Assembly (NCBI RefSeq): GCF_025685625.1
Contig: NZ_JAGSYI010000005.1
Location: forward strand, 1-64,000
DNA: 64,000 nt
Source: Acidicapsa acidisoli
GTDB taxonomy: Bacteria; Acidobacteriota; Terriglobia; Terriglobales; Acidobacteriaceae
Reading direction: 5' to 3'
The stretch's first letter is position 1; each line of letters starts with the position of its first letter. Both the position numbers and the translations under genes were made by a program. A model generated the notes under the pieces. The model ran no database searches. It saw only the letters and a program-made list of their open reading frames with translations, and was not told where the DNA came from. This document shows, in pieces, positions 1-64,000 of the stretch.

Positions 1-2
1 CC

Positions 3-98
3 GTTATCGCTTACATTCACTGGGAACAGTCCGATCCGCATCCCATCGTCATCGGCGCTGCATTCCTACTTCGCAAACTCACACAAGTCCTTGAATGA
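3..98 (+). CDS. C-terminal end of an unidentified protein (partial)
   Basis: The third forward frame is open from the window edge to a TGA at 96-98. It encodes 31 residues ending IGAAFLLRKLTQVLE, a composition more like a real protein end than random frame. Nothing can be said about function because the gene starts outside the window. It would converge on the glycosyltransferase gene that ends at 235. It could still be a chance open frame. Confidence 0.35.
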   Translation, partial: VIAYIHWEQSDPHPIVIGAAFLLRKLTQVLE

Positions 99-234
99 CA
101 CATCAATCCAATATCCGATGCCCCGGAAACGAAAAACTGCCGAAGAGTGAGTGGCCTCTGCATTTGAACCGCCAGCGATGCTTCGTGAAGTCCCTGCTCC
201 TCGATCGGCCACCTTGCCCGTTTGGTCCGTCCCG

Positions 235-1464
235 CTATCCCCGAATTTCATCAGATAAGCGGGGATCTATGTTGCGGTTCAAGACACCGTCCACGACGGA
301 GCGCATCGAACGGCCCCAAGCGTCCCAATTCAGCCTGCGCTCGTACTCGTCTCGACAAGATACGACCAACGCGTAATACCGGCTGGGTTCGGCAATGATC
401 TGCATGATCTTCGCGGCATACGCGTCGCCGCGTGCATCATAAGGCATGGCATAACCATTCACACCTTCCCTCAGAGCGCCGCAAACTCCTCCGGTATCGG
501 TTGCTATGGTTGGCAGACCGAAGGCGCTGGCCTCACACGTGACAACCCCAAGCGCTTCTGCGCGGGTCGGAAAAAGCATGAAATGCGCATCGAGAAAAAG
601 CTGCTCCATCTGCTTCCACTGCTCAGGGTCATGCTTGCTCAGGAATGGAATTACGCGGAACCGAGGATGCTCGAAGCCGGCAGGAGGTATGCAGCCGCAG
701 AGAGTAAGAGTGGCCTCAACGTTGTTCTTCAACAGAGTGGTGAGGCATTCAAAAGCAATTGGACCCCCTTTTCGCTCCCAATCCACACCCACCATGATTA
801 GATTGATTGATCCGTCTAGCGAGCGATTGAGGGCCGCCGATCGCGTAGGAGGATCATTCAGATTTGCTCCGAAGCTGATCTGATGGACGGACTCGGGCGG
901 TAAGCCGAAGTCGTCGCAGCAACTTTTAGCGGCCCAATCAGAAGGAAAAATGCAGGCGCTAGCGCGGCGAACGGCAAGCGATTCAATATACTGCCCCTCG
1001 GCCCTGGCGAAGGATGATACCGCAGCTAAATCGGGATAATAGTCGAGGATCAGCGGCCAAGTGATGTCAGAACAGTAGATAATCGGGAGATCGGTCTTGA
1101 GGAATGCGATCTCCGACGCGGCAACGGGCGCGAAGAGGATGTCACACGGTGATTCCTGAATTCGCCGCTCGAAGAATTGGGCGAGCCTGTGGGCGAGCAA
1201 ACGATGCTTGTCCCCGAGGAGGATCTTGCCGGTGAGTTTCTTCCAGATTCGATTGAGACGAGAGGAATTGTGTTCGATGAATCTCGTTCCGAAAGACTCG
1301 TCGGGGCCGAGATACACGACTTCGCCAACATGGGCTTCCAGCGCCCGGCACATAAAAAAAAAGATGCCCGACCAGGATCGGATATTGCGAGCATCAAAGC
1401 GATGCACAAATCCGATCCGGAGTCGATGATTCGTGCTTGGCAAATCGGCAGACGGTATCACTTG
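235..1464 (-). CDS. Family 4-like glycosyltransferase
   Basis: Probable cytoplasmic or membrane-associated sugar transferase with the GT-B fold, retaining type. The N-terminal half opens with a short beta strand followed by RFDARNIRSWSG, as in GT4 acceptor domains. The C-terminal half carries a hydrophobic strand (INLIMVGVDWERKGG) and the typical donor-site segment FPTRAEALGVVTCEASAFGLPTIATDTGG, in which the EALG glutamate is expected to contact the nucleotide sugar. I chose the GTG at 1464 because an AGGG/GGAG ribosome site lies about 7 bases upstream; a TTG at 1515 would add 17 residues. It reads away from the next glycosyltransferase gene. Donor and acceptor are unknown; a role in surface polysaccharide assembly is inferred from the neighbours. 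Confidence 0.85.
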   Translation of the reverse strand, partial: QVIPSADLPSTNHRLRIGFVHRFDARNIRSWSGIFFFMCRALEAHVGEVVYLGPDESFGTRFIEHNSSRLNRIWKKLTGKILLGDKHRLLAHRLAQFFERRIQESPCDILFAPVAASEIAFLKTDLPIIYCSDITWPLILDYYPDLAAVSSFARAEGQYIESLAVRRASACIFPSDWAAKSCCDDFGLPPESVHQISFGANLNDPPTRSAALNRSLDGSINLIMVGVDWERKGGPIAFECLTTLLKNNVEATLTLCGCIPPAGFEHPRFRVIPFLSKHDPEQWKQMEQLFLDAHFMLFPTRAEALGVVTCEASAFGLPTIATDTGGVCGALREGVNGYAMPYDARGDAYAAKIMQIIAEPSRYYALVVSCRDEYERRLNWDAWGRSMRSVVDGVLNRNIDPRLSDEIRG

Positions 1465-1974
1465 AAAACCCTGCTCCGAAATAGGATTCCCCTTTGCACA
1501 CAAAGCCTTACCCAATATTCAAAAGGCATCAGTGCGAGCGGTGTCTGATTATCAATTATCTGATCCTAAGATACCATGTTCGCATTAGGCCCAACACAAC
1601 GACTGGTAAAACCGCCGGTCTTCCGAGCGGCGATGGTGCCGAAGACGCATGCGCACTGGTTCAATAAAGCTGAATACAACGCTTGATTCAGCACGTCATG
1701 CCATCAGCCCATAGGTCCATTGCCTTCGACGCGAACTCCGTACCGTACAACATACGAAGGGTTGGGGTTGACGTGCAACAGGCGTGGATTTGCTGTAGTG
1801 ATGTTCGTATCGAGAGCCACGCCAGCCTTGAATCTCTCAACTTCCAGATGGCTGAGGTCCAGATAGCTGAGGTCTTGGATCTTGGGCCATCAGTCTCCTG
1901 TATAATCGCCTTCAAACACTTGACATGGGTTATGCAGCACCCGAATCATTCGCACGTTAGGCTGCGGGGGGAAC
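1465..1974. other. Divergent intergenic region without a convincing gene
   Basis: About 500 bases separate two divergent glycosyltransferase genes. Short open frames occur on both strands, but none has a ribosome site or recognisable composition. A perfect TTGACA lies at 1919-1924, 51 bases before the rightward gene, without a good -10 partner. A 15-bp unit is repeated once in tandem (1844-1858 and 1859-1873, one mismatch). Confidence 0.5.
1844..1873. repeat. Two-copy 15-bp tandem repeat
   Basis: CCAGATGGCTGAGGT is followed directly by CCAGATAGCTGAGGT, one mismatch in 15. The repeat lies about 100 bases upstream of the glycosyltransferase start at 1975. It may be a chance duplication or a paired protein-binding site. 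Confidence 0.6.
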
Positions 1975-3009
1975 ATGGCTTCTGATAGACCCATCCCGGT
2001 CATCTCCGTCTTTAGCGGTCTTGAACCCGGCTGGAAGTGGTATGTAGAGGAAACTATAGGCAAGGCGTACTGGGATTTCCATACCGAGGAAGCGAAGACC
2101 CTGTTGGAACGCAAGATTCGGCGTCCCCGGCTAAGCCGAGTGGCAGGAGCGTTCCGTTGTGTTTCGAGCGCCAGACGCTTGTCCAGCAGCGCGGTAGCTG
2201 CATGTAGCCAATACAACACGATGTGGGCCGCCATTGCCCTGCGTGTTCTCGCGGTTCAAATACCCTTGCTGTCCTTCTCCTTTCATTTTCCTAGACTACC
2301 CAAGGGTTTGCGCTTGTTGATTATGAAGTGGGCCTTTTCGCGCGTCGAGCGATTCATGGTTCATTCCGAAGCGGAGAAGGAGCGATACGCTAAGCACTTT
2401 GGATTGTCCGTAGAGCGGTTTCAGTTAGTGCGTTGGGGAGTGCAACCCTCTTCGGTACAGATCGAGGATCTCCCCCCTCCTATTGAGTCCCCATATATCT
2501 GCGCACTGGGAAAAGATGGGCGGGATTACCGCACGTTAATTGAGGCTATGAAGATGCTGCCAGAGTTGACATTGATTGCCGTGGCGCAGCCTTACAACTT
2601 GACAGGGATCGACATCCCGAAGAATGTGAAGATCTACTGCGATATTCCTCTTGTTGAGGCAACGAACATTTTGAAACATTCGCAATTTATGGCGCTACCG
2701 CTTGAATCCGACGAGACATCCTGCGGACATATCACCCTTGTTTCTGCAATGTATTGCAAGAAAGCAATTGTTGCCACGAGTTCGTCAGGGATTGCGGATT
2801 ACTTCCCGGTGGGATACGACGCTCCGAAGATCGCCGCAGGGGACGTTGAGGGCTGGGTAAAGGCGCTCGGTGCGATGGCTGCTGATCATGATCGATTGGA
2901 GCGATGCGCAATTGCTGGTGAAAAGTTCGCTTATGAATACTGCTCGCGTGATGCCAGTTATCGTGGCACCATGGATGTGTTTCGCAAAGGCGGAATCGTG
3001 ATTGGCTAA
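1975..3009 (+). CDS. Glycosyltransferase, GT-B type (GT4-like)
   Basis: A 344-residue probable sugar transferase. The C-terminal half follows the GT4 pattern: YICALGKDGRDYRTLIEAM begins the nucleotide-sugar domain, and LPLESDETSCGHITLVSAMYCKKAIVAT resembles the donor-binding EX7E-like segment, with a downstream SSGIADYF loop. The N-terminal half has a hydrophobic stretch near residues 85-110 (IALRVLAVQIPLLSFSFHF) that may lie on the membrane, which suits a lipid-linked acceptor. The ATG follows a run of six G that can serve as ribosome site. It is transcribed away from the upstream glycosyltransferase and converges on a family 25 enzyme. The specific sugar is unknown. Confidence 0.8.
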   Translation: MASDRPIPVISVFSGLEPGWKWYVEETIGKAYWDFHTEEAKTLLERKIRRPRLSRVAGAFRCVSSARRLSSSAVAACSQYNTMWAAIALRVLAVQIPLLSFSFHFPRLPKGLRLLIMKWAFSRVERFMVHSEAEKERYAKHFGLSVERFQLVRWGVQPSSVQIEDLPPPIESPYICALGKDGRDYRTLIEAMKMLPELTLIAVAQPYNLTGIDIPKNVKIYCDIPLVEATNILKHSQFMALPLESDETSCGHITLVSAMYCKKAIVATSSSGIADYFPVGYDAPKIAAGDVEGWVKALGAMAADHDRLERCAIAGEKFAYEYCSRDASYRGTMDVFRKGGIVIG

Positions 3010-3111
3010 GGAGCCTCTGGGCAGCTTTCTGACACTATGGACTTCTGCAAATGTCAAACTCCTACTGCCTCCTGGACAGAGCCGGCGAACTCCCGATTGA
3101 ATTAGAACCGT

Positions 3112-3834
3112 TCATTGATTTGCAAGGTTTCTCATCCTTCTCAACAACGCAATGCCCTGGCGAATTCCGGGAATCCGGTCAAACCAGCGCAGTGAGTGAA
3201 TATCGGTCCTGGACTTGCGTTGATAACCCAGCATCGGCACTGAGACAAGAGTGATCTTCGTAGGGAACTGTTGCCGGAACCAACAATAGGCGCCGTCCAC
3301 GTGCATCGGTCCTCCGTTCGGATCACCGGGAGGCCTGCTCAGTATGTTCTCAAGATAAGTGACAGCTTCGCCGATTGCTGGTCCGCAAAAGCCTACAAAG
3401 TGTGTGGTGGAAAGCGGAGTTGTCGGACTAAGCCGGAGGACACCGCTGGTTCCTTCGGGCTGAGGAAGTGAATCCGCGATGTAACCTCCGTAGAAAAGGC
3501 TCCAGTCTGTCTTCTCCAGCTCCGCAACTACATTGCCTATACGCGTATTGAAATCTGGTGCAAAATTCAGGTCATCTTCGAAGATCAAGATACGTTCGAA
3601 TTGCCGGTCGCGAGCGTGGCGAAGGATACCCAGGTGACTCAGAAAGCAACCTCTGGATCCGATGCTCGGAAAACCTTCGGGTTCCTGGGGCCGAACAGCC
3701 TCAAAGAGGCGAACGCATGGCGTGTCAAAACTGAGTCCGATTGCATTCAATTGTTCAGCCATCTCCCTCCGGCGATCGTGTCTACTCGGAAGGTTGATCA
3801 CATAGATCTGCTGGAAGTACTCCAAAACATGCAT
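3112..3834 (-). CDS. Glycosyltransferase family 25 (LPS-type)
   Basis: A 240-residue member of the LPS glycosyltransferase family GT25, which moves a galactose or similar residue onto lipopolysaccharide-like acceptors. The family's opening is clear: IYVINLPSRHDRR near the start, then RGCFLSHLGILRHA, and the acidic metal site in ILIFEDDLNFAPDF. A histidine-rich loop (GGPMHVDGAYCWFRQQ) follows, as in the family. I start it at the ATG at 3834 because AGGA lies at the right distance upstream and family members begin just before the INLPSR strand. Longer in-frame openings run up to 4035 but lack similarity. Confidence 0.85.
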   Translation of the reverse strand: MHVLEYFQQIYVINLPSRHDRRREMAEQLNAIGLSFDTPCVRLFEAVRPQEPEGFPSIGSRGCFLSHLGILRHARDRQFERILIFEDDLNFAPDFNTRIGNVVAELEKTDWSLFYGGYIADSLPQPEGTSGVLRLSPTTPLSTTHFVGFCGPAIGEAVTYLENILSRPPGDPNGGPMHVDGAYCWFRQQFPTKITLVSVPMLGYQRKSRTDIHSLRWFDRIPGIRQGIALLRRMRNLANQ

Positions 3835-4076
3835 GAGTCCTTTGCTTTCCTCGACGCAGGGAGAGCAACTATTGATGATTGGCTTTGTCATTTGCCCCCA
3901 AATTACTGCACGCTGGAATCTTCTCGTTGACGGCGGACCGATCATCCCGATCATACCGAAAACTTCGACACCACATGAATGAAAATGCAACCGTGAATGT
4001 TTACGCCGAGAGAGTGCCGCATTCCCCACATGCACCGTCTTCCTGCACTCTACCGTGGAAATCCCAGATGAATCAC

Positions 4077-4316
4077 CTATTGCACAGTGCCCTTCAGCGC
4101 GGGTGATTCATTCCGATGCGAAGCGTCCGGCTCGCTCTCGGCTGACAGGATGCCGTCGAGATCAACCGACGTATCACACGGCCTGTCCAGTCCACGCACC
4201 ATATATTGAATGACACCCTTCGGCGGTAGTTCACCAACGGAAACACGTCGTCCACGAGAATCCTTCTTCGAGCGGCCGAATTCGGCTGTGGCATCGTAGC
4301 CGCAGGCCACATTCAT
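4077..4316 (-). CDS. Small hypothetical protein (79 residues)
   Basis: A possible gene between the divergent family 25 transferase and ATP-grasp gene. The product is hydrophilic, rich in D, E, G and S, without a signal peptide or membrane segment. The stretch RRVSVGELPPKG then VDLDGILSAESE faintly recalls PilZ-like proteins, but the diagnostic motifs are not complete and I do not assign that family. Codon choice and amino-acid balance are better than in the shadow frames nearby. The ATG at 4316 has no clear ribosome site. It may equally be non-coding. Confidence 0.35.
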   Translation of the reverse strand: MNVACGYDATAEFGRSKKDSRGRRVSVGELPPKGVIQYMVRGLDRPCDTSVDLDGILSAESEPDASHRNESPALKGTVQ

Positions 4317-4509
4317 CGTGGCGTTTCTTTTAAACGCAGATGATTCCAGCCGCGTCTACAGACTGTTTTAATGGCCTGAGTTGTTTACTCTTATCCCCCA
4401 TAAGAGGTGGTCCGACCGGGCCGAATTGCGTGCTATAGTACGAAGTAAAATCAGAGCCTCAGGTGATCGCCGCCCAAGCTGCCGGATCGCCATCGGAAGT
4501 GTGGCACTC

Positions 4510-5841
4510 GTGAACGACAAGTCGGGACCCGCAGTACTGGTATGCGCGTCAATGTGGTGGCCGCTGTCGGCGCGCTTGGCGACCGCACTCATCCGTCACG
4601 GATGTAATGTGTCAGCCGTCTGTCCATCCAGGCATCCACTGCGGTTTGTGACTGGGATCGAATCGGTATTTCCGTACAGAGGACTCAACTCCATCGGTTC
4701 GCTGAAGGCTGCCATTTTGGCTATGCGACCGATCCTGATCGTGCCCTGCGACGATAGCGTGGTCTGGCAGTTGCATGAATTGCACGCGCGGAATCCCGAT
4801 CTGCGCTCTCTCATCGAACGCTCTTTGGGAGCTGACATAGCCTATCCGGTACTTCGCAGCCGGGCCACATTCCTGGAAGCGGCAGTGGAACTTGGAATCC
4901 GTGTGCCGGCTACGCGAACTCTCACCTCGGAAGACGACTTACACTCCTGGCGCGCGGACAGCCCCGCAGTTCTCAAGCGCGACGGAACGTGGGGAGGCTC
5001 CGGCGTGGCCATCGTCCACTCTCTTTCGAGCGCCCAGGCGGCCTTTCGCAGGCTCTCGCAACCCATTGGCGCCGGAACTGCATGGAAGCGCTGCCTGATT
5101 AACCTGGACCCTGTCGCGCTCTGGTCATGGAAACGGCAGGAGCCGCCGAGAATTACCTTGCAGGAATTCATCCAGGGCCGTCCAGCAAACTCGATGATCG
5201 CCTGTTGGCAGGGTAAGCTTCTGGGGATTGTTTCTGTCGAGGTTTTAACCTCTCAGGGAGCTACCGGCGCAGCCACCGTGGTTCGACTGATGCAGAACAA
5301 AGAAATGGAGCGAGCGGCGCGACTGCTGGCGAGGAAATTCATGCTCAGCGGATTCCATGGCCTGGACTTCGTTCTCGATCAGAAAACCGGCGCAGCGTAC
5401 CTGATCGAAATCAATCCTCGATGCACGCAGCTCGGCCACTTGCGTCTTGCAAATCAAGGCGACCTGGCCGGTGCGCTCATCGCAAAGCTTCGGAATCAGC
5501 CGATACCTCCGGTAACGGACCCGCAGGACAGTCTGTCGGGTGAGACCATCGCATTTTTTCCACAAGCCATCCAGTGGAATCCGAACAGCCCCTACCTTCG
5601 CTATGGCAAGCACGATGTTCCGTGGGAGGAACCCGCGCTGGTGCTTGAGCTGCTCCGTGGCGCTTGGCCTGAGCGGAAGTGGTTGAGCCGCATTTATCAC
5701 CACTACCGCGCCCCCAGTCCTCCGGAAGAAGTAGATTTTGAACTGTCTCGCGACAGGTTGACCAAAGCTGATTTCCATCAGCGCATGGGTAGCATGGCAA
5801 CTCAGCCGCGTAAGCATGTCCGGAACGTAAAACTGGGATAA
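4510..5841 (+). CDS. ATP-grasp domain protein
   Basis: Predicted carboxylate-amine/thiol ligase of the ATP-grasp superfamily, about 443 residues. The N-terminal domain begins with a Rossmann-like strand (AVLVCASMWWPLSARLATALIRHG) followed by CPSRHPL. The ATP-grasp core shows PAVLKRDGTWGGSGVAIV, with the ATP-contacting Lys and Gly loop. Near residue 300, GFHGLDFVLD and AYLIEINPRCTQLGHL contain the Mg/ATP-binding E-I-N-P-R. Family members with this N-terminus occur in polysaccharide loci, possibly for amino-acid or peptide decoration, but the substrate cannot be read from sequence. The start is uncertain: the GTG at 4510 has GGAAG about 10 bases upstream; a GTG at 4501 and a TTG at 4381 are also in frame. 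Confidence 0.8.
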   Translation: MNDKSGPAVLVCASMWWPLSARLATALIRHGCNVSAVCPSRHPLRFVTGIESVFPYRGLNSIGSLKAAILAMRPILIVPCDDSVVWQLHELHARNPDLRSLIERSLGADIAYPVLRSRATFLEAAVELGIRVPATRTLTSEDDLHSWRADSPAVLKRDGTWGGSGVAIVHSLSSAQAAFRRLSQPIGAGTAWKRCLINLDPVALWSWKRQEPPRITLQEFIQGRPANSMIACWQGKLLGIVSVEVLTSQGATGAATVVRLMQNKEMERAARLLARKFMLSGFHGLDFVLDQKTGAAYLIEINPRCTQLGHLRLANQGDLAGALIAKLRNQPIPPVTDPQDSLSGETIAFFPQAIQWNPNSPYLRYGKHDVPWEEPALVLELLRGAWPERKWLSRIYHHYRAPSPPEEVDFELSRDRLTKADFHQRMGSMATQPRKHVRNVKLG

Positions 5842-5890
5842 GTCTGCTTCTCAAACCCACGTATCGCAGCGGCGTCAATGAAGCGGCGCC

Positions 5891-5925
5891 GCTCCGGCAA
5901 GGCGGAGCCTGTATTTTGTCTTTTT
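5891..5925 (+). terminator. Possible intrinsic terminator after the ATP-grasp gene
   Basis: A GC-rich stem GCTCCG/CGGAGC (5891-5896 with 5903-5908, 6-base loop) is followed by a T-rich run ending TTTTT at about 5925. It lies between two convergent genes and suits termination of the rightward one. The stem is short. Confidence 0.45.
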
Positions 5926-6072
5926 AGGGCGTGACACGTGAGGCATTCGGCCAGATCGCCAGCTTAAGCGGCAGAGATCAAACCAGTGAAAGCGTCATCC
6001 GATCTGTGACTCGAGGTTTTAGCCCTTTAAGCAATTGAAATACAAAGCATAGAGACGCTGAAGGAATAGAAG

Positions 6073-7197
6073 TTACTTCGACCGCAAGTCCGCCTTTTCC
6101 CTCGCACCTTTCGAGAGCATCTTCCCGAAATGGATCGCCGGCTTCTCAACAAAGAAGTACGACAACGGAACCACGACGCAAAGCAAAGACAGAAAGAACG
6201 GTGCTCCGGGAGCCTCCCAGGAATAGAGTGAGACTGGCGCCGTAAAGAGCTGCTGCCAGAGGTAAATGCCATAGGAGGTTATCCCAACAGCTTGAATCGG
6301 TCTGCTACACAGGAAGGATCTTAGCCAGCCTCCACATTCGAGACTATGCATCAAGATCAGGCCGATTGCTGGAGGCATGAGCAGGGCCGAAAACAATGAC
6401 TCGTTGAAGGCCCCATGCGGTACCGGATGGATTAGAAGCGTGAGCGCAACGAGGCTAACAATCCATCCCGGAACTCGAGCCGCAAAGTGCCGAACAGGAC
6501 GTTCATGGACTGCCATCAAAACGCCAAAACAGATGCAGGCAAATCCAACCCGGGTCCGAGCATCCACAGCAGGATTCACTTGGTGCGAAACAGCAAGCGA
6601 TAGGTTCCACACAAGGCAGAGAAGAAAGACGCAGGCAAATACGAAGGCTCTCCACCGTCGCCGGCTTAGTATCCAAAGAGTCGGGAAAATCAGATAAAAC
6701 TGTTCCTCGACTGCAAGGCTCCACGTGTGGCCAAAAAACCAGCTACCAGGGAGTACGTTCACGTCTGCCAGGAATGCTGCCGCGATGGCCAGTGATACCC
6801 ATCGTTCCTGGATGAGCCCTGTTGCGATCAATAGAGCTATGGCTACCACGTAAAGATACAGCGGCGGAAGTATCCGAAAGATCCTGCGATAGTAGAAACC
6901 CTTTAGCGAGAGAAATCCGTATCGCGACTCTTCCGATACCAGAAGGCGACAAATCACAAATCCACTGATCACAAAAAATGTGTCGACCCCGAGGAAACCT
7001 GCCAGTCCGAGAATATGCCATAGGAGATATACAGGCCGCACCAATCCCGAAAATTGAATCGAGAATAAGTGATGCAGAATTACCAACAGCACACTTATGG
7101 CACGCCAGCCATCCAACTCGCGTATACGTTTCTGTGAGCCGATATACGAAGAGGGACGAATCGTAGGCGGACTCGGCTCTTCTTGCGTTTGTGCCAC
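6073..7197 (-). CDS. Acyltransferase 3 family membrane protein (OafA/YrhL type)
   Basis: An integral inner-membrane acyltransferase, 374 residues with about ten hydrophobic helices. Such proteins typically carry acyl groups, often acetyl, across the membrane onto surface glycans. The family signature is present: RIRELDGWRAISVLLVILHHL, with the helix-1 histidine, then FFVISGFVICRLL, and FGHTWSLAVEEQFYLIFPTLWIL, which gives the conserved W-S-L-x-x-E-x-x-F-Y motif. It starts at a GTG (7197) preceded by a GGGGG run. It lies downstream of, and on the same strand as, the hexapeptide acetyltransferase. Decoration of the locus polysaccharide is inferred. Confidence 0.9.
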   Translation of the reverse strand: MAQTQEEPSPPTIRPSSYIGSQKRIRELDGWRAISVLLVILHHLFSIQFSGLVRPVYLLWHILGLAGFLGVDTFFVISGFVICRLLVSEESRYGFLSLKGFYYRRIFRILPPLYLYVVAIALLIATGLIQERWVSLAIAAAFLADVNVLPGSWFFGHTWSLAVEEQFYLIFPTLWILSRRRWRAFVFACVFLLCLVWNLSLAVSHQVNPAVDARTRVGFACICFGVLMAVHERPVRHFAARVPGWIVSLVALTLLIHPVPHGAFNESLFSALLMPPAIGLILMHSLECGGWLRSFLCSRPIQAVGITSYGIYLWQQLFTAPVSLYSWEAPGAPFFLSLLCVVVPLSYFFVEKPAIHFGKMLSKGAREKADLRSK

Positions 7198-7465
7198 TAG
7201 GTCGCCCCCAAATATGGATGTTTGTTTCAGGATAACAAATACTTACATTGGGGCGCATGTGCGTATCCCAATTCCAGGTTTGGACGTTGAACATACTCCA
7301 CATCAACTCCGACGCGATCCTCACTATTAGTATCGAAGCCGTCCGGTGTCTGCGGCGAGAACTGAAAGAGTCCGACACGTCTGCAATTCGCACGTGACGC
7401 AGGGTGGCCAGGCAAGCGTAACCTATATATCTCTGTGGCGCCTTCCGGCGCTACATCCGATTCGC

Positions 7466-8011
7466 CTAGTTACTCGATTCCGACCGCGTCGCTTCCACAA
7501 GAATCTCTTGCGCCTTGCGCGGCCGAATCTTGGCCGGAACCCCGACTGCGATGGAATTGGATGGCACGTCACTAATGACCACAGCATTGGCGCCAATCGC
7601 AACGTCGTCCCCAATCCGGATGCTCCCCAGGACCTTAGCCCCGGCACCGATATCCGCGCGATTGCCTATAATCGGCGCTCCGCGTTGACCCGTGTGACGA
7701 AGCCCTACGGTCACTCCGTTTCGGATCACGCAATCATCCCCGAATACCGCATCTCCACTGATGACAATGCCACCAAAGTGATCTATGCGAAAACGCCTGC
7801 CAAGCTTCGTTTCACAAGGAAGTTCGATGCCTGTAAGGATCTCCATAAGTAGCTTGAGCATTTTGTAGGCGAAGGAAAACGGACGGCGCAGCGCCCGATT
7901 CCGAATCCGATAACGCCAATTTCCGAATCGATAGACGATCATGACCCAGAGACCCTGGCGAGTCCACTCGCGATCATAGGTTTGCCAATCCTCGCGGATA
8001 TTCTCGAACAC
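7466..8011 (-). CDS. Hexapeptide-repeat acetyltransferase (serine acetyltransferase-like)
   Basis: A 181-residue left-handed beta-helix acetyltransferase that uses acetyl-CoA. The C-terminal half carries hexapeptide turns (ISGDAVFGDDCVIRNGVTVG, then APIIGNRADIGAGAKVLG and IRIGDDVAIGANAVVISDVP) and the family end PSNSIAVGVPAKIR. The N-terminal helical part (FENIREDWQTYDREW, WVMIVYRFGNWRY) resembles serine O-acetyltransferase relatives in polysaccharide loci rather than the cysteine-pathway enzyme, whose longer N-terminal domain is missing. The catalytic His is probably in DHFGGIVI. It starts at GTG 8011 with AAGGAG upstream. It follows the sigma-54 activator on the same strand. O-acetylation of an exported sugar is the likely role. 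Confidence 0.82.
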   Translation of the reverse strand: MFENIREDWQTYDREWTRQGLWVMIVYRFGNWRYRIRNRALRRPFSFAYKMLKLLMEILTGIELPCETKLGRRFRIDHFGGIVISGDAVFGDDCVIRNGVTVGLRHTGQRGAPIIGNRADIGAGAKVLGSIRIGDDVAIGANAVVISDVPSNSIAVGVPAKIRPRKAQEILVEATRSESSN

Positions 8012-8101
8012 GAGATTGCTCCTTGGCCACGTATGAAAAGTTACAAATTACGCGAATATGGTGATCCGTTCGATTTTACCCGAAGCGCTCCATCCGCTGA
8101 T

Positions 8102-9565
8102 TCAGGCACTGATTTCGCGCTGTTTCCCTTTGGACTCGACAATGCCGTATTTCTGCAGCTTGTAGAGAAACGCTTTGTACTCAATTTGTAACGAAGCAGC
8201 AGCCTGCCGGCGATTCCAGCGATTGGCTTCCAGAGCATTCATCAGTAGCTCAGTCTCAGCCACACGCGACGCTTCTGCGAGACGATCCAGGCTATCCACA
8301 CGTTCGGGCCGCCTGCCGACCTCCAAACCCTCGGGAGCTTCTCCTTCGGTCAAAGCCGAGGATGTCGACAAATTTGCATCCCGACCGTTTGCCATTTTAG
8401 CCGGACTGTCCCCGGAACGGAGTTCGTCAACTCCCTCGAGCAATTCGCGAATGATCATCGCCGAATCCTGATAGACGAGAAAACGGCGCATGACATTCTC
8501 GAGCTCGCGCACGTTACCGGGCCAGCGGTATTCCAACAAAAATCTCTTCAACTCGTCACTGACCAGCGGCGCTTTCTGCCCCTTTGGAAGATGACGCGCC
8601 AAAAGCGTCTCGGCCAGCGTGAGGATTTCCTCGCGGCGCTCGCGCAAAGGCGGGATAACGATCTTGATGACGTTCAGACGGTAATAGAGGTCTTCTCGAA
8701 ACGTCCCATCCTGGATGGCGCGCGACAGATCACGATGAGTCGCCGCCATGACCCTCACATTCACTTTGATGGTGCGATTGCTTCCCAGCGGTTGAATCTC
8801 TCCATCCTGCAAAACCTGCAAGAGCTTAGTCTGCAATCGCAGATCCATGTCCCCGATCTCGTCGAGCAGAATGGTTCCACCCTGAGCGGTCTCAAATCTT
8901 CCCTGCCGGTCCGCATTCGCTCCCGTAAAAGCGCCCTTCGCACTGCCAAACAGTTCACTTTCAGCCAGTTCCGGCGGCAACGCCGCACAATTCAGCTTGA
9001 GGAACGGCTTATCGGCACGCAGGGAATACGCCCTAAGCCGCCTGGCCATTACTTCCTTGCCAACGCCCGTTTCTCCGCTTAGCAAAACCGGAACATCGGC
9101 CATTCCAACCCGCCTCAGGAATTCGTCTGTATAAGGAAGAAACACACCGTTCTGGCTCGAAAGCGCTTCAACCAGCCCTTCGCTAGCTGCCGCTGCCGCC
9201 GTCTTCAGCGCTCGGCGAACGATTACCGCAGACTCGGCATGATTCAATGGTTTATCCAGAACCCATACCGCGCGATTCCCGCCTGAGAGCAAATCAAGCA
9301 TGGAACTTCGCTCTTGAGCAGTCAGAAGGATCTGAAGTTCCGGCCTCGCTATACCCAACTCGATCACCGCCGCATAGTCGCTCTGACGGCGCATCGTCAC
9401 GCCAAATACAACAATCGACGCCGGGCATCCAGGTTCGCGAAGATACGCGACAGCCTCTTCGACAGACCGGAAACACAACGCACAGGTGCCCTCAGCCGCC
9501 AGATTCTGGATCAGCTGTTCGTGGGTCTGCGAATTCTGCACTACCAGAACAATGTGTCCGCCCAT
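8102..9565 (-). CDS. Sigma-54-dependent activator with degenerate receiver domain
   Basis: A 487-residue NtrC-type bacterial enhancer-binding protein. Residues 1-120 have the receiver fold, but the acidic pocket is replaced: VLVVQNS where two acidic residues are expected, and VVFGVTM where the phosphoacceptor Asp should be. The Thr (LLTAQ) and Lys (LDKPL) positions remain. The AAA+ domain has Walker A GETGVGKE, the sigma-54-contacting loop GAFTGA, Walker B TILLDEIGD and an arginine finger region (FREDLYYRLNV). The C-terminus is a Fis-type helix-turn-helix (NRWNRRQAAASLQIEYKAFLYKLQKYGI). It is divergent from the export operon, whose sigma-54 promoter it is well placed to activate. With no phosphorylation site it may respond to ligand, partner or abundance. 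Confidence 0.93.
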   Translation of the reverse strand: MGGHIVLVVQNSQTHEQLIQNLAAEGTCALCFRSVEEAVAYLREPGCPASIVVFGVTMRRQSDYAAVIELGIARPELQILLTAQERSSMLDLLSGGNRAVWVLDKPLNHAESAVIVRRALKTAAAAASEGLVEALSSQNGVFLPYTDEFLRRVGMADVPVLLSGETGVGKEVMARRLRAYSLRADKPFLKLNCAALPPELAESELFGSAKGAFTGANADRQGRFETAQGGTILLDEIGDMDLRLQTKLLQVLQDGEIQPLGSNRTIKVNVRVMAATHRDLSRAIQDGTFREDLYYRLNVIKIVIPPLRERREEILTLAETLLARHLPKGQKAPLVSDELKRFLLEYRWPGNVRELENVMRRFLVYQDSAMIIRELLEGVDELRSGDSPAKMANGRDANLSTSSALTEGEAPEGLEVGRRPERVDSLDRLAEASRVAETELLMNALEANRWNRRQAAASLQIEYKAFLYKLQKYGIVESKGKQREISA

Positions 9566-9891
9566 CAGACCTCACCAACGCTCTTACCAATCACCCGGAA
9601 TCATCCTTATAGCACCGCCCCAGGCGCGACCTGCTCTACCGGCGTGCAATCCCCTGAACCATTCGGAAGACCAGCCCGCGCATCAACAATTTATTTTCAC
9701 TTGAACTGAGACGATTCGCCTCCGAGCCCGCTTTTATCGGAAAGTTCGCGCCTGAGAGGTCAGTGTGATGGCTGAAGTATACGTGGCGCGTCTCATCGAA
9801 AGCAATCCCATTTCACCCCCCCAATGCCCGCTTTGGGATCGAGGCCATTTCAGGCAGCTAGGCAATCTTATTACTAGAGTACTCGTTTTTC

Positions 9892-9917
9892 GCGCAATAT
9901 GGGTTACTAATATGCGC
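9892..9917. promoter_or_regulatory. Candidate upstream activator site (inverted repeat)
   Basis: GCGCAATAT and ATATGCGC flank a 9-base spacer; the arms pair except for one base. It is centred about 220 bp upstream of the sigma-54 promoter, a distance normal for NtrC-type enhancers. Assignment to the neighbouring activator is inference. Confidence 0.4.
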
Positions 9918-10112
9918 CTCATTACTACGAATTTCCAAATATTGGGTATCTCCTTTCGATAACTAAAGCGGTATAGCACTTTACACGATCTGGTTATGCC
10001 GTATCTCTATGGCTCAGAAGAACTTCGGACAGTTTTGGAACTATGGAGATTTTTTAGGAATTATCTAATCTGCTCTTCGCAACAATATGTTGACGAATAA
10101 GAGATTTAGGGT

Positions 10113-10130
10113 TTGGCAGCCGGATTGCAC
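10113..10130 (+). promoter_or_regulatory. Sigma-54 (-24/-12) promoter
   Basis: TTGGCAGC followed by CGGA and TTGCAC matches the RpoN consensus (TTGGCACG-N4-TTGCW) with invariant GG (10115-10116) and GC (10127-10128) exactly 10 bases apart. Transcription should start near 10140, about 60 bases before the XRE gene. The divergent sigma-54 activator gene strengthens the call. Confidence 0.82.
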
Positions 10131-10201
10131 TGCAGGTTGCAGTAACTGCTGCTTCTGCTCCCTCCAGAAAGCTGCAGCCAGTTGAAATCGAGAGTGTAAC
10201 C

Positions 10202-10462
10202 GTGACATTGAATCGAGACATATACCCAAATCTGAAGCTTCGGATGTACACCACGGGCATCCGGCAAAACCGCCTGGCAAGAATGCTTGGCATTCACGAA
10301 GCGTCCTTGAGCAGAATCATGAACGGATTTCGCGAACCAACCGGTGACATCCGCGTTCATCTCGCGGAGATTCTGCAGAGCGATCCGGATTGGCTTTTCT
10401 ACAAGATGCAGGTCAGCGACGAAGTCGCATTCAACGAAAATCACGTAGCCATTCACCAGTAA
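10202..10462 (+). CDS. Small XRE/Cro-type helix-turn-helix protein
   Basis: An 86-residue DNA-binding protein. Residues 20-60 form the five-helix XRE domain: IRQNRLARMLGIHEASLSRIMNG has the HTH turn (GIHEASLSRI) and the last helix reads HLAEILQSDPDWLF. No effector or multimerisation domain follows. It is the first gene after the sigma-54 promoter and precedes the polysaccharide operon by 140 bases, so it may tune that operon or an upstream site. The start is GTG at 10202 with GAGAG upstream; a TTG two codons later is possible. Confidence 0.8.
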   Translation: MTLNRDIYPNLKLRMYTTGIRQNRLARMLGIHEASLSRIMNGFREPTGDIRVHLAEILQSDPDWLFYKMQVSDEVAFNENHVAIHQ

Positions 10463-10603
10463 ATCTAAGTCCGGCGACGGCAGTTCCACTCCGGATGCAC
10501 CGAACTTACGGCGCAGCACCACAAAGTGGGGACAGCGATTCCCTGCAATTACGGCAAGTTTTCTGCATTGAAACGAAGTAGCAACTTGACCTTGGAGCAC
10601 GAC

Positions 10604-11896
10604 ATGTTGAACTTATCCTGCACTACTGTAGCTGTCCTTGGTATTCCCTTCCATAACGTGACCATGGACGAGACGGTCGCGCTTATTGAAGAACAGATTC
10701 GGGAAGGCGGCTTTCATCAGGTGGCAACGGCAAACGTTGACTTCCTGAAGAATGCCATGCAGAACAAGGAAATAAGGGATATTCTGTGCTCGTCCGAAAT
10801 GATCGTTCCGGACGGAATGCCTATCGTCTGGATTTCGCGGCTGATCGGAACCCCACTGAAGGAGCGCGTCGGTGGCATTGATCTCGTCGAGCGTCTGGCA
10901 GATGTATCGGCGCGGCGCGGCTACGGCGTTTTCCTGCTCGGCGCCAGCGAGGCCCGCTCCCAGCGTGCCGCTAAAGTGCTGAAGCAGCGCTATCCAGATC
11001 TGCGCATAGTAGGCCGGTATTCCCCTGATCCCCTGCCGCTGGAGAAGATGGACCACGAAGATATCCTTCGTCGCATCGAAGAGGCGCGGCCGGATATTCT
11101 GCTTGTGGCCTTCGGCAACCCCAAACAGGAACAGTGGATTGCGATGCATCGAGACCGCCTGAAGGTGCCCGTCTGCATCGGCGTAGGCGGTACACTGGAC
11201 ATGATCTCAGGAACCGTTCCCCGCGCCCCCCAGTGGATGCAGCGCAATGGCTTGGAATGGCTGTATCGCACATTGCAGGAGCCTCGCAGGCTGGCGGCCC
11301 GCTACCTGGCCGACGCAATGTGCCTTTTACAGCATCTTCCGGGGTACATCGCTGCCTCGGCGGTGCAGCCCAGACACTCCGCCAAGTCTAATATCATCGT
11401 TCAGCAAGTCGGAAACACGAAGCTGATTTCTATGATCGGCGACCTCAGTGGCACAGCCTTGGAGGAATTCAATGCCTGCAGCCGCTGCGCTTGCGAAGAG
11501 GGAATGAACATCGTGCTTGATATGTCGCAAATCGGCTATCTGGGACCGGAATCCCTCGGTTCCCTAATTCGTCTGGCTGGGTGGATGCGACGCCGTCGGG
11601 AGCAGTTGTGGCTTGCAGAACTGCCATCCCATCTCTCACGAGTCCTCCGCACAGGACAATTGCATAACTATTTCATGACGACTACGATGGTCAGTGACGC
11701 GCTCTACCGAACAGCAAAGGCTGAACAACGCCTGCTCTCAAGCTTTACTCCAGCCTGGGACATGAATCGGCGGGACATGGCGCGTGTGGACGTCCGCGTG
11801 GAACTGCTGCAGGATGTTTGCCGACGGATCATCACCGCGGAGGAAACCGAGGAACGGACCCTTGTACCAGCTGCCTTCGCAAGTGCTGGCAGGTAA
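10604..11896 (+). CDS. WecG/TagA/CpsF glycosyltransferase fused to a STAS domain
   Basis: A 430-residue two-domain protein. Residues 1-240 are the WecG/TagA/CpsF family (GT26), which adds N-acetylmannosamine(uronate) or glucose to a lipid-linked acceptor. Visible signatures are VATANVDFLKNA, VPDGMPIVW, the GVFLLGASE Rossmann-like strand and LLVAFGNPKQEQWI. From about residue 280 the chain becomes a STAS fold: ISMIGDLSGTALEEF, then MNIVLDMSQIGYLGPESLGSLIRL, where the S in PES sits at the usual phospho-Ser position. STAS domains bind NTPs or anti-sigma kinases, so the fusion suggests regulated transfer. The ATG at 10604 has GGAG ten bases upstream and removes an unrelated 26-residue extension. 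Confidence 0.88.
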   Translation: MLNLSCTTVAVLGIPFHNVTMDETVALIEEQIREGGFHQVATANVDFLKNAMQNKEIRDILCSSEMIVPDGMPIVWISRLIGTPLKERVGGIDLVERLADVSARRGYGVFLLGASEARSQRAAKVLKQRYPDLRIVGRYSPDPLPLEKMDHEDILRRIEEARPDILLVAFGNPKQEQWIAMHRDRLKVPVCIGVGGTLDMISGTVPRAPQWMQRNGLEWLYRTLQEPRRLAARYLADAMCLLQHLPGYIAASAVQPRHSAKSNIIVQQVGNTKLISMIGDLSGTALEEFNACSRCACEEGMNIVLDMSQIGYLGPESLGSLIRLAGWMRRRREQLWLAELPSHLSRVLRTGQLHNYFMTTTMVSDALYRTAKAEQRLLSSFTPAWDMNRRDMARVDVRVELLQDVCRRIITAEETEERTLVPAAFASAGR

Positions 11897-11950
11897 TGCG
11901 TCTTACGGGTCGCGACGCACTCAACCGGTTTGGAATAGGCGTTGGCTGCG

Positions 11951-13135
11951 ATGACATACCTCCTTTTCACCTTTCTTGGCGCTCTTCTGTTGCTTGCGAC
12001 GCTTCCGCTGGTGCTTGAATTGTTACTCGTGACTTCGGCAAACCTGTTGCCGGCCAGCACGAAACCCGATGCCAGATCGACCAGGGACGACCTCGTCGGT
12101 TGTGATTTGGCCGTCATCGTCCCTGCTCACAATGAGGAGCTTCTGGTTTCCCGCTGTGTTGCAAGCCTACGCGCTTCCGCAGGCCCTGACGTCAGGATAC
12201 TGGTGGTTGCACACAACTGCTCCGACGCAACAGCTGTTCGGGCCGCTGCTGCAGGCGCAGAGGTTCTGGACTATAACGACCCAACTGCCCGAGGAAAGGG
12301 ATTCGCGCTGCGCCACGGTTTCCAGTACGCACTCGCCGCCGGAGCCGCGGCAGTTATGGTCGTCGACGCGGACTCCACGGTATCTACAAACGCAATAGGT
12401 GCAGTCCGCTCTGCGTTTGCGACCGGAGCCAGGGTCGTGCAGTGCCGCTATGAGATGTTCAGCACCACCGAACGATCCAGCACCAGACTCGCAGCTCTGG
12501 CCTTCCGCGGATTCAATGTAATCCGGCCTCGCGGGCGCCAGCGGCTTGGACTTTCTGCCGGTATTCTCGGGAACGGATTCGGAATCGTTCGCCCGGTTTT
12601 GGACGCGATCCCATACGATGCATTCTCCGTTGTGGAAGATCTTGAATACCACTTGCATCTGGTCACGGCCGGCGAGCGGGTGCATTATCTCGACGCGGGA
12701 GTTATCTCCGCGGAGTTTCCTGAATCGCGCACCGGCGAACACGTACAACGCTCCCGCTGGGAAGGTGGGCGGCTTCACACAGCGCGCATCTGGGCCCTTC
12801 CGCTCATCGGCAGGATTCTGAGCGGCCGCCTCAAGTTGCTTGAGCCCTTATGTGATCTGATCGGTTTACCTCTAGCCTATGGAGTCTTCTTTTTACTCCT
12901 GGCGCTTTTGATCCCGTTGGAATGGCTGCGCTGGTATGCCGGCATCTCCCTCGTAATCGTGCTGGGACATGTGCTTACGGCTGCCTGGGCAGGCCCGGAT
13001 TTTATCAAGACATTGCAATTGCTTGCCTTGGCGCCTGTATATGTCCTGCGCAAACTCCGGATGATTCCAGGTGTACTGCGAGGATCCAGTTCGAAGGCCG
13101 CCTGGGTTCGCACAGAACGGGATAACACCTTGTAG
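11951..13135 (+). CDS. Membrane glycosyltransferase family 2
   Basis: A 394-residue inner-membrane GT2 enzyme. One N-terminal helix ([24 protein letters not shown]) is followed by the catalytic domain: [21 protein letters not shown], the metal-binding D-x-D in [20 protein letters not shown] and the Q/RxxRW-like ending [11 protein letters not shown]. Two or three C-terminal helices ([16 protein letters not shown] and following) complete the topology. It resembles processive or lipid-linked sugar transferases of exopolysaccharide loci. It begins 54 bases after the WecG-STAS stop, so it is probably cotranscribed. A TTG at 11942 is an alternative start. Confidence 0.88.
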
Positions 13136-13252
13136 GGATTGAATCGGGTAAGAACATCCCCGATACTCTGAATTTACGTAACAATGTGACGCCTGAATAG
13201 CCGGCGATACGCGTAAGACAGTATAGGTTGGGCACTTCCCCGGAGGGTTGAA

Positions 13253-14353
13253 ATGAAGTCTGCAAGCACGGCCGCAAATCTAGAATGGGCTGCTCTGGCG
13301 TTTGCCCTGACGGCTTTGACAGCTTTGGTGGCTTCGACCAGCTCCATGGCCCAACAGCCTGCACTACAGCCAGCAAATCCAACTTCGGCCTCGTCGCCGC
13401 AATCTTCCGGTTCGGCCTTGAATACGGTCCCGTCCAACGGGCCCGTACTGACATTGAGAGATCAGAAGTCCCTTGAAAACTTTGAGCCCGCGGCCAATGA
13501 GGAATATACCTTGGGTGCGGGGGATGAAATAAGCCTGGATTTTCCCGGACGGCCCGAACTCGCTGGCAAAAAGACCGTCGGTCCAGACGGAATGATAACC
13601 CTGCCTCTTATCGGCCCCGTCCACGTTGCAGATCTCACCCGCGCAGCAGCAAGCGATGCAATTATCAAAGCCCTGAGCAAGTACTTTAGGGACTTGACCG
13701 TGACCGTAAGCATCGACAAATACAGCTCCAACAGGGTGCGTGTCCTTGGATACGTGCAACACCCCGGAGAAATATTCTTCGAAAGCACACCCACGCTGCT
13801 CGACGCAATCGGTAAAGCCGGCCTGATTTCGCCGCAGGTAACCGCAAATGGCGCTTCCACTAATGTCGGGACGGGCATTCCCGAAACCTGCACCATATAC
13901 CGCGGCAACGATACGGCCGTTCAGGTCCAGTTGCGCGAGCTGCTGGTAAGCGGAAATGCGCTGGCAGACATGCGTTTGCGTCGTAACGACATTGTCTTCG
14001 TGCCTCAGCCCAGGGAACTGTTCGTCTCGGTACTCGGAGAGGTGGGCAAACCAGGCACTGTACCCCTCACCCCGGATTCGACGCTTACCAGTATCCTTGC
14101 CGAGGCCGGGTGTTGTGCTGAGAGCGGCGGGTTCAATCCGAAGATTCACATCCTTCAGCCCTCTACCGGCAAGGACTTCACAATCGACTACAAGAAGGTC
14201 ATGACTCTGGCCGGCCAGCAGGAGTTCACCCTGCACTCTGGCGACGTAATCATGGTTCCGAAGTCCGGCCTTTACAAGGCGACGTATCTCTTGCAGAGGA
14301 TCAGCCCTGTCGCCACACTGGTCAGCCTCGCTGCGATTGTAGGCGCGGGTTGA
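13253..14353 (+). CDS. Polysaccharide export protein, Wza-like (Poly_export plus SLBB)
   Basis: A 366-residue exported protein of the outer-membrane polysaccharide export family. A signal peptide spans about residues 1-34 (ALTALTALVASTSSMAQ). After a disordered Ser/Pro-rich linker comes the Poly_export domain (YTLGAGDEISLDFPGRPELAG, TVGPDGMITLPLIGPVHVADLT), then two SLBB modules beginning NRVRVLGYVQHPGEI and LFVSVLGEVGKPGTV. There is no lipobox Cys after the signal. The last residues (ISPVATLVSLAAIVGAG) are hydrophobic and may insert in the outer membrane in place of the Wza C-terminal helix. The ATG has GGAGG just upstream. It is followed after about 100 bases by its co-polymerase partner. 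Confidence 0.92.
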   Translation: MKSASTAANLEWAALAFALTALTALVASTSSMAQQPALQPANPTSASSPQSSGSALNTVPSNGPVLTLRDQKSLENFEPAANEEYTLGAGDEISLDFPGRPELAGKKTVGPDGMITLPLIGPVHVADLTRAAASDAIIKALSKYFRDLTVTVSIDKYSSNRVRVLGYVQHPGEIFFESTPTLLDAIGKAGLISPQVTANGASTNVGTGIPETCTIYRGNDTAVQVQLRELLVSGNALADMRLRRNDIVFVPQPRELFVSVLGEVGKPGTVPLTPDSTLTSILAEAGCCAESGGFNPKIHILQPSTGKDFTIDYKKVMTLAGQQEFTLHSGDVIMVPKSGLYKATYLLQRISPVATLVSLAAIVGAG

Positions 14354-14455
14354 GCAATCGGGAAGACCGTTTTCAACCCTGGATTGCGGAAACGGAGAGA
14401 GCCGCAATCGTAATTGATCGAGCGTTCGAGTCACCTTCTCCAAGGATCGAAGCAT

Positions 14456-16684
14456 ATGTACATGACACCGACCAATAACCCGGAGCCCTATTCTCCCGTT
14501 GCGACCCAGCAGCCGCTCCGTCCTGCTTCGCGAACGAGTCCTTTCCGCATCAATGTGTTGAATAGCCTGCGGTTGCATCCCGTATCGTCCTTGCTTGTGA
14601 CATTGCTTGTGCTTGGCCTGGGACTTGCGGTAATTGCAAAGCACAAGCCTACTTATTCAGCCTCCAGTACTATCTACGTCTCGCCAACTCCAATCAAGAC
14701 GCTTGTCGATGACCGTGAACTCGAACGGCCGTACGAAGGTTATATTCAGGAAACCGTTCACGCCATCAACCGGTACGACATCCTCGCCGAGGCTATACGC
14801 AGAATGCCTCCTGGCACCTGGCAATTTCCGGGTGAGACAGAGCACAGCGCAGTGTTACGCCTGCAAGGGGCACTCGGGATCGAGCGTATAGAAAGAACCT
14901 ACCAGGTCGAAATCGGGATCTCGGGCTCCAGACCCGAGCACTTAGCCGACATCGTCAACGCCGTCACCGCAGTCTACATCGAGAAGGCTAAATCCGAGGA
15001 GTTTTACGGACGGGACGACCGCCTTGCGTCGCTCAAGGAAGAGCAGGCTCGAATTCAAAACGAAACCGATTCCTTGCTTCAGGAGCAGGACAAGATTACG
15101 AGGGCATTGGGAGTCGCATCCTTCACCGCCAAGGGATCAAGCCTTATCGATGATGAGAACGTCAAGATTCAAACAGCTCTGACAGCGGCCCACGAGCAAC
15201 GAATCCAAGCCGAGGCGCAACTGGAAGCAATCAATAGCGGCGAATCGTCAGCGCCTAATTCGGCGCTGAATGCAGCTGCCGATGACCTGATCGCCAGTGA
15301 CCCCAGCCTGGTGACGCTCAAAGCATCTCTTAGCCAGCACAAGGCGGACCTGGTAGATAAGCTGAGCGGTATGACGGAGAACCATCCGCAACGGAAACAG
15401 ACAGAAGAAGCTCTCGCACAGATCGAAAAAGAGCTTGCCGACATGCAGGCGAGTCTGCGGCGCCAGGCAGCCGCGCATCTTGAGCAGAAGCTGCGAACGC
15501 AGCTGAATCAGGCTCAGGTGGTCGAATCCAAGCTCAATGGCGACTTACAGCGTGGAACCAGCCAGGCCGCCAGCACAGCCCCCAAAATCCAGCGGGCCGC
15601 GGAAATACAGGCAGACCTTGACCGTCTGCAAGCGCGTCAAACGGCCGTAGACGATCGCATCAGCAATCTGGAACTGGAAAGCAGTTCCCCGGGTTCTGTT
15701 CATCTCTTCTCGCCCGCTATGACGCCTCTTGGCCCGGAGAAGAGTAGGGTTACTACTTTGCTCATTGCGATATTCCCCGTATCGATCATCATGGGAATTC
15801 TCATCGCAGTGATCCTTGACTTGTTCGATCCGCATATCTACACAGCTTCAGACGTCGAAGCCGTACTCGGGTTTGCCCCCATCGGCATGTTGTTCGATGA
15901 CCGGGAGGTCACACAGATAGTCTTTGACGAATGCGCTCTGCGCCTCGCCGCTGGAATCGATCATGCAGCCCGAATCAGCCGCGCTCGAACCTTCGTGATG
16001 ACCGGTGTAAACTCCGGAGCAGGCACAACTTCCATCATTGAAAATCTCGGAAGCATGCTTGCCAAACTCGGACGCAAAACGTTAGTAATCGATCCCTCTG
16101 GAAATTCCGAGCCTGTAGCCTTCATTACCCTGGGAACAGGCTTGCAAAAGCGCACTGTAAGCTTGCCCAACGAAGTCGACAACGGCGCTGATTCGGCGAC
16201 TGAATTGCAAAAGGCCAAGTCCAACCTCCAGGCTATTCCGACGAGAATCGCCCCCGTGACAAACCTCGTCTTTGAGAGCTTCCAGAACCTCTCCTCAGAG
16301 TACGATGTCGTGCTAATCGATGCGGCGCCAATTCTCATTTCGGCTGAGACCGAGTATCTTGCCCGAATGGCGGACGTGACAGTGTTGGTAGCCGAAGCAG
16401 GCAAAACCAAGAAGGCATGGCTTACGCGATCCGCTCGTTTACTGGAACGTATTGGCGTGGCCGGAGCCGCGGCAGTAGTCAACAAAGTTCACCCCGCCCG
16501 CGCCGAAGAATCTCTCAAGCATGATCTTCGCGAATTCGAGCTGCGCTCTGACAGAGTTAACCTCCAGGAGTGGTGGAAGCCGGAAAAGAATTCTGGTCAA
16601 ACCAAGCAGGCGTCCGTTGCTTCGTTTGACCAGGGAAATTCACGCGCAAACGAAGAGGATTCTGTATTTGCTCGTAACATTTAG
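14456..16684 (+). CDS. Wzz-type chain-length protein with degenerate BY-kinase domain
   Basis: A 742-residue polysaccharide co-polymerase. An N-terminal helix (about 43-61) and a second (LLIAIFPVSIIMGILIAVILDLF) bracket a long periplasmic coiled coil (about residues 180-400), as in PCP2a proteins such as Wzc. The cytoplasmic tail is a MinD/BY-kinase fold, but the P-loop reads VNSGAGTTSII, with Thr where the catalytic Lys is expected. Walker A' is LVIDPSG and Walker B is VVLIDAAPI. There is no C-terminal tyrosine cluster. The kinase is therefore probably inactive or nucleotide-sensing only. The ATG at 14456 has AAGGA upstream; a TTG at 14414 would add 14 residues. It is the last gene of the operon before a 1.1-kb gap. 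Confidence 0.88.
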   Translation: MYMTPTNNPEPYSPVATQQPLRPASRTSPFRINVLNSLRLHPVSSLLVTLLVLGLGLAVIAKHKPTYSASSTIYVSPTPIKTLVDDRELERPYEGYIQETVHAINRYDILAEAIRRMPPGTWQFPGETEHSAVLRLQGALGIERIERTYQVEIGISGSRPEHLADIVNAVTAVYIEKAKSEEFYGRDDRLASLKEEQARIQNETDSLLQEQDKITRALGVASFTAKGSSLIDDENVKIQTALTAAHEQRIQAEAQLEAINSGESSAPNSALNAAADDLIASDPSLVTLKASLSQHKADLVDKLSGMTENHPQRKQTEEALAQIEKELADMQASLRRQAAAHLEQKLRTQLNQAQVVESKLNGDLQRGTSQAASTAPKIQRAAEIQADLDRLQARQTAVDDRISNLELESSSPGSVHLFSPAMTPLGPEKSRVTTLLIAIFPVSIIMGILIAVILDLFDPHIYTASDVEAVLGFAPIGMLFDDREVTQIVFDECALRLAAGIDHAARISRARTFVMTGVNSGAGTTSIIENLGSMLAKLGRKTLVIDPSGNSEPVAFITLGTGLQKRTVSLPNEVDNGADSATELQKAKSNLQAIPTRIAPVTNLVFESFQNLSSEYDVVLIDAAPILISAETEYLARMADVTVLVAEAGKTKKAWLTRSARLLERIGVAGAAAVVNKVHPARAEESLKHDLREFELRSDRVNLQEWWKPEKNSGQTKQASVASFDQGNSRANEEDSVFARNI

Positions 16685-17832
16685 CCGATGACGATGCGTC
16701 AAAATCTCGTTCAAACAGGCACAAGATAAGATTTTTTGGACCATCAGCAGTTATCTTTGAATTCTGAATGGAGTCGCATAAACTACAGACTAGCTTCTCG
16801 CGCTTAAAACCAGTTCAAGGTCTCTTAATACTTAGACCCTTTCCAAAATAGATGCCATCCCGAAAGGAATTACGCGCCAGCAATGACACGAGTTGCAGAT
16901 GCCATGTAACTGATGTCGGCCCCACCATTGTGTCCAATTCGACGATGTGCGTTCTGCGTCAATAGAATCTGCCTCATTAGCGCCAAGGCATGGCTCGCAT
17001 CACATCAATCTGATGCGAGCGCGCCATGCCTTATTGGGATACTCACACCGGAAACTTCCACATCCTGGTGTTAAGAAAGTCTGCTTATAATCAAGGCTCT
17101 TTATCTGACTACAAAAATAGATACTGCATCCGCAAAATGATCCATTCATGTTTGTTCCACGGCAAAGAATAGCTTATTGGATTGCTATTCTGCAGGACTC
17201 AGGCTTCAACGCAAGCCTCATAGGCCGCAAGCGCAACAAAGCCGGGACGCATCCGGATTAGCGTTCACAGCAGTATTCGTTCATTCACAATACTCAGCCA
17301 GATGCACCGATCCCATACAAGAGATCACCGGGTCTCGGCCGAGAGGCTAATGGCGGAATAGTAACCCAAAGAACTAGCACCTATTGTTGGGATTACCGTT
17401 ACGAAAATGTGATAGTTATCGTGACGAATTCGCGGTTATTATAGTGACAGATCGGCATCAGATGCGTGGTACGCTGTTCGGGCACGCGACAATTTGCTCC
17501 CGGTAGAGGTTGAGTCATGCCATGCTCTACTACAGTAGAAAGCGTCGATCACAAGTCCCCATAAGATATGCGCACGCCGAAATGGGGGTGACAGGGCGAA
17601 GCACTGTTGGAAGTATTTTTGAACCGACCTCAGATACGGCGCGAAGACAATGGCGGGAGTTCGGTCGCACCATGATAAGCATGTTTTTCCTTGACCTAAC
17701 GTTGCTGTTCTCTTGAGCACTATTGTTCCTCACGGTAGTAAGCGAGAATCCTCTTCACTGAATATCGCTCCGCTTGGACACTCTGAGTGTCGGAACCGGA
17801 GCCGAATTCCAATCCATGATGAAAGGCAGGCT
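16685..17832. other. 1.1-kb intergenic region with a long hairpin
   Basis: No convincing gene lies here. A 68-codon open frame (17510-17716) has no ribosome site. The main structure is the hairpin at 16985-17032. Further on, GTTATC-GTGAC and GTTATTATAGTGAC (about 17414-17451) form a rough direct repeat, with TTACGAAAATGTGA just before. A perfect TATAAT occurs at 17086-17091 without a good -35 partner. The region separates the export operon from the ten-gene acyl/PLP cluster and should hold the promoter of the latter. Confidence 0.55.
16985..17032. terminator. Long hairpin after the export operon
   Basis: AAGGCATGGC-TCGCATCA (16985-17002) pairs with TGATGCGA (17011-17018) and GCCATGCCTT (17023-17032). 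That gives 18 pairs with one 4-base bulge and an 8-base loop. No T-run follows, so it may be a factor-assisted terminator, an RNA-stabilising structure or part of a small RNA. It lies 300 bases beyond the last export gene. Confidence 0.5.
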
Positions 17833-18507
17833 ATGACTACTTCCATTCTCTCTCCGCAGGTGCAGAATCACTCTGTCGAAAACTCCATTCAGCCGAAGAT
17901 AGAGGGGATGATTGACGAACTCTCTGCTTCCCTCCCCGATCCCAAGCAACTAACCAGCGACCAGCGCCGTGGGATCATCGCAAGATATACCGCCGTCCTG
18001 GAAGGAAACTTCATCTACTGGATGGCAGCCACCCTCATCTCGGTCAAGTCCGAGGGAGCGCGTCCGCATCTGCTCGAAAATCTGTTTGAGGAAGTGCGCG
18101 ACGCCCATCCCGTAATGCTGCGGAGATTTGCGATTGCCGCCCATGCTTTTCCCACGGACTCCGATGCACTCGTCGTAGATGAAGACCTGACAAAAGTTCG
18201 CAAGTTCCTGGGCAGACTCTCTGCAACGCAATCGTTGGCAACCATGGCCTTCTTTGAGGGATTCATTCAGAAGTTCATGGCCTACCTGGCTGATCTTGCG
18301 ACACTGCAGGGTTCCACCGATATGGAGTACACCGACGTGCATGGTGTGTGCGACATCGAACACACGCAGGGACTCTTTACCGCTCTCTCGGAAGAGATGG
18401 AAGTGAACCCACTCAATCCCGAGGCAGACATCTTCGAGGGCGTCTATCTTCTTCGCACCCTTGTGCAGACGATCGTCTTCGGGCAGACAGAAACACTCGC
18501 CGCCTGA
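17833..18507 (+). CDS. Heme-oxygenase-like putative diiron oxidase
   Basis: A 224-residue all-helical protein resembling the iron-containing redox enzymes of the heme-oxygenase-like fold (TenA/CADD/UndA/SznF superfamily). Likely metal ligands can be picked out: an Glu near 82-87 with H92 (ENLFEEVRDAH), E142 in AFFEGF, and H170-x3-D174-x2-H177 (HGVCDIEH). The spacing of the last trio is that of diiron members. Known members use O2 to oxidise fatty acids, amino acids or amines (alkene formation, N-oxygenation, carbon-scaffold cleavage). There is no transmembrane helix. The ATG at 17833 follows AAAGGCAGG; 40 further residues upstream lack similarity. It is first of ten codirectional genes. The substrate is unknown. 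Confidence 0.72.
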   Translation: MTTSILSPQVQNHSVENSIQPKIEGMIDELSASLPDPKQLTSDQRRGIIARYTAVLEGNFIYWMAATLISVKSEGARPHLLENLFEEVRDAHPVMLRRFAIAAHAFPTDSDALVVDEDLTKVRKFLGRLSATQSLATMAFFEGFIQKFMAYLADLATLQGSTDMEYTDVHGVCDIEHTQGLFTALSEEMEVNPLNPEADIFEGVYLLRTLVQTIVFGQTETLAA

Positions 18508-19353
18508 TTGAGTACAGAAGCAGCGAACTTGAAAATGCAACATCGACTGGAGCAAAATCTGTTCGAGCAAGCCCACTACTTCGAAGTTCCCGGGGCACAC
18601 CTGTATACGGTTCTGCATTCTGTGCCAGATCCAGTTGCTCGTGTGCTCCTGGTGGGTCCTTTTGCCTCGGAACGGCAAAACTCTTATGGCCCCTGGGTCC
18701 GGTGGGCACGATATCTGGCGGAAAGGCGCATCGAAGTCCTTCGATATGATTACCGCGGTATCGGTGAGAGCACCGGCGATTTTTGTGAAATGACTTTTGC
18801 GGACTGGCATGAAGACGTCCTGCTCCTCACGGAATGGCTGAACCGCCGGTCGCCTGCAGTGCCGCTCGTGTTGCATGGTCTTGAGATCGGAGCACTCTTG
18901 GCTGGCAAGGTCTTTGAGGCCGGAGTAGGAGACGCACTTCTCTTGTGGTCTCCACCTGCAAACGCAAACGCGGCCCTCCGCACGACACTTCTCCGTTGGA
19001 TGGGTCTTTTGCAATTGCTGAGGTACTCCGAAGAACGAAAAACAGCAGCCGATTGTATTCGGGAGTTAGAGCAAGGTTTGTCCATCGAGGTAGAAGGCTA
19101 TCTGTGGACGCCAAAACTCTGGCGCGACTCATTCAGCTTCGAACTGCCGTCGGCTATGGATAACGAAGAATCAGCAATTCAAAAGTATGGCCGCCCGGTG
19201 AAATCGATCGTCCTCGCCGCAAATGCTGCTCCCCTGGCTAAGAAAGGCATCGTCGGCGGCGGCGACGAAATCAAGGACCTTAGCTGGCTATACTCTGATA
19301 ACTTCGAATGGATGAACGGGGCCCTGACAAGTTTTGTAGGGGAGAGCCAGTGA
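18508..19353 (+). CDS. Alpha/beta-hydrolase-fold protein without a serine nucleophile
   Basis: A 281-residue alpha/beta-hydrolase relative most like 'hydrolase 2' of exosortase A loci. Family features are RVLLVGPFASERQ after the first strand, EVLRYDYRGIGESTGDF, and the nucleophile elbow VLHGLEIGALLAG. At the elbow the usual G-x-S-x-G Ser is Glu (residue 126), so classical hydrolysis is unlikely; exosortase-associated relatives also lack Ser (GLRLGA). The TTG start at 18508 abuts the preceding stop; an ATG at 18535 is an alternative, and neither has a strong ribosome site. It overlaps the next gene by four bases. A role in acyl or sugar-lipid transfer within the cluster is speculative. Confidence 0.7.
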   Translation: MSTEAANLKMQHRLEQNLFEQAHYFEVPGAHLYTVLHSVPDPVARVLLVGPFASERQNSYGPWVRWARYLAERRIEVLRYDYRGIGESTGDFCEMTFADWHEDVLLLTEWLNRRSPAVPLVLHGLEIGALLAGKVFEAGVGDALLLWSPPANANAALRTTLLRWMGLLQLLRYSEERKTAADCIRELEQGLSIEVEGYLWTPKLWRDSFSFELPSAMDNEESAIQKYGRPVKSIVLAANAAPLAKKGIVGGGDEIKDLSWLYSDNFEWMNGALTSFVGESQ

Positions 19354-20282
19354 TTGGAGCAATCGAATCTCGCGAGTTGTTTACACTCGACGGCCAAGAT
19401 GTTCGACTTCAGGGTACATACCACAGGCCTCGAAGCGGCGCAGCCGGTGCACGCTGCCAGAATCCAATCGGAGTGCTGTTCCTGAACTCCCTGTTTCTCC
19501 CGAGAACAGCAACCGGCGACTCGGCGGTCTATTGGGCCGAGTCATTCGCTGCGTGCGGCTACCCGGCATTTCGCATGGACTTGCCAGGACTGGGAGACTC
19601 CGATGCGCCCCTCAATACGGCCCTGCTTGATTTCATCAACGCAGGAGGCTACGGATCGATTGCTTCGGCTAAGATCAAGGAACTCGTTGAGCGCTTCGGA
19701 CTATCTGGAATTGTAATTGTCGGCCACTGTGCGGGCGCGGTGACTGCGCTCTTCGCAGCAGCAGCGAGCAAGGAGTGCAAGGGCGTGATACTTCTGGACC
19801 CCTACTTCTACTTGCCGCAGCAAATGAAAAAATCCAAGGCGTGGAAGCGGCTCGTCCGCTGGGCCGCAACCAGCGCTGTGGGCGGATCTCTCAGCAAAAT
19901 GTACGATTGGCTGAAAAATATCCGCCTGGCCCTCGGTGGAAGCAGGCCTCCGGGAAACGCTAATTTTGCGCTTCTACAGCGTTGGAGCGAAGTCGCAAAC
20001 AAGGGACTGCCGACCCTGCTTTTCAAGGCGCCTGGCCGAAAGAGTCCGGGAACGAAGCCAAGAGTCGGAGAATTCGACTACATCAAACATATCCAGGCCA
20101 TTGCAGCCCGCAAAAGCCAGGTTACCGTTCAGGTGATTGACAATACAGATCACTCGTTTGCGAATCGTGCTGGAAGAACCGCAGTTCGAGAGCAAGTTGA
20201 GCGCTGGCTGCGAGATTGTTTCCCGTTTTCGGAGTCAATTGAGTCCGAAACGATCGCCGAGGCGTCGTTAGCCGAAAAGTAA
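19350..20282 (+). CDS. Alpha/beta hydrolase with cysteine at the nucleophile elbow
   Basis: A 310-residue alpha/beta hydrolase. Core strands read GVLFLNSLFLPR and PAFRMDLPGLGDSDAP. The nucleophile elbow is VGHCAGA, with Cys127 in the place of Ser, and a C-terminal DNTDHSFAN supplies the expected His. Cys-nucleophile members include dienelactone hydrolases and some thioesterase/acyltransferase domains, so acyl transfer or thioester cleavage on the downstream acyl carrier protein is plausible. The start is GTG at 19350, overlapping the previous stop (GTGA) with GGGGAGAG upstream, a clear sign of translational coupling. It ends 77 bases before the ACP gene. Confidence 0.8.
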   Translation: MIGAIESRELFTLDGQDVRLQGTYHRPRSGAAGARCQNPIGVLFLNSLFLPRTATGDSAVYWAESFAACGYPAFRMDLPGLGDSDAPLNTALLDFINAGGYGSIASAKIKELVERFGLSGIVIVGHCAGAVTALFAAAASKECKGVILLDPYFYLPQQMKKSKAWKRLVRWAATSAVGGSLSKMYDWLKNIRLALGGSRPPGNANFALLQRWSEVANKGLPTLLFKAPGRKSPGTKPRVGEFDYIKHIQAIAARKSQVTVQVIDNTDHSFANRAGRTAVREQVERWLRDCFPFSESIESETIAEASLAEK

Positions 20283-20359
20283 CAAAATGGACTATTGAGA
20301 ACCAAGCCCAGTGCCTGTAAGGTAGAACTAACTTCGGAGAATATGAAATCCAATCGCCT

Positions 20360-20605
20360 ATGAACATTCGCTCTGAAATTTCAGAACAATTCCAACAGGT
20401 CGCCCTTGAATATGATAAGCGGCTCGCACCCCTGACCGACCGTTTAACGCTGTTGGACTCCGGGCTCGACTCGCTCTGTTTCGCGATCATTGTCGCAAGG
20501 CTTGAGAGGGATCTCGGAATCGATCCTTTCAGCGACTCGGAAGATGCCCTGTTTCCTCTGACCTTCGGTGAATTCGTCCAATTCTACGAGAATGCCGCAA
20601 AATAA
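20360..20605 (+). CDS. Acyl carrier protein
   Basis: An 81-residue stand-alone carrier protein. The four-helix pattern and the 4'-phosphopantetheine site LDSGLDSLCFA (Ser38) are clear. The acidic helix 2 continues IVARLERDLGIDPF. It differs from the housekeeping fatty-acid AcpP, which would carry a D-S-L-D motif and sit beside fabF. It resembles the carrier proteins that travel with AMP-forming ligases in exosortase/EPS and natural-product loci. Its stop overlaps the ligase start by 14 bases. It probably holds the acyl or aminoacyl intermediate of the cluster as a thioester. Confidence 0.9.
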   Translation: MNIRSEISEQFQQVALEYDKRLAPLTDRLTLLDSGLDSLCFAIIVARLERDLGIDPFSDSEDALFPLTFGEFVQFYENAAK

Positions 20606-21989
20606 CCTCACATCTCTATGGAGCACGGTCAGCGCCGCAGACAATCTGTCTGCGCGCTTTCTATTCAGTGCACAAGCCAATGTCGCCCTGAGCGAACTCC
20701 ACGAAAGCTCTGCGCTCTATGGCCATAGCAATGAGCTCCGCGGTCGATCGGTGCTCATTGCGACGATCAGCCAACTCGCCGCAAGTCTGGCCCTCATCGA
20801 GCTCGATGGTGTCGCTCGGCGCGTAGTCCTGTATCCTCCCGATTTGCCTCTCGGCTACCTGCCATTTGTGATAGAGTCCGCCGAAGTAGACGCGATCGTC
20901 TCCGACGGCAAGACGGTCGAGCTAGGCAATCCACGCGTAGAACGCTTCATCCCGTGCAACGGAGAACTTACACCTGGACTAAGCGATCGAACCGCGCAAT
21001 ATCAGACCGAGTGGATACTTCTCACCTCCGGCACATCGGGACTGCCAAAGCTCGTCGCCCACACCTTGTTCAGCCTTGCCGGCGCGATTGAACCACAGAA
21101 CTCCGGCGCGAGTCCCGTCGTCTGGAGTACTTTCTACGACATCCGCCGTTATGGCGGACTGCAGATTTTCCTGCGTGCGCTTCTTACCGGCACCTCGCTC
21201 GTGCTCTCAAGCGCCCAGGAGTCAACAGCGGATTTTCTGGAGAGGGCAAGCTCTCACGGCGTTACACATATTTCTGGAACGCCCTCGCATTGGCGCCGTG
21301 CGTTGATGAGTCCCGCGATCCATCAGTTGGCGCCAGAGTATGTCCGCTTGTCTGGAGAGATCGCCGATCAGTCTATCCTTAACAACCTTCGTCTCGTTTA
21401 CCCGCAGGCTCGAATCGCCCACGCATTCGCGACCACGGAAGCTGGTGTTGCCTTTGACGTGAACGACGGGCTCGCCGGATTCCCTGCCAGCGTAGTCGCC
21501 CATACTCCGAACGTAGAAATGAAGATGGTAGATTGTTCCCTCTGGATCCGTTCCGATCGAACTGCAAGCCGATATCTGGGTGGCCATGCCCCCATTCTTC
21601 GCAATGCAGACGGCTTCGTCGATACCGGCGACCTGCTCGAACTGCGAGACGGCCGGTACTACTTCGTTGGCCGACGCGACGGAGTGATTAACATTGGCGG
21701 TCTGAAGGTCTATCCCGAAGAAGTGGAGACAGTCATCAACCGCCATCCCGCCGTCCACATGTCGCTCGTCAAGACCAAGAAGAATCCTGTCACAGGAGCC
21801 ATCGTCGTCGCAGACGTAGTTCTCAAAGCATCAGAGCACGCAGCCAACCCAGACCTGCGCGAGCTTCAGCATGAGATTCTCCTGCTCTGCCGCGACGCGC
21901 TCTCATCCCACAAGATTCCCGCCGCGATCAACTTTGTAACCTCTCTCGCGGTCGCTGAATCAGGAAAGCTCACTCGACGCAATGCGTAA
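20592..21989 (+). CDS. AMP-forming ligase (acyl/aminoacyl-ACP adenylation enzyme)
   Basis: A 465-residue member of the ANL adenylating superfamily. The P-loop is LLTSGTSGLPKLVAHT. The A5-like motif is FATTEAGVAF, the A7/A8 hinge DTGDLLELRDGRYYFVGRRDGVINIGGLKVYPEEVE, and the catalytic Lys lies near the end (ESGKLTRR). It is shorter than acyl-CoA synthetases and resembles the ACP-loading ligases of exosortase A loci. It starts inside the ACP gene (ATG 20592) and its end overlaps the next start by eight bases. It most likely activates a carboxylate with ATP and loads it on the adjacent ACP; the substrate is not predictable by eye. Confidence 0.85.
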   Translation: MPQNNLTSLWSTVSAADNLSARFLFSAQANVALSELHESSALYGHSNELRGRSVLIATISQLAASLALIELDGVARRVVLYPPDLPLGYLPFVIESAEVDAIVSDGKTVELGNPRVERFIPCNGELTPGLSDRTAQYQTEWILLTSGTSGLPKLVAHTLFSLAGAIEPQNSGASPVVWSTFYDIRRYGGLQIFLRALLTGTSLVLSSAQESTADFLERASSHGVTHISGTPSHWRRALMSPAIHQLAPEYVRLSGEIADQSILNNLRLVYPQARIAHAFATTEAGVAFDVNDGLAGFPASVVAHTPNVEMKMVDCSLWIRSDRTASRYLGGHAPILRNADGFVDTGDLLELRDGRYYFVGRRDGVINIGGLKVYPEEVETVINRHPAVHMSLVKTKKNPVTGAIVVADVVLKASEHAANPDLRELQHEILLLCRDALSSHKIPAAINFVTSLAVAESGKLTRRNA

Positions 21990-22716
21990 CGTAATCGTCA
22001 CCGGCGGCAGCCGAGGATTAGGCCTGGGCATTGCCCGGAAGCTCACAGGCGCGGGCTACTCGGTCATCGCTGTCGCCCGCAAAGAGAATAGCGAGCTCGT
22101 GGCCGCAATGCAGGAGGCCAATCTCTCAAATCCAGGCTCCTTTCACTTTGTTCCCTCTGATCTCACCGCAATCGAAGAGATCCCGAATCTGATCAAGACG
22201 ATCCGGAAGACCTTTGGTGCCATCTACGGGCTAGTCAACAATGCAGGCATGAGTTTTGACGGCTCGTTAGCCCTCATGCCCCTATCACAGATCGAGCAAC
22301 TTGTGCGCATGAATACCGTCTCGCCCATGGTCATCACCAAGCATGTTGTCCGTTCGATGATGGCTGACGGCGGTGGACGCATCGTGAATGTATCCTCCAT
22401 AACCGCCTTCACCGGCTACAGCGGTCTCTCGGTTTACAGCGCCACGAAAGCATCTCTCCTCGGATTTTCCCGGTCCTTGGCGCGAGAGGTGGGCCGCATG
22501 GGAATCAACGTAAATTCCATCGCTCCCGGCTTCGTCGATACCGACATGACTCAGGGCATGAAAGAGGAGCAGCGCCAGCAAATCGAACGCCGTAGCGCCC
22601 TCAAGCGCTTGGCAGAGGTCGACGATGTGGCGAACGCGGTTGAATTCCTTCTGAGCGACAAAGCGAAGAACATCACCGGGACGGTCTTGACCGTCGACGC
22701 AGGAAGCACTGCTTGA
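21982..22716 (+). CDS. FabG-like short-chain dehydrogenase/reductase
   Basis: A 244-residue classical SDR close to 3-oxoacyl-ACP reductase. It shows the cofactor loop VTGGSRGLGLG, LVNNAG, the catalytic Ser139, Tyr152 and Lys156 (VNVSSI, VYSATKAS), and SIAPGFVDTDMTQGM typical of FabG. An Arg after the glycine loop suggests NADPH. It overlaps the ligase upstream and, by a TTGA junction, the synthetase downstream, so it is cotranslated with them. A beta-ketoacyl or alcohol/ketone step on the carrier-bound intermediate is the likely job. No ketosynthase is encoded nearby, so a standard elongation cycle is not supported. Confidence 0.88.
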   Translation: MRNVIVTGGSRGLGLGIARKLTGAGYSVIAVARKENSELVAAMQEANLSNPGSFHFVPSDLTAIEEIPNLIKTIRKTFGAIYGLVNNAGMSFDGSLALMPLSQIEQLVRMNTVSPMVITKHVVRSMMADGGGRIVNVSSITAFTGYSGLSVYSATKASLLGFSRSLAREVGRMGINVNSIAPGFVDTDMTQGMKEEQRQQIERRSALKRLAEVDDVANAVEFLLSDKAKNITGTVLTVDAGSTA

Positions 22717-24521
22717 TCGAGTCTCAAAATACAACCCCAACCCAGACAAATGTTTCCGCTGCCAAAGCATGGCTGCGCGCTCTTGAGCTGACCGCGCCGA
22801 TTCCTCGCAATCCGGATCGAATCCTGCCCGTCGTCCTAGCCGAGATAGCAGCGAAATCCGGCGATCAACCGGCACTTCTCTCCGACCGCGAAAGCTTAAC
22901 CTACGCTGAGCTCACCGCCCGATCGAATCAATACGCCCGATGGGCACTCCACCAAGGGCTCGCCAAAGGCGAAGTCGTCGGCTTGTTGATGACCAACCGG
23001 CCTGAGTTCTTTGCCATCTGGCTCGGCATCACCAGCATTGGCGGAATCGTCGCGTTGCTCAACACAAATCTCGTCGGTCCATCCCTGGCGCATTGCGTCA
23101 ACATCGTCGGCCTCAAGCATCTCATCGCGTCAAGTGAGTTCGTCGATTCGCTGACGGCGGTCATCCCGCAACTGACCGGTGCCCCAGCCATCTGGACCCA
23201 CGGCGAAAACCCCGCCAGCTTCCCGCGCATAGATCTCGAGATCCAGCAACAATCCGGCGAAAGCCTGCGCGATCATGAACGGCGTCCGATCACTATCGAA
23301 GACCGCGCCCTGTACATCTTCACCTCCGGCACCACAGGCCTACCCAAAGCGGCCAACATCAGCCACGCCCGCGTCATGCAATGGAGTCATTGGTTTGCCG
23401 GCATGATGGATACGCAGCCATCGGACCGCATGTACAACTGCCTGCCCATGTATCACAGCGTCGGCGGCGTGCAGGTGCCGGGCGCGATTCTGGTCGCAGG
23501 CGGCACGGTCATCATCCGCGAAAAATTCTCGGCCAGTCAGTTCTGGAACGACATCGTCCGCTGGGAATGCACGATCTTCCAGTACATCGGCGAACTCTGC
23601 CGCTACCTTCTGCACGCCACACCTGCCGCCCATCCCGTCGAACACCGGATTCGCATGGCCTGTGGCAACGGCCTGGCCGCCGAAGTCTGGGATAGCTTCA
23701 AAGATCGCTTCCGCATTCCTCAGATCTTTGAGTTCTATGCCGCAACCGAAGGCGGAGTAGCGCTCTTCAACGTTGAGGGCAAGCGAGGCGCCATCGGACA
23801 CATCCCAGGCTATCTCATCCATCGCTTCTCACCCCCATTGGTCAAATTCGATGTTGATAAAGGCGAGCCAGTACGCAACGATCAAGGGTCCTGCATCCGT
23901 TGTGGCCCAAACGAAGTCGGAGAAGCCATCGGCAAAGTAATAGAAGACCCCGCAAGCGTAGGCAGCCGCTTCGAGGGCTACACCGACAAGCAAGCATCTG
24001 AAAAGAAGATCCTCCGCGATGTCTTTACGCCCGGCGACGTCTTTGTTCGAACCGGCGACCTCATGCGGAAGGACGAAAAGGGGTTCTTCTACTTCGTCGA
24101 CCGCATCGGCGACACCTTCCGCTGGAAGGGCGAAAACGTCTCGACCTCCGAAGTCGCCGAGGTTCTCTCCGCTTATCCAGGCGTCAAGCACGTAAACGTC
24201 TACGGAGTATCCATTCCGGGCACCGAAGGGCGAATCGGCATGGCGGCCATTGTCGCCGAGAATCTCATCGACCTCACCGACCTGCGAAATCATCTGCTCA
24301 ACACCCTTCCCGGCTACGCTCGCCCCGCCTTTCTCAGAATCCGAGAGGATGTCGAAGTAACGGGAACATTCAAGTATTCCAAAACCGATCTGGTGCGCCA
24401 GGGATACGATCCAGCCGTCACCACCGACGCCATCTACTTTGACAATCCGGAGTCAAAGTCCTTCGACCGGCTAGACCAATCGCTGTTCGACCGCATCCAG
24501 AGCGGGAAAATACAACTGTAA
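22713..24521 (+). CDS. Long/very-long-chain acyl-CoA synthetase (FATP/FadD6 type)
   Basis: A 602-residue fatty-acid:CoA ligase of the FATP subgroup. Motifs include LYIFTSGTTGLPKAANISHAR, YNCLPMYHSVGG, FYAATEGGVALFN, VRTGDLMRKDEKGFFYFVDRIGDTFRWKGENVSTSEV, and the FATP-type end GTFKYSKTDLVRQGYDP. These enzymes activate long-chain fatty acids to acyl-AMP and acyl-CoA at the membrane. It begins with TTG at 22713 inside the SDR stop, with AGGAAG upstream. It is the second AMP-forming enzyme in the cluster. One may load ACP and the other CoA, suggesting two different acyl inputs. Confidence 0.9.
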   Translation: MIESQNTTPTQTNVSAAKAWLRALELTAPIPRNPDRILPVVLAEIAAKSGDQPALLSDRESLTYAELTARSNQYARWALHQGLAKGEVVGLLMTNRPEFFAIWLGITSIGGIVALLNTNLVGPSLAHCVNIVGLKHLIASSEFVDSLTAVIPQLTGAPAIWTHGENPASFPRIDLEIQQQSGESLRDHERRPITIEDRALYIFTSGTTGLPKAANISHARVMQWSHWFAGMMDTQPSDRMYNCLPMYHSVGGVQVPGAILVAGGTVIIREKFSASQFWNDIVRWECTIFQYIGELCRYLLHATPAAHPVEHRIRMACGNGLAAEVWDSFKDRFRIPQIFEFYAATEGGVALFNVEGKRGAIGHIPGYLIHRFSPPLVKFDVDKGEPVRNDQGSCIRCGPNEVGEAIGKVIEDPASVGSRFEGYTDKQASEKKILRDVFTPGDVFVRTGDLMRKDEKGFFYFVDRIGDTFRWKGENVSTSEVAEVLSAYPGVKHVNVYGVSIPGTEGRIGMAAIVAENLIDLTDLRNHLLNTLPGYARPAFLRIREDVEVTGTFKYSKTDLVRQGYDPAVTTDAIYFDNPESKSFDRLDQSLFDRIQSGKIQL

Positions 24522-24646
24522 GTTCGGGCCCCGATCTGGCATTCTGAAGTCAGATCTCCCGTCGAGTCGCGCAGGAATGACTCCGTTGCTCGTAACAATT
24601 GCGAAGCTAGTTGCCTGTTTCGCCGCTGACAATAGGAGTATTCGAA

Positions 24647-26098
24647 ATGAAGATCGACGAAGTCAGGGACGAATTCGCAAGGGTGCAAGCGCAGGTCGCA
24701 AACGGCCCCATCGTCCCCCACGTGACAGCCGATGAGATTCGCAGCTATCTCACCTTGCGCTATGACTTCAAGCAATCGCTGCCACTCGAAGAAGTCGTCG
24801 CCGATGTCGAACAGATGCTTCAAACCTGGCAAGTCCAGGTCACCCATCCCCGCTATTTCGGCCTCTTCAACCCAAGCGTAACCCTCGCCTCGGTTCTCGG
24901 CGACCTGCTCGTCGCCATGTACAACTCGCAGCTCGCAAATTGGCGAACGTCCCCAGCCGCAAATGAAATCGAAAAGCACACGCTCGGTTGGCTCACCGAT
25001 AAATTCGGCCTTCCACCCGAATCCATCGCAACCTTCACGAGCGGCGGAACAGAAGCGAACCTCTCGGCAATCGTAGTCGCCTTGACCCAGGCCTTCCCAA
25101 GCTATGGAGAACACGGCCTTCGCAACCTTCCCGCAGCGCCCACCATCTACCTCACCCACGAAGCACACAACGGCTACAACAAGATTGCGCATCTGACCGG
25201 CCTTGGCAGACAAGCCCTTCGCATCGTCAAAACCGATCCCAATCTGAAGATGGATCTCGCCGATCTTGAGCGCCTGGTCACAGAAGACCGGAAGAACGGA
25301 TTCGCCCCCTTTATGGTCATCGGCACAGCCGGAACCACCGCGGCTGGAATCATCGATCCCCTCGAAGAGATAGCTCGATTCTGCCGAACCGAGAACCTTT
25401 GGTTTCATGCAGACGCAGCATGGGGTGGCGCAGCCATCCTTTCGCCAACACTCCGGCAGCACCTCGCTGGTATTGAATCCGCCGACTCGATCACTTGTGA
25501 CGCGCACAAGTGGCTCTCCGTTCCAATGGGTTGCGGCATGTTCTTCTGCCGGTATCCCGACCGCGTCGCCGAAGCCTTCCGCGCCGACATCTCCTACATG
25601 CCGAAGAAGACCGATCTGACCGTCACCGACCCCTTGATGGCCTCCATCCAGTGGTCGCGCCGCTTCATCGGCCTCAAACTCTTCCTGGCCATCGCCCACC
25701 ACGGCGAATCCGGCCAGATCGAAATGATCGAGCATCAAACCCGCATGGGCCACGTCCTTCGAGAAGCGCTCTCAACATCAGGATGGCGGATCGTCAATGC
25801 AACGCCATTCCCGCTCGTCTGCTTCACGCGCGACGGCCTGTCTCACACCAGCTTCCTCGCATCGATGCGAGACCGTCAGATCGCCTGGATGTCCGAAGCA
25901 CACGTCGCAGGAGTCCACGTACTGCGCGCATGTATCACCAGTTTCAGAACGACCGAGGCCGAGATTCACTGGGTCGTCGACGAGATGAATCGTCTCTTCG
26001 AGCAAGAGTCCGGCCAGAAGTCAGGCCAGATCAATTCGGACCAAACGATGGCTGTACCTCCCGAGTCCAGCCGAGTCCAGGAGCCTATAAAGCAATGA
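24647..26098 (+). CDS. Group II PLP-dependent decarboxylase
   Basis: A 483-residue fold-type I decarboxylase in the family of aromatic-amino-acid, glutamate and 2,4-diaminobutyrate decarboxylases. Visible are the substrate-loop region VTHPRYFGLFNPS, FTSGGTEANLSA (phosphate binding), THEAHNGYNKI with the PLP-stacking His, FHADAAWGG (PLP pyridine Asp) and the Schiff-base Lys288 in CDAHKWLSVPMGCGM. It would turn an amino acid into an amine; the substrate cannot be named. AGGAG precedes the ATG. A gap of about 125 bases separates it from the synthetase and could hold an internal promoter. Its stop overlaps the MetY-like start (ATGA). It differs from the fold-III decarboxylase of exosortase loci. 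Confidence 0.87.
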   Translation: MKIDEVRDEFARVQAQVANGPIVPHVTADEIRSYLTLRYDFKQSLPLEEVVADVEQMLQTWQVQVTHPRYFGLFNPSVTLASVLGDLLVAMYNSQLANWRTSPAANEIEKHTLGWLTDKFGLPPESIATFTSGGTEANLSAIVVALTQAFPSYGEHGLRNLPAAPTIYLTHEAHNGYNKIAHLTGLGRQALRIVKTDPNLKMDLADLERLVTEDRKNGFAPFMVIGTAGTTAAGIIDPLEEIARFCRTENLWFHADAAWGGAAILSPTLRQHLAGIESADSITCDAHKWLSVPMGCGMFFCRYPDRVAEAFRADISYMPKKTDLTVTDPLMASIQWSRRFIGLKLFLAIAHHGESGQIEMIEHQTRMGHVLREALSTSGWRIVNATPFPLVCFTRDGLSHTSFLASMRDRQIAWMSEAHVAGVHVLRACITSFRTTEAEIHWVVDEMNRLFEQESGQKSGQINSDQTMAVPPESSRVQEPIKQ

Positions 26099-27369
26099 AG
26101 CCGGAAACAATCGCAATTCACGGCGGATACGAATACGATCCGACAACCAAAGCCGTAGCCGTGCCCATATATCAAACGGTTTCCTACGCATTCGACAGCG
26201 CCGATCATGCGGCGGCACTCTTCAACCTCGAAGTAGAAGGATTTCGCTACACACGCATCTCCAACCCAACCACGGCAGTCCTCGAGCGTCGCGTAGCCGC
26301 CCTCGAAGGTGGACTAGAAGCTCTTTGCGTCGCCAGCGGACAGACCGCTGTCTACTACGCCCTGCTCAATGTCGCTGAACTGGGAAGCAACATCATTTCC
26401 GTTCCCCAACTCTACGGCACCACGCACACCATGTTCGCGCATCTATTGCCGAGCCAGGGCGTGCACGTTCGATTTGCAGAGTCGGACCATCCAGACGCGC
26501 TGGAAAAGCTGATCGACGACAAAACCCGCGCCATTTACTGCGAGAGCGTGGGCAATCCAGCAGGGAACATCTGCGACATCGAGAAACTGGCGCAACTGGC
26601 TCATCGTCACGGCTTGCCTCTCATCGTCGATAACACGGTAGCCTCGCCCATCCTGCTGCGGCCCATCGAGTACGGCGCGGACATCGTCGTCCACTCTCTC
26701 ACCAAGTTCCTCGGCGGCCACGGCACCACGCTGGGAGGCGCAATCGTCGACAGCGGCAACTTCCCCTGGAAAGAGCACGCCGCACGATTCCCAATGTTCA
26801 GTCAGCCGGACGCCTCCTATCACGACCTCGTCTATACCGAGCACTATGGCCGAGCCGCCTTCATGGGGCGCTGCCGCAGCGTCTATCAGCGAACCATCGG
26901 CGCGGCGCTCTCGCCCATGAGCGCCTTCCTCCTTCTTCAGGGCATCGAAACCGTTGCATTGCGTCTAGACCGCCACGTCGAAAACGGCCGAAAAGTAGCC
27001 GAATTCCTCCGCGACGATCCCAGGATCGAATGGGTCAACTACGCCGGATTCCCATCCAGCCCCTATTACAATCTCGCGCAAAAATACCTCGGCGGTCGAG
27101 CCTGCTCTCTGATGACCGTAGGCCTCAAAGGAGGCTTCGAAGCCGCCGTCAAATTCCATGACGCGCTCAATCTCGTAACGCGCCTCGTCAATCTTGGGGA
27201 TGCCAAATCTCTAGCCTGCCATCCCGCGTCCACAACCCATCGGCAAATGTCGCCCGAAGAACAACTCATCGCCGGTGTGCGGCCAGAGATGATCCGCCTC
27301 AGCATCGGAATCGAACACAGCGACGACATCATCGCCGATCTGGATCAGGCGCTGAACGCAGCCATCTAG
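26095..27369 (+). CDS. O-acyl-homoserine sulfhydrylase-like PLP enzyme (MetY family)
   Basis: A 424-residue Cys/Met-metabolism PLP enzyme (fold type I). It has GFRYTRISNPTTAVLE, the MetY-like ASGQTA in place of the SGM of cystathionine synthases, SVPQLYGTTHTMF, VDNTVASPILLRP (PLP Asp) and the Schiff-base Lys204 in VHSLTKFLGGHGT. MetY replaces the O-acyl group of acyl-homoserine with sulfide to make homocysteine. Coupling to the decarboxylase (ATGA overlap) is odd for ordinary methionine synthesis and suggests gamma-substitution with another nucleophile is also possible. Followed after 56 bases by a MetA-like acyltransferase that could supply its substrate. Confidence 0.88.
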   Translation: MKPETIAIHGGYEYDPTTKAVAVPIYQTVSYAFDSADHAAALFNLEVEGFRYTRISNPTTAVLERRVAALEGGLEALCVASGQTAVYYALLNVAELGSNIISVPQLYGTTHTMFAHLLPSQGVHVRFAESDHPDALEKLIDDKTRAIYCESVGNPAGNICDIEKLAQLAHRHGLPLIVDNTVASPILLRPIEYGADIVVHSLTKFLGGHGTTLGGAIVDSGNFPWKEHAARFPMFSQPDASYHDLVYTEHYGRAAFMGRCRSVYQRTIGAALSPMSAFLLLQGIETVALRLDRHVENGRKVAEFLRDDPRIEWVNYAGFPSSPYYNLAQKYLGGRACSLMTVGLKGGFEAAVKFHDALNLVTRLVNLGDAKSLACHPASTTHRQMSPEEQLIAGVRPEMIRLSIGIEHSDDIIADLDQALNAAI

Positions 27370-27425
27370 TCCATCTAGCCACTTAGCTTTCCCGAGCGGC
27401 TTAAATCAACTTCCGAGAGACCAAC

Positions 27426-28475
27426 ATGCCGGCATATTTGAATTCCATTCCGTCGAGCAAGCACCTCAATCTCCGCTGCCTTAATATCGGCTTGATCAAC
27501 AACATGCCCGACGGCGCTCTAGAAGCCACCGAGCGTCAGTTTCTCTCGCTCCTCAATGCAGCCTCTGATGCAACGCCCGAGGGCATCACGGTCCGCCTCT
27601 CGCTCTACTCATTACCCGGCATCCCGCGCAATGAAATCGGCGCGAGCCGCATTCGCAACTTCTACACAAGCACCGAAACGTTTCTCGACACGCATTTCGA
27701 CGGGCTCATAGTCACTGGCCGCGAACCCCTGACGCCAAATTTGCAAGACGAACCCTATTGGGACAGCTTCACAAAAGTTCTGGAGTGGGCCCGCGAAAAC
27801 ACGCATTCGACCGTCTGGTCCTGTCTTGCCGCGCACGCCGCAGCCCTCCACATGGATGGCGTCACCCGAGTCAGAAGCCCTCACAAACATTGCGGTGTCT
27901 TCGATTGCGCGCAACTGGCATCACACACACTCACCGAAGGCACACCCGCGCGTTTCAGCCTGCCGCACTCCAGATGGAACGGCCTGCCGGAAGACGCATT
28001 AACCGCTTCCGGATATAACGTGCTCACGCGATCCTCCGATGTGGGCGTGGACACATTCGTGAAGCAGTTCAAGAGCCTTTTCCTCTTCTTTCAGGGCCAT
28101 CCCGAGTACGAATCCAACACGCTCCTGTTGGAATATCGCAGAGACGTCGGGCGCTTTCTCCGGCAAGAAACGAAGATCTACCCATTAATGCCGCGGAACT
28201 ACTTCGCCCCCGATACCGTCCAAGCCCTGACGGCGCTGCAGCGGAAAGCCGAGAACAGCCCGGATGAGAAATTCCTGGCAGAAGTTTCAGACATTCTGGA
28301 AAAGCTAGGCATCGAAAACACCTGGGCTCCTACCGCACAATGCATCTATAAAAACTGGCTGCAATACATACTCGCCCAGAAAAACCTGAAAAATCTGGAC
28401 AGACAGCACGCCGACGAAGCAAATCCATTGCACGGAGAGACGGCAACGTTGGCCTCCGCGGCCAGCCTGCCTTAG
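27426..28475 (+). CDS. Homoserine O-acyltransferase, MetA-like
   Basis: A 349-residue member of the MetA/HTS family, a glutamine-amidotransferase-like fold that acylates homoserine from succinyl- or acetyl-CoA. It carries IGLINNMPDGALEATERQF, the nucleophile Cys133 in WSCLAAHAA, HSRWNGLPE, and the His225/Glu227 pair in FFQGHPEYE. The loop that selects acyl donor in classic MetA is changed (VTGREPLTPNLQDEPYW), so donor choice cannot be inferred. It lies 56 bases after the MetY-like gene and ends the cluster; the following gene converges. Together the pair could make homocysteine, or feed an acyl-homoserine into a special pathway with the coupled decarboxylase. Confidence 0.85.
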   Translation: MPAYLNSIPSSKHLNLRCLNIGLINNMPDGALEATERQFLSLLNAASDATPEGITVRLSLYSLPGIPRNEIGASRIRNFYTSTETFLDTHFDGLIVTGREPLTPNLQDEPYWDSFTKVLEWARENTHSTVWSCLAAHAAALHMDGVTRVRSPHKHCGVFDCAQLASHTLTEGTPARFSLPHSRWNGLPEDALTASGYNVLTRSSDVGVDTFVKQFKSLFLFFQGHPEYESNTLLLEYRRDVGRFLRQETKIYPLMPRNYFAPDTVQALTALQRKAENSPDEKFLAEVSDILEKLGIENTWAPTAQCIYKNWLQYILAQKNLKNLDRQHADEANPLHGETATLASAASLP

Positions 28476-28484
28476 TGTCCTATC

Positions 28485-29681
28485 CTAGTTTCCAGCCCGC
28501 GCTGGCGGCTCGTTTTCCAGCGCCATCACCGCATACGCCGTAGCGGCATCGCTCATAAATCGGCCCGTATCACTTTGCAAATCGCTCTGACCGTTCAGCG
28601 ATCCAGTCCGCCAGCTCCCATCGCTTCCCTGGTGCCGCTCAAGCCAATCCAGAGCCCGGTTCAACGATGGATCATGGCTGTTTCTCCCGGATTCCTCCAG
28701 CACCACCGCCACCAGCCCCGTCGCGTACCCATCACTCTCCAGCGGCTTCACGATCTGGCCGAATTGCTCTTTGAGTTGTTCCTTGATCCGTTTCAGCTCG
28801 GTGCGTTCCATCGCACTTTGGGGATCCAGGGAAAAGAGACTCCATCCGCCATCCGGCAGTTGCAAATTTTGAACGGTGTCAAGCAGACTCTTTCGCTCGC
28901 CCGCATCCAACATCTCTGGTGCCTTCGTCGACAACCACAAAACATACAGCTTGTTCACCAAGGGCTGTTCCGCATAATGCCGCCGCAAATATTGCCGCAG
29001 ACTCTCCAAATGCTTCTGGACCTCCGGCTCGCTCGCATATCCATCCGGAGCATTTTCTGCTTCCAGCATCAACCACGTCGCCCCCTGATAGGCCGACTCA
29101 GCCGACTCCCACGGCGCCAGATGGAAATCCTGCCACTTCCATCCACCGGCATCTTCGCCTGCCACTTCCTGTAATGCCCATGCTTCTCTGAACGCACTAC
29201 GCGTCACCGGACGGAGACGGCCATTCTGTGCGTCATAGTTGGCCAGAATCACTGCATTCACAACAGCTTCCGTAGCATGAGACTGCGCCGTCTTGCCCGG
29301 CCCATACTCGGCATCCGAGTAATACGGAACCATCTCAGACCAGCCGGCCACCCGCTTTTCAACATTCTCCATCAGGATCTTCTGCGGCTCTGGCATAGCT
29401 GACTCGTGCAACTCCTGGCCAAGCGAGCGACGCATCATCGCGTAAGGCAATACCGTATGGCAAGAGACGCAGACTGTCCCATGATCCATCTTCGCGGCCG
29501 GCCATTCCTGCCACCAGACCTCACGGTGATCCAGATACTCCGCCGCCGCCTTCGGGCTCCAGTTTGTCAGGTAACGAATCGAAGAAGCGGCAGACGCGCG
29601 CGCTTCCGTTACCCTCCACCAGCCGATCCCCGCCAACGAACCGGCCAGCACCACGCAGAGGCACAAAGCGATACGTCTCAT
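28485..29681 (-). CDS. Exported protein with heme-c motif and terpene-cyclase-like repeats
   Basis: A 398-residue protein of unusual architecture. Residues 1-30 form a signal peptide or membrane anchor (ALCLCVVLAGSLAGIGWW). A single heme-c motif, CVSCH (residues 71-75), follows. The rest is helical with prenyltransferase/squalene-cyclase-type repeats: QLPDGGWSLF and HQGSDGSWRTGSLNG resemble QW motifs. No D-x-D-D-type acid motif of hopene cyclase is evident, so it is probably not an active cyclase. The periplasm is the likely site, where heme would be attached. It starts at ATG 29681, with GAGGAG seven bases upstream, rather than the GTG five codons earlier. It converges with the MetA-like gene, ten bases apart. 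Function unknown. Confidence 0.75.
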   Translation of the reverse strand: MRRIALCLCVVLAGSLAGIGWWRVTEARASAASSIRYLTNWSPKAAAEYLDHREVWWQEWPAAKMDHGTVCVSCHTVLPYAMMRRSLGQELHESAMPEPQKILMENVEKRVAGWSEMVPYYSDAEYGPGKTAQSHATEAVVNAVILANYDAQNGRLRPVTRSAFREAWALQEVAGEDAGGWKWQDFHLAPWESAESAYQGATWLMLEAENAPDGYASEPEVQKHLESLRQYLRRHYAEQPLVNKLYVLWLSTKAPEMLDAGERKSLLDTVQNLQLPDGGWSLFSLDPQSAMERTELKRIKEQLKEQFGQIVKPLESDGYATGLVAVVLEESGRNSHDPSLNRALDWLERHQGSDGSWRTGSLNGQSDLQSDTGRFMSDAATAYAVMALENEPPARAGN

Positions 29682-30141
29682 CGCAGCTCTCCTCACTCCA
29701 CGCGCTTCGCAGTTCCATCATTCCCGCCGCCACGGATTCGGACATGCGGATAAAGACGGAAGAACGAGGAGCGATTCGTAGCATTCAGCGGGGGCCTGAA
29801 GCACCGATTGCCCAATTTTACCAGTAGAAGAAAAATAGTATCCCCGATAATAATCGAGCTACATTTGGCGCTGTCCTTCCCGACAGCCGTTCGCTAAAAT
29901 AAGTTCCAGTAAAGCAATCGAGCAGCACATGCCTTTGAGCCGCATGCACCCTCAGAGGGCAGTGTATGAGATTGTCCAAAGCTCGCTAAAACCAAGCTCT
30001 TCCACCGAAGTCGCGCGTGGAGTGATTGTCGAATGGTCTCGAACTTTCGCTCTACTCCATTGCGAATCATGATCTCAGAGAAGATTCGAATCCTCTTGCG
30101 TCGCCGTTGCGTTCACCTTGGAATCGGAAGTGTCTGACTGC
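29682..30141. other. Intergenic region between divergent genes
   Basis: About 460 bases between the heme-c/cyclase-like gene (leftward) and the GT2 gene (rightward). It should hold both promoters. A 46-codon open frame (29930-30070, starting MPLSRMHPQ) has only a weak GAGCAG ribosome site, so I do not call it a gene. No repeats stand out. Confidence 0.4.
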
Positions 30142-31155
30142 ATGACCCCAGAAGATTCATCCTCTTATCCCTTCGATCTCTCACTGATCATCGTCTCTTT
30201 CAACACCCGCGAAGTCCTGCGCGAATCCCTGCAGTCCGTTGCACGGGAACGGGGCGATCTTCGCCTTGAGATATTCGTCGTCGATAACAACTCGCACGAT
30301 GGTTCCGTCGCGATGGTCGAATCTGAGTTTCCCGAAGCCCAGGTACTGCGCAGCGAGGTGAATCTGGGCTTCGGCTCCGCCAACAACCTCGCACTGGAGC
30401 GTGCCCAGGGTCGTTTTCTCGTCCTGTTGAACTCCGACGCCTTCCTGCACCCCAGATCTCTCCAGTTGGCCCTCCAGCACATGCAGGAAAATCCGGAAAC
30501 AGGTCTGGCCGGAGGCCGTCTCGTTGGGCGCGACTCCGAGCTGCAGCCTTCCGCACGTATGCTGCCAACGATTCTCTCTGACTTCCTGGTCATGAGCGGC
30601 CTCGCCCACAAATATTCAAAGTCCCGATTCTTCGGCAGATTCGACCGCACCTGGGCGGACCCAATGCAGCCCGCCGAAGTAGGCTGGGTTCCCGGAGCCT
30701 TTTCCATCATTCGCCCCGAAGCACTTCGCAAAGTCGGCCTCTTCGATCCGGATTTTTTCCTCTACTCCGAAGAAGTTGACCTCTGCAAACGAATTCAGAA
30801 TGCCGGTTACAAAATCATGTATTGGCCGGATATCGTGGTAACCCATATAGGGGGCGAATCATCCCGCCAGATCAAGACCCTGGCGATGTCTTCTTCCGGC
30901 GCCCAGCTCATCCGCTGGAGCATGCGCAGCACTCTGCTCTATTACCGAAAGCATCATGGCGCCAAAGTATGGCTGGTGAAGATGCTCGAGCTCACACTCT
31001 TTCGCCTGACCTCGTTACGGAACTCGATCAGCAGCGACCCTCAAAGAAAAGAACGCGCCCAGGTCAGCCGCAACATGGTCCGTCTCATGCAACAGGCGTG
31101 GAAAGACACCAACGGCGGCCGAGTATCGCCTCCCAGACCCTGGAGCTTCGACTAG
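30142..31155 (+). CDS. Glycosyltransferase family 2 (rhamnosyltransferase-like)
   Basis: A 337-residue GT2 enzyme of the WbbL/RfbF-like group. The catalytic domain reads LSLIIVSFNTREVLRESLQSV, IFVVDNNSHDGS, EVNLGFGSANNLAL and FLVLLNSDAFLHP, the last being the D-x-D-like site. The acceptor region has WVPGAFSIIRPEALRKVGLFDPDFFLYSEEVDLCKRIQ, typical of rhamnosyl- and related transferases. The C-terminal part has a mildly hydrophobic helix. It starts at ATG 30142; a TTG at 30118 is in frame. The dTDP-rhamnose genes 3 kb downstream make rhamnose a reasonable donor guess, but this is inference. Confidence 0.88.
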   Translation: MTPEDSSSYPFDLSLIIVSFNTREVLRESLQSVARERGDLRLEIFVVDNNSHDGSVAMVESEFPEAQVLRSEVNLGFGSANNLALERAQGRFLVLLNSDAFLHPRSLQLALQHMQENPETGLAGGRLVGRDSELQPSARMLPTILSDFLVMSGLAHKYSKSRFFGRFDRTWADPMQPAEVGWVPGAFSIIRPEALRKVGLFDPDFFLYSEEVDLCKRIQNAGYKIMYWPDIVVTHIGGESSRQIKTLAMSSSGAQLIRWSMRSTLLYYRKHHGAKVWLVKMLELTLFRLTSLRNSISSDPQRKERAQVSRNMVRLMQQAWKDTNGGRVSPPRPWSFD

Positions 31156-31159
31156 AGCT

Positions 31160-31690
31160 TCAATTCCTGTGATTTCGTCGATCGAGCAGGGCTCCCATAC
31201 ACGTAATCAAAGCAAGGCCGATCCATACCAGACTCACTGCCATCACGTATCCAACCATGCGATAGAAAATCATGTCCACGTAGTGGTAAGAGATCGACTC
31301 GCAACACACCAGCCCCACGGAAAGCACCGTACCAGTCACCGCCATCGCAAGGCCCGGCCTTCCTCGAAATCTGTAGCAGATCCAAATAGTAGCGATTGCC
31401 AGGACGCCAAACAGCACCAACAGGGCCAGCACTTGCGGAGGTCGCCGCTCACCGTAGACCCCCAGATTCATTGCGTCCTGTCCAAAGAAGTCATGAATCT
31501 TCCACCGCCAGTCAAATGCCATGTCCAGCAGAAGAAAGAGTTGCACAGCGGCCAACAGGGCAAATAATCTTCCTCGTTGGCCACTCTTATGGCAACTTAC
31601 CCATCTGACTGCGCAAGCCGTACAGGAAGCTGCGTAGGCAGCCATCCCAGTCATCCGGGTAGGCGAAAACCACTCCAGACCAGCAATCAT
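31160..31690 (-). CDS. Small integral membrane protein of unknown function
   Basis: A 176-residue protein with four predicted membrane helices: LFALLAAVQLFLLLDMAF, VLALLVLFGVLAIATIWICY, LAMAVTGTVLSVGLVCC and VMAVSLVWIGLALITCMGALL. The loop between helices 1 and 2 contains DWRWKIHDFFG. I do not recognise the family. It is divergent from the Wzy-like polymerase and converges with the GT2 gene, ending only five bases from it. The start is uncertain (ATG 31690 or in-frame ATGs 12-15 codons later), and the first 40 residues contain three Cys. Confidence 0.7.
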   Translation of the reverse strand: MIAGLEWFSPTRMTGMAAYAASCTACAVRWVSCHKSGQRGRLFALLAAVQLFLLLDMAFDWRWKIHDFFGQDAMNLGVYGERRPPQVLALLVLFGVLAIATIWICYRFRGRPGLAMAVTGTVLSVGLVCCESISYHYVDMIFYRMVGYVMAVSLVWIGLALITCMGALLDRRNHRN

Positions 31691-31739
31691 AGTTTATGGT
31701 GTACGTAATGGCGTGTTCTGTCGAGTCCAGGGAGCCCTG

Positions 31740-33173
31740 ATGATCGTTTCCCCCCTGTACGCTCTGGTCGCGTGGATCCCCATCAGTCTCCTGGCTTTCC
31801 GCCGCTTTCCAGTGCGAATCGCGATCCTCGTCAACTTTGTTGGTGGCTGGGCCGTTCTTCCAGCCGCCAACTATACCCCGAGCAGTGCCGCCTTTCCCTA
31901 CTGGATCATCGGAACAACTCTCGAATCGAACTACTTCCTCACCAAGGCAACCGTCCTCGGATTCACCGGAATACTCGGTGTCCTGCTCTATGATCGCGCC
32001 AGCTACAAGCGCTTCCGCTTGACAGTCTGGGACATGGCCATCGGCATGTGGTTGATCGCTCCAATCCTCTCTGCCATCGCCAACCCGGACAACTTCCAGG
32101 AGGGATGCAAGGGCGAAATCTATCAATTGCTCGCCTGGGGCAGTCCCTACCTTATCGGACGTCTCCACTTCACCGACGCCCAGTCCCTGCGCCTGGCCGC
32201 CAAAGCCTTCGTCATCGGTGGATTGGCCTACGTCCCCTTCTGCATCTTCGAAATCATCACAGGACCACGCGTATACGCGTGGCTCTACGGCTATCAGCCC
32301 TTCCAAATGAATGCAGCCCAGCGATTTATAGGCTACCGGCCGGTCGTCTTCCTTGAAAACGGCAATCAGCTCGGCATCTGGATGGCCACCGCAACACTCA
32401 TCGCGATTTGGCTCTGGCGGCGCAAGACAGCCCGATCCATCCTCGGCATTCCCATTCTTCTGGTGGCCATCGGTCTCTTTCTCGTCACCCTCTTTTGTCA
32501 GTCCACTGGCGCAATCATTTTGTTGCTCGCGCTCGTGCCCTTCGTCTTCGTCGATCCCCGCCATCTCTCCCGCACAGTAAGTATCGTTCTGGTGCTTGGG
32601 ATCCTGGCGTTCGCCGCCTTCCGCCTCGGCAATATCTTCGTGTGGAGAAACCTGGTGCAGCAGAATGCAGCCGCTCACGCGCTCGACACCTACCTGAAAA
32701 GCGTCGGCAAGGATTCTCTCGGATGGCGGCTCACCCAGGACGAACGTCATATCGCCACCGCACTCGAAGAACCGATCCTGGGTTATGGTCAATGGGATTG
32801 GTGGAGCGGAGGCATTGAGCGCCCTTGGAGTCTCTGGCTTCTCGTCTTCGGCATGTACGGCAGCGTCGGGCTCGTCTCACTCGAAGCAGTGCTTCTGATC
32901 CCTCCGCTCCGCGCCGTCTGGTTTCCTCTCACGCGCTCCGACATCGGCTACATAAACATGCGTCACACGCTATCGGCGGCCGTGCTGATTTCAGCCATCG
33001 ACAGCCTGCTCAACAGCTCAATGATCTTGCCGTTGCTCCTGGTCATCGGCGGTATGAACAGCTGGTCCCCAAGTGACACAAAGATCGAAGTCAATCTCAC
33101 CCAACCCAAAGCCACTGCCGCGTCGCTTCGTTTGCGCGGAAGCCTAAACCCGCCGAAGAAGCTCCTGCGATAA
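31740..33173 (+). CDS. Wzy-like O-antigen/exopolysaccharide polymerase
   Basis: A 477-residue membrane protein with about eleven helices and a large periplasmic loop (RNLVQQNAAAHALDTYLKSVGKDSLGWRLTQDERHIATALEEPILGYGQWDWW), the layout of the O-antigen ligase/polymerase superfamily. The loop residues R-x-x-x-x and H-I, followed by E-P-I-L-G-x-G, recall the Wzy_C segment. It would polymerise lipid-linked repeat units at the outer face of the inner membrane, upstream of the Wza/Wzz-like proteins at 13-17 kb. The ATG at 31740 has GGAG six bases upstream; an upstream TTG is unlikely. It converges on rfbD. Confidence 0.78.
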   Translation: MIVSPLYALVAWIPISLLAFRRFPVRIAILVNFVGGWAVLPAANYTPSSAAFPYWIIGTTLESNYFLTKATVLGFTGILGVLLYDRASYKRFRLTVWDMAIGMWLIAPILSAIANPDNFQEGCKGEIYQLLAWGSPYLIGRLHFTDAQSLRLAAKAFVIGGLAYVPFCIFEIITGPRVYAWLYGYQPFQMNAAQRFIGYRPVVFLENGNQLGIWMATATLIAIWLWRRKTARSILGIPILLVAIGLFLVTLFCQSTGAIILLLALVPFVFVDPRHLSRTVSIVLVLGILAFAAFRLGNIFVWRNLVQQNAAAHALDTYLKSVGKDSLGWRLTQDERHIATALEEPILGYGQWDWWSGGIERPWSLWLLVFGMYGSVGLVSLEAVLLIPPLRAVWFPLTRSDIGYINMRHTLSAAVLISAIDSLLNSSMILPLLLVIGGMNSWSPSDTKIEVNLTQPKATAASLRLRGSLNPPKKLLR

Positions 33174-33229
33174 CTTACCGGGAACAAGGCCGCCCATCAA
33201 TCTCGGTTTAAGCTCAGCTTACGCTCGAT

Positions 33230-34114
33230 TTACGCCTTAGAAAGCATCGCCCGCGCCACATCCCGCAGCGCATCCTGCCACTCCGGCATCCGATATCCAA
33301 ACCGACCAAAGAACTTATCGCAGCAAAGACGGCTGTTCCGAGGCCTTTTTGCCGGCGTCGGGTACGCCTCCGTAGGAATCGGCATCACTACCGGAGCCTT
33401 CTGCCGCGCCGCAAACTCTGCAAAGATGGCGTGCGCAAAGCCGCACCAACTCGTCGCCCCAGCGCAAGTCAGGTGATACACCCCAACCGCATCCCTCGCA
33501 TCTTCACTCGCCGCCAGTTGCCGCAAGACAACCATCGTAGCCGCGGCAATCGCCTCAGCAGTCGTCGGCGCGCCAATCTGATCATCGACAACCTTGAGCA
33601 AATCGCGCTCCCGGCCCAGCCTCAGCATCGTATGCAGAAAATTCCTGCCCTCTTCCGCGTAAACCCAGCTCGTCCGAAGAATCACATGCCGGCATCCGGT
33701 CGCCGCAATCGCCAATTCTCCATCCAACTTCGTCTGACCATAAACGCTCAGCGGGCCCGTCGCATCCGTCTCCCGCCAAGGCTCTGTGCCTGTTCCATCA
33801 AAGACATAATCCGTCGAATAGTGAATCAGCCAGCCATTCGTCCGAGCCAATGCATCGGCAAGCACAGCCGGAGCACTAGCGTTCACCTGGGCGCACAACC
33901 CGGGCTCCGACTCAGCCTTATCCACTGCTGTATAAGCTGCAGCATTGATAGCAATCTCGGGAGAAATATCGAAAATTGCCGCCCTCAAGGAGCGTTCGTT
34001 TGTAAAATCCAACTCGGAACGAGTCAAGGCCACTAACTCGACTTCTCCCGCGAGCCTCCGCGCTAACTGCATCCCTAACTGCCCACCCGCGCCAAGCAGC
34101 AACACTCGCGGCAT
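33230..34114 (-). CDS. rfbD: dTDP-4-dehydrorhamnose reductase
   Basis: A 294-residue extended SDR that reduces dTDP-4-keto-L-rhamnose to dTDP-L-rhamnose with NAD(P)H. The cofactor loop is LLGAGGQLGMQLARRL. INAAAYTAVDKAESEPGLCAQVNA is diagnostic for RfbD. Catalytic residues lie in YSTDYVFDGTG and VYGQTKLDGE (Tyr and Lys), and the substrate segment is VILRTSWVYAEEGRNFLHTMLRL. Its ATG shares one base with the rfbC stop (TGATG), so the genes are translationally coupled in the order rfbA-rfbC-rfbD. It supplies the rhamnose donor for glycan synthesis. Confidence 0.96.
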   Translation of the reverse strand: MPRVLLLGAGGQLGMQLARRLAGEVELVALTRSELDFTNERSLRAAIFDISPEIAINAAAYTAVDKAESEPGLCAQVNASAPAVLADALARTNGWLIHYSTDYVFDGTGTEPWRETDATGPLSVYGQTKLDGELAIAATGCRHVILRTSWVYAEEGRNFLHTMLRLGRERDLLKVVDDQIGAPTTAEAIAAATMVVLRQLAASEDARDAVGVYHLTCAGATSWCGFAHAIFAEFAARQKAPVVMPIPTEAYPTPAKRPRNSRLCCDKFFGRFGYRMPEWQDALRDVARAMLSKA

Positions 34115-34659
34115 CAGGCGAAAACCTCCGCCTGCGCAAACGGCACACCCGCCTGGTCCTTCGCCGACACAATCGCGTCTTCTGTCGAAACTTTCCAGTC
34201 AATCCCAAGCTCCGGGTCATTCCACAGCACCGTGCGCTCCGCCTTGGGCGAGTAATAATCGGTGACCTTATAGCTCAGGCCGACCGTCTCGGTGAGAGCC
34301 GAAAAACCATGCCCAAACCCAACCGGAATCCAGACCATCCGCGATCCATCCCCGTTCAGCTCCACCGTCGTGTGCTGACCAAAGGTCGGCGAACTCCGCC
34401 GCAGATCCACAATCACGTCCAGCGCAGCCCCGGTCACAACACGCACCAGCTTTCCCTGCGGCTCCCCGATCTGGTAATGAATCCCCCGGATAACATTCTT
34501 TTTGGAAAGAGAAAAATTGTCCTGCTTCCACTCCGTGGGCAATCCCAGTTCGACCATTCTGGCCAGATTGAAGCTCTCAAAAAACATGCCCCGCTCATCG
34601 TGAAAGCAACGCGGCTCCAGAACCAGGACGCCTGGCAGAGAAGTCTCGATTACGTTCAA
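34114..34659 (-). CDS. rfbC: dTDP-4-dehydrorhamnose 3,5-epimerase
   Basis: A 181-residue cupin-fold epimerase converting dTDP-4-keto-6-deoxyglucose to dTDP-4-keto-L-rhamnose. Motifs include [40 protein letters not shown] with the catalytic His, [26 protein letters not shown] and the second His/Tyr region [13 protein letters not shown] start it at the TTG at 34659, which overlaps the rfbA stop (TTGA) and has GGAGGG six bases upstream. The frame extends further but enters rfbA sequence without similarity. It is middle gene of the rfb operon. Confidence 0.95.
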
Positions 34660-35549
34660 AGCAAACCCTCCGAATCCACAAACGACTCGTCCAGCAACGA
34701 CAACACATACTCCCCGTATCCGCTCTTTTGCGCCCGCCCGGCCAGTTCCCGCAGCCGCTCCGCGCCGATCCAACCCTTGCGGTACGCAATCTCTTCCGGG
34801 CACGCAACCTTCAATCCCTGCCGCTGCTCAATCGTCTTGATAAACAATCCCGCTTCAAAGAGCGAGTCGTGCGTGCCCGTATCCAGCCACGCCATGCCGC
34901 GCCCCATTACCTCGACATGCAGCGTACCCGCTTCCAGATAATGCCGGTTCACGTCCGTAATTTCCAGCTCCCCGCGCGGCGACGGCTTCAATCCCGCAGC
35001 CACATCGACCACCGACGCATCGTAGAAGTAGATTCCCGTCACAGCATACCGAGACTTCGGAGCCTTAGGCTTCTCTTCAATGCTGATAGCGCGCCCATCG
35101 GAGCCAAACTCCACCACTCCATACCGCTCCGGATCCTGTACCGGGTACGCAAACACCGTCGCTCCCGAGCTGCGCTGTGCCGCGGTCGACAACAGCGAGC
35201 CCAGCGTCTGCCCATGGAAGATGTTGTCCCCCAGCACCAGCGCGCAGCTCTCACCGCCAACAAACTCCCGCCCGATCAGAAACGCCTGCGCCAAACCCTC
35301 CGGCTTCGGCTGGACTGCATAGCTCAGTTTCATGCCCCATTGGCTGCCGTCTCCCAGCAGCGCCTGAAAACTCGGCGTATCGCGCGGCGTAGAAATGATC
35401 AGAACTTCTCGGATTCCCGCCAGCATAAGCGCCGACAACGGGTAATAAATCATCGGCTTGTCGTACACCGGCAAAAGCTGCTTCGAAACCACCTGCGTCA
35501 CCGGATACAACCGCGTCGCCGAACCACCGGCCAGAAGAATACCCTTCAT
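34656..35549 (-). CDS. rfbA: Glucose-1-phosphate thymidylyltransferase
   Basis: A 297-residue nucleotidyltransferase making dTDP-glucose from dTTP and glucose-1-phosphate. It opens with [37 protein letters not shown], the full signature, followed by LGDNIFHGQ and [25 protein letters not shown]. It is of normal length for the short RmlA type. It starts at ATG 35549 or one codon earlier, with GAGG just upstream. It heads an rfbA-rfbC-rfbD operon. The dehydratase rfbB is absent from the window and must be encoded elsewhere if dTDP-rhamnose is made. Confidence 0.96.
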
Positions 35550-35765
35550 CATTACCTCAACATGCTTCAAAATCGCTCGGACGGACTCACGTACACAAAG
35601 AAATGGGAGTCCGGTTTCTGATTCTCAGATCCAGGACTCCCAGGTTGCAACTCGAATCAGCCCTCCCCCGAAAACTGACTCGGTTACAGCCCAAGAATAG
35701 AGCGAGCTGCCATACAGGCCAATTCTTCTTTTGTGCCATACGCCTTAACACTAGGGGTCATTCCA

Positions 35766-36263
35766 TTATGCCTTGGGATGTACCCTGCCGCCGGCAATCA
35801 CCTCGAGCGCATGAGGAATTAACGGAAGAATCGCAGTCAGACTTTCCACCGCACCCCGCTCACTTCCGGGCAGATTTACAATCAGCGTCGTCCCGCGCAG
35901 CCCCGCCAAAGCCCGGCTCAGCCATGCAAATTGATTCGCCGCAGCGCCACTCGATCGCATTGCCTCGGCAAGTCCCGGGACTTCCCGCTCGATCACGCGC
36001 CGCGTCGCTTCAGGCGTCACATCCCGAGGACCAAGCCCAGTTCCTCCAGCCGTCACGATCAACTGATACTCCTGATGGCACAGTTCGCTGAGCAGCGTCA
36101 CAATCGCTTCTTCATTATCGGGAACCAACCCTCGCCCGATCGTCTCGTCAGGCCACTGCTCCGCCAACAACGCTGCCACAGCCGGGCCTGCCGTATCCAC
36201 CTGCTGACCCGCAGCGCACCGATCCGAAATCGTTATTACAGCAAATCCAGCCATCACCGCCAT
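35766..36263 (-). CDS. mogA: Molybdopterin adenylyltransferase (MogA/MoaB family)
   Basis: A 165-residue MogA/MoaB-type protein that adenylylates molybdopterin before molybdate insertion. Conserved features are FAVITISDRCAAGQQVDTAGPAV, VPDNEEAI, LIVTAGGTGLGPRDVTPEATRRV with the nucleotide/pterin-binding TGGTG-like loop, and the end TLIVNLPGSERGAVESL. The N-terminal extension is short, so it may be trimeric MogA or hexameric MoaB. It is a lone gene here; no other cofactor genes are adjacent, and it is unlinked in function to the rfb operon. A second ATG lies three codons in. Confidence 0.9.
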   Translation of the reverse strand: MAVMAGFAVITISDRCAAGQQVDTAGPAVAALLAEQWPDETIGRGLVPDNEEAIVTLLSELCHQEYQLIVTAGGTGLGPRDVTPEATRRVIEREVPGLAEAMRSSGAAANQFAWLSRALAGLRGTTLIVNLPGSERGAVESLTAILPLIPHALEVIAGGRVHPKA

Positions 36264-36480
36264 ACTATCCGATCACCCGGCATCCTCAGGAATACTACCC
36301 TGATGCCCTGGCCATCTCATAACCGCACAATCCCTTCCCCCGGCGCTGCGCAAATGCGCAGGTCTCTTCAGGGCCAAATGCCCGTCATTGCCGAAAATTA
36401 CACTCCAACCAGGCATAATGAAAAATGAAAACCAACATCCATACAACAACCGGCCTAAACGGAGCGGATCAGTTTGAAGG

Positions 36481-36500
36481 GTACGGGCTTCAGCCCGTAC
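36481..36500. repeat. Perfect 20-bp palindrome (REP-like)
   Basis: GTACGGGCTTCAGCCCGTAC, with an 8-bp stem around a 4-base CTTC-like centre. A related palindrome, GGGCTTTAGCCC, follows at 36522-36533. The shared GGGCTT(C/T)AGCCC core is typical of short dispersed palindromes in Acidobacteria. They may act as transcript-end structures or be mobile REP-like elements. Confidence 0.75.
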
Positions 36501-36521
36501 ATCAAGCCATGCAACATCAAA

Positions 36522-36533
36522 GGGCTTTAGCCC
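36522..36533. repeat. Second REP-like palindrome
   Basis: GGGCTTTAGCCC, 22 bases after the first palindrome and sharing its core. The pair could form adjacent hairpins in RNA. Confidence 0.65.
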
Positions 36534-36837
36534 CTGAGGGTTAGCCTTGCTTCAAGCTCACCAATCTGTCCGCCAAAATGGGGATAAAAACGCACCAAAA
36601 ACAGCGCAAAACACGCATTTTACGCGCCTCAAATTCCACCCAAACAAAACCGAATCAACGATTTACAGCACAAAACGCATGACCCCCTACCCCCTATCCC
36701 AATTTCTGGCCAATTCACCCTGAATCAGCCCTCGTCATAAAGAGAAAATCACGAAAGAAAAGCAATTCATCGCATTCCCAAAGAACGACTCATAAATCAG
36801 CTATCATCGCCGTGTCCGCGATTCACTTGGAGGAATC

Positions 36838-37392
36838 ATGCGCAAATTCGCAATGCTCTGCCTTTTACTCAGCCTCGCCACAACCGCCTTTGCCGCCCCG
36901 CCCAAATCCGTCTATGACTTCACCCTCAAATCCATCGACGGCCAACCTACCCCGCTCTCTGAATACCGCGGCAAAGTCCTGCTCCTCGTCAACGTAGCCA
37001 GCCGTTGCGGTTACACGCCCCAATACACAGCCCTCGAATCCATCTACGAGAAGTACAAAGACCGCGGTCTGGTTATCGTCGGCGTTCCCGCCAATAACTT
37101 CATGGGCCAGGAGCCCGGTACCAATGAGGAGATCAAGACCTTCTGCACCAAGAAATACAACGTCTCCTTCCCCATGATGTCCAAGCTCTCCGTCAAAGGC
37201 GACGACAAGACCCCGCTCTACCAGTTCCTCACCGACAAATCCGAAGATCCCAAATACGGCGGCGAAATCCAATGGAACTTCACCAAGTTCCTCTTCGATC
37301 GCAACGGCACCCCCGTCGCCCGCTTCGAACCAGCCGTCAAACCCGATTCACCCGAGGTAACCGCCGCCATCGAGTCCGCTCTCAGCCGCTAG
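36838..37392 (+). CDS. Exported glutathione/thioredoxin peroxidase
   Basis: A 184-residue peroxidase of the GPx family with a cleavable signal peptide (about residues 1-19, LLLSLATTAFAAPP), so it acts in the periplasm. The catalytic Cys lies in NVASRCGYTPQYTALE. The conserved Asn/Gln and Trp positions are present (VPANNFMGQEPGTNEEI and IQWNFTKFLFDRNG). Bacterial Cys-type members reduce hydroperoxides, usually with thioredoxin rather than glutathione. The ATG follows TTGGAGG. It is followed by a good terminator and is monocistronic. Confidence 0.93.
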   Translation: MRKFAMLCLLLSLATTAFAAPPKSVYDFTLKSIDGQPTPLSEYRGKVLLLVNVASRCGYTPQYTALESIYEKYKDRGLVIVGVPANNFMGQEPGTNEEIKTFCTKKYNVSFPMMSKLSVKGDDKTPLYQFLTDKSEDPKYGGEIQWNFTKFLFDRNGTPVARFEPAVKPDSPEVTAAIESALSR

Positions 37393-37419
37393 CTGCACCC
37401 TCCCACTAACGAATCCGCT

Positions 37420-37457
37420 CGGCCTCTGTCCATTTCGAGACAGAGGCCGTTCATTTT
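37420..37457 (+). terminator. Intrinsic terminator after the peroxidase gene
   Basis: CGGCCTCTGTC (37420-37430) pairs perfectly with GACAGAGGCCG (37439-37449), an 11-bp stem with 8-base loop. It is followed by TTCATTTTC and starts 28 bases after the stop codon. Confidence 0.8.
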
Positions 37458-37613
37458 CGGACACGAATGTCTCGACACGAAGAATAACCCACATAGAATC
37501 AATGAAATACATATGGCTCCGAAATTGCCAGTAAAGAGCGAAGCGCTCTTAAGTCCGCGATGCCAGACAAGGCTAGACAAGATTAGGCAGGGCTAGACTA
37601 GACAAGGAAGAAT

Positions 37614-40076
37614 ATGTACACCTTTATTCACGAGATCCGATTCACGCTTCGCCAGCTTCGCAAGGCTCCCGGCTTCGCTATCACCGTCCTGCTGACGCTC
37701 GCTCTGGGCATCGCCGCGACCACTGTCATCTTCAGCGTGGTGGATGCCGTCCTGCTCCGCCCGTTGCCGCTTCCCGAACCAGACCGCCTCGTCTCACTCG
37801 ACACTCTGGAGCGCCCCTCCGGCTCAACCGGTGTGGCCACCATTCGCAACGAGACCTCCTACCCCAACTTCTTCGACTGGCGCAGCCAAAGCAAGAGCTT
37901 CAGTTCCATGGCCAGCTACGGCTCCGGCGGGCTAATCCTCGGTGCAGATAGCGACAGTCCTGCGCGCCATCTCAACGCGATTATCGTCTCCTCAGGCTTC
38001 TTCACCATGCTAGGCGTTCAGCCTGAACTAGGCCGCGGTTTCACCCGCGCAGAAGAGTTACCCGGCGCTCACGTCGTCGTTCTCAGCCACAACCTGTGGC
38101 AGACCCAGTTCACCGGAGACCGTAATATCCTCGGCAAAACCGTAGTCCTCAGTGACGTCAACTACACCGTCGTCGGAGTCATGCCCGCCGGATTCGACTT
38201 CCCCGTCACCAATCACTGGAGCGACCTGTGGATCAGCATGGCTCGCGACGCCGAAGGCGAAAACCCATCAACCCAGCAGCGAGGATGGAACGGGGTCGCC
38301 GTCGTTGGCCGTCTTCGCCCCGGCGTCACGCTAGCCCAGGCCAAATCCGAGATGGACGCAATCCAAAGCGGGCTCGCTACGCGCTACGCCGATGAAGACG
38401 TCAACGAAACCGCCGTCAGCGTCCAACCTCAATTGCAGGACATCGTCTCCGACGTGCAAACGCCCCTGCGCATTCTCTTCGCCGCCGTTTCCTGTCTTCT
38501 GCTCATCGTCTGCGCCAACGTCGCCGGTATGCTGCTTACCCGAACCAGCCAGCGCCGTTCCGAGCTCGCCATCCGCTCCGCACTCGGAGCCACGCGCAGC
38601 CAGATTCTGCGTCAGTTGCTCATCGAGTCGCTCGTCCTCTCGCTGGCTGGCGGCGCATTCGGCATAGCCGCGAGCAGCGCCTTGCTCAAAGCTCTCCCAT
38701 CCCTTCTACCGTGGGGTCTGCCTCGCGCTCAGGAGATCACCCTGAGCGGCGAAGTGCTAGCCTTTGCGGTCGGACTCTCCATCCTCACCGGGATTCTCTT
38801 CGGAGTCCTGCCCGCGTGGCAGGCATCCCGGCAAGACCCGGCAAAAGCCCTCGGCGACAGCGCTCGCGGAGGACTCGGAGGCCGTCGGCATTACCGCCTG
38901 CAGAGCACTCTCGTCGTCTCTCAGACTGCGCTCAGCCTGATTCTGCTCGTCGTCGCCGGTTTGCTCCTTCACAGCTTCGACCGCATCCTCAAAGTTGATC
39001 CCGGTTTCTCGCCGCAGCAGATGCTCACTTTCCGTCTCGCCATCTCGCCCAAGCGCTACTCCCATCAGCAGAAAGTCAGCCTGCTGCGCCAGCTCATCCC
39101 GAGTCTGAAAGCGTTGCCCGGCGTTCAATCGGCGACTGCGGCCTATCCCATGCCCCTGACCGAAGGCGACATCCACATCAGTTTCTCCATCGCCGGCCGC
39201 CCCACCACGCCCGGCAACGCCCCAAGCGCCCGAGTCAGCCTGATCGAGCCCGGCTATTTTCAGACGCTGCACATTCCCCTTAAACAAGGCAGGTTCTTCC
39301 TCTCGTCCGAACAAGACGAGAAAGCCCCGCCCGTAGTCATCGTGAACGAGGCCTTCGCGCGCAGGTTCTTCCCAGGGCAAGACCCTATTGGTCAACATAT
39401 CCGTTCCGGACTTGGCGCAGGCGACCCTCCGCCGATGCGCGAGATCGTCGGCGTCGTCGGCGATGTCAAGCGCGCCAACCTCAACGAACCGCCAACCCCT
39501 GAATACTACATTCCCCTCGAACAAGCCCCGGTCGTCGCCAACCCGGTATTCGCCCTGCGCGTCGCGGGCAACCCCGACAGCTACGCCAATACCATCCGCG
39601 CCACCATCGCAAAACTCGACAAAGGCGTGCCAGCCTACCGCCTCCAGAGCTACGAAGAAGATCTGGCTCGCATCACCGCACAGCAGCGCTTCCAGGCGTT
39701 GCTGATCACAGCGTTTGCCGCCGTGGCTCTTCTGCTTGCCGCGCTCGGGCTTTACGCCGCCCTAAGCTATATGGTTGCGCAGCGCACCACTGAACTCGGC
39801 CTGCGCATCGCACTCGGCGCGCCACGCGCCAACGTGCTTCAACTCATGCTTTTTCGTGGACTGAAACTCGCGAGCCTCGGACTGATCGCAGGCCTGGCTT
39901 CGGCGGCAGTGCTTTCACGCTACGTCACAGGCTTGTTGTACGCAGTGAAGCCGCTGGATTTCGCCACTTTCGCGATCATGACCATAATATTGCTCGTCGT
40001 GTCGGCCACGGCAAGCATCCTGCCCGCGCTGCGCGCTGCAAGGCTCGATCCCATCGAATCATTGCGCAATCAGTAG
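37614..40076 (+). CDS. MacB-like orphan ABC permease (ADOP family)
   Basis: An 820-residue stand-alone permease with two copies of the MacB-type unit. Each has FtsX-like helices and a periplasmic MacB_PCD domain. The start is typical: HEIRFTLRQLRKAPGFAITVLLTLALGIAATTVIFSVVDAVLLRPLP. FtsX segments occur at about 275-420 (LLIVCANVAGMLLTRTSQRRSELAIRSALGATR) and 690-810 (ITAFAAVALLLAALGLYAALSYMVAQRTTELGLRIALGA). No ATPase gene is adjacent, as usual for this acidobacterial family, so energisation is unclear. Its substrate is unknown. GGAAG precedes the ATG. The preceding 50 bases contain repeated TAGACAAG words. Confidence 0.9.
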   Translation: MYTFIHEIRFTLRQLRKAPGFAITVLLTLALGIAATTVIFSVVDAVLLRPLPLPEPDRLVSLDTLERPSGSTGVATIRNETSYPNFFDWRSQSKSFSSMASYGSGGLILGADSDSPARHLNAIIVSSGFFTMLGVQPELGRGFTRAEELPGAHVVVLSHNLWQTQFTGDRNILGKTVVLSDVNYTVVGVMPAGFDFPVTNHWSDLWISMARDAEGENPSTQQRGWNGVAVVGRLRPGVTLAQAKSEMDAIQSGLATRYADEDVNETAVSVQPQLQDIVSDVQTPLRILFAAVSCLLLIVCANVAGMLLTRTSQRRSELAIRSALGATRSQILRQLLIESLVLSLAGGAFGIAASSALLKALPSLLPWGLPRAQEITLSGEVLAFAVGLSILTGILFGVLPAWQASRQDPAKALGDSARGGLGGRRHYRLQSTLVVSQTALSLILLVVAGLLLHSFDRILKVDPGFSPQQMLTFRLAISPKRYSHQQKVSLLRQLIPSLKALPGVQSATAAYPMPLTEGDIHISFSIAGRPTTPGNAPSARVSLIEPGYFQTLHIPLKQGRFFLSSEQDEKAPPVVIVNEAFARRFFPGQDPIGQHIRSGLGAGDPPPMREIVGVVGDVKRANLNEPPTPEYYIPLEQAPVVANPVFALRVAGNPDSYANTIRATIAKLDKGVPAYRLQSYEEDLARITAQQRFQALLITAFAAVALLLAALGLYAALSYMVAQRTTELGLRIALGAPRANVLQLMLFRGLKLASLGLIAGLASAAVLSRYVTGLLYAVKPLDFATFAIMTIILLVVSATASILPALRAARLDPIESLRNQ

Positions 40077-40098
40077 CGGAACCGATTCTGGAAATGGG

Positions 40099-41604
40099 TC
40101 AGATTTCGCGCGTTCGCAACCGTCCAAAGACGATGGCCACCAAAATGACGAGTACGGAAGCAGCACCTGCGCCCCATATCGGCACGATGGCGCGCAGGGC
40201 CAGCCATAGCGCCCACACCAAAGCTACCGATGAGAATGCGGTAGCCAAAACCGTCCATCGAATAGCCTTCTGAAATAACTCCGCGGCATCAAGCCTTCGT
40301 TGCGCAGCCACGGACGCGAATTGGTAGGCAGTTGTCAATTCCTGCCGCGCCGAAACAAGATCCGCCGCGGCTTTCTCTTCCGCGCTCCGAGCTTGCAGCA
40401 ACTCCGCCGTAGACTGATCGATGGCCTGCTGCGCCTCTTTCGCCGCCTGGTCCCCTTTTTGGCAGAGACGCTCCGCTTCTTCAAGGCGCTGGCTTGCAGA
40501 CTGATACGCAGTCGAGAACTCTTTTCGAACAGTCTCAAGACTCGCCGCGACCGCTTCCTCTCTCCGTCGCGCCTGATCCAACTCCGAAGTCGACTTCTCC
40601 AACATCTGCCTGGCTTCAAGAACGATCTGATCTGTCTGTTTCCAGCACCGTTCGGCCTCTTGCAGGCGTTCGTTTGCAGATCGATACGCAGTCGTCAGCG
40701 TCTCTTTCGCAGATTCGAATTGAGAGATTGCCAGTTCCTCTTTGCTCACCGCCAGATCCAGACGCGAAGCCGACTCGTCAAAGAGCCGCTTAGTCTCCAG
40801 TGTGGCTCCATCCGCACGCCGCCAATATTGCTCTGCCTCTTCGAGACGCTCCTTCGCAGAGTCGAACGCAATTGTCAGTGCCTCTTGTGCTGAATGAAAT
40901 TCCGTCGCCGTTCGTTCCTGTTTGGCCGCCGCCAGATCCAGTCGCGCCGTCGACTCTTCAAATAAACGCCTGGCCTCCGCGGCAGCTTCATCCGCCCGCT
41001 TCCAGGCGTCTGCCCATTCCTGTTCCGATTGCTCCAGTCGTCGCACTGCCACCTGGTATGCAACGCCTGCGTCTGCGGAAATCGACTTGTCTTCAATCTG
41101 AGGCGCGGAAACGGCGGAAAGTTGGAGAGTCTGTTCTACGCGTCCGTGTAACGAGGACTCAACCTGATCTTCCGGCCTCCGCCAGGGCAAAGCTACAGCC
41201 TCAGTCGCGCTCTTGCCCTGAATAAGCTTCGGTTCCGAATCGGCCAGAAGCTCCCTGGCCTGCATCCGTAAGCCTTCCGGATCTTCGCTTCGATGCTCAG
41301 CCGCCAGCAGTCCGGGATGAACGGAACTCATGACCTTTCCCATCTCAGCCAGACGCTTATTGAGCGCTTCGGTCCTCAGCGCATCCTCGATAAGCACGGA
41401 TTTCGCCTGCTTGACGGCCTCAACGCGCCTCATTCGCTCATGGATTTCCTGCTTCAGATCGTCAATTTCGCCCAGCAGGCCTATCAGATTGTCGTTTTCG
41501 GCTTCGTCGCTGGCAATCTGCTCCCCGGCGCGCAGGGGAGGCTTTTTCGCCAATTCCGCGTTCTCGTAGGTGACAATCTTGAGAACATCGCTCGCCAGTT
41601 TCAT
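40099..41604 (-). CDS. Coiled-coil protein with four 60-residue repeats and C-terminal membrane anchor
   Basis: A 501-residue protein of unknown function. Residues 1-190 are helical and charged. Residues 190-437 hold four consecutive repeats of 60-64 residues, each opening L(E/Q)EAE-like and containing a core such as LFDESASRLDLA and ending TTAYRSANER-like. The phase is strictly helical, so the array should form a long rod. Two membrane helices close the chain (VLATAFSSVALVWALWLAL and GAASVLVILVAIVFG) with a short basic tail. The rod would lie in the cytoplasm or periplasm depending on topology, which I cannot fix. No enzyme motif is visible. It is monocistronic, converging with the orphan permease gene. 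Confidence 0.8.
   Translation of the reverse strand: MKLASDVLKIVTYENAELAKKPPLRAGEQIASDEAENDNLIGLLGEIDDLKQEIHERMRRVEAVKQAKSVLIEDALRTEALNKRLAEMGKVMSSVHPGLLAAEHRSEDPEGLRMQARELLADSEPKLIQGKSATEAVALPWRRPEDQVESSLHGRVEQTLQLSAVSAPQIEDKSISADAGVAYQVAVRRLEQSEQEWADAWKRADEAAAEARRLFEESTARLDLAAAKQERTATEFHSAQEALTIAFDSAKERLEEAEQYWRRADGATLETKRLFDESASRLDLAVSKEELAISQFESAKETLTTAYRSANERLQEAERCWKQTDQIVLEARQMLEKSTSELDQARRREEAVAASLETVRKEFSTAYQSASQRLEEAERLCQKGDQAAKEAQQAIDQSTAELLQARSAEEKAAADLVSARQELTTAYQFASVAAQRRLDAAELFQKAIRWTVLATAFSSVALVWALWLALRAIVPIWGAGAASVLVILVAIVFGRLRTREI
40294..41037 (-). repeat. Four-copy 180-bp coding repeat
   Basis: DNA encoding residues 190-437 of the coiled-coil protein. Units begin at residues 190, 254, 314 and 374; the inner two are exactly 60 codons long, the outer two 64. 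Protein identity between units 2 and 3 is easily seen by eye, indicating tandem duplication followed by divergence. Confidence 0.85.
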
Positions 41605-41812
41605 ACAACCCCCGCAATCTGCTGCCCTGATCGCTCCGGGGACCTCCGCCGAAGCACCCTGAAATGGTGCACCCTCATTAGGGTCTATTAAGAATATCGT
41701 CCAGTAACACGTTACTCAACACACAAGAGGCATTACCCCATGGTACTTTCGTTTCCAAGCCGTAACACAAATGTGGCATTGCGCATCCAGGTTTCTTCCC
41801 GAGCCTGCCGTT

Positions 41813-42175
41813 TCAACCCCGCCAGAAAGTCATGACCACCCCTCCGGCAACAATCAATGCACCGCCAACCAGGATCGGCGTGGTCGGGGACTGATGAAAA
41901 CGAATTTTGGCCACGATCTGCGCGATCACAAAGAACAGCACGACGTAAACTCCCAGCAATTTTCCAAAGTCCCACTGCGGCAGATTCACAAAAAAACCAT
42001 AGGTAGCCAGCACAGCCGCCCCCGACAGAAACCACATCCCGCGCGTCGCGCCGGTCGCCTGGTACAACCCCGATTGAAAACAGGCATCGCCCGAAACCTC
42101 CAGAAAAGCTGCCAACGACAAGACTGCGAACGCGCCTAGTGGGGTAGCCACAAGCTGGCTGAGGATGTTCTTCAT
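41813..42175 (-). CDS. Small four-helix membrane protein (YnfA/SMR-like)
   Basis: A 120-residue protein with four hydrophobic helices and short loops, the size and layout of small multidrug-resistance/UPF0060 proteins. Helix 1 contains a membrane Glu (LSLAAFLEVSGDACFQSGLY), in the position of the essential Glu of EmrE-like transporters and with the LAEI/LEVSG pattern of YnfA. The end ILVGGALIVAGGVVMTFW is typical of the DMT superfamily. I start it at ATG 42175; longer frames run to 42265. Substrate unknown. It is divergent from the small membrane peptide/Amt pair. Confidence 0.7.
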   Translation of the reverse strand: MKNILSQLVATPLGAFAVLSLAAFLEVSGDACFQSGLYQATGATRGMWFLSGAAVLATYGFFVNLPQWDFGKLLGVYVVLFFVIAQIVAKIRFHQSPTTPILVGGALIVAGGVVMTFWRG

Positions 42176-42348
42176 GCATGACTCCTGGTTGTATGAGATA
42201 GATTTTGGTGCGGAATACGCAAATCCTAGCAGACGCTCCGTAAGGCTTTTAACAAACGAAATCAAATCTCAATTTGGCATTCCCAATCGATACACTGAAA
42301 CTTCCGGAACTTTTTTAACAGCCTTGCAACAGCAACAAAGGAGTCTCA

Positions 42349-42528
42349 TTGAAGCTGATTGGATGCTTACTGCTCTTATCCGGCTGGCTCATCGTCATCG
42401 CCGCCTTAGTCATGCTCTCTGCCTTTACACAGCGCGCGGCCTTCATCGCCGCCGGCGTCGGCGTTGAAGGCCTCGGATTAGCGTTGCTCACGCAGTCCTA
42501 CACCTCGATGCAGCGGAGCGCGAAATGA
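42349..42528 (+). CDS. 59-residue membrane peptide coupled to Amt
   Basis: A short gene below usual length limits. TTG 42349 has GGAG five bases upstream, and the TGA at 42526-42528 overlaps the Amt ATG (ATGA). The product has two membrane helices, LIGCLLLLSGWLIVIAALVML and AFIAAGVGVEGLGLALLTQSY, separated by SAFTQR. The strong ribosome site, codon use and translational coupling argue that it is real. The family is not recognised. An accessory role for the transporter is plausible from position only. Confidence 0.7.
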   Translation: MKLIGCLLLLSGWLIVIAALVMLSAFTQRAAFIAAGVGVEGLGLALLTQSYTSMQRSAK

Positions 42529-43811
42529 ACCTGATCGTCTGCCTTCTCTGCATCCTTCTGTCGCCGCTCGCCGCCGCAGGCCTCGCACTCATCCACCAGG
42601 GCCTCGGACGATCCCGCAGCGCCGCTCACGCCATGCTGGCGACTCTCTGCGCCCTCGCAGTCGCAGCCATCGCATTCGTCCTGATCGGAGCATCCTGGGC
42701 CGGTTACGCTGGCGGAGCAGCGCATTCGTTTCAATCCGGCGGAGCGCATTTGAACTGGCTCGGAAACGAGGCACTGCTTGCTCGCAACATTCCTCTCGAT
42801 GGTTCGCTCCCCTCTCTGGTTCTGTGCCTGCAAACCTTCTCGGTCGGGCTTGCTGCCGTCATCCCCCTCAGCGCCGGAACCGATCGCTGGCGTCTCGCGC
42901 CGATCTGCCTTGCAACCGCGATATTCGCCGGTTTTATCTACCCTGTCTTTGCACACTGGGTCTGGGGCGGAGGCTGGCTTTCCCAACTGGCAACCAACTT
43001 CGGCATCGCGCCCTTTCAGGATGCAGGTGGAGCAGGCGTCATCCAGGTAACGGGCGGTCTGATGGCCCTGTCCGTCGCGTGGCTCCTAGGCCCAAGACGC
43101 GGCAAATACACGGAGGACGGTATGGCAACCGCCATTCCCGGCCACAACATTGTCCTCGTCCTCTTCGGCTGCCTGATTGCACTCGTCGGCTGGATCGGCC
43201 TCGAATCCGCCGCATCAATGCTGGTTTCCGGCATAGCCCCAGAGTCGTTTCCAGGCCGGATCACAGGCATTATCCTGAACGCCGTACTCTCGGCCTCCGC
43301 CGGTTGTCTCGCTGCCGTGCTTACGACTCAGATCCGCTATCGAAAGCCTGATGCCTCCCTGAGCGCCAACGGCTGGATCGCCGGCCTGGTCGCAGGCAGC
43401 GCCGCATCGGCGTTCATCTCTCTCGCCGCGGCAATCTTCATTGGCGCAATTGCGGGCGTCCTGACCACATATCTCGTAGAGCTATTCGAACTGCGGCTGC
43501 TCATCGACGATCCAGGCGGAGCAATCTCCGTTCATGCCGGGGCTGGCATCTGGGGGCTGCTTGCCTTCGGAGTCTTCGGAACACACTCCACAGCAACACT
43601 TGGCAATCAGATACTCGCGCAATGGATCGGAGTGGCGACCCTGGTGGGCTTCATGCTGCCCCTTATTCACGCGTCCAATCTGCTCTTGAATCGCTTCGTA
43701 CCCTACCGCGTGGATCGCGACGGCGATTGGCAAGGCATGGACATTCGAGAACTCGGCGCAGGCGCATACCCCGAATTCGTAATCCACGCCGACGAATTCG
43801 TGCCACGCTGA
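42525..43811 (+). CDS. Amt-family ammonium transporter homologue with altered twin-His motif
   Basis: A 428-residue, eleven-helix member of the Amt/Rh family. Family landmarks are FAGFIYPVFAHWVWGGGWL, the DAGGAGVIQ segment, NIVLVLFGCLIALVGWIGLESAAS, and DDPGGAISVHAGAGIWGLLAFGVFG. The pore His of helix 5 (His168 in E. coli AmtB) aligns with Gln174, whereas the second pore His is kept (His337). The N-terminal half is also divergent. It may transport ammonium with changed mechanism, or act as a sensor. No glnK gene is adjacent. It is coupled to a 59-residue membrane peptide upstream. The C-terminal tail (AYPEFVIHADEFVPR) is short. Confidence 0.85.
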   Translation: MNLIVCLLCILLSPLAAAGLALIHQGLGRSRSAAHAMLATLCALAVAAIAFVLIGASWAGYAGGAAHSFQSGGAHLNWLGNEALLARNIPLDGSLPSLVLCLQTFSVGLAAVIPLSAGTDRWRLAPICLATAIFAGFIYPVFAHWVWGGGWLSQLATNFGIAPFQDAGGAGVIQVTGGLMALSVAWLLGPRRGKYTEDGMATAIPGHNIVLVLFGCLIALVGWIGLESAASMLVSGIAPESFPGRITGIILNAVLSASAGCLAAVLTTQIRYRKPDASLSANGWIAGLVAGSAASAFISLAAAIFIGAIAGVLTTYLVELFELRLLIDDPGGAISVHAGAGIWGLLAFGVFGTHSTATLGNQILAQWIGVATLVGFMLPLIHASNLLLNRFVPYRVDRDGDWQGMDIRELGAGAYPEFVIHADEFVPR

Positions 43812-43833
43812 CGCCGCGTTCAACTTCGTCTAT

Positions 43834-44814
43834 CTAGTGGTGCCGCGCGACTAGGTACAACAGCACAAAAATCGCCACCGGCAGCATCGCCAGCATCGCA
43901 TACATCAGCAGTCGTCTTCGCTCCGGAGACTGCCGCTTCTGCCAATTCGCTTCGTCGACGCGAGCCGTCACGCCTACCTCGTCCTGATGCGCAAGGTCGT
44001 GGGCAAACTCACGCGCGCTGTGATAACGATTCTTCGGTTCACGCTCCAGTGCGCGATAGAGAATCTCCTGAAGCTGCGGCGTAATCGAAGGCTCAAGATT
44101 GCGCGGCGGGACCGGCTGATTCACCAGCCGGTCATTCATCACCGCAAAAGCATTCGCTCCGGAAAACGGGACCTTGCCGGTAAGCATCTCGTAGAGCATC
44201 ACGCCCATGGAATAGACATCACTGCGCGCATCGCCGCGCTTGCCCCGCACCTGCTCGGGAGAGATGTAATCCGGCGTGCCCATATTCTTCGAGAAGTTGG
44301 CAAATGTAAGCCGCCGCGAACCCGCATTGCCGGCAATACCAAAGTCGATCAGCCGAATATTGTCTTCCGCATCCACCATGATGTTTTCCGGCTTCAGGTC
44401 GCGATGCACCACTCCATTCGCGTGGATATGCTCCAGCGCATCACAGATGCGAATCGTAAGCTTGACAGCGCGCTCTATCGGCAGCTTCTTTTCCTCGTTC
44501 ATAATCTGCCGCAACAACCGGCCTTCGATCCACTCCATCACCATGTACACTTGCGTGCGGTCAGGATTCGCAAAGACCTTCATCACGCCGGGATGATCGA
44601 TCTTCTTGCCAATCTCTTCCTCGCGCTGGAACCTGTCATAAAGCGCGGGATCACTTTCAATCTCCGGATGCGGAACCTTGATCGCAACCTGTTGTCCGGT
44701 ATTCAAATCGCGCGCGCGAAAAACCGTGGCCATGCCGCTCGTGGCGACGATGCTGTCAATCTGATAATGGTCAAGTTGATCGCCGGGTTGGATGGCAAGA
44801 TTCGGAGCGATCAT
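43834..44814 (-). CDS. Membrane-anchored Ser/Thr protein kinase
   Basis: A 326-residue Hanks-type kinase. The catalytic domain spans residues 15-270: ATVFRARDLNTGQQVAIKVPHPE gives the ATP-binding Lys, followed by HRDLKPENIMVD, IRLIDFGIAG and the activation-loop end GTPDYISPEQVRG. A single helix near the C-terminus (YAMLAMLPVAIFVLLYLVA) anchors it, leaving only a few residues outside, so there is no extracellular sensor domain. It lies 15 bases downstream of a PP2C phosphatase gene on the same strand, the usual kinase/phosphatase pairing. Targets are unknown. Confidence 0.94.
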   Translation of the reverse strand: MIAPNLAIQPGDQLDHYQIDSIVATSGMATVFRARDLNTGQQVAIKVPHPEIESDPALYDRFQREEEIGKKIDHPGVMKVFANPDRTQVYMVMEWIEGRLLRQIMNEEKKLPIERAVKLTIRICDALEHIHANGVVHRDLKPENIMVDAEDNIRLIDFGIAGNAGSRRLTFANFSKNMGTPDYISPEQVRGKRGDARSDVYSMGVMLYEMLTGKVPFSGANAFAVMNDRLVNQPVPPRNLEPSITPQLQEILYRALEREPKNRYHSAREFAHDLAHQDEVGVTARVDEANWQKRQSPERRRLLMYAMLAMLPVAIFVLLYLVARHH

Positions 44815-44829
44815 CAGAGCCCGTTCACA

Positions 44830-45654
44830 CTACAAAAGCCGATAGGGCCGTCCTCGATAGAGACCCATGCGCTCGACCGAGCGAACACGAATGAGTTGGA
44901 CACTGATGTTGTCATGGCCGCCAGCATCGTTCGCGGCCGCAACCAGACGCTCGATCGCTGTTTCAAGATCCGAGGTCGAGTTGACCAACTGTTGCATCCT
45001 TGCATCGGGAACACACCCATGAAGACCATCTGAGCAAAGTAATATTACATCTCCCGGCATAATGTTTACAGTCTGAGTATCAGCCGCGACAAACAACTCA
45101 TTTCCTAAGCACCTTGTAAGAATATGCCGATGTTCCCCGGCGGAAGCCTCAGCCTCCGTAAGAATCCCCAGGCGGAACTGCTCTGCGGCCATCGTATGGT
45201 CGCGAGTCAACTGCACGCCGACCCCATTGCGAAAGAGATAACACCGCGAGTCACCCACATGCGAAATAACTGCGGAGTCGAAGCGCAGCGCACATGCTAC
45301 AAGCGTGGTGGCCATGCGCGAACCATGCCCGGAACCTTGTGCCGAAGTGTGCGCACTACCCGCATGACCCGCGTCATAGACCGCAGCATTCGCTTCCTGG
45401 ACGAGGCGCGGCAGTAGCGATACATGCATGATGCCTTTGGGAATCTTCCGGAACCCGGCAACCACGGTATCGATAGCCATGCGAGAAGCAACTTCCCCAC
45501 TATCCTGGCCGCCCACACCATCCGCAAGCGCGAAAAGCCATCCCTGCGACTGCACCTGGGCAGGCGAAGACGGCACGACATGTCCGAGAAAATCCTCGTT
45601 GTGTTCGCGACTCAGGCCACAGTCCGACAACTCGGCAAATTCGATCTCTAGCAT
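44830..45654 (-). CDS. PP2C-family protein phosphatase
   Basis: A 274-residue soluble PPM phosphatase. Metal-binding motifs are DCGLSREHNEDFLG (first acidic site), FALADGVGGQDSGEVAS, ISHVGDSRCYLFRNG, LLCSDGLHG and GGHDNISVQLI. It probably reverses phosphorylation by the kinase encoded immediately downstream; the 15-base gap indicates one transcript. An intervening AGSAHTSAQGSGHGSRM loop is longer than in the minimal PstP type. Confidence 0.94.
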   Translation of the reverse strand: MLEIEFAELSDCGLSREHNEDFLGHVVPSSPAQVQSQGWLFALADGVGGQDSGEVASRMAIDTVVAGFRKIPKGIMHVSLLPRLVQEANAAVYDAGHAGSAHTSAQGSGHGSRMATTLVACALRFDSAVISHVGDSRCYLFRNGVGVQLTRDHTMAAEQFRLGILTEAEASAGEHRHILTRCLGNELFVAADTQTVNIMPGDVILLCSDGLHGCVPDARMQQLVNSTSDLETAIERLVAAANDAGGHDNISVQLIRVRSVERMGLYRGRPYRLL

Positions 45655-45679
45655 TCCATACCAGCGTAGGTGGTGATGT

Positions 45680-45715
45680 AATCATCGGCGCGGCTTGTAC
45701 CCCGCGCCGATGATT
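45680..45715. terminator. Long hairpin between the APC permease and phosphatase genes
   Basis: AATCATCGGCGCGG (45680-45693) pairs with CCGCGCCGATGATT (45702-45715), a perfect 14-bp stem with an 8-base loop. It lies just beyond the leftward APC permease stop and upstream of the phosphatase start. No strong T-run follows, so termination may be partial. Confidence 0.6.
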
Positions 45716-45750
45716 GGATTCTAATCGGCCCCCGATGACTAACGGGATGA

Positions 45751-47553
45751 TTAAGCTGTCGGCGTCCGCGTCTGCAGCAGCGGAGTCTTGCCCGCAGCCT
45801 TACCGGCTGTGAGGAAGTAGAAGCCGCCGTACAACGCCCACACCGCCGCGATCCCGAGCGCTAGTAGAGGTTCGTGCGGTGTGCCAAACCCCTCAAATGG
45901 ACCGATGATGTAAAAGGCCATGCAAGCCAGATTCGCAAGCAACCCAAAGATCGGAACCACAAGATGAAGAACGACATTGAACTTCGGATGCTTGTGATAC
46001 GCGACCATGCAGAGAGTGCAGCTCAGCGCGTAAAGGATGAACGTGCCGAAGTTGGAAGCGAGCGTAACCGTCAACAGACTGTTGGGCAGAGCAGCCAGTT
46101 TGTCATGCGTCGTGTAGCCAACGTGTGACCAGAACCCCGCAGGAATCGAAGCAATCGTAGCATCGGTCGGCGCGCTTCCGTCCGCAAAGACGAGAGCCAC
46201 GGACAAGCAGCCGATCACAGCCGAGATGGCCGCCAGCGTCCAGATCGCATTGTGCGGAGTCAGGTTCTTATCGTGCAGCAGACCAAAGTGCCCGCGCACC
46301 TCTTTGTCCTTGCCCATCGCATAGGTAACACGCGCGCCTGTGTTCATGCAGGAGAGCGTAGTTCCGATCAACGCGAGGAAGACCGTTGCAGCCTCGATCA
46401 GCATGAATGTACGTCCGTTGCCCGGGCCAAGCAGCGCATCGCCGACAATCACCATCATGTCGCCGATCGGAGCAGCCGACCCCGATGCGCTTTGCATCGT
46501 ATACCCACTGTTGAGGAAGAAGTTGGCGGAAAAATACTCGAAGAAATAGAAGATTCCACCCTGAATGAGAAGCGACGTAATCACCGCGATCGGCACATCT
46601 CGTTTCGCGTTCTTTGCCTCATCGCCCATCGTGGTCACGGATTCAAAGCCCACCAGGATCAGAATCGCCACCGTAGCCTGAACAAAGACCCAGTTCCAGT
46701 TATGCGGACTTACAACCGATGCGGCATTCGGATGGGTAAGAAAGTTCCCCGAAGCGTCGCGCTCCGGATAGCTGATATGAAAAGGAACAATGTTCCCGCT
46801 CGCGTCCTTCTTGGGCACTGGAACACCGTTGGCATCTCGCACGATCGTATCGGTCGCTACTCCGGCGACCATCGTTGAAGTGGTCTGAAATTCGTATGTG
46901 TACGCCTCACCCGACGTCGAGTCGAACTGATAAGCCACCGATCCCGGCGGATGATTGAGACGGTAGCCCAGGGCAAGCACCGCGAACGTGAGCAACGCGG
47001 CAATCTGAATCACGTTGATGCCCATATTGACCACCGTCGAACTGCTGATGCCGCGATGAGCAATATACGCAATACAGAAGGAGAAGACGACCGCAACGGC
47101 CATCATGAAGAAGACGCCAGGATTAGAGGCGCTCATGAAATTGGGCCAGATTGTGCCCACTACATAACCGCACACAATCCCCGTAGTACCAACCATCACG
47201 CCTGGATAGATCCAATAGTAAAGATGCGAACCCCAGCCAACCACGAACTTCGATATACGGGCGTACTTCCATGCCTTTTCACGATTCAAAAATGCCTGCT
47301 CGGCGAAATAATACGAACTTCCTGCGCCGGGATAAAGCTTTGCCATCTCCGCATAACAGACCGCCGTGGATAGACAAAGCAACAGAGCACCCACAATTCC
47401 CCACCACATGGATGGGGATGTAGCGCCCTCCGTGGCTTGAATGAGAAACGTGAGCCAGAGGAAGGCTCCTGGAGCAATCAGTGCCATTGCGTTGCTGGTG
47501 AGGCCCGTAAGGCCCAAGGTGCGTTTCATCTCGCCTGTCGTCGCTTCTGCCAT
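45751..47553 (-). CDS. APC-superfamily amino-acid permease
   Basis: A 600-residue inner-membrane transporter with about twelve to fourteen helices. The start LGLTGLTSNAMALIAPGAFLWLTF and AKLYPGAGSSYYFAEQAFL match APC helices 1-2 (unwound glycine-rich substrate site). ILVGFESVTTMGDEAKNAKRDVP is the conserved helix 6/loop segment. An extra hydrophilic loop between helices (about residues 215-280, rich in D, T and S) is unusual. Substrate is not predictable. I start it at ATG 47553, which has AGGAG at ideal spacing; 20 upstream residues are not needed. It is followed by a long hairpin. Confidence 0.88.
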   Translation of the reverse strand: MAEATTGEMKRTLGLTGLTSNAMALIAPGAFLWLTFLIQATEGATSPSMWWGIVGALLLCLSTAVCYAEMAKLYPGAGSSYYFAEQAFLNREKAWKYARISKFVVGWGSHLYYWIYPGVMVGTTGIVCGYVVGTIWPNFMSASNPGVFFMMAVAVVFSFCIAYIAHRGISSSTVVNMGINVIQIAALLTFAVLALGYRLNHPPGSVAYQFDSTSGEAYTYEFQTTSTMVAGVATDTIVRDANGVPVPKKDASGNIVPFHISYPERDASGNFLTHPNAASVVSPHNWNWVFVQATVAILILVGFESVTTMGDEAKNAKRDVPIAVITSLLIQGGIFYFFEYFSANFFLNSGYTMQSASGSAAPIGDMMVIVGDALLGPGNGRTFMLIEAATVFLALIGTTLSCMNTGARVTYAMGKDKEVRGHFGLLHDKNLTPHNAIWTLAAISAVIGCLSVALVFADGSAPTDATIASIPAGFWSHVGYTTHDKLAALPNSLLTVTLASNFGTFILYALSCTLCMVAYHKHPKFNVVLHLVVPIFGLLANLACMAFYIIGPFEGFGTPHEPLLALGIAAVWALYGGFYFLTAGKAAGKTPLLQTRTPTA

Positions 47554-47834
47554 GTACGCTCCTGAGATTAAGTATTCCAGCGTGGATGCTGAACTCAAAA
47601 AAATATAAGCCACCTTTGTCTTGATTCGGTTGAATCAAGACTTCGGGGCTGAATGATCTGGAAGCTCCAGAATGACACGGGATCGATGCTTCGAAAAGGG
47701 AAAAAACGATCTGCTAACGAAAAGAATCCGTGATTCTTACGCGGCATATATGCCTTCTTTTTGTCGCGTCCTGCGATATCTTATTCGCTGCAAAAGATAT
47801 CTTTATGGCTATCTGCGGCAATCCCAATAAAAAC

Positions 47835-47868
47835 AGGCTCCAGAGCAATTCGCTCTGGAGCCTGGCAG
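47835..47868 (-). terminator. Intrinsic terminator of the outer-membrane barrel gene
   Basis: Read on the minus strand, a perfect 12-bp stem (arms 47852-47863 and 47835-47846, 5-base loop) is followed by GTTTTTATTG. It lies about 20 bases beyond the stop codon at 47881 and is the clearest terminator in the window. Confidence 0.88.
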
Positions 47869-47880
47869 AAAATTCCGCGT

Positions 47881-49794
47881 TTAGAAGTGCCAGATAATAT
47901 CTGCCGCTACCGTAAGCGCCTGTGTTTTCGCGCGCAGCTTCTCCATTGCCTGATACGAGGTCTCGTCAGGCGCGAGATTGGATATCGCGGCAACCGACGA
48001 GCCTGGAGCAATATCCAGAGCCCTCAGACCATAGGGGCTGAAGCTGTGCGTATAGCTCACTTCAGGACGGAAGGTAATCGTCGAACCAGCCCAGAAGTCG
48101 AACCCAACCATGTGCTCCTCGTAATAACCCGGAGTTCCGGTGCGCTGGCCCTTGATGTCGTTCACTACTTCATTCCGAATGTTCAGCGAAGCCTCGTTGT
48201 GCCAGAAGTTGTGCTCGACATAGTTGGTAACAGCCCACTCGGGCGCGTAGCAGACACCTGGCTGTTGTGACGAGGAGAGCCGCGGGTCTTTGCAGACCGC
48301 TCCGTAGTTCAGCGTGACGTTGGCCGCAGTGTGCTCCGGCCACGGCGTCGCAGTAGTAGGTGCAACCCCTGTGTTGTACCAGTACATATTGGGCGTGTCC
48401 CTCATGTATTGGTACCAGAACTCGGTGTCGGTGTGCCATGTGGAACTGATGCGGTGATACCACGTCTCGTAGTAGGCTGACAGGTTGTTATAGGCGTATT
48501 TGCCATTGTTGACGCTGTTGGCGCAGGTGTTTAGAGCATTCCCGCCATTCGACCAGGTATAGGTGGCGCAGAAGTTGCCTGTCACCTGTGCATCCGTCGT
48601 CCAAGGCATCACGTCGCAACCGGGGGAAAGACCGGCCTGCACCGTCAGATGATCGTTCACCTTGATCGTCGCGTTCACACCCGTCTGCGTATAGCAATCG
48701 AAGGTATAGAGGATGGAGTGGGAATACGTGTAATTGTTCGGCGCGAGTTGCGCTTCGATATCCGGCAACGAGATGTAACGGCCAACCCGCACGTCCATTC
48801 CCTGCGCGACTTTGGGAAAGTAGAAATCGAAGTACATCATCACCGGATCGAATCCGTACTCGGCATTCTTCACCAACAACTGCTGGCTCAACATGCCCTT
48901 CGCGGTAGTGAATCGGTAGTCTACGCCGTAAAGACCGGTAAACCGGTAGCCCCAGTCGAAATGATTCTTCTGCGCGGTATCGGGATATCTCTCGAAATAC
49001 AAGGCAGCCTGGTCCAACTGAATCTGGTTCGAGAATTCGTCATAGGCGGATGGAAAGTTCGCCGGAATTCCCTTCGAGGCGTTGCTCTGGTTGTTCGTAG
49101 AGCCGTTACCTCCGACTTCGATCCAACCATACATCTTGAACTGGCCCTTGTTCTGGTTGATCGCCTGCATCAATGGATACGACTGGCCATCCGGAACGCC
49201 AATGGTCGGAGTGCCGCCGATCGGCCAGTCTGAGGCCGGATATGGCGGCGACATAATCGGGGCGGGAGTTCCGCGCCGCGTAACCTGAGGCACTGCAGTT
49301 GCCGGCGAATTCCCGGCCCAATCCGCCACATATGCCCGGCCCAGGCGATGGAAGAATCCATTATCCGCAGGCGCTACCGGCGATGGCGCATTAGTCTGCG
49401 CAGGAGCAGCAGGAACCGGACTCTGCGCATCCAAGGTGGCTACGGCATCCACACCGGCAATCACATCCACCTTTGTCGCTGCGCCCGTCTCCTCGCCACC
49501 CTCTAATGCAGCCACTTCGTATTGCCCCGGAGCAAGAGCCGATACCGCAAAATTGCCGGCGGGATCTGCAACGACTACCCTGCGGAAATCGCCATTGTCG
49601 CTCCGCACGACAACCTGGGTCGCCCTTGACGAATCCCCGTTATCGTGAAGAATCGTGCCATGAAGACTGCCGGAATTTGTACTGGTCGAATTCGGATCAG
49701 CCGGTCCACTCGCCGCTCGCGAATAAGTGGGAAGAATTACTAGAATTGCGAAGACAAGATAATAACGTAAGAATTGTCGCGCGTACATAGCCAT
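47881..49794 (-). CDS. Large outer-membrane beta-barrel (porin-like) with N-terminal regulatory-like domain
   Basis: A 637-residue exported protein. The signal peptide is residues 1-29 (YYLVFAILVILPTYSRAAS). Residues 40-120 resemble a carboxypeptidase regulatory-like Ig domain (GSLHGTILHDNGDSSRATQVVV, VSALAPGQYEVAALEGG). An Ala/Pro linker follows. From about residue 215 the sequence alternates like a beta barrel, rich in Tyr, Trp and Asn, and ends with the aromatic Phe (ADIIWHF) expected for outer-membrane insertion. It resembles the OmpL/BBP2 group of putative porins. Its cargo is unknown. It has its own terminator and an unusual upstream region with phased ATAAG boxes. Confidence 0.8.
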   Translation of the reverse strand: MAMYARQFLRYYLVFAILVILPTYSRAASGPADPNSTSTNSGSLHGTILHDNGDSSRATQVVVRSDNGDFRRVVVADPAGNFAVSALAPGQYEVAALEGGEETGAATKVDVIAGVDAVATLDAQSPVPAAPAQTNAPSPVAPADNGFFHRLGRAYVADWAGNSPATAVPQVTRRGTPAPIMSPPYPASDWPIGGTPTIGVPDGQSYPLMQAINQNKGQFKMYGWIEVGGNGSTNNQSNASKGIPANFPSAYDEFSNQIQLDQAALYFERYPDTAQKNHFDWGYRFTGLYGVDYRFTTAKGMLSQQLLVKNAEYGFDPVMMYFDFYFPKVAQGMDVRVGRYISLPDIEAQLAPNNYTYSHSILYTFDCYTQTGVNATIKVNDHLTVQAGLSPGCDVMPWTTDAQVTGNFCATYTWSNGGNALNTCANSVNNGKYAYNNLSAYYETWYHRISSTWHTDTEFWYQYMRDTPNMYWYNTGVAPTTATPWPEHTAANVTLNYGAVCKDPRLSSSQQPGVCYAPEWAVTNYVEHNFWHNEASLNIRNEVVNDIKGQRTGTPGYYEEHMVGFDFWAGSTITFRPEVSYTHSFSPYGLRALDIAPGSSVAAISNLAPDETSYQAMEKLRAKTQALTVAADIIWHF

Positions 49795-49973
49795 GAAATT
49801 TTGGGCTCTCTTTCCTCCGTGCTCGATTCTTCAATCGAACGGAAGACATCAGATTGAGCTGCATGTTTACTTACTGAACCTCGTCGCCTTCTCATAACCG
49901 AAAACCCTTCGAGAATAAGCAAATAACTGCAGGCTTCCCGGGAGACCGGTTAATCAAATCTCAACATGGGCGT

Positions 49974-50050
49974 CATAAGGAGCACATAAGGAGCAGCAAA
50001 GGAGGGCATAAGGAAGTCCATAAGCATCAGCTAGATAAGAGAGCGATAAG
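49974..50050. promoter_or_regulatory. Array of six (C/G)ATAAG boxes at near-helical spacing
   Basis: Boxes start at 49974, 49985, 50007, 50019, 50034 and 50045. Successive distances are 11, 22, 12, 15 and 11 bases, close to multiples of one helical turn. They lie 180-256 bases upstream of the barrel gene's start codon. Such phasing suggests several protein molecules bound to one DNA face, although a degenerate simple repeat is also possible. Confidence 0.45.
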
Positions 50051-50054
50051 CAAA

Positions 50055-50074
50055 GCATTATATTAAAATAATGC
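50055..50074. promoter_or_regulatory. AT-rich hairpin/inverted repeat
   Basis: GCATTAT and ATAATGC flank ATTAAA. It adjoins the ATAAG-box array and could be a dyad operator or part of the promoter. Confidence 0.35.
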
Positions 50075-50187
50075 ATACATAATCATTCCATAAAATTCAG
50101 CGGCTTACGTCCCCGTCAGGCGTACCTTTGGGACTTGACGAAGATCACTGCCCTCCCTCCAGCACGAAGTAGATTGCAACGGCGAAG

Positions 50188-50244
50188 ACAAAAACAGCGG
50201 CTGTCATCGGCTCAGCTGGTTAGCCGAATCTGTAACAGCCGCTG
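50188..50244 (-). terminator. Branched intrinsic terminator of the beta-propeller gene
   Basis: On the minus strand, CAGCGGCTGT pairs with ACAGCCGCTG (outer stem, 50244-50195) around an inner AGCCG/CGGCT stem. The structure is followed by TTTTTGTCTTC. It begins about 30 bases after the stop at 50276. Confidence 0.8.
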
Positions 50245-50275
50245 CTTCTCGGGTCGCGCGGAGAACTGCGTCGCG

Positions 50276-51427
50276 CTACAACTCCAACGTCCAGATCGTG
50301 ATGGTTGCAGTGTTGTCGTCGACAGCCGCCAGAATCGCAGTCCCGTTATCCTGAACCGAAACACCCAACCCGAAGGAGCCGCCCTGATTTGGATCGACCG
50401 GGATCTCTTTAACGAAGTCGCCCTCTTTGGTGAACTCAACGATTTCGCTCGGCTGATTGGGATCGGAGTTGATGACGTCGTTGTTTGTCACCAGGAGGTG
50501 TCCGTTTGGGGCTTCCGCCATGGCCAGCGCGCCGTGCAGGTGAGCCGGGTCATCGTAGATGATGAATCCGGGGCCGTCGCTGTTGGTGCGCTTTGAAGCC
50601 TGAGGAATCGCAAAGACAACATTGTCCAGGGTCGAGGCTACGAAGAGACGGTCAGTCTTCTTGTCGTAAACCAGGCCGGTCGGAGCATCGAACAAGGCCG
50701 CCGGATCGCCCTGATGCTGGTATCCGGACCCGATGGTGTAGTGATCCAGTTTCGTAAGTCCCTGTTCGGTCACGGCAAAATCGATCCTGCTCACAGTGCC
50801 ATTCAGAGCGTTTGAGAAATAAGCACTCGCTTTGTCGCCGTGATCGACAACAGTCATATCCCATGGGCCGTCGATCTGTGCACTGTCGAAGGTCTGGATC
50901 AGTTTGCCCTGGTTGTTGATAACCAGCAGCGAACCCGCCTTAGCTGTTGCCGAGGTGCCATCGGCCGTCGGCAGGTTGGCAACCAGAACAAATCCGTACT
51001 GCAGGGTCGCGAGGCCCGTCGAGAGTCCAAGCGGCGCAGTGCCCTGAAAGAAGAGCGTGGGCGCGCCGCTCGTCGGAATGCGAACGATGGTTGTTCCCGT
51101 CCCCTGCAGGTTATTCTTGTTGTTAAAATTCGACACCAGGATATCGGCGTGCTTCAGTGGTCCCGAGCCGGTGAGAAAGTTGTTCCCGACAAAAGCGACA
51201 CCGTATGGGTTGACGTCTCCATTTGAGGGGACGGTCGACGCGCTGCGTGCCGGGTTGGGCAGGAACGGTTCCCGCGATTCAGACTTCCAACCTTGGGCGA
51301 AGCCAGGTCCGGTAAAGCACAACATAAGGGTTGCTATGGTGAGGGTCTTGCAAACTGCAGAGGTTGCGATCTGGCGCACTGTCTGAGTTGCGGTCTGGGC
51401 TTTCGTGATCATGCTAGGAGTGGTCAT
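50276..51427 (-). CDS. Secreted beta-propeller protein (TIGR03118-like, NHL-type)
   Basis: A 383-residue exported protein. A long n-region precedes a signal peptide ending near residue 45 (ATLMLCFTGPGFAQ). The remainder shows repeated blades with patterns such as NPYGVAFVGNNF, ADILVSNFNN, GLATLQYGFVLVANLP, GPWDMTVVDHGDKASAYFSNALNGTVSRID and DAPTGLVYDKKTDRLFVASTLDNVVF, characteristic of NHL/SMP-30-like six-bladed propellers and of the uncharacterised TIGR03118 family. No catalytic residues can be named. AAGGAC precedes the ATG and a strong terminator follows, so the gene is monocistronic. Confidence 0.82.
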   Translation of the reverse strand: MTTPSMITKAQTATQTVRQIATSAVCKTLTIATLMLCFTGPGFAQGWKSESREPFLPNPARSASTVPSNGDVNPYGVAFVGNNFLTGSGPLKHADILVSNFNNKNNLQGTGTTIVRIPTSGAPTLFFQGTAPLGLSTGLATLQYGFVLVANLPTADGTSATAKAGSLLVINNQGKLIQTFDSAQIDGPWDMTVVDHGDKASAYFSNALNGTVSRIDFAVTEQGLTKLDHYTIGSGYQHQGDPAALFDAPTGLVYDKKTDRLFVASTLDNVVFAIPQASKRTNSDGPGFIIYDDPAHLHGALAMAEAPNGHLLVTNNDVINSDPNQPSEIVEFTKEGDFVKEIPVDPNQGGSFGLGVSVQDNGTAILAAVDDNTATITIWTLEL

Positions 51428-51816
51428 GTCCTTGTCCTCGATTCAGAAGATTGCCTGCTTCGAACTCGTCCTCTGAAAGGAGCGTTTCTCTGCAGCCGTG
51501 TCCCGACAGTACCCACACCCGCCTTCGAAGTCGTTTGGAATCCCTCAGACTTTTCTTGCTTTCGTGTGAACGACGGCCGCAATTACAAGCGGAAGGCAGA
51601 TTGAACAGGTTAAGAGCGCGCCAATTGACTGTTGCACAGGCGGTTAGCGGCGGCTTCGCAGATTCTCGGACAGCAGGAATCAGCCTGCGAAACAGGGCGG
51701 TCTTGAGCCGCGAAGATGTTCCGGCAAAAATGTTGGCAAAATGATGGCAAAATGTTGGAGACAATGCGGGGTACGATACGTCGGGCGAATCACATTACGA
51801 GTTTGGTCCCTTTCGT
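51428..51816. other. Divergent intergenic region with a near-tandem TGGCAAAATG repeat
   Basis: About 390 bases between the divergent propeller and winged-helix/TPR genes. Around 51729-51758 the words TTGGCAAAATG and ATGGCAAAATG occur back to back. This lies immediately upstream of the winged-helix frame, whose conserved N-terminus has no standard start codon, so the segment may hide a frameshift or an unusual start. Confidence 0.5.
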
Positions 51817-53751
51817 TTGTATCCGTCGGAGCAGCTGCTTCTCCGGGAAGACGATCCGATTTCGCTCGCACCGAAAGCCTTTGACCTGCTCGTGGCCCTA
51901 ATCGGCAGTCACGGTCACCTCATAACGCGCGAATCCCTCATGCAGACCGTGTGGCCAGACAGCTACGTGGAAGAGACAAACCTGACCGTCAACATCTCCC
52001 TGCTTCGCAAGATCCTCGGAGAAATGCCCGGAGGCCGCCCCTGGATCGCCACTGTACCCAAACGCGGCTACCGCTTTGACGGCCAGGTAATCGTCCACGC
52101 AGAACCAGACGGGGCACATGCGTTCGCGTCTCCGGCCCCAACGGCGGAAGAGACCCCGGCTCAAATCGAGCCGCACGGTACTTCTTCCCCGGAAGACACG
52201 GCACAACAGCCGCCGATCACCAAATCCAGACATTTCCCTCGCCGCTACCTGCTCTTCGGTGCGGCTGCTCTTCTGGTCGTCGCTCTTTCCATCTGGATCG
52301 GTTTCCGCAATTACGCACTCCGTCATCCCGTACCTCTCGCCTCTGTCCACACAATTGCAGTCTTGCCATTTCAATCGGCCGACGCAAATCCCGAAGATCA
52401 GTATCTGGGCATCGGCCTGGCAGACGCGCTCATCACGCGGCTGGGCCGGTTGCCGCAGATCGTAGTGCGACCAATCGGCGCAGTGCGCGGCTTTGGAAAG
52501 TCCTCGGACCCAGTGACAGTCGGACAACAGCTCGAAGTGCAGGCAGTGCTGGGCGGTACGGTCCAGCGCAGCGGAAGCCGTACCCGGGTGGCCGTTCATC
52601 TCAAGCGAACAAGTGACGGGCAGGTGCTTTGGTCCGAAAGCTTTGACTCGCAAAATTCCAGCGACTTCGAAATTGAGGATTCCATCTCGCAACAGCTCGC
52701 CAAAGCGCTGACTCTGAAGCTCACTCAGGAAGAAAAGCGTCAGCTTGCCGCACCGAATACGCCCAACAGTCAGGCCTACGAGCTGTACATTCAGGGTCGT
52801 TACTATTGGAACAAGCGCAGCGTGGAGTCCGTGCAGAAGAGCATCGACCTCTTTCGCCAAGCGACGAACCTTGACCCCAACTACACCGCCGCGTGGAGCG
52901 GTCTGGCGGACGCTTGGATTCTCGCTGGATCTTACGGGAACAGTTTTCTGGCTCCCGCCATCGCCATGCCCAAAGCCAAGGAAGCGGCGGAAAAAGCTCT
53001 CGCTCTCGATGATTCTTCCGCCGAGGCGCACACCTCACTTGCCTACATCCACCTGACCTGGGACTGGGATTTTGCCGCGGCCGAACAGGAATTCAAACGT
53101 GCGCTCCAGATCAATCCCTCCTACGTAAACGCACATCACTGGTATTCCCACGAACTTGTCGCCCTCGGACGCATCCCCGAGTCGCATGAACAAAGCGAGG
53201 CCGCTCTCGCGCTCGACCCGACAGACGTAGTGATCAACGAACACATGGCATGGCATCACCTGATGGCCCGCGAATATGACCGCTCCATTCCGCAGGCATA
53301 CAAGGCAGTGGAACTGGACCCCGGTTTTGTGCAGGCGCATCGGGTGCTGGGATTGGGTTTGCTTTACACCGGCCGCTCGCGAGAGGCTTGCGCGGAGTTC
53401 GAAAAAGGCGTCGACTTATCGCATGGCGATCCGGTCGCCAGCGCCTACCTCGCGCGATGCTATGCGCTAACCCATCGCGAGGCCGAGGCGCGCAAGATAC
53501 TTCCCGGTCTCGTGCAGGCCTCGACCGAACGGTACATCTCCGCGGCAGAGATCGCCGCTGTCTATGCAGCCTTAAATGACTCCGAATCAGCTCTCAATTG
53601 GCTCGACAAAGCCTGCGACGAACATGCCGGAGCGTTGATCTATCTCAATGCCGACCGCGTCTGGGCCCCCCTGCGCAGCAATCCGAAATTCGTTGCGGTG
53701 CTCAAGCGGGTCAACCTGCCGGCCCTCGCCGACGAAACACCATCGCATTAA
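51817..53751 (+). CDS. Membrane-bound winged-helix (CadC-like) regulator with TPR tail
   Basis: A 644-residue protein. Residues 1-95 are an OmpR/CadC-type winged helix (LAPKAFDLLVALIGSHGHLITRESLMQTVWPDSYVEETNLTVNISLLRKILG, then the wing WIATVPKRGYRF). A linker, one membrane helix (YLLFGAAALLVVALSIWIGF, about 145-165), a TolB-like N-terminal domain (IAVLPFQSADANPEDQYLGIGLADALITRL) and five or six TPR units to the end follow. Such one-component regulators sense outside the membrane. The conserved EFGPFRLYPSEQ starts upstream of the first possible start, TTG 51817. A TGA at 51742-51744 precedes it in frame and no ATG, GTG or TTG lies between, so the true N-terminus may involve a frameshift. Confidence 0.82.
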   Translation: MYPSEQLLLREDDPISLAPKAFDLLVALIGSHGHLITRESLMQTVWPDSYVEETNLTVNISLLRKILGEMPGGRPWIATVPKRGYRFDGQVIVHAEPDGAHAFASPAPTAEETPAQIEPHGTSSPEDTAQQPPITKSRHFPRRYLLFGAAALLVVALSIWIGFRNYALRHPVPLASVHTIAVLPFQSADANPEDQYLGIGLADALITRLGRLPQIVVRPIGAVRGFGKSSDPVTVGQQLEVQAVLGGTVQRSGSRTRVAVHLKRTSDGQVLWSESFDSQNSSDFEIEDSISQQLAKALTLKLTQEEKRQLAAPNTPNSQAYELYIQGRYYWNKRSVESVQKSIDLFRQATNLDPNYTAAWSGLADAWILAGSYGNSFLAPAIAMPKAKEAAEKALALDDSSAEAHTSLAYIHLTWDWDFAAAEQEFKRALQINPSYVNAHHWYSHELVALGRIPESHEQSEAALALDPTDVVINEHMAWHHLMAREYDRSIPQAYKAVELDPGFVQAHRVLGLGLLYTGRSREACAEFEKGVDLSHGDPVASAYLARCYALTHREAEARKILPGLVQASTERYISAAEIAAVYAALNDSESALNWLDKACDEHAGALIYLNADRVWAPLRSNPKFVAVLKRVNLPALADETPSH

Positions 53752-53777
53752 AGCTGAATCGCCGTTAAGAATCGCGC

Positions 53778-54800
53778 TCAATGATTCCCCGCCGCCAGCA
53801 ATGCTGTGGCGGCGGTTAAGCAGGAGAAACCCAACACCAGCAGCAGAACGGAGGTGCGCGGAGCATTCTTCCACTCCCCTGTGAGCACGCCGGACAAGGT
53901 TGCTGTCATGATCATAAAGATCTGAAAAAGTCCCCACCCGATCGAGGTTCCAAGGGAGCCTAAATAGGTCGCGCTCATACCATAGAGCGCAAACGCCCCC
54001 ATCCACAGCACACCCATAAGAACCGGTAAGCTGGTATCCGTTGAGGCCCATTTGAATAACGGCCAGCTTCGGTTCTTCCGGAGCAAGTAGAGGCTGTAAG
54101 CAATGTTCGGCAGGAAACCGCCTGTCAATCCGACGGGCCACACAGCGTAAGCCGCACGCAATTCAGGGTTGCCAAGGCGCACGGCCTGATGCGCAATGTC
54201 CTGGCCGAAGGCAAAAGAGAAATTGAGCATGGGCGCCATCACGCCACACAGGATCGCGAGTAGGACGGCAGCATAATATGCGTTCGCAGGCTTCGATTGC
54301 GGATCTCCGTGAATCTTGCGCTCTCTGCTCTCCCGAATCTGGCCGCCCCATGTGGATAGACCGATCCCAACCAGCATCATGGCAACGCCCGAAAGAATCT
54401 CGACGATTTCACGCCCACCCACCTGCGAACGATGCTGAACAAACAACGGAACCAGTGTTCCAAGCAGAGCGCCCAGTCCGACAATAATTGCGTAGGCGAG
54501 TCCGAGACCCAGACGATGAACCGAAATGCCGAATAGCACCTGGGCAATCCCCCATCCCACTCCAAAGAGAAAAGGGACGGCGATCTGAACCAGTGACAAG
54601 GCACGATAGGTATCGAAAAGATGGTCGACCAGCCCCAGCGCGAGCGCCCATGGAAGTATGACCAGCGAGACCACACTGAAGATCAGCCAGGTGTTCTCCC
54701 ACTTCCAAACTCGATTGAACTTCATCGGCAACATGCAGTTGCCCGACATGAGCCCGGCAAGCAGCGTGAGTGCAATTCCTATCGGCAGCGATGTCTCCAT
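53778..54800 (-). CDS. RhaT-family sugar/proton symporter
   Basis: A 340-residue, ten-helix inner-membrane transporter of the L-rhamnose:H+ symporter family (DMT superfamily). Typical segments are GIALTLLAGLMSGNCMLPMKFNRVWKWENTWLIFS, FGVGWGIAQVLFGISVHRLGLGLAYAIIVGLGALLGTLVP, and the end SIGWGLFQIFMIMTATLSGVLTGEWK. In this setting it more probably imports L-fucose, a structurally related 6-deoxy sugar. The ATG directly abuts the stop of the fuconate dehydratase gene, so both are in one leftward operon headed by the GntR gene. Rhamnose cannot be excluded. Confidence 0.87.
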   Translation of the reverse strand: METSLPIGIALTLLAGLMSGNCMLPMKFNRVWKWENTWLIFSVVSLVILPWALALGLVDHLFDTYRALSLVQIAVPFLFGVGWGIAQVLFGISVHRLGLGLAYAIIVGLGALLGTLVPLFVQHRSQVGGREIVEILSGVAMMLVGIGLSTWGGQIRESRERKIHGDPQSKPANAYYAAVLLAILCGVMAPMLNFSFAFGQDIAHQAVRLGNPELRAAYAVWPVGLTGGFLPNIAYSLYLLRKNRSWPLFKWASTDTSLPVLMGVLWMGAFALYGMSATYLGSLGTSIGWGLFQIFMIMTATLSGVLTGEWKNAPRTSVLLLVLGFSCLTAATALLAAGNH

Positions 54801-56066
54801 CTATCGGCTCTCGCTGGAGGTCGAAGTCGTGACCGTCCTCATGTCCGTAGACGCGCCCGGCTCCTGCGGCGTCTTGTAGAAGCCGCCACTCACCTGGGCT
54901 GGAAAGATAAAGTGCTCCTTGAGATGCGGAATGTGCTCCAGAAAAACAGCTTCGTGATCGAGCGCAATGTGATTGAAAAGGACCAGATGCTGATGCAACT
55001 GCCCCATATCTCCGACGTGAGGCACGATTGGCAGCTCATATTTCTTTGCCATCAGGCTGACAGTGAGAAACTCGCTCACACCTGCGAGCCTGGTGCAATC
55101 TGCCTGAACGAAATGCAAGCCTCCGTAGCGAAAGAAGTTCTTGAAGAGGACGCGGTTCGGTATGTGCTCACCCGCGGCAATTTTCACAGGCGCAATCTCA
55201 CGCGAGAGAACTGCATGCACATGGACATCGTCCGGGTGCGTCGGCTCCTCGATCCACAGCGGCTTGAACCGGGCAAGTTCGCGACACATTCGGCTCGCTT
55301 CGGCATAGTTCCAATGCTGGTTCGCATCGAACATCAGGATGCCCGAATCGCCAACAACGCCGCGTAGCATCTCGGCCCGGCGCAGATCGCGCGATTCATC
55401 CGCTGATCCGACCTTTAGCTTGAAGGCGCGGAATCCACGCTCGATGGCACGCGCGGTGAGTTCGCGCACTTTCTGGTCGTCATACGCCATCCATCCAACC
55501 GAGGTGTCATACCCTGGATATCCAGATTCCAAGATTGGTTCACGAATGCCGCGAGTTGAAAGATGTGACCGCAGAATCCCGAGAGCATCTTCCTCGCTTA
55601 ATGCGTCCTCAACGAAGCTAAGATCCAGCGTCGCAACAACCTCCTCAGGCGTCAGGTCGAGAAGCAGTTTCCACAACGGCACTCCGCGGCTCTTCGCCCA
55701 TAGATCGAAGCACGCATTCGTGATCGAAGCGAGCGCCAGGTGAACCACACCCTTGTGGGGACCAAGCCAGCGAAGAGACGGATCGTCCGCGAGCCCGCGA
55801 GAGAACTTTCCGAACTCCGACATCAGCTCGTTGATTTCCCTGCCCACAAGCGTTCTGGCAAGCATGTCGATCGCTTCGCATACCAGCCTGTTTCCATCCC
55901 CGAGCGTAAGCGCAATTCCCGTTCCCGATAACTGCCGGTCACTTTCTAACCGGGTGATCGCCATGCAGTACTCCGAGTTCGTGTGAACCGAATCGGTGCC
56001 TGCGCCCGGCGGAAGCGCAAAGCGAGCGTCGACAGTTGAAGCGCGTTGAATTATGCAATCAGGCAT
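54801..56066 (-). CDS. L-fuconate dehydratase (enolase superfamily)
   Basis: A 421-residue enolase-superfamily enzyme of the mandelate-racemase group. The K-x-K acid/base motif is in AFKLKVGS. Metal ligands lie in ILMFDANQHWNY, WIEEPTHPDD and IAAGEHIPNR, and the second-side His is in PIVPHVGDMGQLHQHL. These, together with the opening GTDSVHTNSEYCMA, match L-fuconate dehydratase (FucD/ENOSF1). It would convert L-fuconate to 2-keto-3-deoxy-L-fuconate. It sits between an SDR dehydrogenase and the sugar symporter in the leftward operon. Length is normal for the family. Confidence 0.92.
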   Translation of the reverse strand: MPDCIIQRASTVDARFALPPGAGTDSVHTNSEYCMAITRLESDRQLSGTGIALTLGDGNRLVCEAIDMLARTLVGREINELMSEFGKFSRGLADDPSLRWLGPHKGVVHLALASITNACFDLWAKSRGVPLWKLLLDLTPEEVVATLDLSFVEDALSEEDALGILRSHLSTRGIREPILESGYPGYDTSVGWMAYDDQKVRELTARAIERGFRAFKLKVGSADESRDLRRAEMLRGVVGDSGILMFDANQHWNYAEASRMCRELARFKPLWIEEPTHPDDVHVHAVLSREIAPVKIAAGEHIPNRVLFKNFFRYGGLHFVQADCTRLAGVSEFLTVSLMAKKYELPIVPHVGDMGQLHQHLVLFNHIALDHEAVFLEHIPHLKEHFIFPAQVSGGFYKTPQEPGASTDMRTVTTSTSSESR

Positions 56067-56080
56067 CTTTAAGCCTCACC

Positions 56081-56848
56081 CTATCTCCTGTAACCCAGCT
56101 CTGCTCCACCGCTCACCGGCAGGATGCAGCCGGTGATGAACCGTGCTTTAGACGAAAGAAGGAAAACCGCCGCATCCGCGATCACATCTCCGTGGGGACA
56201 CGAACCGAGCAGGTGAATATCATCGAGATACTGACGAATGGAGCTGGGGTCGGGCTGTTCCGCACACCACCGTTCGAGCATCGGCGTCCATACTCCAGCG
56301 GGACACACAGCATTCACGCGAATGGAATACCGAGCGTAATCTGCGGCCATGGCCTTGGTAAGCGAAATCATGGCTCCCTTGCTTGCCACGTAAGCCGCAT
56401 GATCCTGCTGTCCAATGAGGCCAACCATGCTGGCAGTATTCAGGATCGCTCCTTTGCTCGCCACCAGAGCCTCAAACGCATACTTCGTCGTCCAGAAAAC
56501 AGACTTCACATTAATGCGCTGCAGGTCGTCCCATTCCCGCTCCGATGTTTCGTGGAGCGGCTTCGACGGGCTCGCAATCCCGGCATTGTTATGCACGGAG
56601 TCGATGCGCCCAAACCGCTTCAGCACTGCGTCAATGGCGGCACGCAGAGCATCGCCATCGGACACATCCGCATGGAGCGCTATACTGTCGCCGCCGGCTT
56701 CCGATGCGGTGCGCAATGCGGTCTCCAGATCCCGGTCGAGAATAGCGACAGTGGCGCCTTCGCGCGCATAGGCCAGAGCGCACTCGCGGCCGATACCATC
56801 CGCGCCGCCGGTCAACACAATCACCTTCTCCGAAAGATCACCCGGCAT
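56081..56848 (-). CDS. SDR dehydrogenase of the fucose pathway
   Basis: A 255-residue classical short-chain dehydrogenase (or 264 if it starts at 56875). It has VIVLTGGADGIGRECALAYA, Asp after the second strand (ILDRD, suggesting NAD+), HNNAGIASPSKP, the catalytic Ser in LNTASMVGLIG, Y-x3-K in AAYVASKGA, and the usual C-terminus ITGCILPVSGGAELG. Context suggests either L-fucose dehydrogenase or 2-keto-3-deoxy-L-fuconate dehydrogenase; sequence alone does not decide. The ATG at 56848 overlaps the GntR stop by 11 bases; neither candidate start has a strong ribosome site. Confidence 0.87.
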   Translation of the reverse strand: MPGDLSEKVIVLTGGADGIGRECALAYAREGATVAILDRDLETALRTASEAGGDSIALHADVSDGDALRAAIDAVLKRFGRIDSVHNNAGIASPSKPLHETSEREWDDLQRINVKSVFWTTKYAFEALVASKGAILNTASMVGLIGQQDHAAYVASKGAMISLTKAMAADYARYSIRVNAVCPAGVWTPMLERWCAEQPDPSSIRQYLDDIHLLGSCPHGDVIADAAVFLLSSKARFITGCILPVSGGAELGYRR

Positions 56849-57524
56849 GTGAGGTACGCTTTTCCCAGTTGTCATAAGCCGTCTTTGCGAATCGTTCCAT
56901 CGCTCTTTTTACGTACTGCTCCGCAACTTCGCCTTCACCCTCCTGCAACAGATCGATGATTCGTTGATGCGCTTCGAGATCTTTGCCCCAGGCCGACGTC
57001 TCCTGGCCGCTTGCCACCACGCGCATGCGGACAAACGCAAAAAACGGAAGAAGTATCCTTCGAGCATGTTCCATCAGGAAGGGGTTGCGAGACAGTTCAC
57101 AGAGTTCAAGATGGTAAAGGGAATCGCAATCGAGAAGGCCGTCCAGATTTCCGGCGCTGGCCATCTCCCGCATCACATCCAGAGTGGCCTGCAGAACCTT
57201 CAAATCAGGCTGCGTTGCGGCCGCAAGGCGCGCGGCCAATCCCTCAATTGCGCCGCGAAGTTGGTAGATGTGGGCTACATCGTCTTCGCTCAGATGGATG
57301 ACCCGCGCACTGCGTCCGGAAGCCTTGGTTACAAAGCCCGCCTGCGCGAGAATGTTGATCGCCTCGCGGATGGAACCCTGCGCCACACCAAATTTCGACG
57401 CCCACTTGCCTTCAACAATCCTCATACCTGGCTGCAACGATCCGCTCATGATCTCCTGGCGCAATCGTTCCGCGAGGTTATGCTTCACCAGGCCTTCGCT
57501 CGTAAGTGAGGATGTAGTAGGCAT
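56838..57524 (-). CDS. GntR-family regulator, FadR/FCD type
   Basis: A 228-residue transcription factor. The N-terminal winged helix reads LAERLRQEIMSGSLQPGMRIVEGKWASKFGVAQGSIREAINILAQAGFVTK. The C-terminal all-helical FCD domain (about 95-220) binds a metal and a small acid; its conserved Asp/His positions appear in DCDSLYHLELCELSRN and EAHQRIIDLLQEG. It heads the leftward fucose operon and is divergent from the mutarotase, the classic arrangement for a repressor acting on the shared intergenic region. The inducer may be fuconate or a keto-deoxy acid. ATG 57524 is preferred; TTG 57530 is in frame. Confidence 0.92.
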   Translation of the reverse strand: MPTTSSLTSEGLVKHNLAERLRQEIMSGSLQPGMRIVEGKWASKFGVAQGSIREAINILAQAGFVTKASGRSARVIHLSEDDVAHIYQLRGAIEGLAARLAAATQPDLKVLQATLDVMREMASAGNLDGLLDCDSLYHLELCELSRNPFLMEHARRILLPFFAFVRMRVVASGQETSAWGKDLEAHQRIIDLLQEGEGEVAEQYVKRAMERFAKTAYDNWEKRTSHAG

Positions 57525-57585
57525 CGTCAAGCACTCAAATCAGGAAGTGCGATCGTATTTGGCCCAGCTATTCTCAGTCAAGGGT

Positions 57586-57599
57586 AAATTTAAGCACTT
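57586..57599. promoter_or_regulatory. Fucose-locus operator candidate, copy 1
   Basis: AAATTTAAGCACTT, 78 bases before the mutarotase ATG. An identical 14-mer occurs at 58031-58044 before the fucosidase. Its core AAG-CA-CTT has palindromic arms, and AAGCACT recurs at 57529-57535 in front of the GntR start. The GntR regulator is the obvious candidate to bind. Confidence 0.6.
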
Positions 57600-57676
57600 G
57601 CATATTGCCACTTCGCTGATCTACTCTCCACAGGACAGATAATCGAGCCGGGAAAGATCGGAAGGAGGTCGAGAAG

Positions 57677-58000
57677 ATGAAGCGATTCGGGATGGTAATC
57701 CGACTCAAGCCGGGCAGCGCCGATGCTTACCGGAAGTATCACGCGGCTGCATGGCCAGAGGTATTGGACAAGATTCTGGAATGCAACCTCCGAAACTACT
57801 CCATCTACCTTAAAGACAACCTGCTCTTCACCTACTTTGAATATCACGGCAGCGATCTGAAAGCGGATTGGGCGAAGATGGCTGCACACACCAAAACCCA
57901 GGAGTGGTGGGCAGTGATCGAGCCTCTACAGGATCCCCTGGAGACGCGAAAGAGCGGAGAATGGTGGGCAGACATGGAAGAAGTCTTCCACCTGGACTGA
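57677..58000 (+). CDS. Sugar mutarotase, RhaM/FucU-like (L-rhamnose mutarotase family)
   Basis: A 107-residue ferredoxin-like-fold protein of the L-rhamnose mutarotase (YiiL/RhaM) family. It interconverts anomers of 6-deoxy-L-hexoses before oxidation. Conserved features are RFGMVIRLKPGSADAYRKYHAAAWPEVLDKI with the catalytic His, NYSIYLKDNLLFTYFEY, and the ending EWWADMEEVFHL. In some fucose loci this family acts on L-fucose. GGAAGGAGG stands just before the ATG. It is divergent from gntR and carries a copy of the shared 14-bp motif in its promoter. Confidence 0.92.
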   Translation: MKRFGMVIRLKPGSADAYRKYHAAAWPEVLDKILECNLRNYSIYLKDNLLFTYFEYHGSDLKADWAKMAAHTKTQEWWAVIEPLQDPLETRKSGEWWADMEEVFHLD

Positions 58001-58030
58001 ACAGCATGATTCTGCATGCAAAACCGTGTC

Positions 58031-58044
58031 AAATTTAAGCACTT
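58031..58044. promoter_or_regulatory. Fucose-locus operator candidate, copy 2
   Basis: Identical in all 14 positions to copy 1 and extended here to TAAG-CA-CTTA. It lies about 75 bases upstream of the -35 box of the fucosidase promoter. Confidence 0.6.
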
Positions 58045-58119
58045 ATATAAAGAACTCGACACAGTTCGCCAGAGCGAACAATTTGCACGAATACCCGCGA
58101 TATTTTAGGAAAATCGCTC

Positions 58120-58147
58120 TTGACATCCGCTTCTTTCGATCAATAAT
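58120..58147 (+). promoter_or_regulatory. Housekeeping-type promoter of the first fucosidase gene
   Basis: TTGACA (58120-58125) and AATAAT (58142-58147) are 16 bases apart; shifting one base gives ATAATG at 17. Transcription would start near 58154, only a few bases before the ATG at 58159, and no ribosome site is visible, so the message may be leaderless. Confidence 0.55.
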
Positions 58148-58158
58148 GTATTCCGAAT

Positions 58159-59517
58159 ATGAGCGCTTATATTCGTGATCGTCGCGAGTTTCTCAGACTT
58201 GCATTGACGGCTTCCTGTCTCCCGCTTTTGCCCGGTCCGGGTTGGGCAGAGGCCTTGGCCGACGACCGAACAAGCTGGTATCGCAAAGCTAAATTCGGGA
58301 TGTTCATCCATTGGGGGCCGTACTCCCAGGCCAGCGTCGAAGCTTCCTGGCCCATCATGCGACCCAAGCCCGGAGAGATCACTGAGGCCGCATACCGAGC
58401 TCTGCCACAGACCTTTAATCCAGTGAAATTTGATCCCCACGCTTTTGTCGATCTGGCGCGGTTGGCGGGTCAGGAATACATGGTGTTCACCACCAAGCAC
58501 CATGACGGATTCTGCATGTTCGACTCCGCATACACGGACTACAAGATCACCAACACGCCCTACGGCAGAGACATCGTCGCTCAACTGGCCAAAGCCTGTG
58601 GCGAAGACGGTATGCCTCTCGGTTTCTACTACTCACCGCCGGACATGCACCACCCAGGATTCCGCGATACGACAAAACTGGCTGCGGAAAACTGGCACGG
58701 CGAACCTCAGCGTCCGGAATGGCCCACCTATCTCCAGTACATGCAATTGCAACTGACAGAGTTACTGACCCGCTACGGTCCCGCAGCCCTCATCTGGTTC
58801 GACGGCCTCAACGACCAGAAGAAGTACAACGGCGCTCAGGTGCTGGAAATGATCCATGAGATGCAGCCTGCGACGCTTGTCAACGACCGGATTGGAGTCG
58901 ATGCCGACTACGAGACCCCGGAGCAGTTCATCCCCACCGCCATTCCGACCAAGGGCATTCAGCTTACCGGCATCGACCCGGAGGTCTCCAAGCGTCTGAA
59001 GAATACAGTCCCGAGGCCCGAAGACTTCAGGCTATGGGAAACCTGCATGACTATCAACAACACTTGGGCCTACAACAAGAACGATCACGAATTCAAGTCA
59101 GAGCAGACGCTGATTCGAAGCCTCGTTGAAGTGGCAAGTCGCGGGGGCAATTTTCTTCTAAACGTCGGGCCTCAACCGGACGGTCAGATCCAGCCGGAAT
59201 TTCAGCAACGGTTGCGAGCCATCGGAGATTGGCTCACCCTCAATGGCGACTCGATCTATGACACCACCTATGGACCGATTCAGGGCATCGCAGGTTTGCG
59301 CACGACCGCGAATGACAAGTCGATATATGTGCACCTGTTCGATTGGCCAACTGCGGCCTGCGAGATTCCAGGCATCGAGGCAAGAGTCCTTTCCGCTCGC
59401 CTGCTGGCAAATGGGATGCCTTTGACCTTTCATCAGACCGAGGGGAAACTAATAATCGATCTCCCCTCGAAAGCGCCCGATCCTAACGTTTCTGTGATTG
59501 CACTTAAGACCTATTAG
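58159..59517 (+). CDS. Tat-exported GH29 alpha-L-fucosidase (first)
   Basis: A 452-residue family 29 glycosidase that releases terminal L-fucose with retention. A Tat signal (RDRREFLRLALTASCLPLL) directs it across the inner membrane folded. The catalytic domain has KFGMFIHWGPYS, MVFTTKHHDGFCMF (substrate-binding His pair), GFYYSPPDMHHPGF and the nucleophile Asp215 in LIWFDGLN. The C-terminal part has LLNVGPQPDGQI and a small beta-sandwich ending. It converges with a second GH29 gene. It shares the 14-bp motif with the mutarotase promoter and appears to be transcribed from a leaderless promoter. Confidence 0.93.
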   Translation: MSAYIRDRREFLRLALTASCLPLLPGPGWAEALADDRTSWYRKAKFGMFIHWGPYSQASVEASWPIMRPKPGEITEAAYRALPQTFNPVKFDPHAFVDLARLAGQEYMVFTTKHHDGFCMFDSAYTDYKITNTPYGRDIVAQLAKACGEDGMPLGFYYSPPDMHHPGFRDTTKLAAENWHGEPQRPEWPTYLQYMQLQLTELLTRYGPAALIWFDGLNDQKKYNGAQVLEMIHEMQPATLVNDRIGVDADYETPEQFIPTAIPTKGIQLTGIDPEVSKRLKNTVPRPEDFRLWETCMTINNTWAYNKNDHEFKSEQTLIRSLVEVASRGGNFLLNVGPQPDGQIQPEFQQRLRAIGDWLTLNGDSIYDTTYGPIQGIAGLRTTANDKSIYVHLFDWPTAACEIPGIEARVLSARLLANGMPLTFHQTEGKLIIDLPSKAPDPNVSVIALKTY

Positions 59518-59568
59518 CTCACGGCTGCGGTATACGTAACTACCCAATCCTAGAGTCGAAGAATCGTT

Positions 59569-60975
59569 TTAAACACCCATGCGCGGTTTGTTCACTCGCA
59601 CATAGTCGGTGTCCTGATGCGGTTCCGAGTCACATTCGATGGCGATGGTTGTCAGCGGATAATCCGGAGCCTCCATCGGCAGCCCGGTAAAACGCACCCG
59701 GAATTCATCCTGGCTCAATGCAACGGCTTCTCCAGTCTTGACCAGCTTAGCTGCCTTTACCTTGACCCGCAGACCAGAGATAGCCACATACTCACCGGGC
59801 CAGAAATGTACGTGCATGTAGAGCGTGTTGCCCTTGCGTGTGAAGCTAGCGTAGTTGGAGCGGCGCACCTGGCAGATATCGGTTTCGTAAATCGTATGGC
59901 CATTGGTTTGCAGCCATTCCCCCACTTCGCGCAGAGCACGAACGCTCGGCTCCGGAATGGAGCCGTCCGGCTTGGGGCCGATATTTAGCAGATAATTGCC
60001 ATCGTCGCGCGCACAAGTAATCAGGTTGCGCAGGATAATCCGGGAGTTCTTCCAGTTGTCGTCCGCCGCCTGATAGCCCCAGCTATCATTCATCGTCATG
60101 CAGGACTCCCAAGCGCGCCCGCCAGTCTCCGCAACGATTCTTTGTTCCGGCGTCGAGAAATCTCCCGTGAGCTTGTTGCGATTGTTCACCACAATCTCCG
60201 GCTGCAGTTCAAAGATCATCTTGTTCATCCGAATGGACTCCCAGCCATTCGCATCCAGGGGCCACGCGACGTCATACCACAGCACATCGATCTTCCCGTA
60301 GTTCGTCAACAACTCGCGAATGAGTCCGTGCGTATATTCCACAAACCGCTTGCGCGCCTCTTCATCCGTTGCACACTTCGCACCATCGGGATGATGCCAG
60401 TCCATGAGCGAGTAATAGAAACCTACGCGCAAACCCTCAGCACGCGCGGCCTCGACGTATTCGCGCACCACGTCCCGTCCCGGACCTTGCTTCGCGGCGT
60501 TGTAATTGGTCAACTTCGTATCGAAATTGCAAAATCCCTCATGATGCTTGGTGGTCAGCACCATGTACCGCATGCCTGCCTGCTTGGCCAACTTGGCCCA
60601 TGCAGCCGGTGAACCCGCTCGGGGATGAAACGTCACCGCATGAGGCGCATATTCCGCCACCGGGATGGCTTCATCCTCCATCTCCCACTCATGCCGCCCA
60701 ATTGTGCTGTACACGCCAAAGTGGATGAACATACCGAAGCGCGAGGCCCTCCACCAGACCAGGCGTTGCGCACGAGTCCCCTCTCCCGGTTCCGGCGTTG
60801 AGCTCTTGGTGTCCTGTGCAGACGCCATTGCGGTCACTCCAGGAGCGCTTGTTGCAGCAATGGCCAGCATGGCTGCACCAGTTCCTTTCAGGATGTTGCG
60901 GCGCGTAAGTAAGCCTTGTGTCATCGAGTCTTGATTCATTTGATCGATATCTTCTATTTGACTTATTCGATCCAT
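59569..60975 (-). CDS. Tat-exported GH29 alpha-L-fucosidase (second)
   Basis: A 468-residue GH29 enzyme with a Tat signal (LLTRRNILKGTGAAMLAIAATS) after a short N-terminal extension. Motifs parallel the first copy: RFGMFIHFGVYS, MVLTTKHHEGFCNF, GFYYSLMDWHHP and the nucleophile Asp235 in VLWYDVAW. LLNIGPKPDGSI precedes the beta-sandwich tail. The two proteins are clearly different subgroups rather than a recent duplication, so they may act on different linkages. The ATG at 60975 has GGAGGG nine bases upstream. It lies downstream of, and on the same strand as, the TonB-dependent receptor, so receptor and enzyme may form an operon. Confidence 0.93.
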   Translation of the reverse strand: MDRISQIEDIDQMNQDSMTQGLLTRRNILKGTGAAMLAIAATSAPGVTAMASAQDTKSSTPEPGEGTRAQRLVWWRASRFGMFIHFGVYSTIGRHEWEMEDEAIPVAEYAPHAVTFHPRAGSPAAWAKLAKQAGMRYMVLTTKHHEGFCNFDTKLTNYNAAKQGPGRDVVREYVEAARAEGLRVGFYYSLMDWHHPDGAKCATDEEARKRFVEYTHGLIRELLTNYGKIDVLWYDVAWPLDANGWESIRMNKMIFELQPEIVVNNRNKLTGDFSTPEQRIVAETGGRAWESCMTMNDSWGYQAADDNWKNSRIILRNLITCARDDGNYLLNIGPKPDGSIPEPSVRALREVGEWLQTNGHTIYETDICQVRRSNYASFTRKGNTLYMHVHFWPGEYVAISGLRVKVKAAKLVKTGEAVALSQDEFRVRFTGLPMEAPDYPLTTIAIECDSEPHQDTDYVRVNKPRMGV

Positions 60976-61072
60976 GGCTTATCACCCTCCTCTGGGTATC
61001 TCCGTAGGACTCTAACGAACGTGCATGAAAGTGGTTGCGAATCTGCGACGATCTATCAAGCTAAGATATTGC

Positions 61073-61136
61073 GCGCGGTCAACCGGGGACGGTCGACCGC
61101 GCATGATTGCCGATTGTGACCGGAGCGATGCTCCGG
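61073..61136. other. Two hairpins between receptor and fucosidase genes
   Basis: GCGCGGTC (61073-61080) pairs with GACCGCGC (61095-61102), and CCGGAGC (61120-61126) with GCTCCGG (61130-61136). The second lies 5 bases from the receptor stop. Neither has a T-run. They could lower downstream expression or protect the receptor message rather than end it fully. Confidence 0.55.
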
Positions 61137-61141
61137 CTGGC

Positions 61142-64000
61142 TCAGAATACGATCTTGCCGCTCAACTGAAGTTGTCGATTACTATTCGCCTGACTGGTGC
61201 CAATCTGACCGAAGTTTTTGGGGTTGTTGATATCGTTGCCAGGCTGGCCAAAGATCGGATGGTTGAAGACGTTGAAGGCTTCTGCGCGAAATTCGAATTG
61301 CTTCTCGTGCCATATGGGGAACGATCGGATGACCGAGGAATCGAGATTGATCCACCTTTGATCCTGCTGCGTATTGGTGCCCCCGTTTCCATACGTATAT
61401 AGCGCAGGGACCGCGTAGGCTGCCGTATTGAACCATTCAGCTTGGGTGTGTGGGCTCCTGTGGACATCTCCCACTACATTGGCGCGCTCATAGGAAGCAC
61501 TGTTTCCAGTATTGGCTTGATCCGTTTCGTCGAGCACAGTAAAGTTCTGCCCATTGCGCCAGGTGAATATCTCGTTCAGTTGCCAGTTACCGAGTATGTA
61601 GTCGGCTATCCGGTTGCCCGTTGAAAACCTCTGGCCGGGGCCGACAGGGACGGCATAGAGACCATTCGCAACAAACAAATTGGGAATATTGGTCGAGGAC
61701 GGCCCACGGGAAGCCAGCGGATCGTACGGATTCTGCGGCACTTGCCCCTCGATGCCAAACCAGCCGTCGTCTACCGTCAACGACTTGGCCCATGTATAGG
61801 CTACCTGGTACGAGAAGCCGCTGGTATAGCGCTTGTCCAATTGCACCTGGAGGGCGTTGTAGCTGCCTGTGCCGACACTGTGGTCGTAGAAAGTCGGAAT
61901 GCTGTAGGGATAAGGCTCTCTCGGTTGTGTATCTCCGGGACCCGGCGTGAGCGCCGTGTTATACAAGCCTCCGACGTTGGCGCGATGCGTCGTGGACCCG
62001 ACGTAATCCACCCGCAATGCCAGGGAACCACTCAACTGCCGCTGCACACCGAAGTTCCACTGCTCGGAATAGGGGTTCTTGATGTGAGGATCAAAGTACC
62101 ACTGGTTACTGCCGAATGGTGTCGCAGGCGGGAAGAGTGCGTTTCCGCTCGCCGCAAACGGATTCTGCGCGGTCACAGTCGGCGTAAGCTGGGTGGAGGT
62201 TGGAACATTGGTAAGGGAGCCTGCGATCTCCTGCCCGATATCGGGCCAGGAACCCTCAAAATTCTGGGCCATTTGAGTTACCGCAGCCCAGTCATCGTAG
62301 ACGATTCCGAAAGCGCCGTGGACTACTGTTTTCTCATCGACTTTGTAGGCAAAGCCCACCCGTGGCCCGTAGTTGGTATGGACGTTGTGGGTGATCTTTC
62401 CATTCTGGCTTACGATCACATGGGCCGGCAGTCCCGTTCCAGGGATACAGGGCGCATAGCCTCGAACTGCGCAGAGAGGGGGCAACTGCTGCACGATGAA
62501 ATTACCGGTATCCCAATCCATATCGCCGGTTTCGGGCCCTCCATGCTGGCCTACGGTTGCGGCGGTTCCATACCTCGGCAGGAAGGGATAGTCGTAACGC
62601 AATCCAAAATTCAAAGTGAGTCGACGCGTTGTCTTCCAGGAATCCTGGAGGAAGGCGCTCAGGAGACCGCCGGGCCGCTCCTGCTCATTCACGTCGCGGC
62701 GACTGGCTCCGCTATTGGGAACGTTCAGCAGAAAGGAGGAAAGGGCGTCACCCGTGGGGGTAGAAAGCTCGGGATCGGCTGTTTGCACAGATCCAAAGCC
62801 CATTCCAATTTGGGCCAGCGGACTGGCAAAGTTGGCGGTATCGAATCCGATGCCAAACTTGATTTCGTGGCTTCCGCGGATTTCCGTAAAAGTGCCACGC
62901 AGTTCATCGGTGTCGGTGGCCTTGGGGGTGTCGTCAATGCTTTCGCTTCCGTTCGCAAATCCGCTGACACCCGGACCTGGGAGCAAGGAACCTCCGTGAG
63001 CCGCGGCAAAGCCGCTCACGAAGCCGCTTGAAAAGCCAACAGTACTGAGAACATCCGCCGTCGAGGCTGTAAAGCGCGTAGTGGAGTCGTCGACAACGGT
63101 TGCGCGTGCAAATTGTATCTGCCCAATGCGGGTCGGGCTGAAGATGTGGACGTAGCTGCCGCCCCAGTCGCGCGCGTCAATAATGTGGTGAGTCGGTAGA
63201 CCTGGCAGTCCTCCAGATTGGTTGACCGTGCTGTTGATAAAGCTATAGCGGAACCACGCCGAATCCCTTGCTCCAAAATTCTGGTCACCGCGGACATTGA
63301 ATTCATTCTGGACCTGAGTTGTCGGGGTGGTATCGAGAGCGTTAGCTGCGCAAAAGCCGCTCGTCTCCAGCTTCAAACAAGGACCTGCCGCCGGGAAGAC
63401 AAACTTTGCCCAGGCGACCATGGCTGGGTTAATCAGGTTGGAGGGAATCTGGTTGCCCGCAAACGCCGGACGCGAGAAAGTGCCGCAGGGGTCACCGGAA
63501 GTCGCAACGCATGTTGTATCAAAGGGATTGTAGATCGGTAGTTGCTGATTGTCCGCCTCATTGCCGGCCAACTCCGCCGCGGTTGGCACCAGCAACTCAT
63601 TATTGCTTGGCGTTGAATACCGGTATCCCTGATATGCGCCGAAGAAAAAGGTCTTGTTCTTGCCGTGATAGAGCTTGGGAATCACGACAGGTCCGCCGCC
63701 CGAGGCGCCAAACTGGTTCTGATGATAGAAGGCCTTAGGGGTGCCCACTGGCAGGAAGTAGTTCTTTGCATCAAAGGCCGTATTGCGGATGTATTCCCAT
63801 GCCGTTCCGTGAAGCTCATTGGTGCCGCTCTTGGTGACCACATTGACCACGCCGCCGAGCACCCCGCCGAACTCCGCACTATCGGTGTGCGAAACCACCT
63901 TGAATTCCTGAATGGCGTCGATAATCGGCGCAACTGCATACGTGCTTTCGATCGACCCGTAGTTATACAAGCCGTCCATCAGAAAGAAGTTGCTGCGGCC
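61142..64000 (-). CDS. Large TonB-dependent receptor, Oar-like (partial)
   Basis: More than 950 residues of an acidobacterial-type outer-membrane receptor; the 5' end is beyond the window. The visible part starts in the plug domain (SNFFLMDGLYNYGSIESTYAVAPIIDAIQEFKVVSHTDSAEFGGVLGGVVNVVTKSGTNELHG) and continues through the barrel (RYSFINSTVNQSGG, FFFGAYQGYRYS, LTLNFGLRYDYPFLPRYG, LALRVDYVGSTTH, YQVAYTWAKSLT). It ends with FNVFNHPIFGQPGNDINNPKNFGQIGTS and a terminal Phe. A carboxypeptidase regulatory-like domain is expected in the missing N-terminus. Such receptors import glycan fragments. Linkage to the fucosidase suggests a fucosylated substrate, which is inference. Confidence 0.93.
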   Translation of the reverse strand, partial: GRSNFFLMDGLYNYGSIESTYAVAPIIDAIQEFKVVSHTDSAEFGGVLGGVVNVVTKSGTNELHGTAWEYIRNTAFDAKNYFLPVGTPKAFYHQNQFGASGGGPVVIPKLYHGKNKTFFFGAYQGYRYSTPSNNELLVPTAAELAGNEADNQQLPIYNPFDTTCVATSGDPCGTFSRPAFAGNQIPSNLINPAMVAWAKFVFPAAGPCLKLETSGFCAANALDTTPTTQVQNEFNVRGDQNFGARDSAWFRYSFINSTVNQSGGLPGLPTHHIIDARDWGGSYVHIFSPTRIGQIQFARATVVDDSTTRFTASTADVLSTVGFSSGFVSGFAAAHGGSLLPGPGVSGFANGSESIDDTPKATDTDELRGTFTEIRGSHEIKFGIGFDTANFASPLAQIGMGFGSVQTADPELSTPTGDALSSFLLNVPNSGASRRDVNEQERPGGLLSAFLQDSWKTTRRLTLNFGLRYDYPFLPRYGTAATVGQHGGPETGDMDWDTGNFIVQQLPPLCAVRGYAPCIPGTGLPAHVIVSQNGKITHNVHTNYGPRVGFAYKVDEKTVVHGAFGIVYDDWAAVTQMAQNFEGSWPDIGQEIAGSLTNVPTSTQLTPTVTAQNPFAASGNALFPPATPFGSNQWYFDPHIKNPYSEQWNFGVQRQLSGSLALRVDYVGSTTHRANVGGLYNTALTPGPGDTQPREPYPYSIPTFYDHSVGTGSYNALQVQLDKRYTSGFSYQVAYTWAKSLTVDDGWFGIEGQVPQNPYDPLASRGPSSTNIPNLFVANGLYAVPVGPGQRFSTGNRIADYILGNWQLNEIFTWRNGQNFTVLDETDQANTGNSASYERANVVGDVHRSPHTQAEWFNTAAYAVPALYTYGNGGTNTQQDQRWINLDSSVIRSFPIWHEKQFEFRAEAFNVFNHPIFGQPGNDINNPKNFGQIGTSQANSNRQLQLSGKIVF

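Follow-up and report, generated by a model that had tools for sequence, protein, structure and literature searches.

A recurrent eight-gene cluster with a heme-oxygenase-like diiron oxidase, probably building an unusual acylated, homoserine-derived compound in soil bacteria

Layout and gene families of the locus

The window analyzed here is a 64,000 nt stretch of Acidicapsa acidisoli contig NZ_JAGSYI010000005.1 (positions 1 to 64,000), in which ten open reading frames (ORFs), all on the + strand, fill positions 17833-28475. The first-pass annotation had described ten codirectional genes, most of them overlapping, and ORF calling agrees: five of the nine junctions overlap and one abuts. The oxidase gene abuts hydA, and overlaps join hydA to hydB (46 bp), ACP to LIG1 (38 bp), LIG1 to SDR (8 bp), SDR to FATP (4 bp), and the decarboxylase to MetY (4 bp), leaving gaps of 77 bp (hydB-ACP), 125 bp (FATP-decarboxylase), and 56 bp (MetY-MetA). 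Its family assignments for all ten genes were borne out by Pfam and NCBIfam profile searches. The genes and their surroundings are as follows, with the decarboxylase start set by hand at ATG 24647.

10526..16684, +, upstream polysaccharide genes, context rather than core (WecG-type and family 2 glycosyltransferases, Poly_export, weak EPS chain-length/kinase matches)
17833..18507, +, HO-like diiron oxidase (HDO), 224 aa (PF14518 over cut-off; AlphaFold2 model; invariant residues)
18508..19353, +, hydA, alpha/beta hydrolase, nucleophile not conserved (Glu here), optional (PF12146; TTG start uncertain)
19308..20282, +, hydB, alpha/beta hydrolase, Cys nucleophile, optional (PF00561/PF12697)
20360..20605, +, acyl carrier protein, ACP (PF00550 barely above cut-off)
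20568..21989, +, LIG1, adenylating ligase, presumed ACP loader (PF00501, PF13193; GTG start uncertain)
21982..22716, +, FabG-like SDR (PF13561/PF00106)
22713..24521, +, FATP-like long-chain acyl-CoA synthetase (NF006134 PRK08279)
24647..26098, +, group II PLP decarboxylase, 483 aa (PF00282)
26095..27369, +, MetY-like PLP enzyme, dedicated paralogue (TIGR01326)
27426..28475, +, MetA-like homoserine acyltransferase, HTS (PF04204, NF003776)
30118..33173, +, downstream genes, context rather than core (a family 2 glycosyltransferase; one ORF matching no family)

Polysaccharide genes lie on both sides of the cluster. The last upstream gene scores 53.2 against TIGR01007 (cut-off 108.05), and the gene at 31713-33173 has no match in Pfam or NCBIfam.

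The oxidase exceeds the PF14518 cut-off (36.3 bits vs 28.9), and its AlphaFold2 model (pLDDT 92.1) has the seven-helix HO fold. The model superimposes on CADD (1rcw) with a VIA Z of 19.3 (rmsd 2.5 over 197 residues), on HrmI with 18.4, and on UndA with 16.9, values to be read beside the 13-17 that metal-free TenA/PqqC relatives also reach; BesC is likewise among its PDB fold relatives. A Foldseek search with the model gave nothing at 0.001 (best E = 2.3e-3), and a plasmid collection searched with the HO protein gave no match. E57, E87, H92, E142, H170, D174, and H177 are identical in all 51 aligned oxidase sequences, so that three histidines, four carboxylates, and an H-x3-D-x2-H motif are invariant, which provides a candidate 3 His/3 carboxylate (or 3H/4C) metal-ligand set.

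Catalytic residues are also intact in the acyl-handling proteins. The ACP only just passes PP-binding (21.0 bits vs 20.8) and retains the serine of its DSL motif in 45/45 sequences; LIG1, of the AMP-binding family, retains Lys467 in 41/41; and the SDR has Tyr152 in 40 and Lys156 in all of 41. The FATP-like synthetase scores 745.8 bits against PRK08279 (cut-off 625). Reading the LIG1 substrate from its A4 region was considered and gave no safe reading.

The decarboxylase (Pyridoxal_deC, 227.1 bits) conserves Lys289, His175, and Asp257 in 30/30 sequences (numbering from 24644), as MetY (TIGR01326, 596.4 bits vs 495.1) does its PLP lysine Lys204 and Tyr52, Arg54, Tyr107, and Asp179. FUB7 is among the PDB relatives of the cluster MetY. 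MetA scores 377.4 bits against NF003776 (cut-off 358), exceeds the PF04204 cut-off, and contains Cys133 (24/25), His225 (25/25), and Glu227 (24/25), which we take to be the Cys-His-Glu residues of its family. A second MetY, followed by MetX, is encoded at G000:C2:75093 in the source genome, so the cluster MetY is neither the only MetY nor the housekeeping copy, and the separate metY-metX pair marks the cluster MetY and MetA as dedicated copies. The cluster MetA is the sole PF04204 match in the genome. Thirty cluster MetY copies share 70-91% identity with one another and 49-58% with 13 housekeeping MetY sequences. The two sets also separate in a tree with support 0.289; since the housekeeping copies served as its root, "monophyly" there means separation of the sets only, and the identity ranges are the firmer evidence.

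Recurrence and joint inheritance of the eight-gene core

Eight genes form the core: those for the oxidase, ACP, LIG1, SDR, FATP-like synthetase, decarboxylase, MetY, and MetA. The oxidase occurs in 10 of 399 genomes of the class, each time with the other seven alongside (10/10). In a second collection, all eight are present, in several gene orders, at 21 of the 26 loci whose downstream sequence extends for ≥9 kb (six of the 26 are genomes already among the ten). Because the same set recurs elsewhere, it is not a product of chance. LIG1 at E ≤ 1e-60 is found in 11/399 genomes, namely the same ten and G102, whose 13.7 kb contig has no oxidase or decarboxylase gene. Order or strand is changed and linkage kept at L104, L110, L119, L123, and L125, and MetY and MetA are retained through rearrangements in both acidobacterial and Rokubacteria loci. 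Exceptions are L117 and the near-identical L116, whose stretch contains neither ACP nor SDR, and L107, without FATP.

Distance-matrix correlations were computed without L116 and L127 (one other analysis omitted these and three short fragments). For 27 of the 28 gene pairs, none of 500 permutations was as high; for decarboxylase and MetA, 14/500 were. Together these results support one jointly inherited pathway unit. The first-pass annotation had proposed a single pathway, naming beforehand scattered homologues and separation of the MetY/MetA pair as grounds against it; homologues are clustered rather than scattered, and MetY and MetA stay with the other core genes. A literature search limited to open-licence papers found no description of this gene set: other diiron pathways are described in the available portions of PMC13185094 and PMC13061610, and neither homoserine nor heme oxygenase occurs in those of PMC10875860 and PMC7298704.

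The hydrolases are optional and outside the core, being found at three of 26 well-covered loci. HydA matches Hydrolase_4 and hydB Abhydrolase_1/6. The Glu that had been placed at the hydA nucleophile site is present in the window (GLEIG), yet the site itself is not conserved (Glu 6, Gly 2, Ala 1 in nine sequences, window included); the proposed hydB Cys nucleophile holds, with GHCAG in the window and the GxCxG Cys in 9/9 (window included). An analogy with exosortase A loci had also been drawn, and this found no support. The hydrolases score far below the TIGR03100 and TIGR03101 cut-offs (52.0 vs 168.45 and 75.6 vs 202.75), and exosortase (PF09721) is about equally common in genomes with the cluster (7/10) and without it (10/16), and in those seven it lies either on a different contig or at a distance of >1 Mb. 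The exosortase association was therefore rejected.

Elsewhere the place of the putative acyltransferase is taken by hexapeptide, GNAT-like, or acyltransferase-3 proteins. The idea of one offloading acyltransferase per cluster was rejected, as a search within 1.5 kb for the chosen kinds came up empty at six of 26 loci (L094, L106, L108, L117, L119, L130) and gave more than one at others (L032, L098, L110, L111, L123); L088 has only an outlying and L101 only a partial hexapeptide match. At other loci a gene of ~373 aa between MetA and the decarboxylase has no Pfam match, and its structure model is of unusable quality (pLDDT 53.6); from its sequence the product may be GNAT-like. Extra members, tallied from blastp groups and in a few cases named by profile, are too few for the core (P450 at four loci, class III aminotransferase at five, aldehyde dehydrogenase at three). 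Every further gene family is confined to 7 or fewer of the 52 loci, and thus the set has no regular companion for export, regulation, or resistance.

A proposed two-armed pathway and its alternatives

We hypothesize that the product of the cluster is probably an unusual acylated compound derived from homoserine, which may be attached to the cell-surface polysaccharide. From the gene set we infer the reactions, the thiol, and the destination of the product as follows. In an amine arm, homoserine, or a relative of it, would be acylated on its hydroxyl by MetA; MetY would swap the acyl group for a nucleophile (a thiol is most likely); and the decarboxylase would convert the MetY product to a (gamma-substituted) amine. 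In an acyl arm, LIG1 would activate an acid and load the ACP, the SDR would set the oxidation level of the acyl group, the HO-like diiron enzyme would oxidize the ACP-bound chain or the amine, and the FATP-like enzyme would give a long-chain acyl-CoA. A variable acyltransferase, here putatively the Cys alpha/beta hydrolase pair, would then join the arms or put the product on a surface sugar. Loading of the decarboxylated product by LIG1 would need a second carboxylate, and the arms may therefore be arranged otherwise. We hold this dedicated two-armed pathway tentatively, at a little under an even chance.

A related proposal shares most of these steps and fixes the destination: an ACP-bound, HDO-modified acyl or aminoacyl group, its precursor made by the amine arm, would decorate a sugar of the neighboring exopolysaccharide. 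Polysaccharide genes flank the cluster in the window, and among 89 upstream-flank ORFs pooled from 16 other loci are glycosyltransferase group 1 (nine), Bac_transf (four), and Asn_synthase (four), none of which appears among the 25 families listed in a control scan of 89 ORFs that flank housekeeping metY loci, although with only 25 families listed per scan a single-member control family may be unseen. These are chosen ORFs (89 of 148, drawn from the upstream side of 16 of 22 loci and without certain long or doubtful ORFs; 89 of 112 in the control, leaving out metY, metX, and some others), and the enrichment describes pooled flanks rather than each locus, so a glycan setting may not hold for every cluster. 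Haematobacter, Qingshengfaniella, and Azospirillum have a homologous ACP-ligase-SDR trio with glycosyltransferases close by, and in Azospirillum pseI and flagellin adjoin it. According to the available part of PMC7874193, genes for an ACP, a 3-oxoacyl-ACP reductase, and an AMP-dependent synthetase occur in group II flagellin-glycosylation islands of Aeromonas. Sets of this kind in such islands may decorate sugars with acyl groups. The Alphaproteobacterial trio loci, however, lack the oxidase, MetY, MetA, and decarboxylase, and we regard fixed glycan decoration as possible and somewhat unlikely.

Were the substrate of the HDO instead a free amino acid or amine derived from homoserine (with N-oxygenation, desaturation, or C-C cleavage, all reactions of known HDOs), with the acyl arm supplying only a cap, the result would be a diffusible natural product. 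In the available text of PMC13108848, fatty or amino acids are the predominant substrates tied to characterized HDOs; CADD, HrmI, and UndA are the closest folds; and eight assemblies have two or three HO loci with copies 62-79% identical, as diversifying products might. Against this stand the glycan-rich flanks and a gene set that no export, regulation, or resistance gene accompanies, which leave a diffusible product unlikely. That a methionine-biosynthesis MetY/MetA pair merely follows an unrelated acyl cluster is extremely improbable: both proteins exceed the cut-offs of methionine-enzyme families, but the housekeeping metY-metX pair is located elsewhere, HTS-type MetA is present in 10/10 genomes with the cluster and 0/16 without, and the pair is kept despite rearrangement.

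A bolder form of the two-armed pathway would make the cluster the source of a new class of modification, of surface or lipid, in soil Acidobacteriota and Rokubacteria: an HDO would act on an ACP-bound chain, a private MetA-MetY-decarboxylase branch, joined to it in evolution, would contribute to an oxidized, probably sulfur-containing acyl amine, and interchangeable acyltransferases would deliver it to exopolysaccharide; all of this together we consider distinctly doubtful. Both groups are abundant in soil and their chemistry is little known, and the tight unit combines an HDO from a separate branch with dedicated methionine-type enzymes and an ACP arm. The cluster is present in the named isolates Acidipila rosea, Terracidiphilus gabretensis, and Granulicella sp. 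L46, so its product can be sought directly. The Acidipila rosea contig stops past the decarboxylase.

Comparison with known systems

Exosortase-A (XrtA) EPS loci contain hydrolases 1/2, an ACP, a ligase, and a PLP decarboxylase, the last presumably of a different PLP fold from that of the cluster. The cluster shares this list of functions and a distant hydrolase similarity, and differs in hydrolases far below the cut-offs and in having no exosortase nearby. A MetY-type enzyme acting on a gamma-leaving group features in the Fub7, LolC/LolD, and BesB/BesC pathways, where LolC goes with a decarboxylase and BesC is an HDO; to our knowledge none has an ACP arm or a cluster-encoded MetA.

The oxidase resembles known HDOs (CADD, HrmI, UndA, PolF, BesC, SznF) in fold and in its invariant His/carboxylate set, and differs in that a sequence search of the PDB with the HO profile matched no chain at E ≤ 1. 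The HDO review (PMC13108848) never uses "homoserine" in its main text and has "carrier protein" there once, within a reference title; action on an ACP-bound chain would be a substrate type not met in the available text of that review.

The Aeromonas islands resemble the cluster trio by their description in the available part of PMC7874193, the sequence comparison covering five Alphaproteobacterial loci. In these the oxidase, decarboxylase, MetY, and MetA are unmatched, FATP only cross-matches the ligase weakly, and Azospirillum differs further in having a ketoacyl synthase III. The trio itself is homologous, with ligase (35-42% identity) and SDR (40-47%) matched at 5/5 loci and the ACP by sequence at 4/5, and, as in the cluster, ACP, ligase, and SDR are adjacent and glycan genes lie near.

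Conservation of the gene cluster

A core of eight genes, encoding a heme-oxygenase-like diiron oxidase (HO), an ACP, an adenylating ligase presumed to load it (LIG1), an SDR, a FATP-like acyl-CoA synthetase (FATP), a group II PLP decarboxylase (PLPdc), MetY and MetA, is joined in the window by two optional hydrolases, hydA and hydB.

17833-28475, + strand: ten-gene cluster, from ORF calls plus Pfam and NCBIfam families

Five of the nine gene junctions overlap (46, 38, 8, 4 and 4 bp), one abuts, and at the other three the genes are separated by 77, 125 and 56 bp. The PLPdc ORF starts at ATG 24647, and PLPdc analyses were numbered from 24644. The window contains no tRNA gene and no Rfam match at gathering score. 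It belongs to a 7.1 Mb genome placed in Acidobacteriaceae, Terriglobia, the lineage of Terracidiphilus gabretensis (now Occallatibacter); the HO proteins of T. gabretensis and Granulicella sp. L46 are 100% identical to those of two members of the window's family. ORFs, Pfam and NCBIfam agree with the ten genes and families of the first-pass annotation. Its Glu at the hydA nucleophile site is present in the window but is not a kept feature (Glu in six, Gly in two and Ala in one of nine sequences, counting that of the window). This makes hydA a probable non-catalytic partner; the hydB nucleophile Cys is kept in all nine. The product of a minus-strand gene at 28485-29696 weakly matches the squalene-hopene cyclase C-terminal family, and homologues adjoin two other clusters (L095 and L103; L-handles denote individual loci, G-handles sampled genomes).

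The HO-like protein was not found among 60 relatives searched, and occurs in 10 of 399 class genomes, its own included, and in four of 396 phylum-sample genomes: its own, G242 and G600, which both carry all eight core genes, and G679, where the match is weak (E 2.6e-5) and the neighbourhood shows only a generic SDR. A GTDB scan with one genome per species gave 51 HO loci. They come from Acidobacteria, both isolates and MAGs, and from MAGs of Rokubacteria; one further MAG carries the label Pirellulales and one fragment the label Formivibrio. Some MAG labels could be mistaken: HO is 99.5% identical between L116 ('Acidobacteria') and L117 ('Rokubacteriota'). Eight assemblies each hold two or three HO loci whose HO are 62-79% identical, representing either parallel clusters for different products or binning errors.

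Assemblies with several HO loci: L108/L117, L111/L113, L107/L123, L114/L118, L120/L124, L105/L116, L088/L096, L100/L103/L130 (L130 is a fragment)

The proposal that these genes form a single pathway is supported by their linkage. All seven partners lie with HO inside about 12 kb in every one of the ten HO-positive class genomes (the MetA of G410 being completed by further sequence examination), and in 21 of the 26 loci that have 9 kb or more of sequence downstream from HO; six of these 26 are genomes already in the class count, and the remaining 25 of the 51 are cut shorter. Four of the 26 miss one partner, namely FATP in L107 and MetA in L091, L111 and L123, whose stretches end within MetY or less than 1 kb past it, and L117 is without ACP and SDR in its stretch. 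Gene order varies: FATP and PLPdc are separated by MetA in L106, L112, L115, L121 and L122, MetA precedes HO in L119, FATP is on the opposite strand in L110, L111 and L123, and HO is internal to the set in L104 and L125. Besides the window, L031 and L032 carry hydA/hydB, as do six of the 51 loci. In 27 of 28 gene pairs, the distances between loci agreed more closely than in any of 500 permutations; for PLPdc-MetA, 14 of 500 were as high (r 0.28 to 0.79 across gene pairs). The agreement shows joint descent, in part simply host descent. That the eight genes constitute a single pathway is a strong reading and very probably correct. Some core genes read as two pieces in L101 (Granulicella sp. L46, 10915-12376), L111 (LIG1, FATP), L113 (SDR) and L130 (SDR, MetA), pointing to probable frameshifts or assembly errors.

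Dedicated MetY and MetA copies and cluster variants

MetY and MetA belong to the cluster set. An HTS-type MetA is present as a single copy inside the cluster in 10 of 10 cluster genomes and in none of 16 genomes without HO. LIG1 parallels this distribution, matching at E<=1e-60 in 11 of 399 class genomes, the ten HO genomes plus G102. A second MetY, with 55% identity, is encoded in the genome of the window; the gene after it is of MetX type, an assignment we make from its sequence. Among themselves, 30 cluster MetY proteins share 70-91% identity, against 49-58% with 13 housekeeping MetY. The two sets have 104 invariant columns in common and differ at 37 positions where both are at least 90% fixed, two of these positions being in the N-terminal gap. 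Several adjoin Tyr52, Tyr107, Asn154 and His376 and presumably line the active site, so the differences would fit a changed nucleophile.

G102 carries SDR, FATP, MetY, MetA and LIG1. Alongside them are a TIGR04020 luciferase-like monooxygenase (394.8 bits against a cut-off of 244.45) and an aminotransferase whose best match, BhcA, is below cut-off. Neither HO nor PLPdc was found on its 13.7 kb contig (genome 81% complete), and the class HO search lists no HO for G102, if it used the same sample as the LIG1 search, as shared handles suggest. G102 may be a variant with another oxygenase in HO's place. The same contig holds a second, partial MetA and a FATP in two frames.

In many loci that have no hydrolases, the core has hexapeptide, GNAT-like or acyltransferase-3 genes close by, candidate variable acyltransferases; L032 has both such a gene and the hydrolases. 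None of these acyltransferase kinds was found within 1.5 kb in six of the 26 well-covered loci, and L088 and L101 gave only outlying or partial matches. Adjacent aminotransferases or aldehyde dehydrogenases could turn an amine into an acid.

L131 (G102:C120) 1521-2612, 7121-8287: TIGR04020 monooxygenase, aminotransferase of G102, a cluster relative without HO
L091:2884-4206, L092:8173-9549, L108:10995-12329, L084:19965-20591: P450-type gene in or beside four clusters, by grouping (L091, L108 also by profile)
L106:18352-19758, L088, L092, L121, L130: class III aminotransferase adjoining the cluster (five loci)
L101:18805-20280, L115:10528-11475, L093: aldehyde dehydrogenase adjoining the cluster (three loci)

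The oxidase and a possible chemistry

An AlphaFold2 model of HO built on 47 alignment rows (pLDDT 92.1) aligned by VIA-align with the heme-oxygenase-like dimetal oxidases (HDOs) CADD (Z 19.3), HrmI (18.4), UndA (16.9), PolF (16.0), BesC (15.3) and SznF (13.6). Fold alone is no proof of a metal enzyme, since TenA/PqqC proteins, which share it, reach Z 13-17, and Foldseek returned nothing at E<=0.001 (best 2.3e-3, HrmI). Seven candidate metal ligands (E57, E87, H92, E142, H170, D174 and H177) are the same in all 51 HO sequences and match the HDO sets of three His and three or four carboxylates described in PMC13108848. No PDB chain matched HO by sequence at E<=1, so, as far as solved structures go, HO is a separate HDO branch.

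The other core enzymes examined look active, as predicted from the ACP serine (kept in 45/45), the LIG1 C-terminal Lys (41/41), the PLPdc and MetY Lys (30/30 each), the MetA Cys (24/25) and the SDR Tyr (40/41). By family chemistry, MetA would activate the hydroxyl of homoserine, MetY perform a gamma-replacement and PLPdc decarboxylate; LIG1 would load ACP, the SDR perform a redox step, FATP make acyl-CoA and the HDO oxidise in an O2-dependent manner. The order and substrates of these steps are those we infer, and the mechanism is weakest at the carboxylate source for ACP loading, the arm served by the HDO and the enzyme joining the arms. Glycan-bound and diffusible destinations of the product cannot be separated by sequence. 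We hold this chemical reading tentatively.

Polysaccharide context and comparison with known modules

The window cluster is flanked on both sides by polysaccharide genes. A chosen set of 89 ORFs from the upstream flanks of 16 loci contains nine matches to glycosyltransferase group 1, four to Bac_transf and four to Asn_synthase, families absent from the 25 listed for 89 control ORFs near housekeeping metY. Sugar-transferase genes (five loci) and FemAB-like genes (three loci) also recur. The suggested association with exosortase did not hold, exosortase being unlinked to the cluster.

In the five examined of 14 matched Alphaproteobacterial plasmid records, the LIG1 homologues sit in an ACP-ligase-SDR trio. 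All five have homologous ligase and SDR genes; the ACP matches by sequence in L147, L148 and L152 (window query) and L151 (relative as query), and is annotated in L153. In Qingshengfaniella and Haematobacter the trio follows an annotated acyltransferase, which we take to be hexapeptide-type from relatives in the query set and our own reading. On Azospirillum plasmids (L152, L153) the set lies between pseI and flagellin with a ketoacyl synthase III and an alpha/beta hydrolase, which has a Ser elbow and no detectable relation to hydA/hydB; the set is likely a flagellin-glycan acylation module. PMC7874193 reports that Aeromonas group II flagellin islands hold an ACP together with a 3-oxoacyl-ACP reductase and an AMP-dependent synthetase. 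The acyl arm (ACP-LIG1-SDR) thus resembles a portable glycan-acylation module, so that HO, FATP and the MetA-MetY-PLPdc branch would be additions to it. No description of the gene set was found in the open-licence papers searched; each part is of a known kind, while to our knowledge the way they are combined is new, as is the HDO branch.
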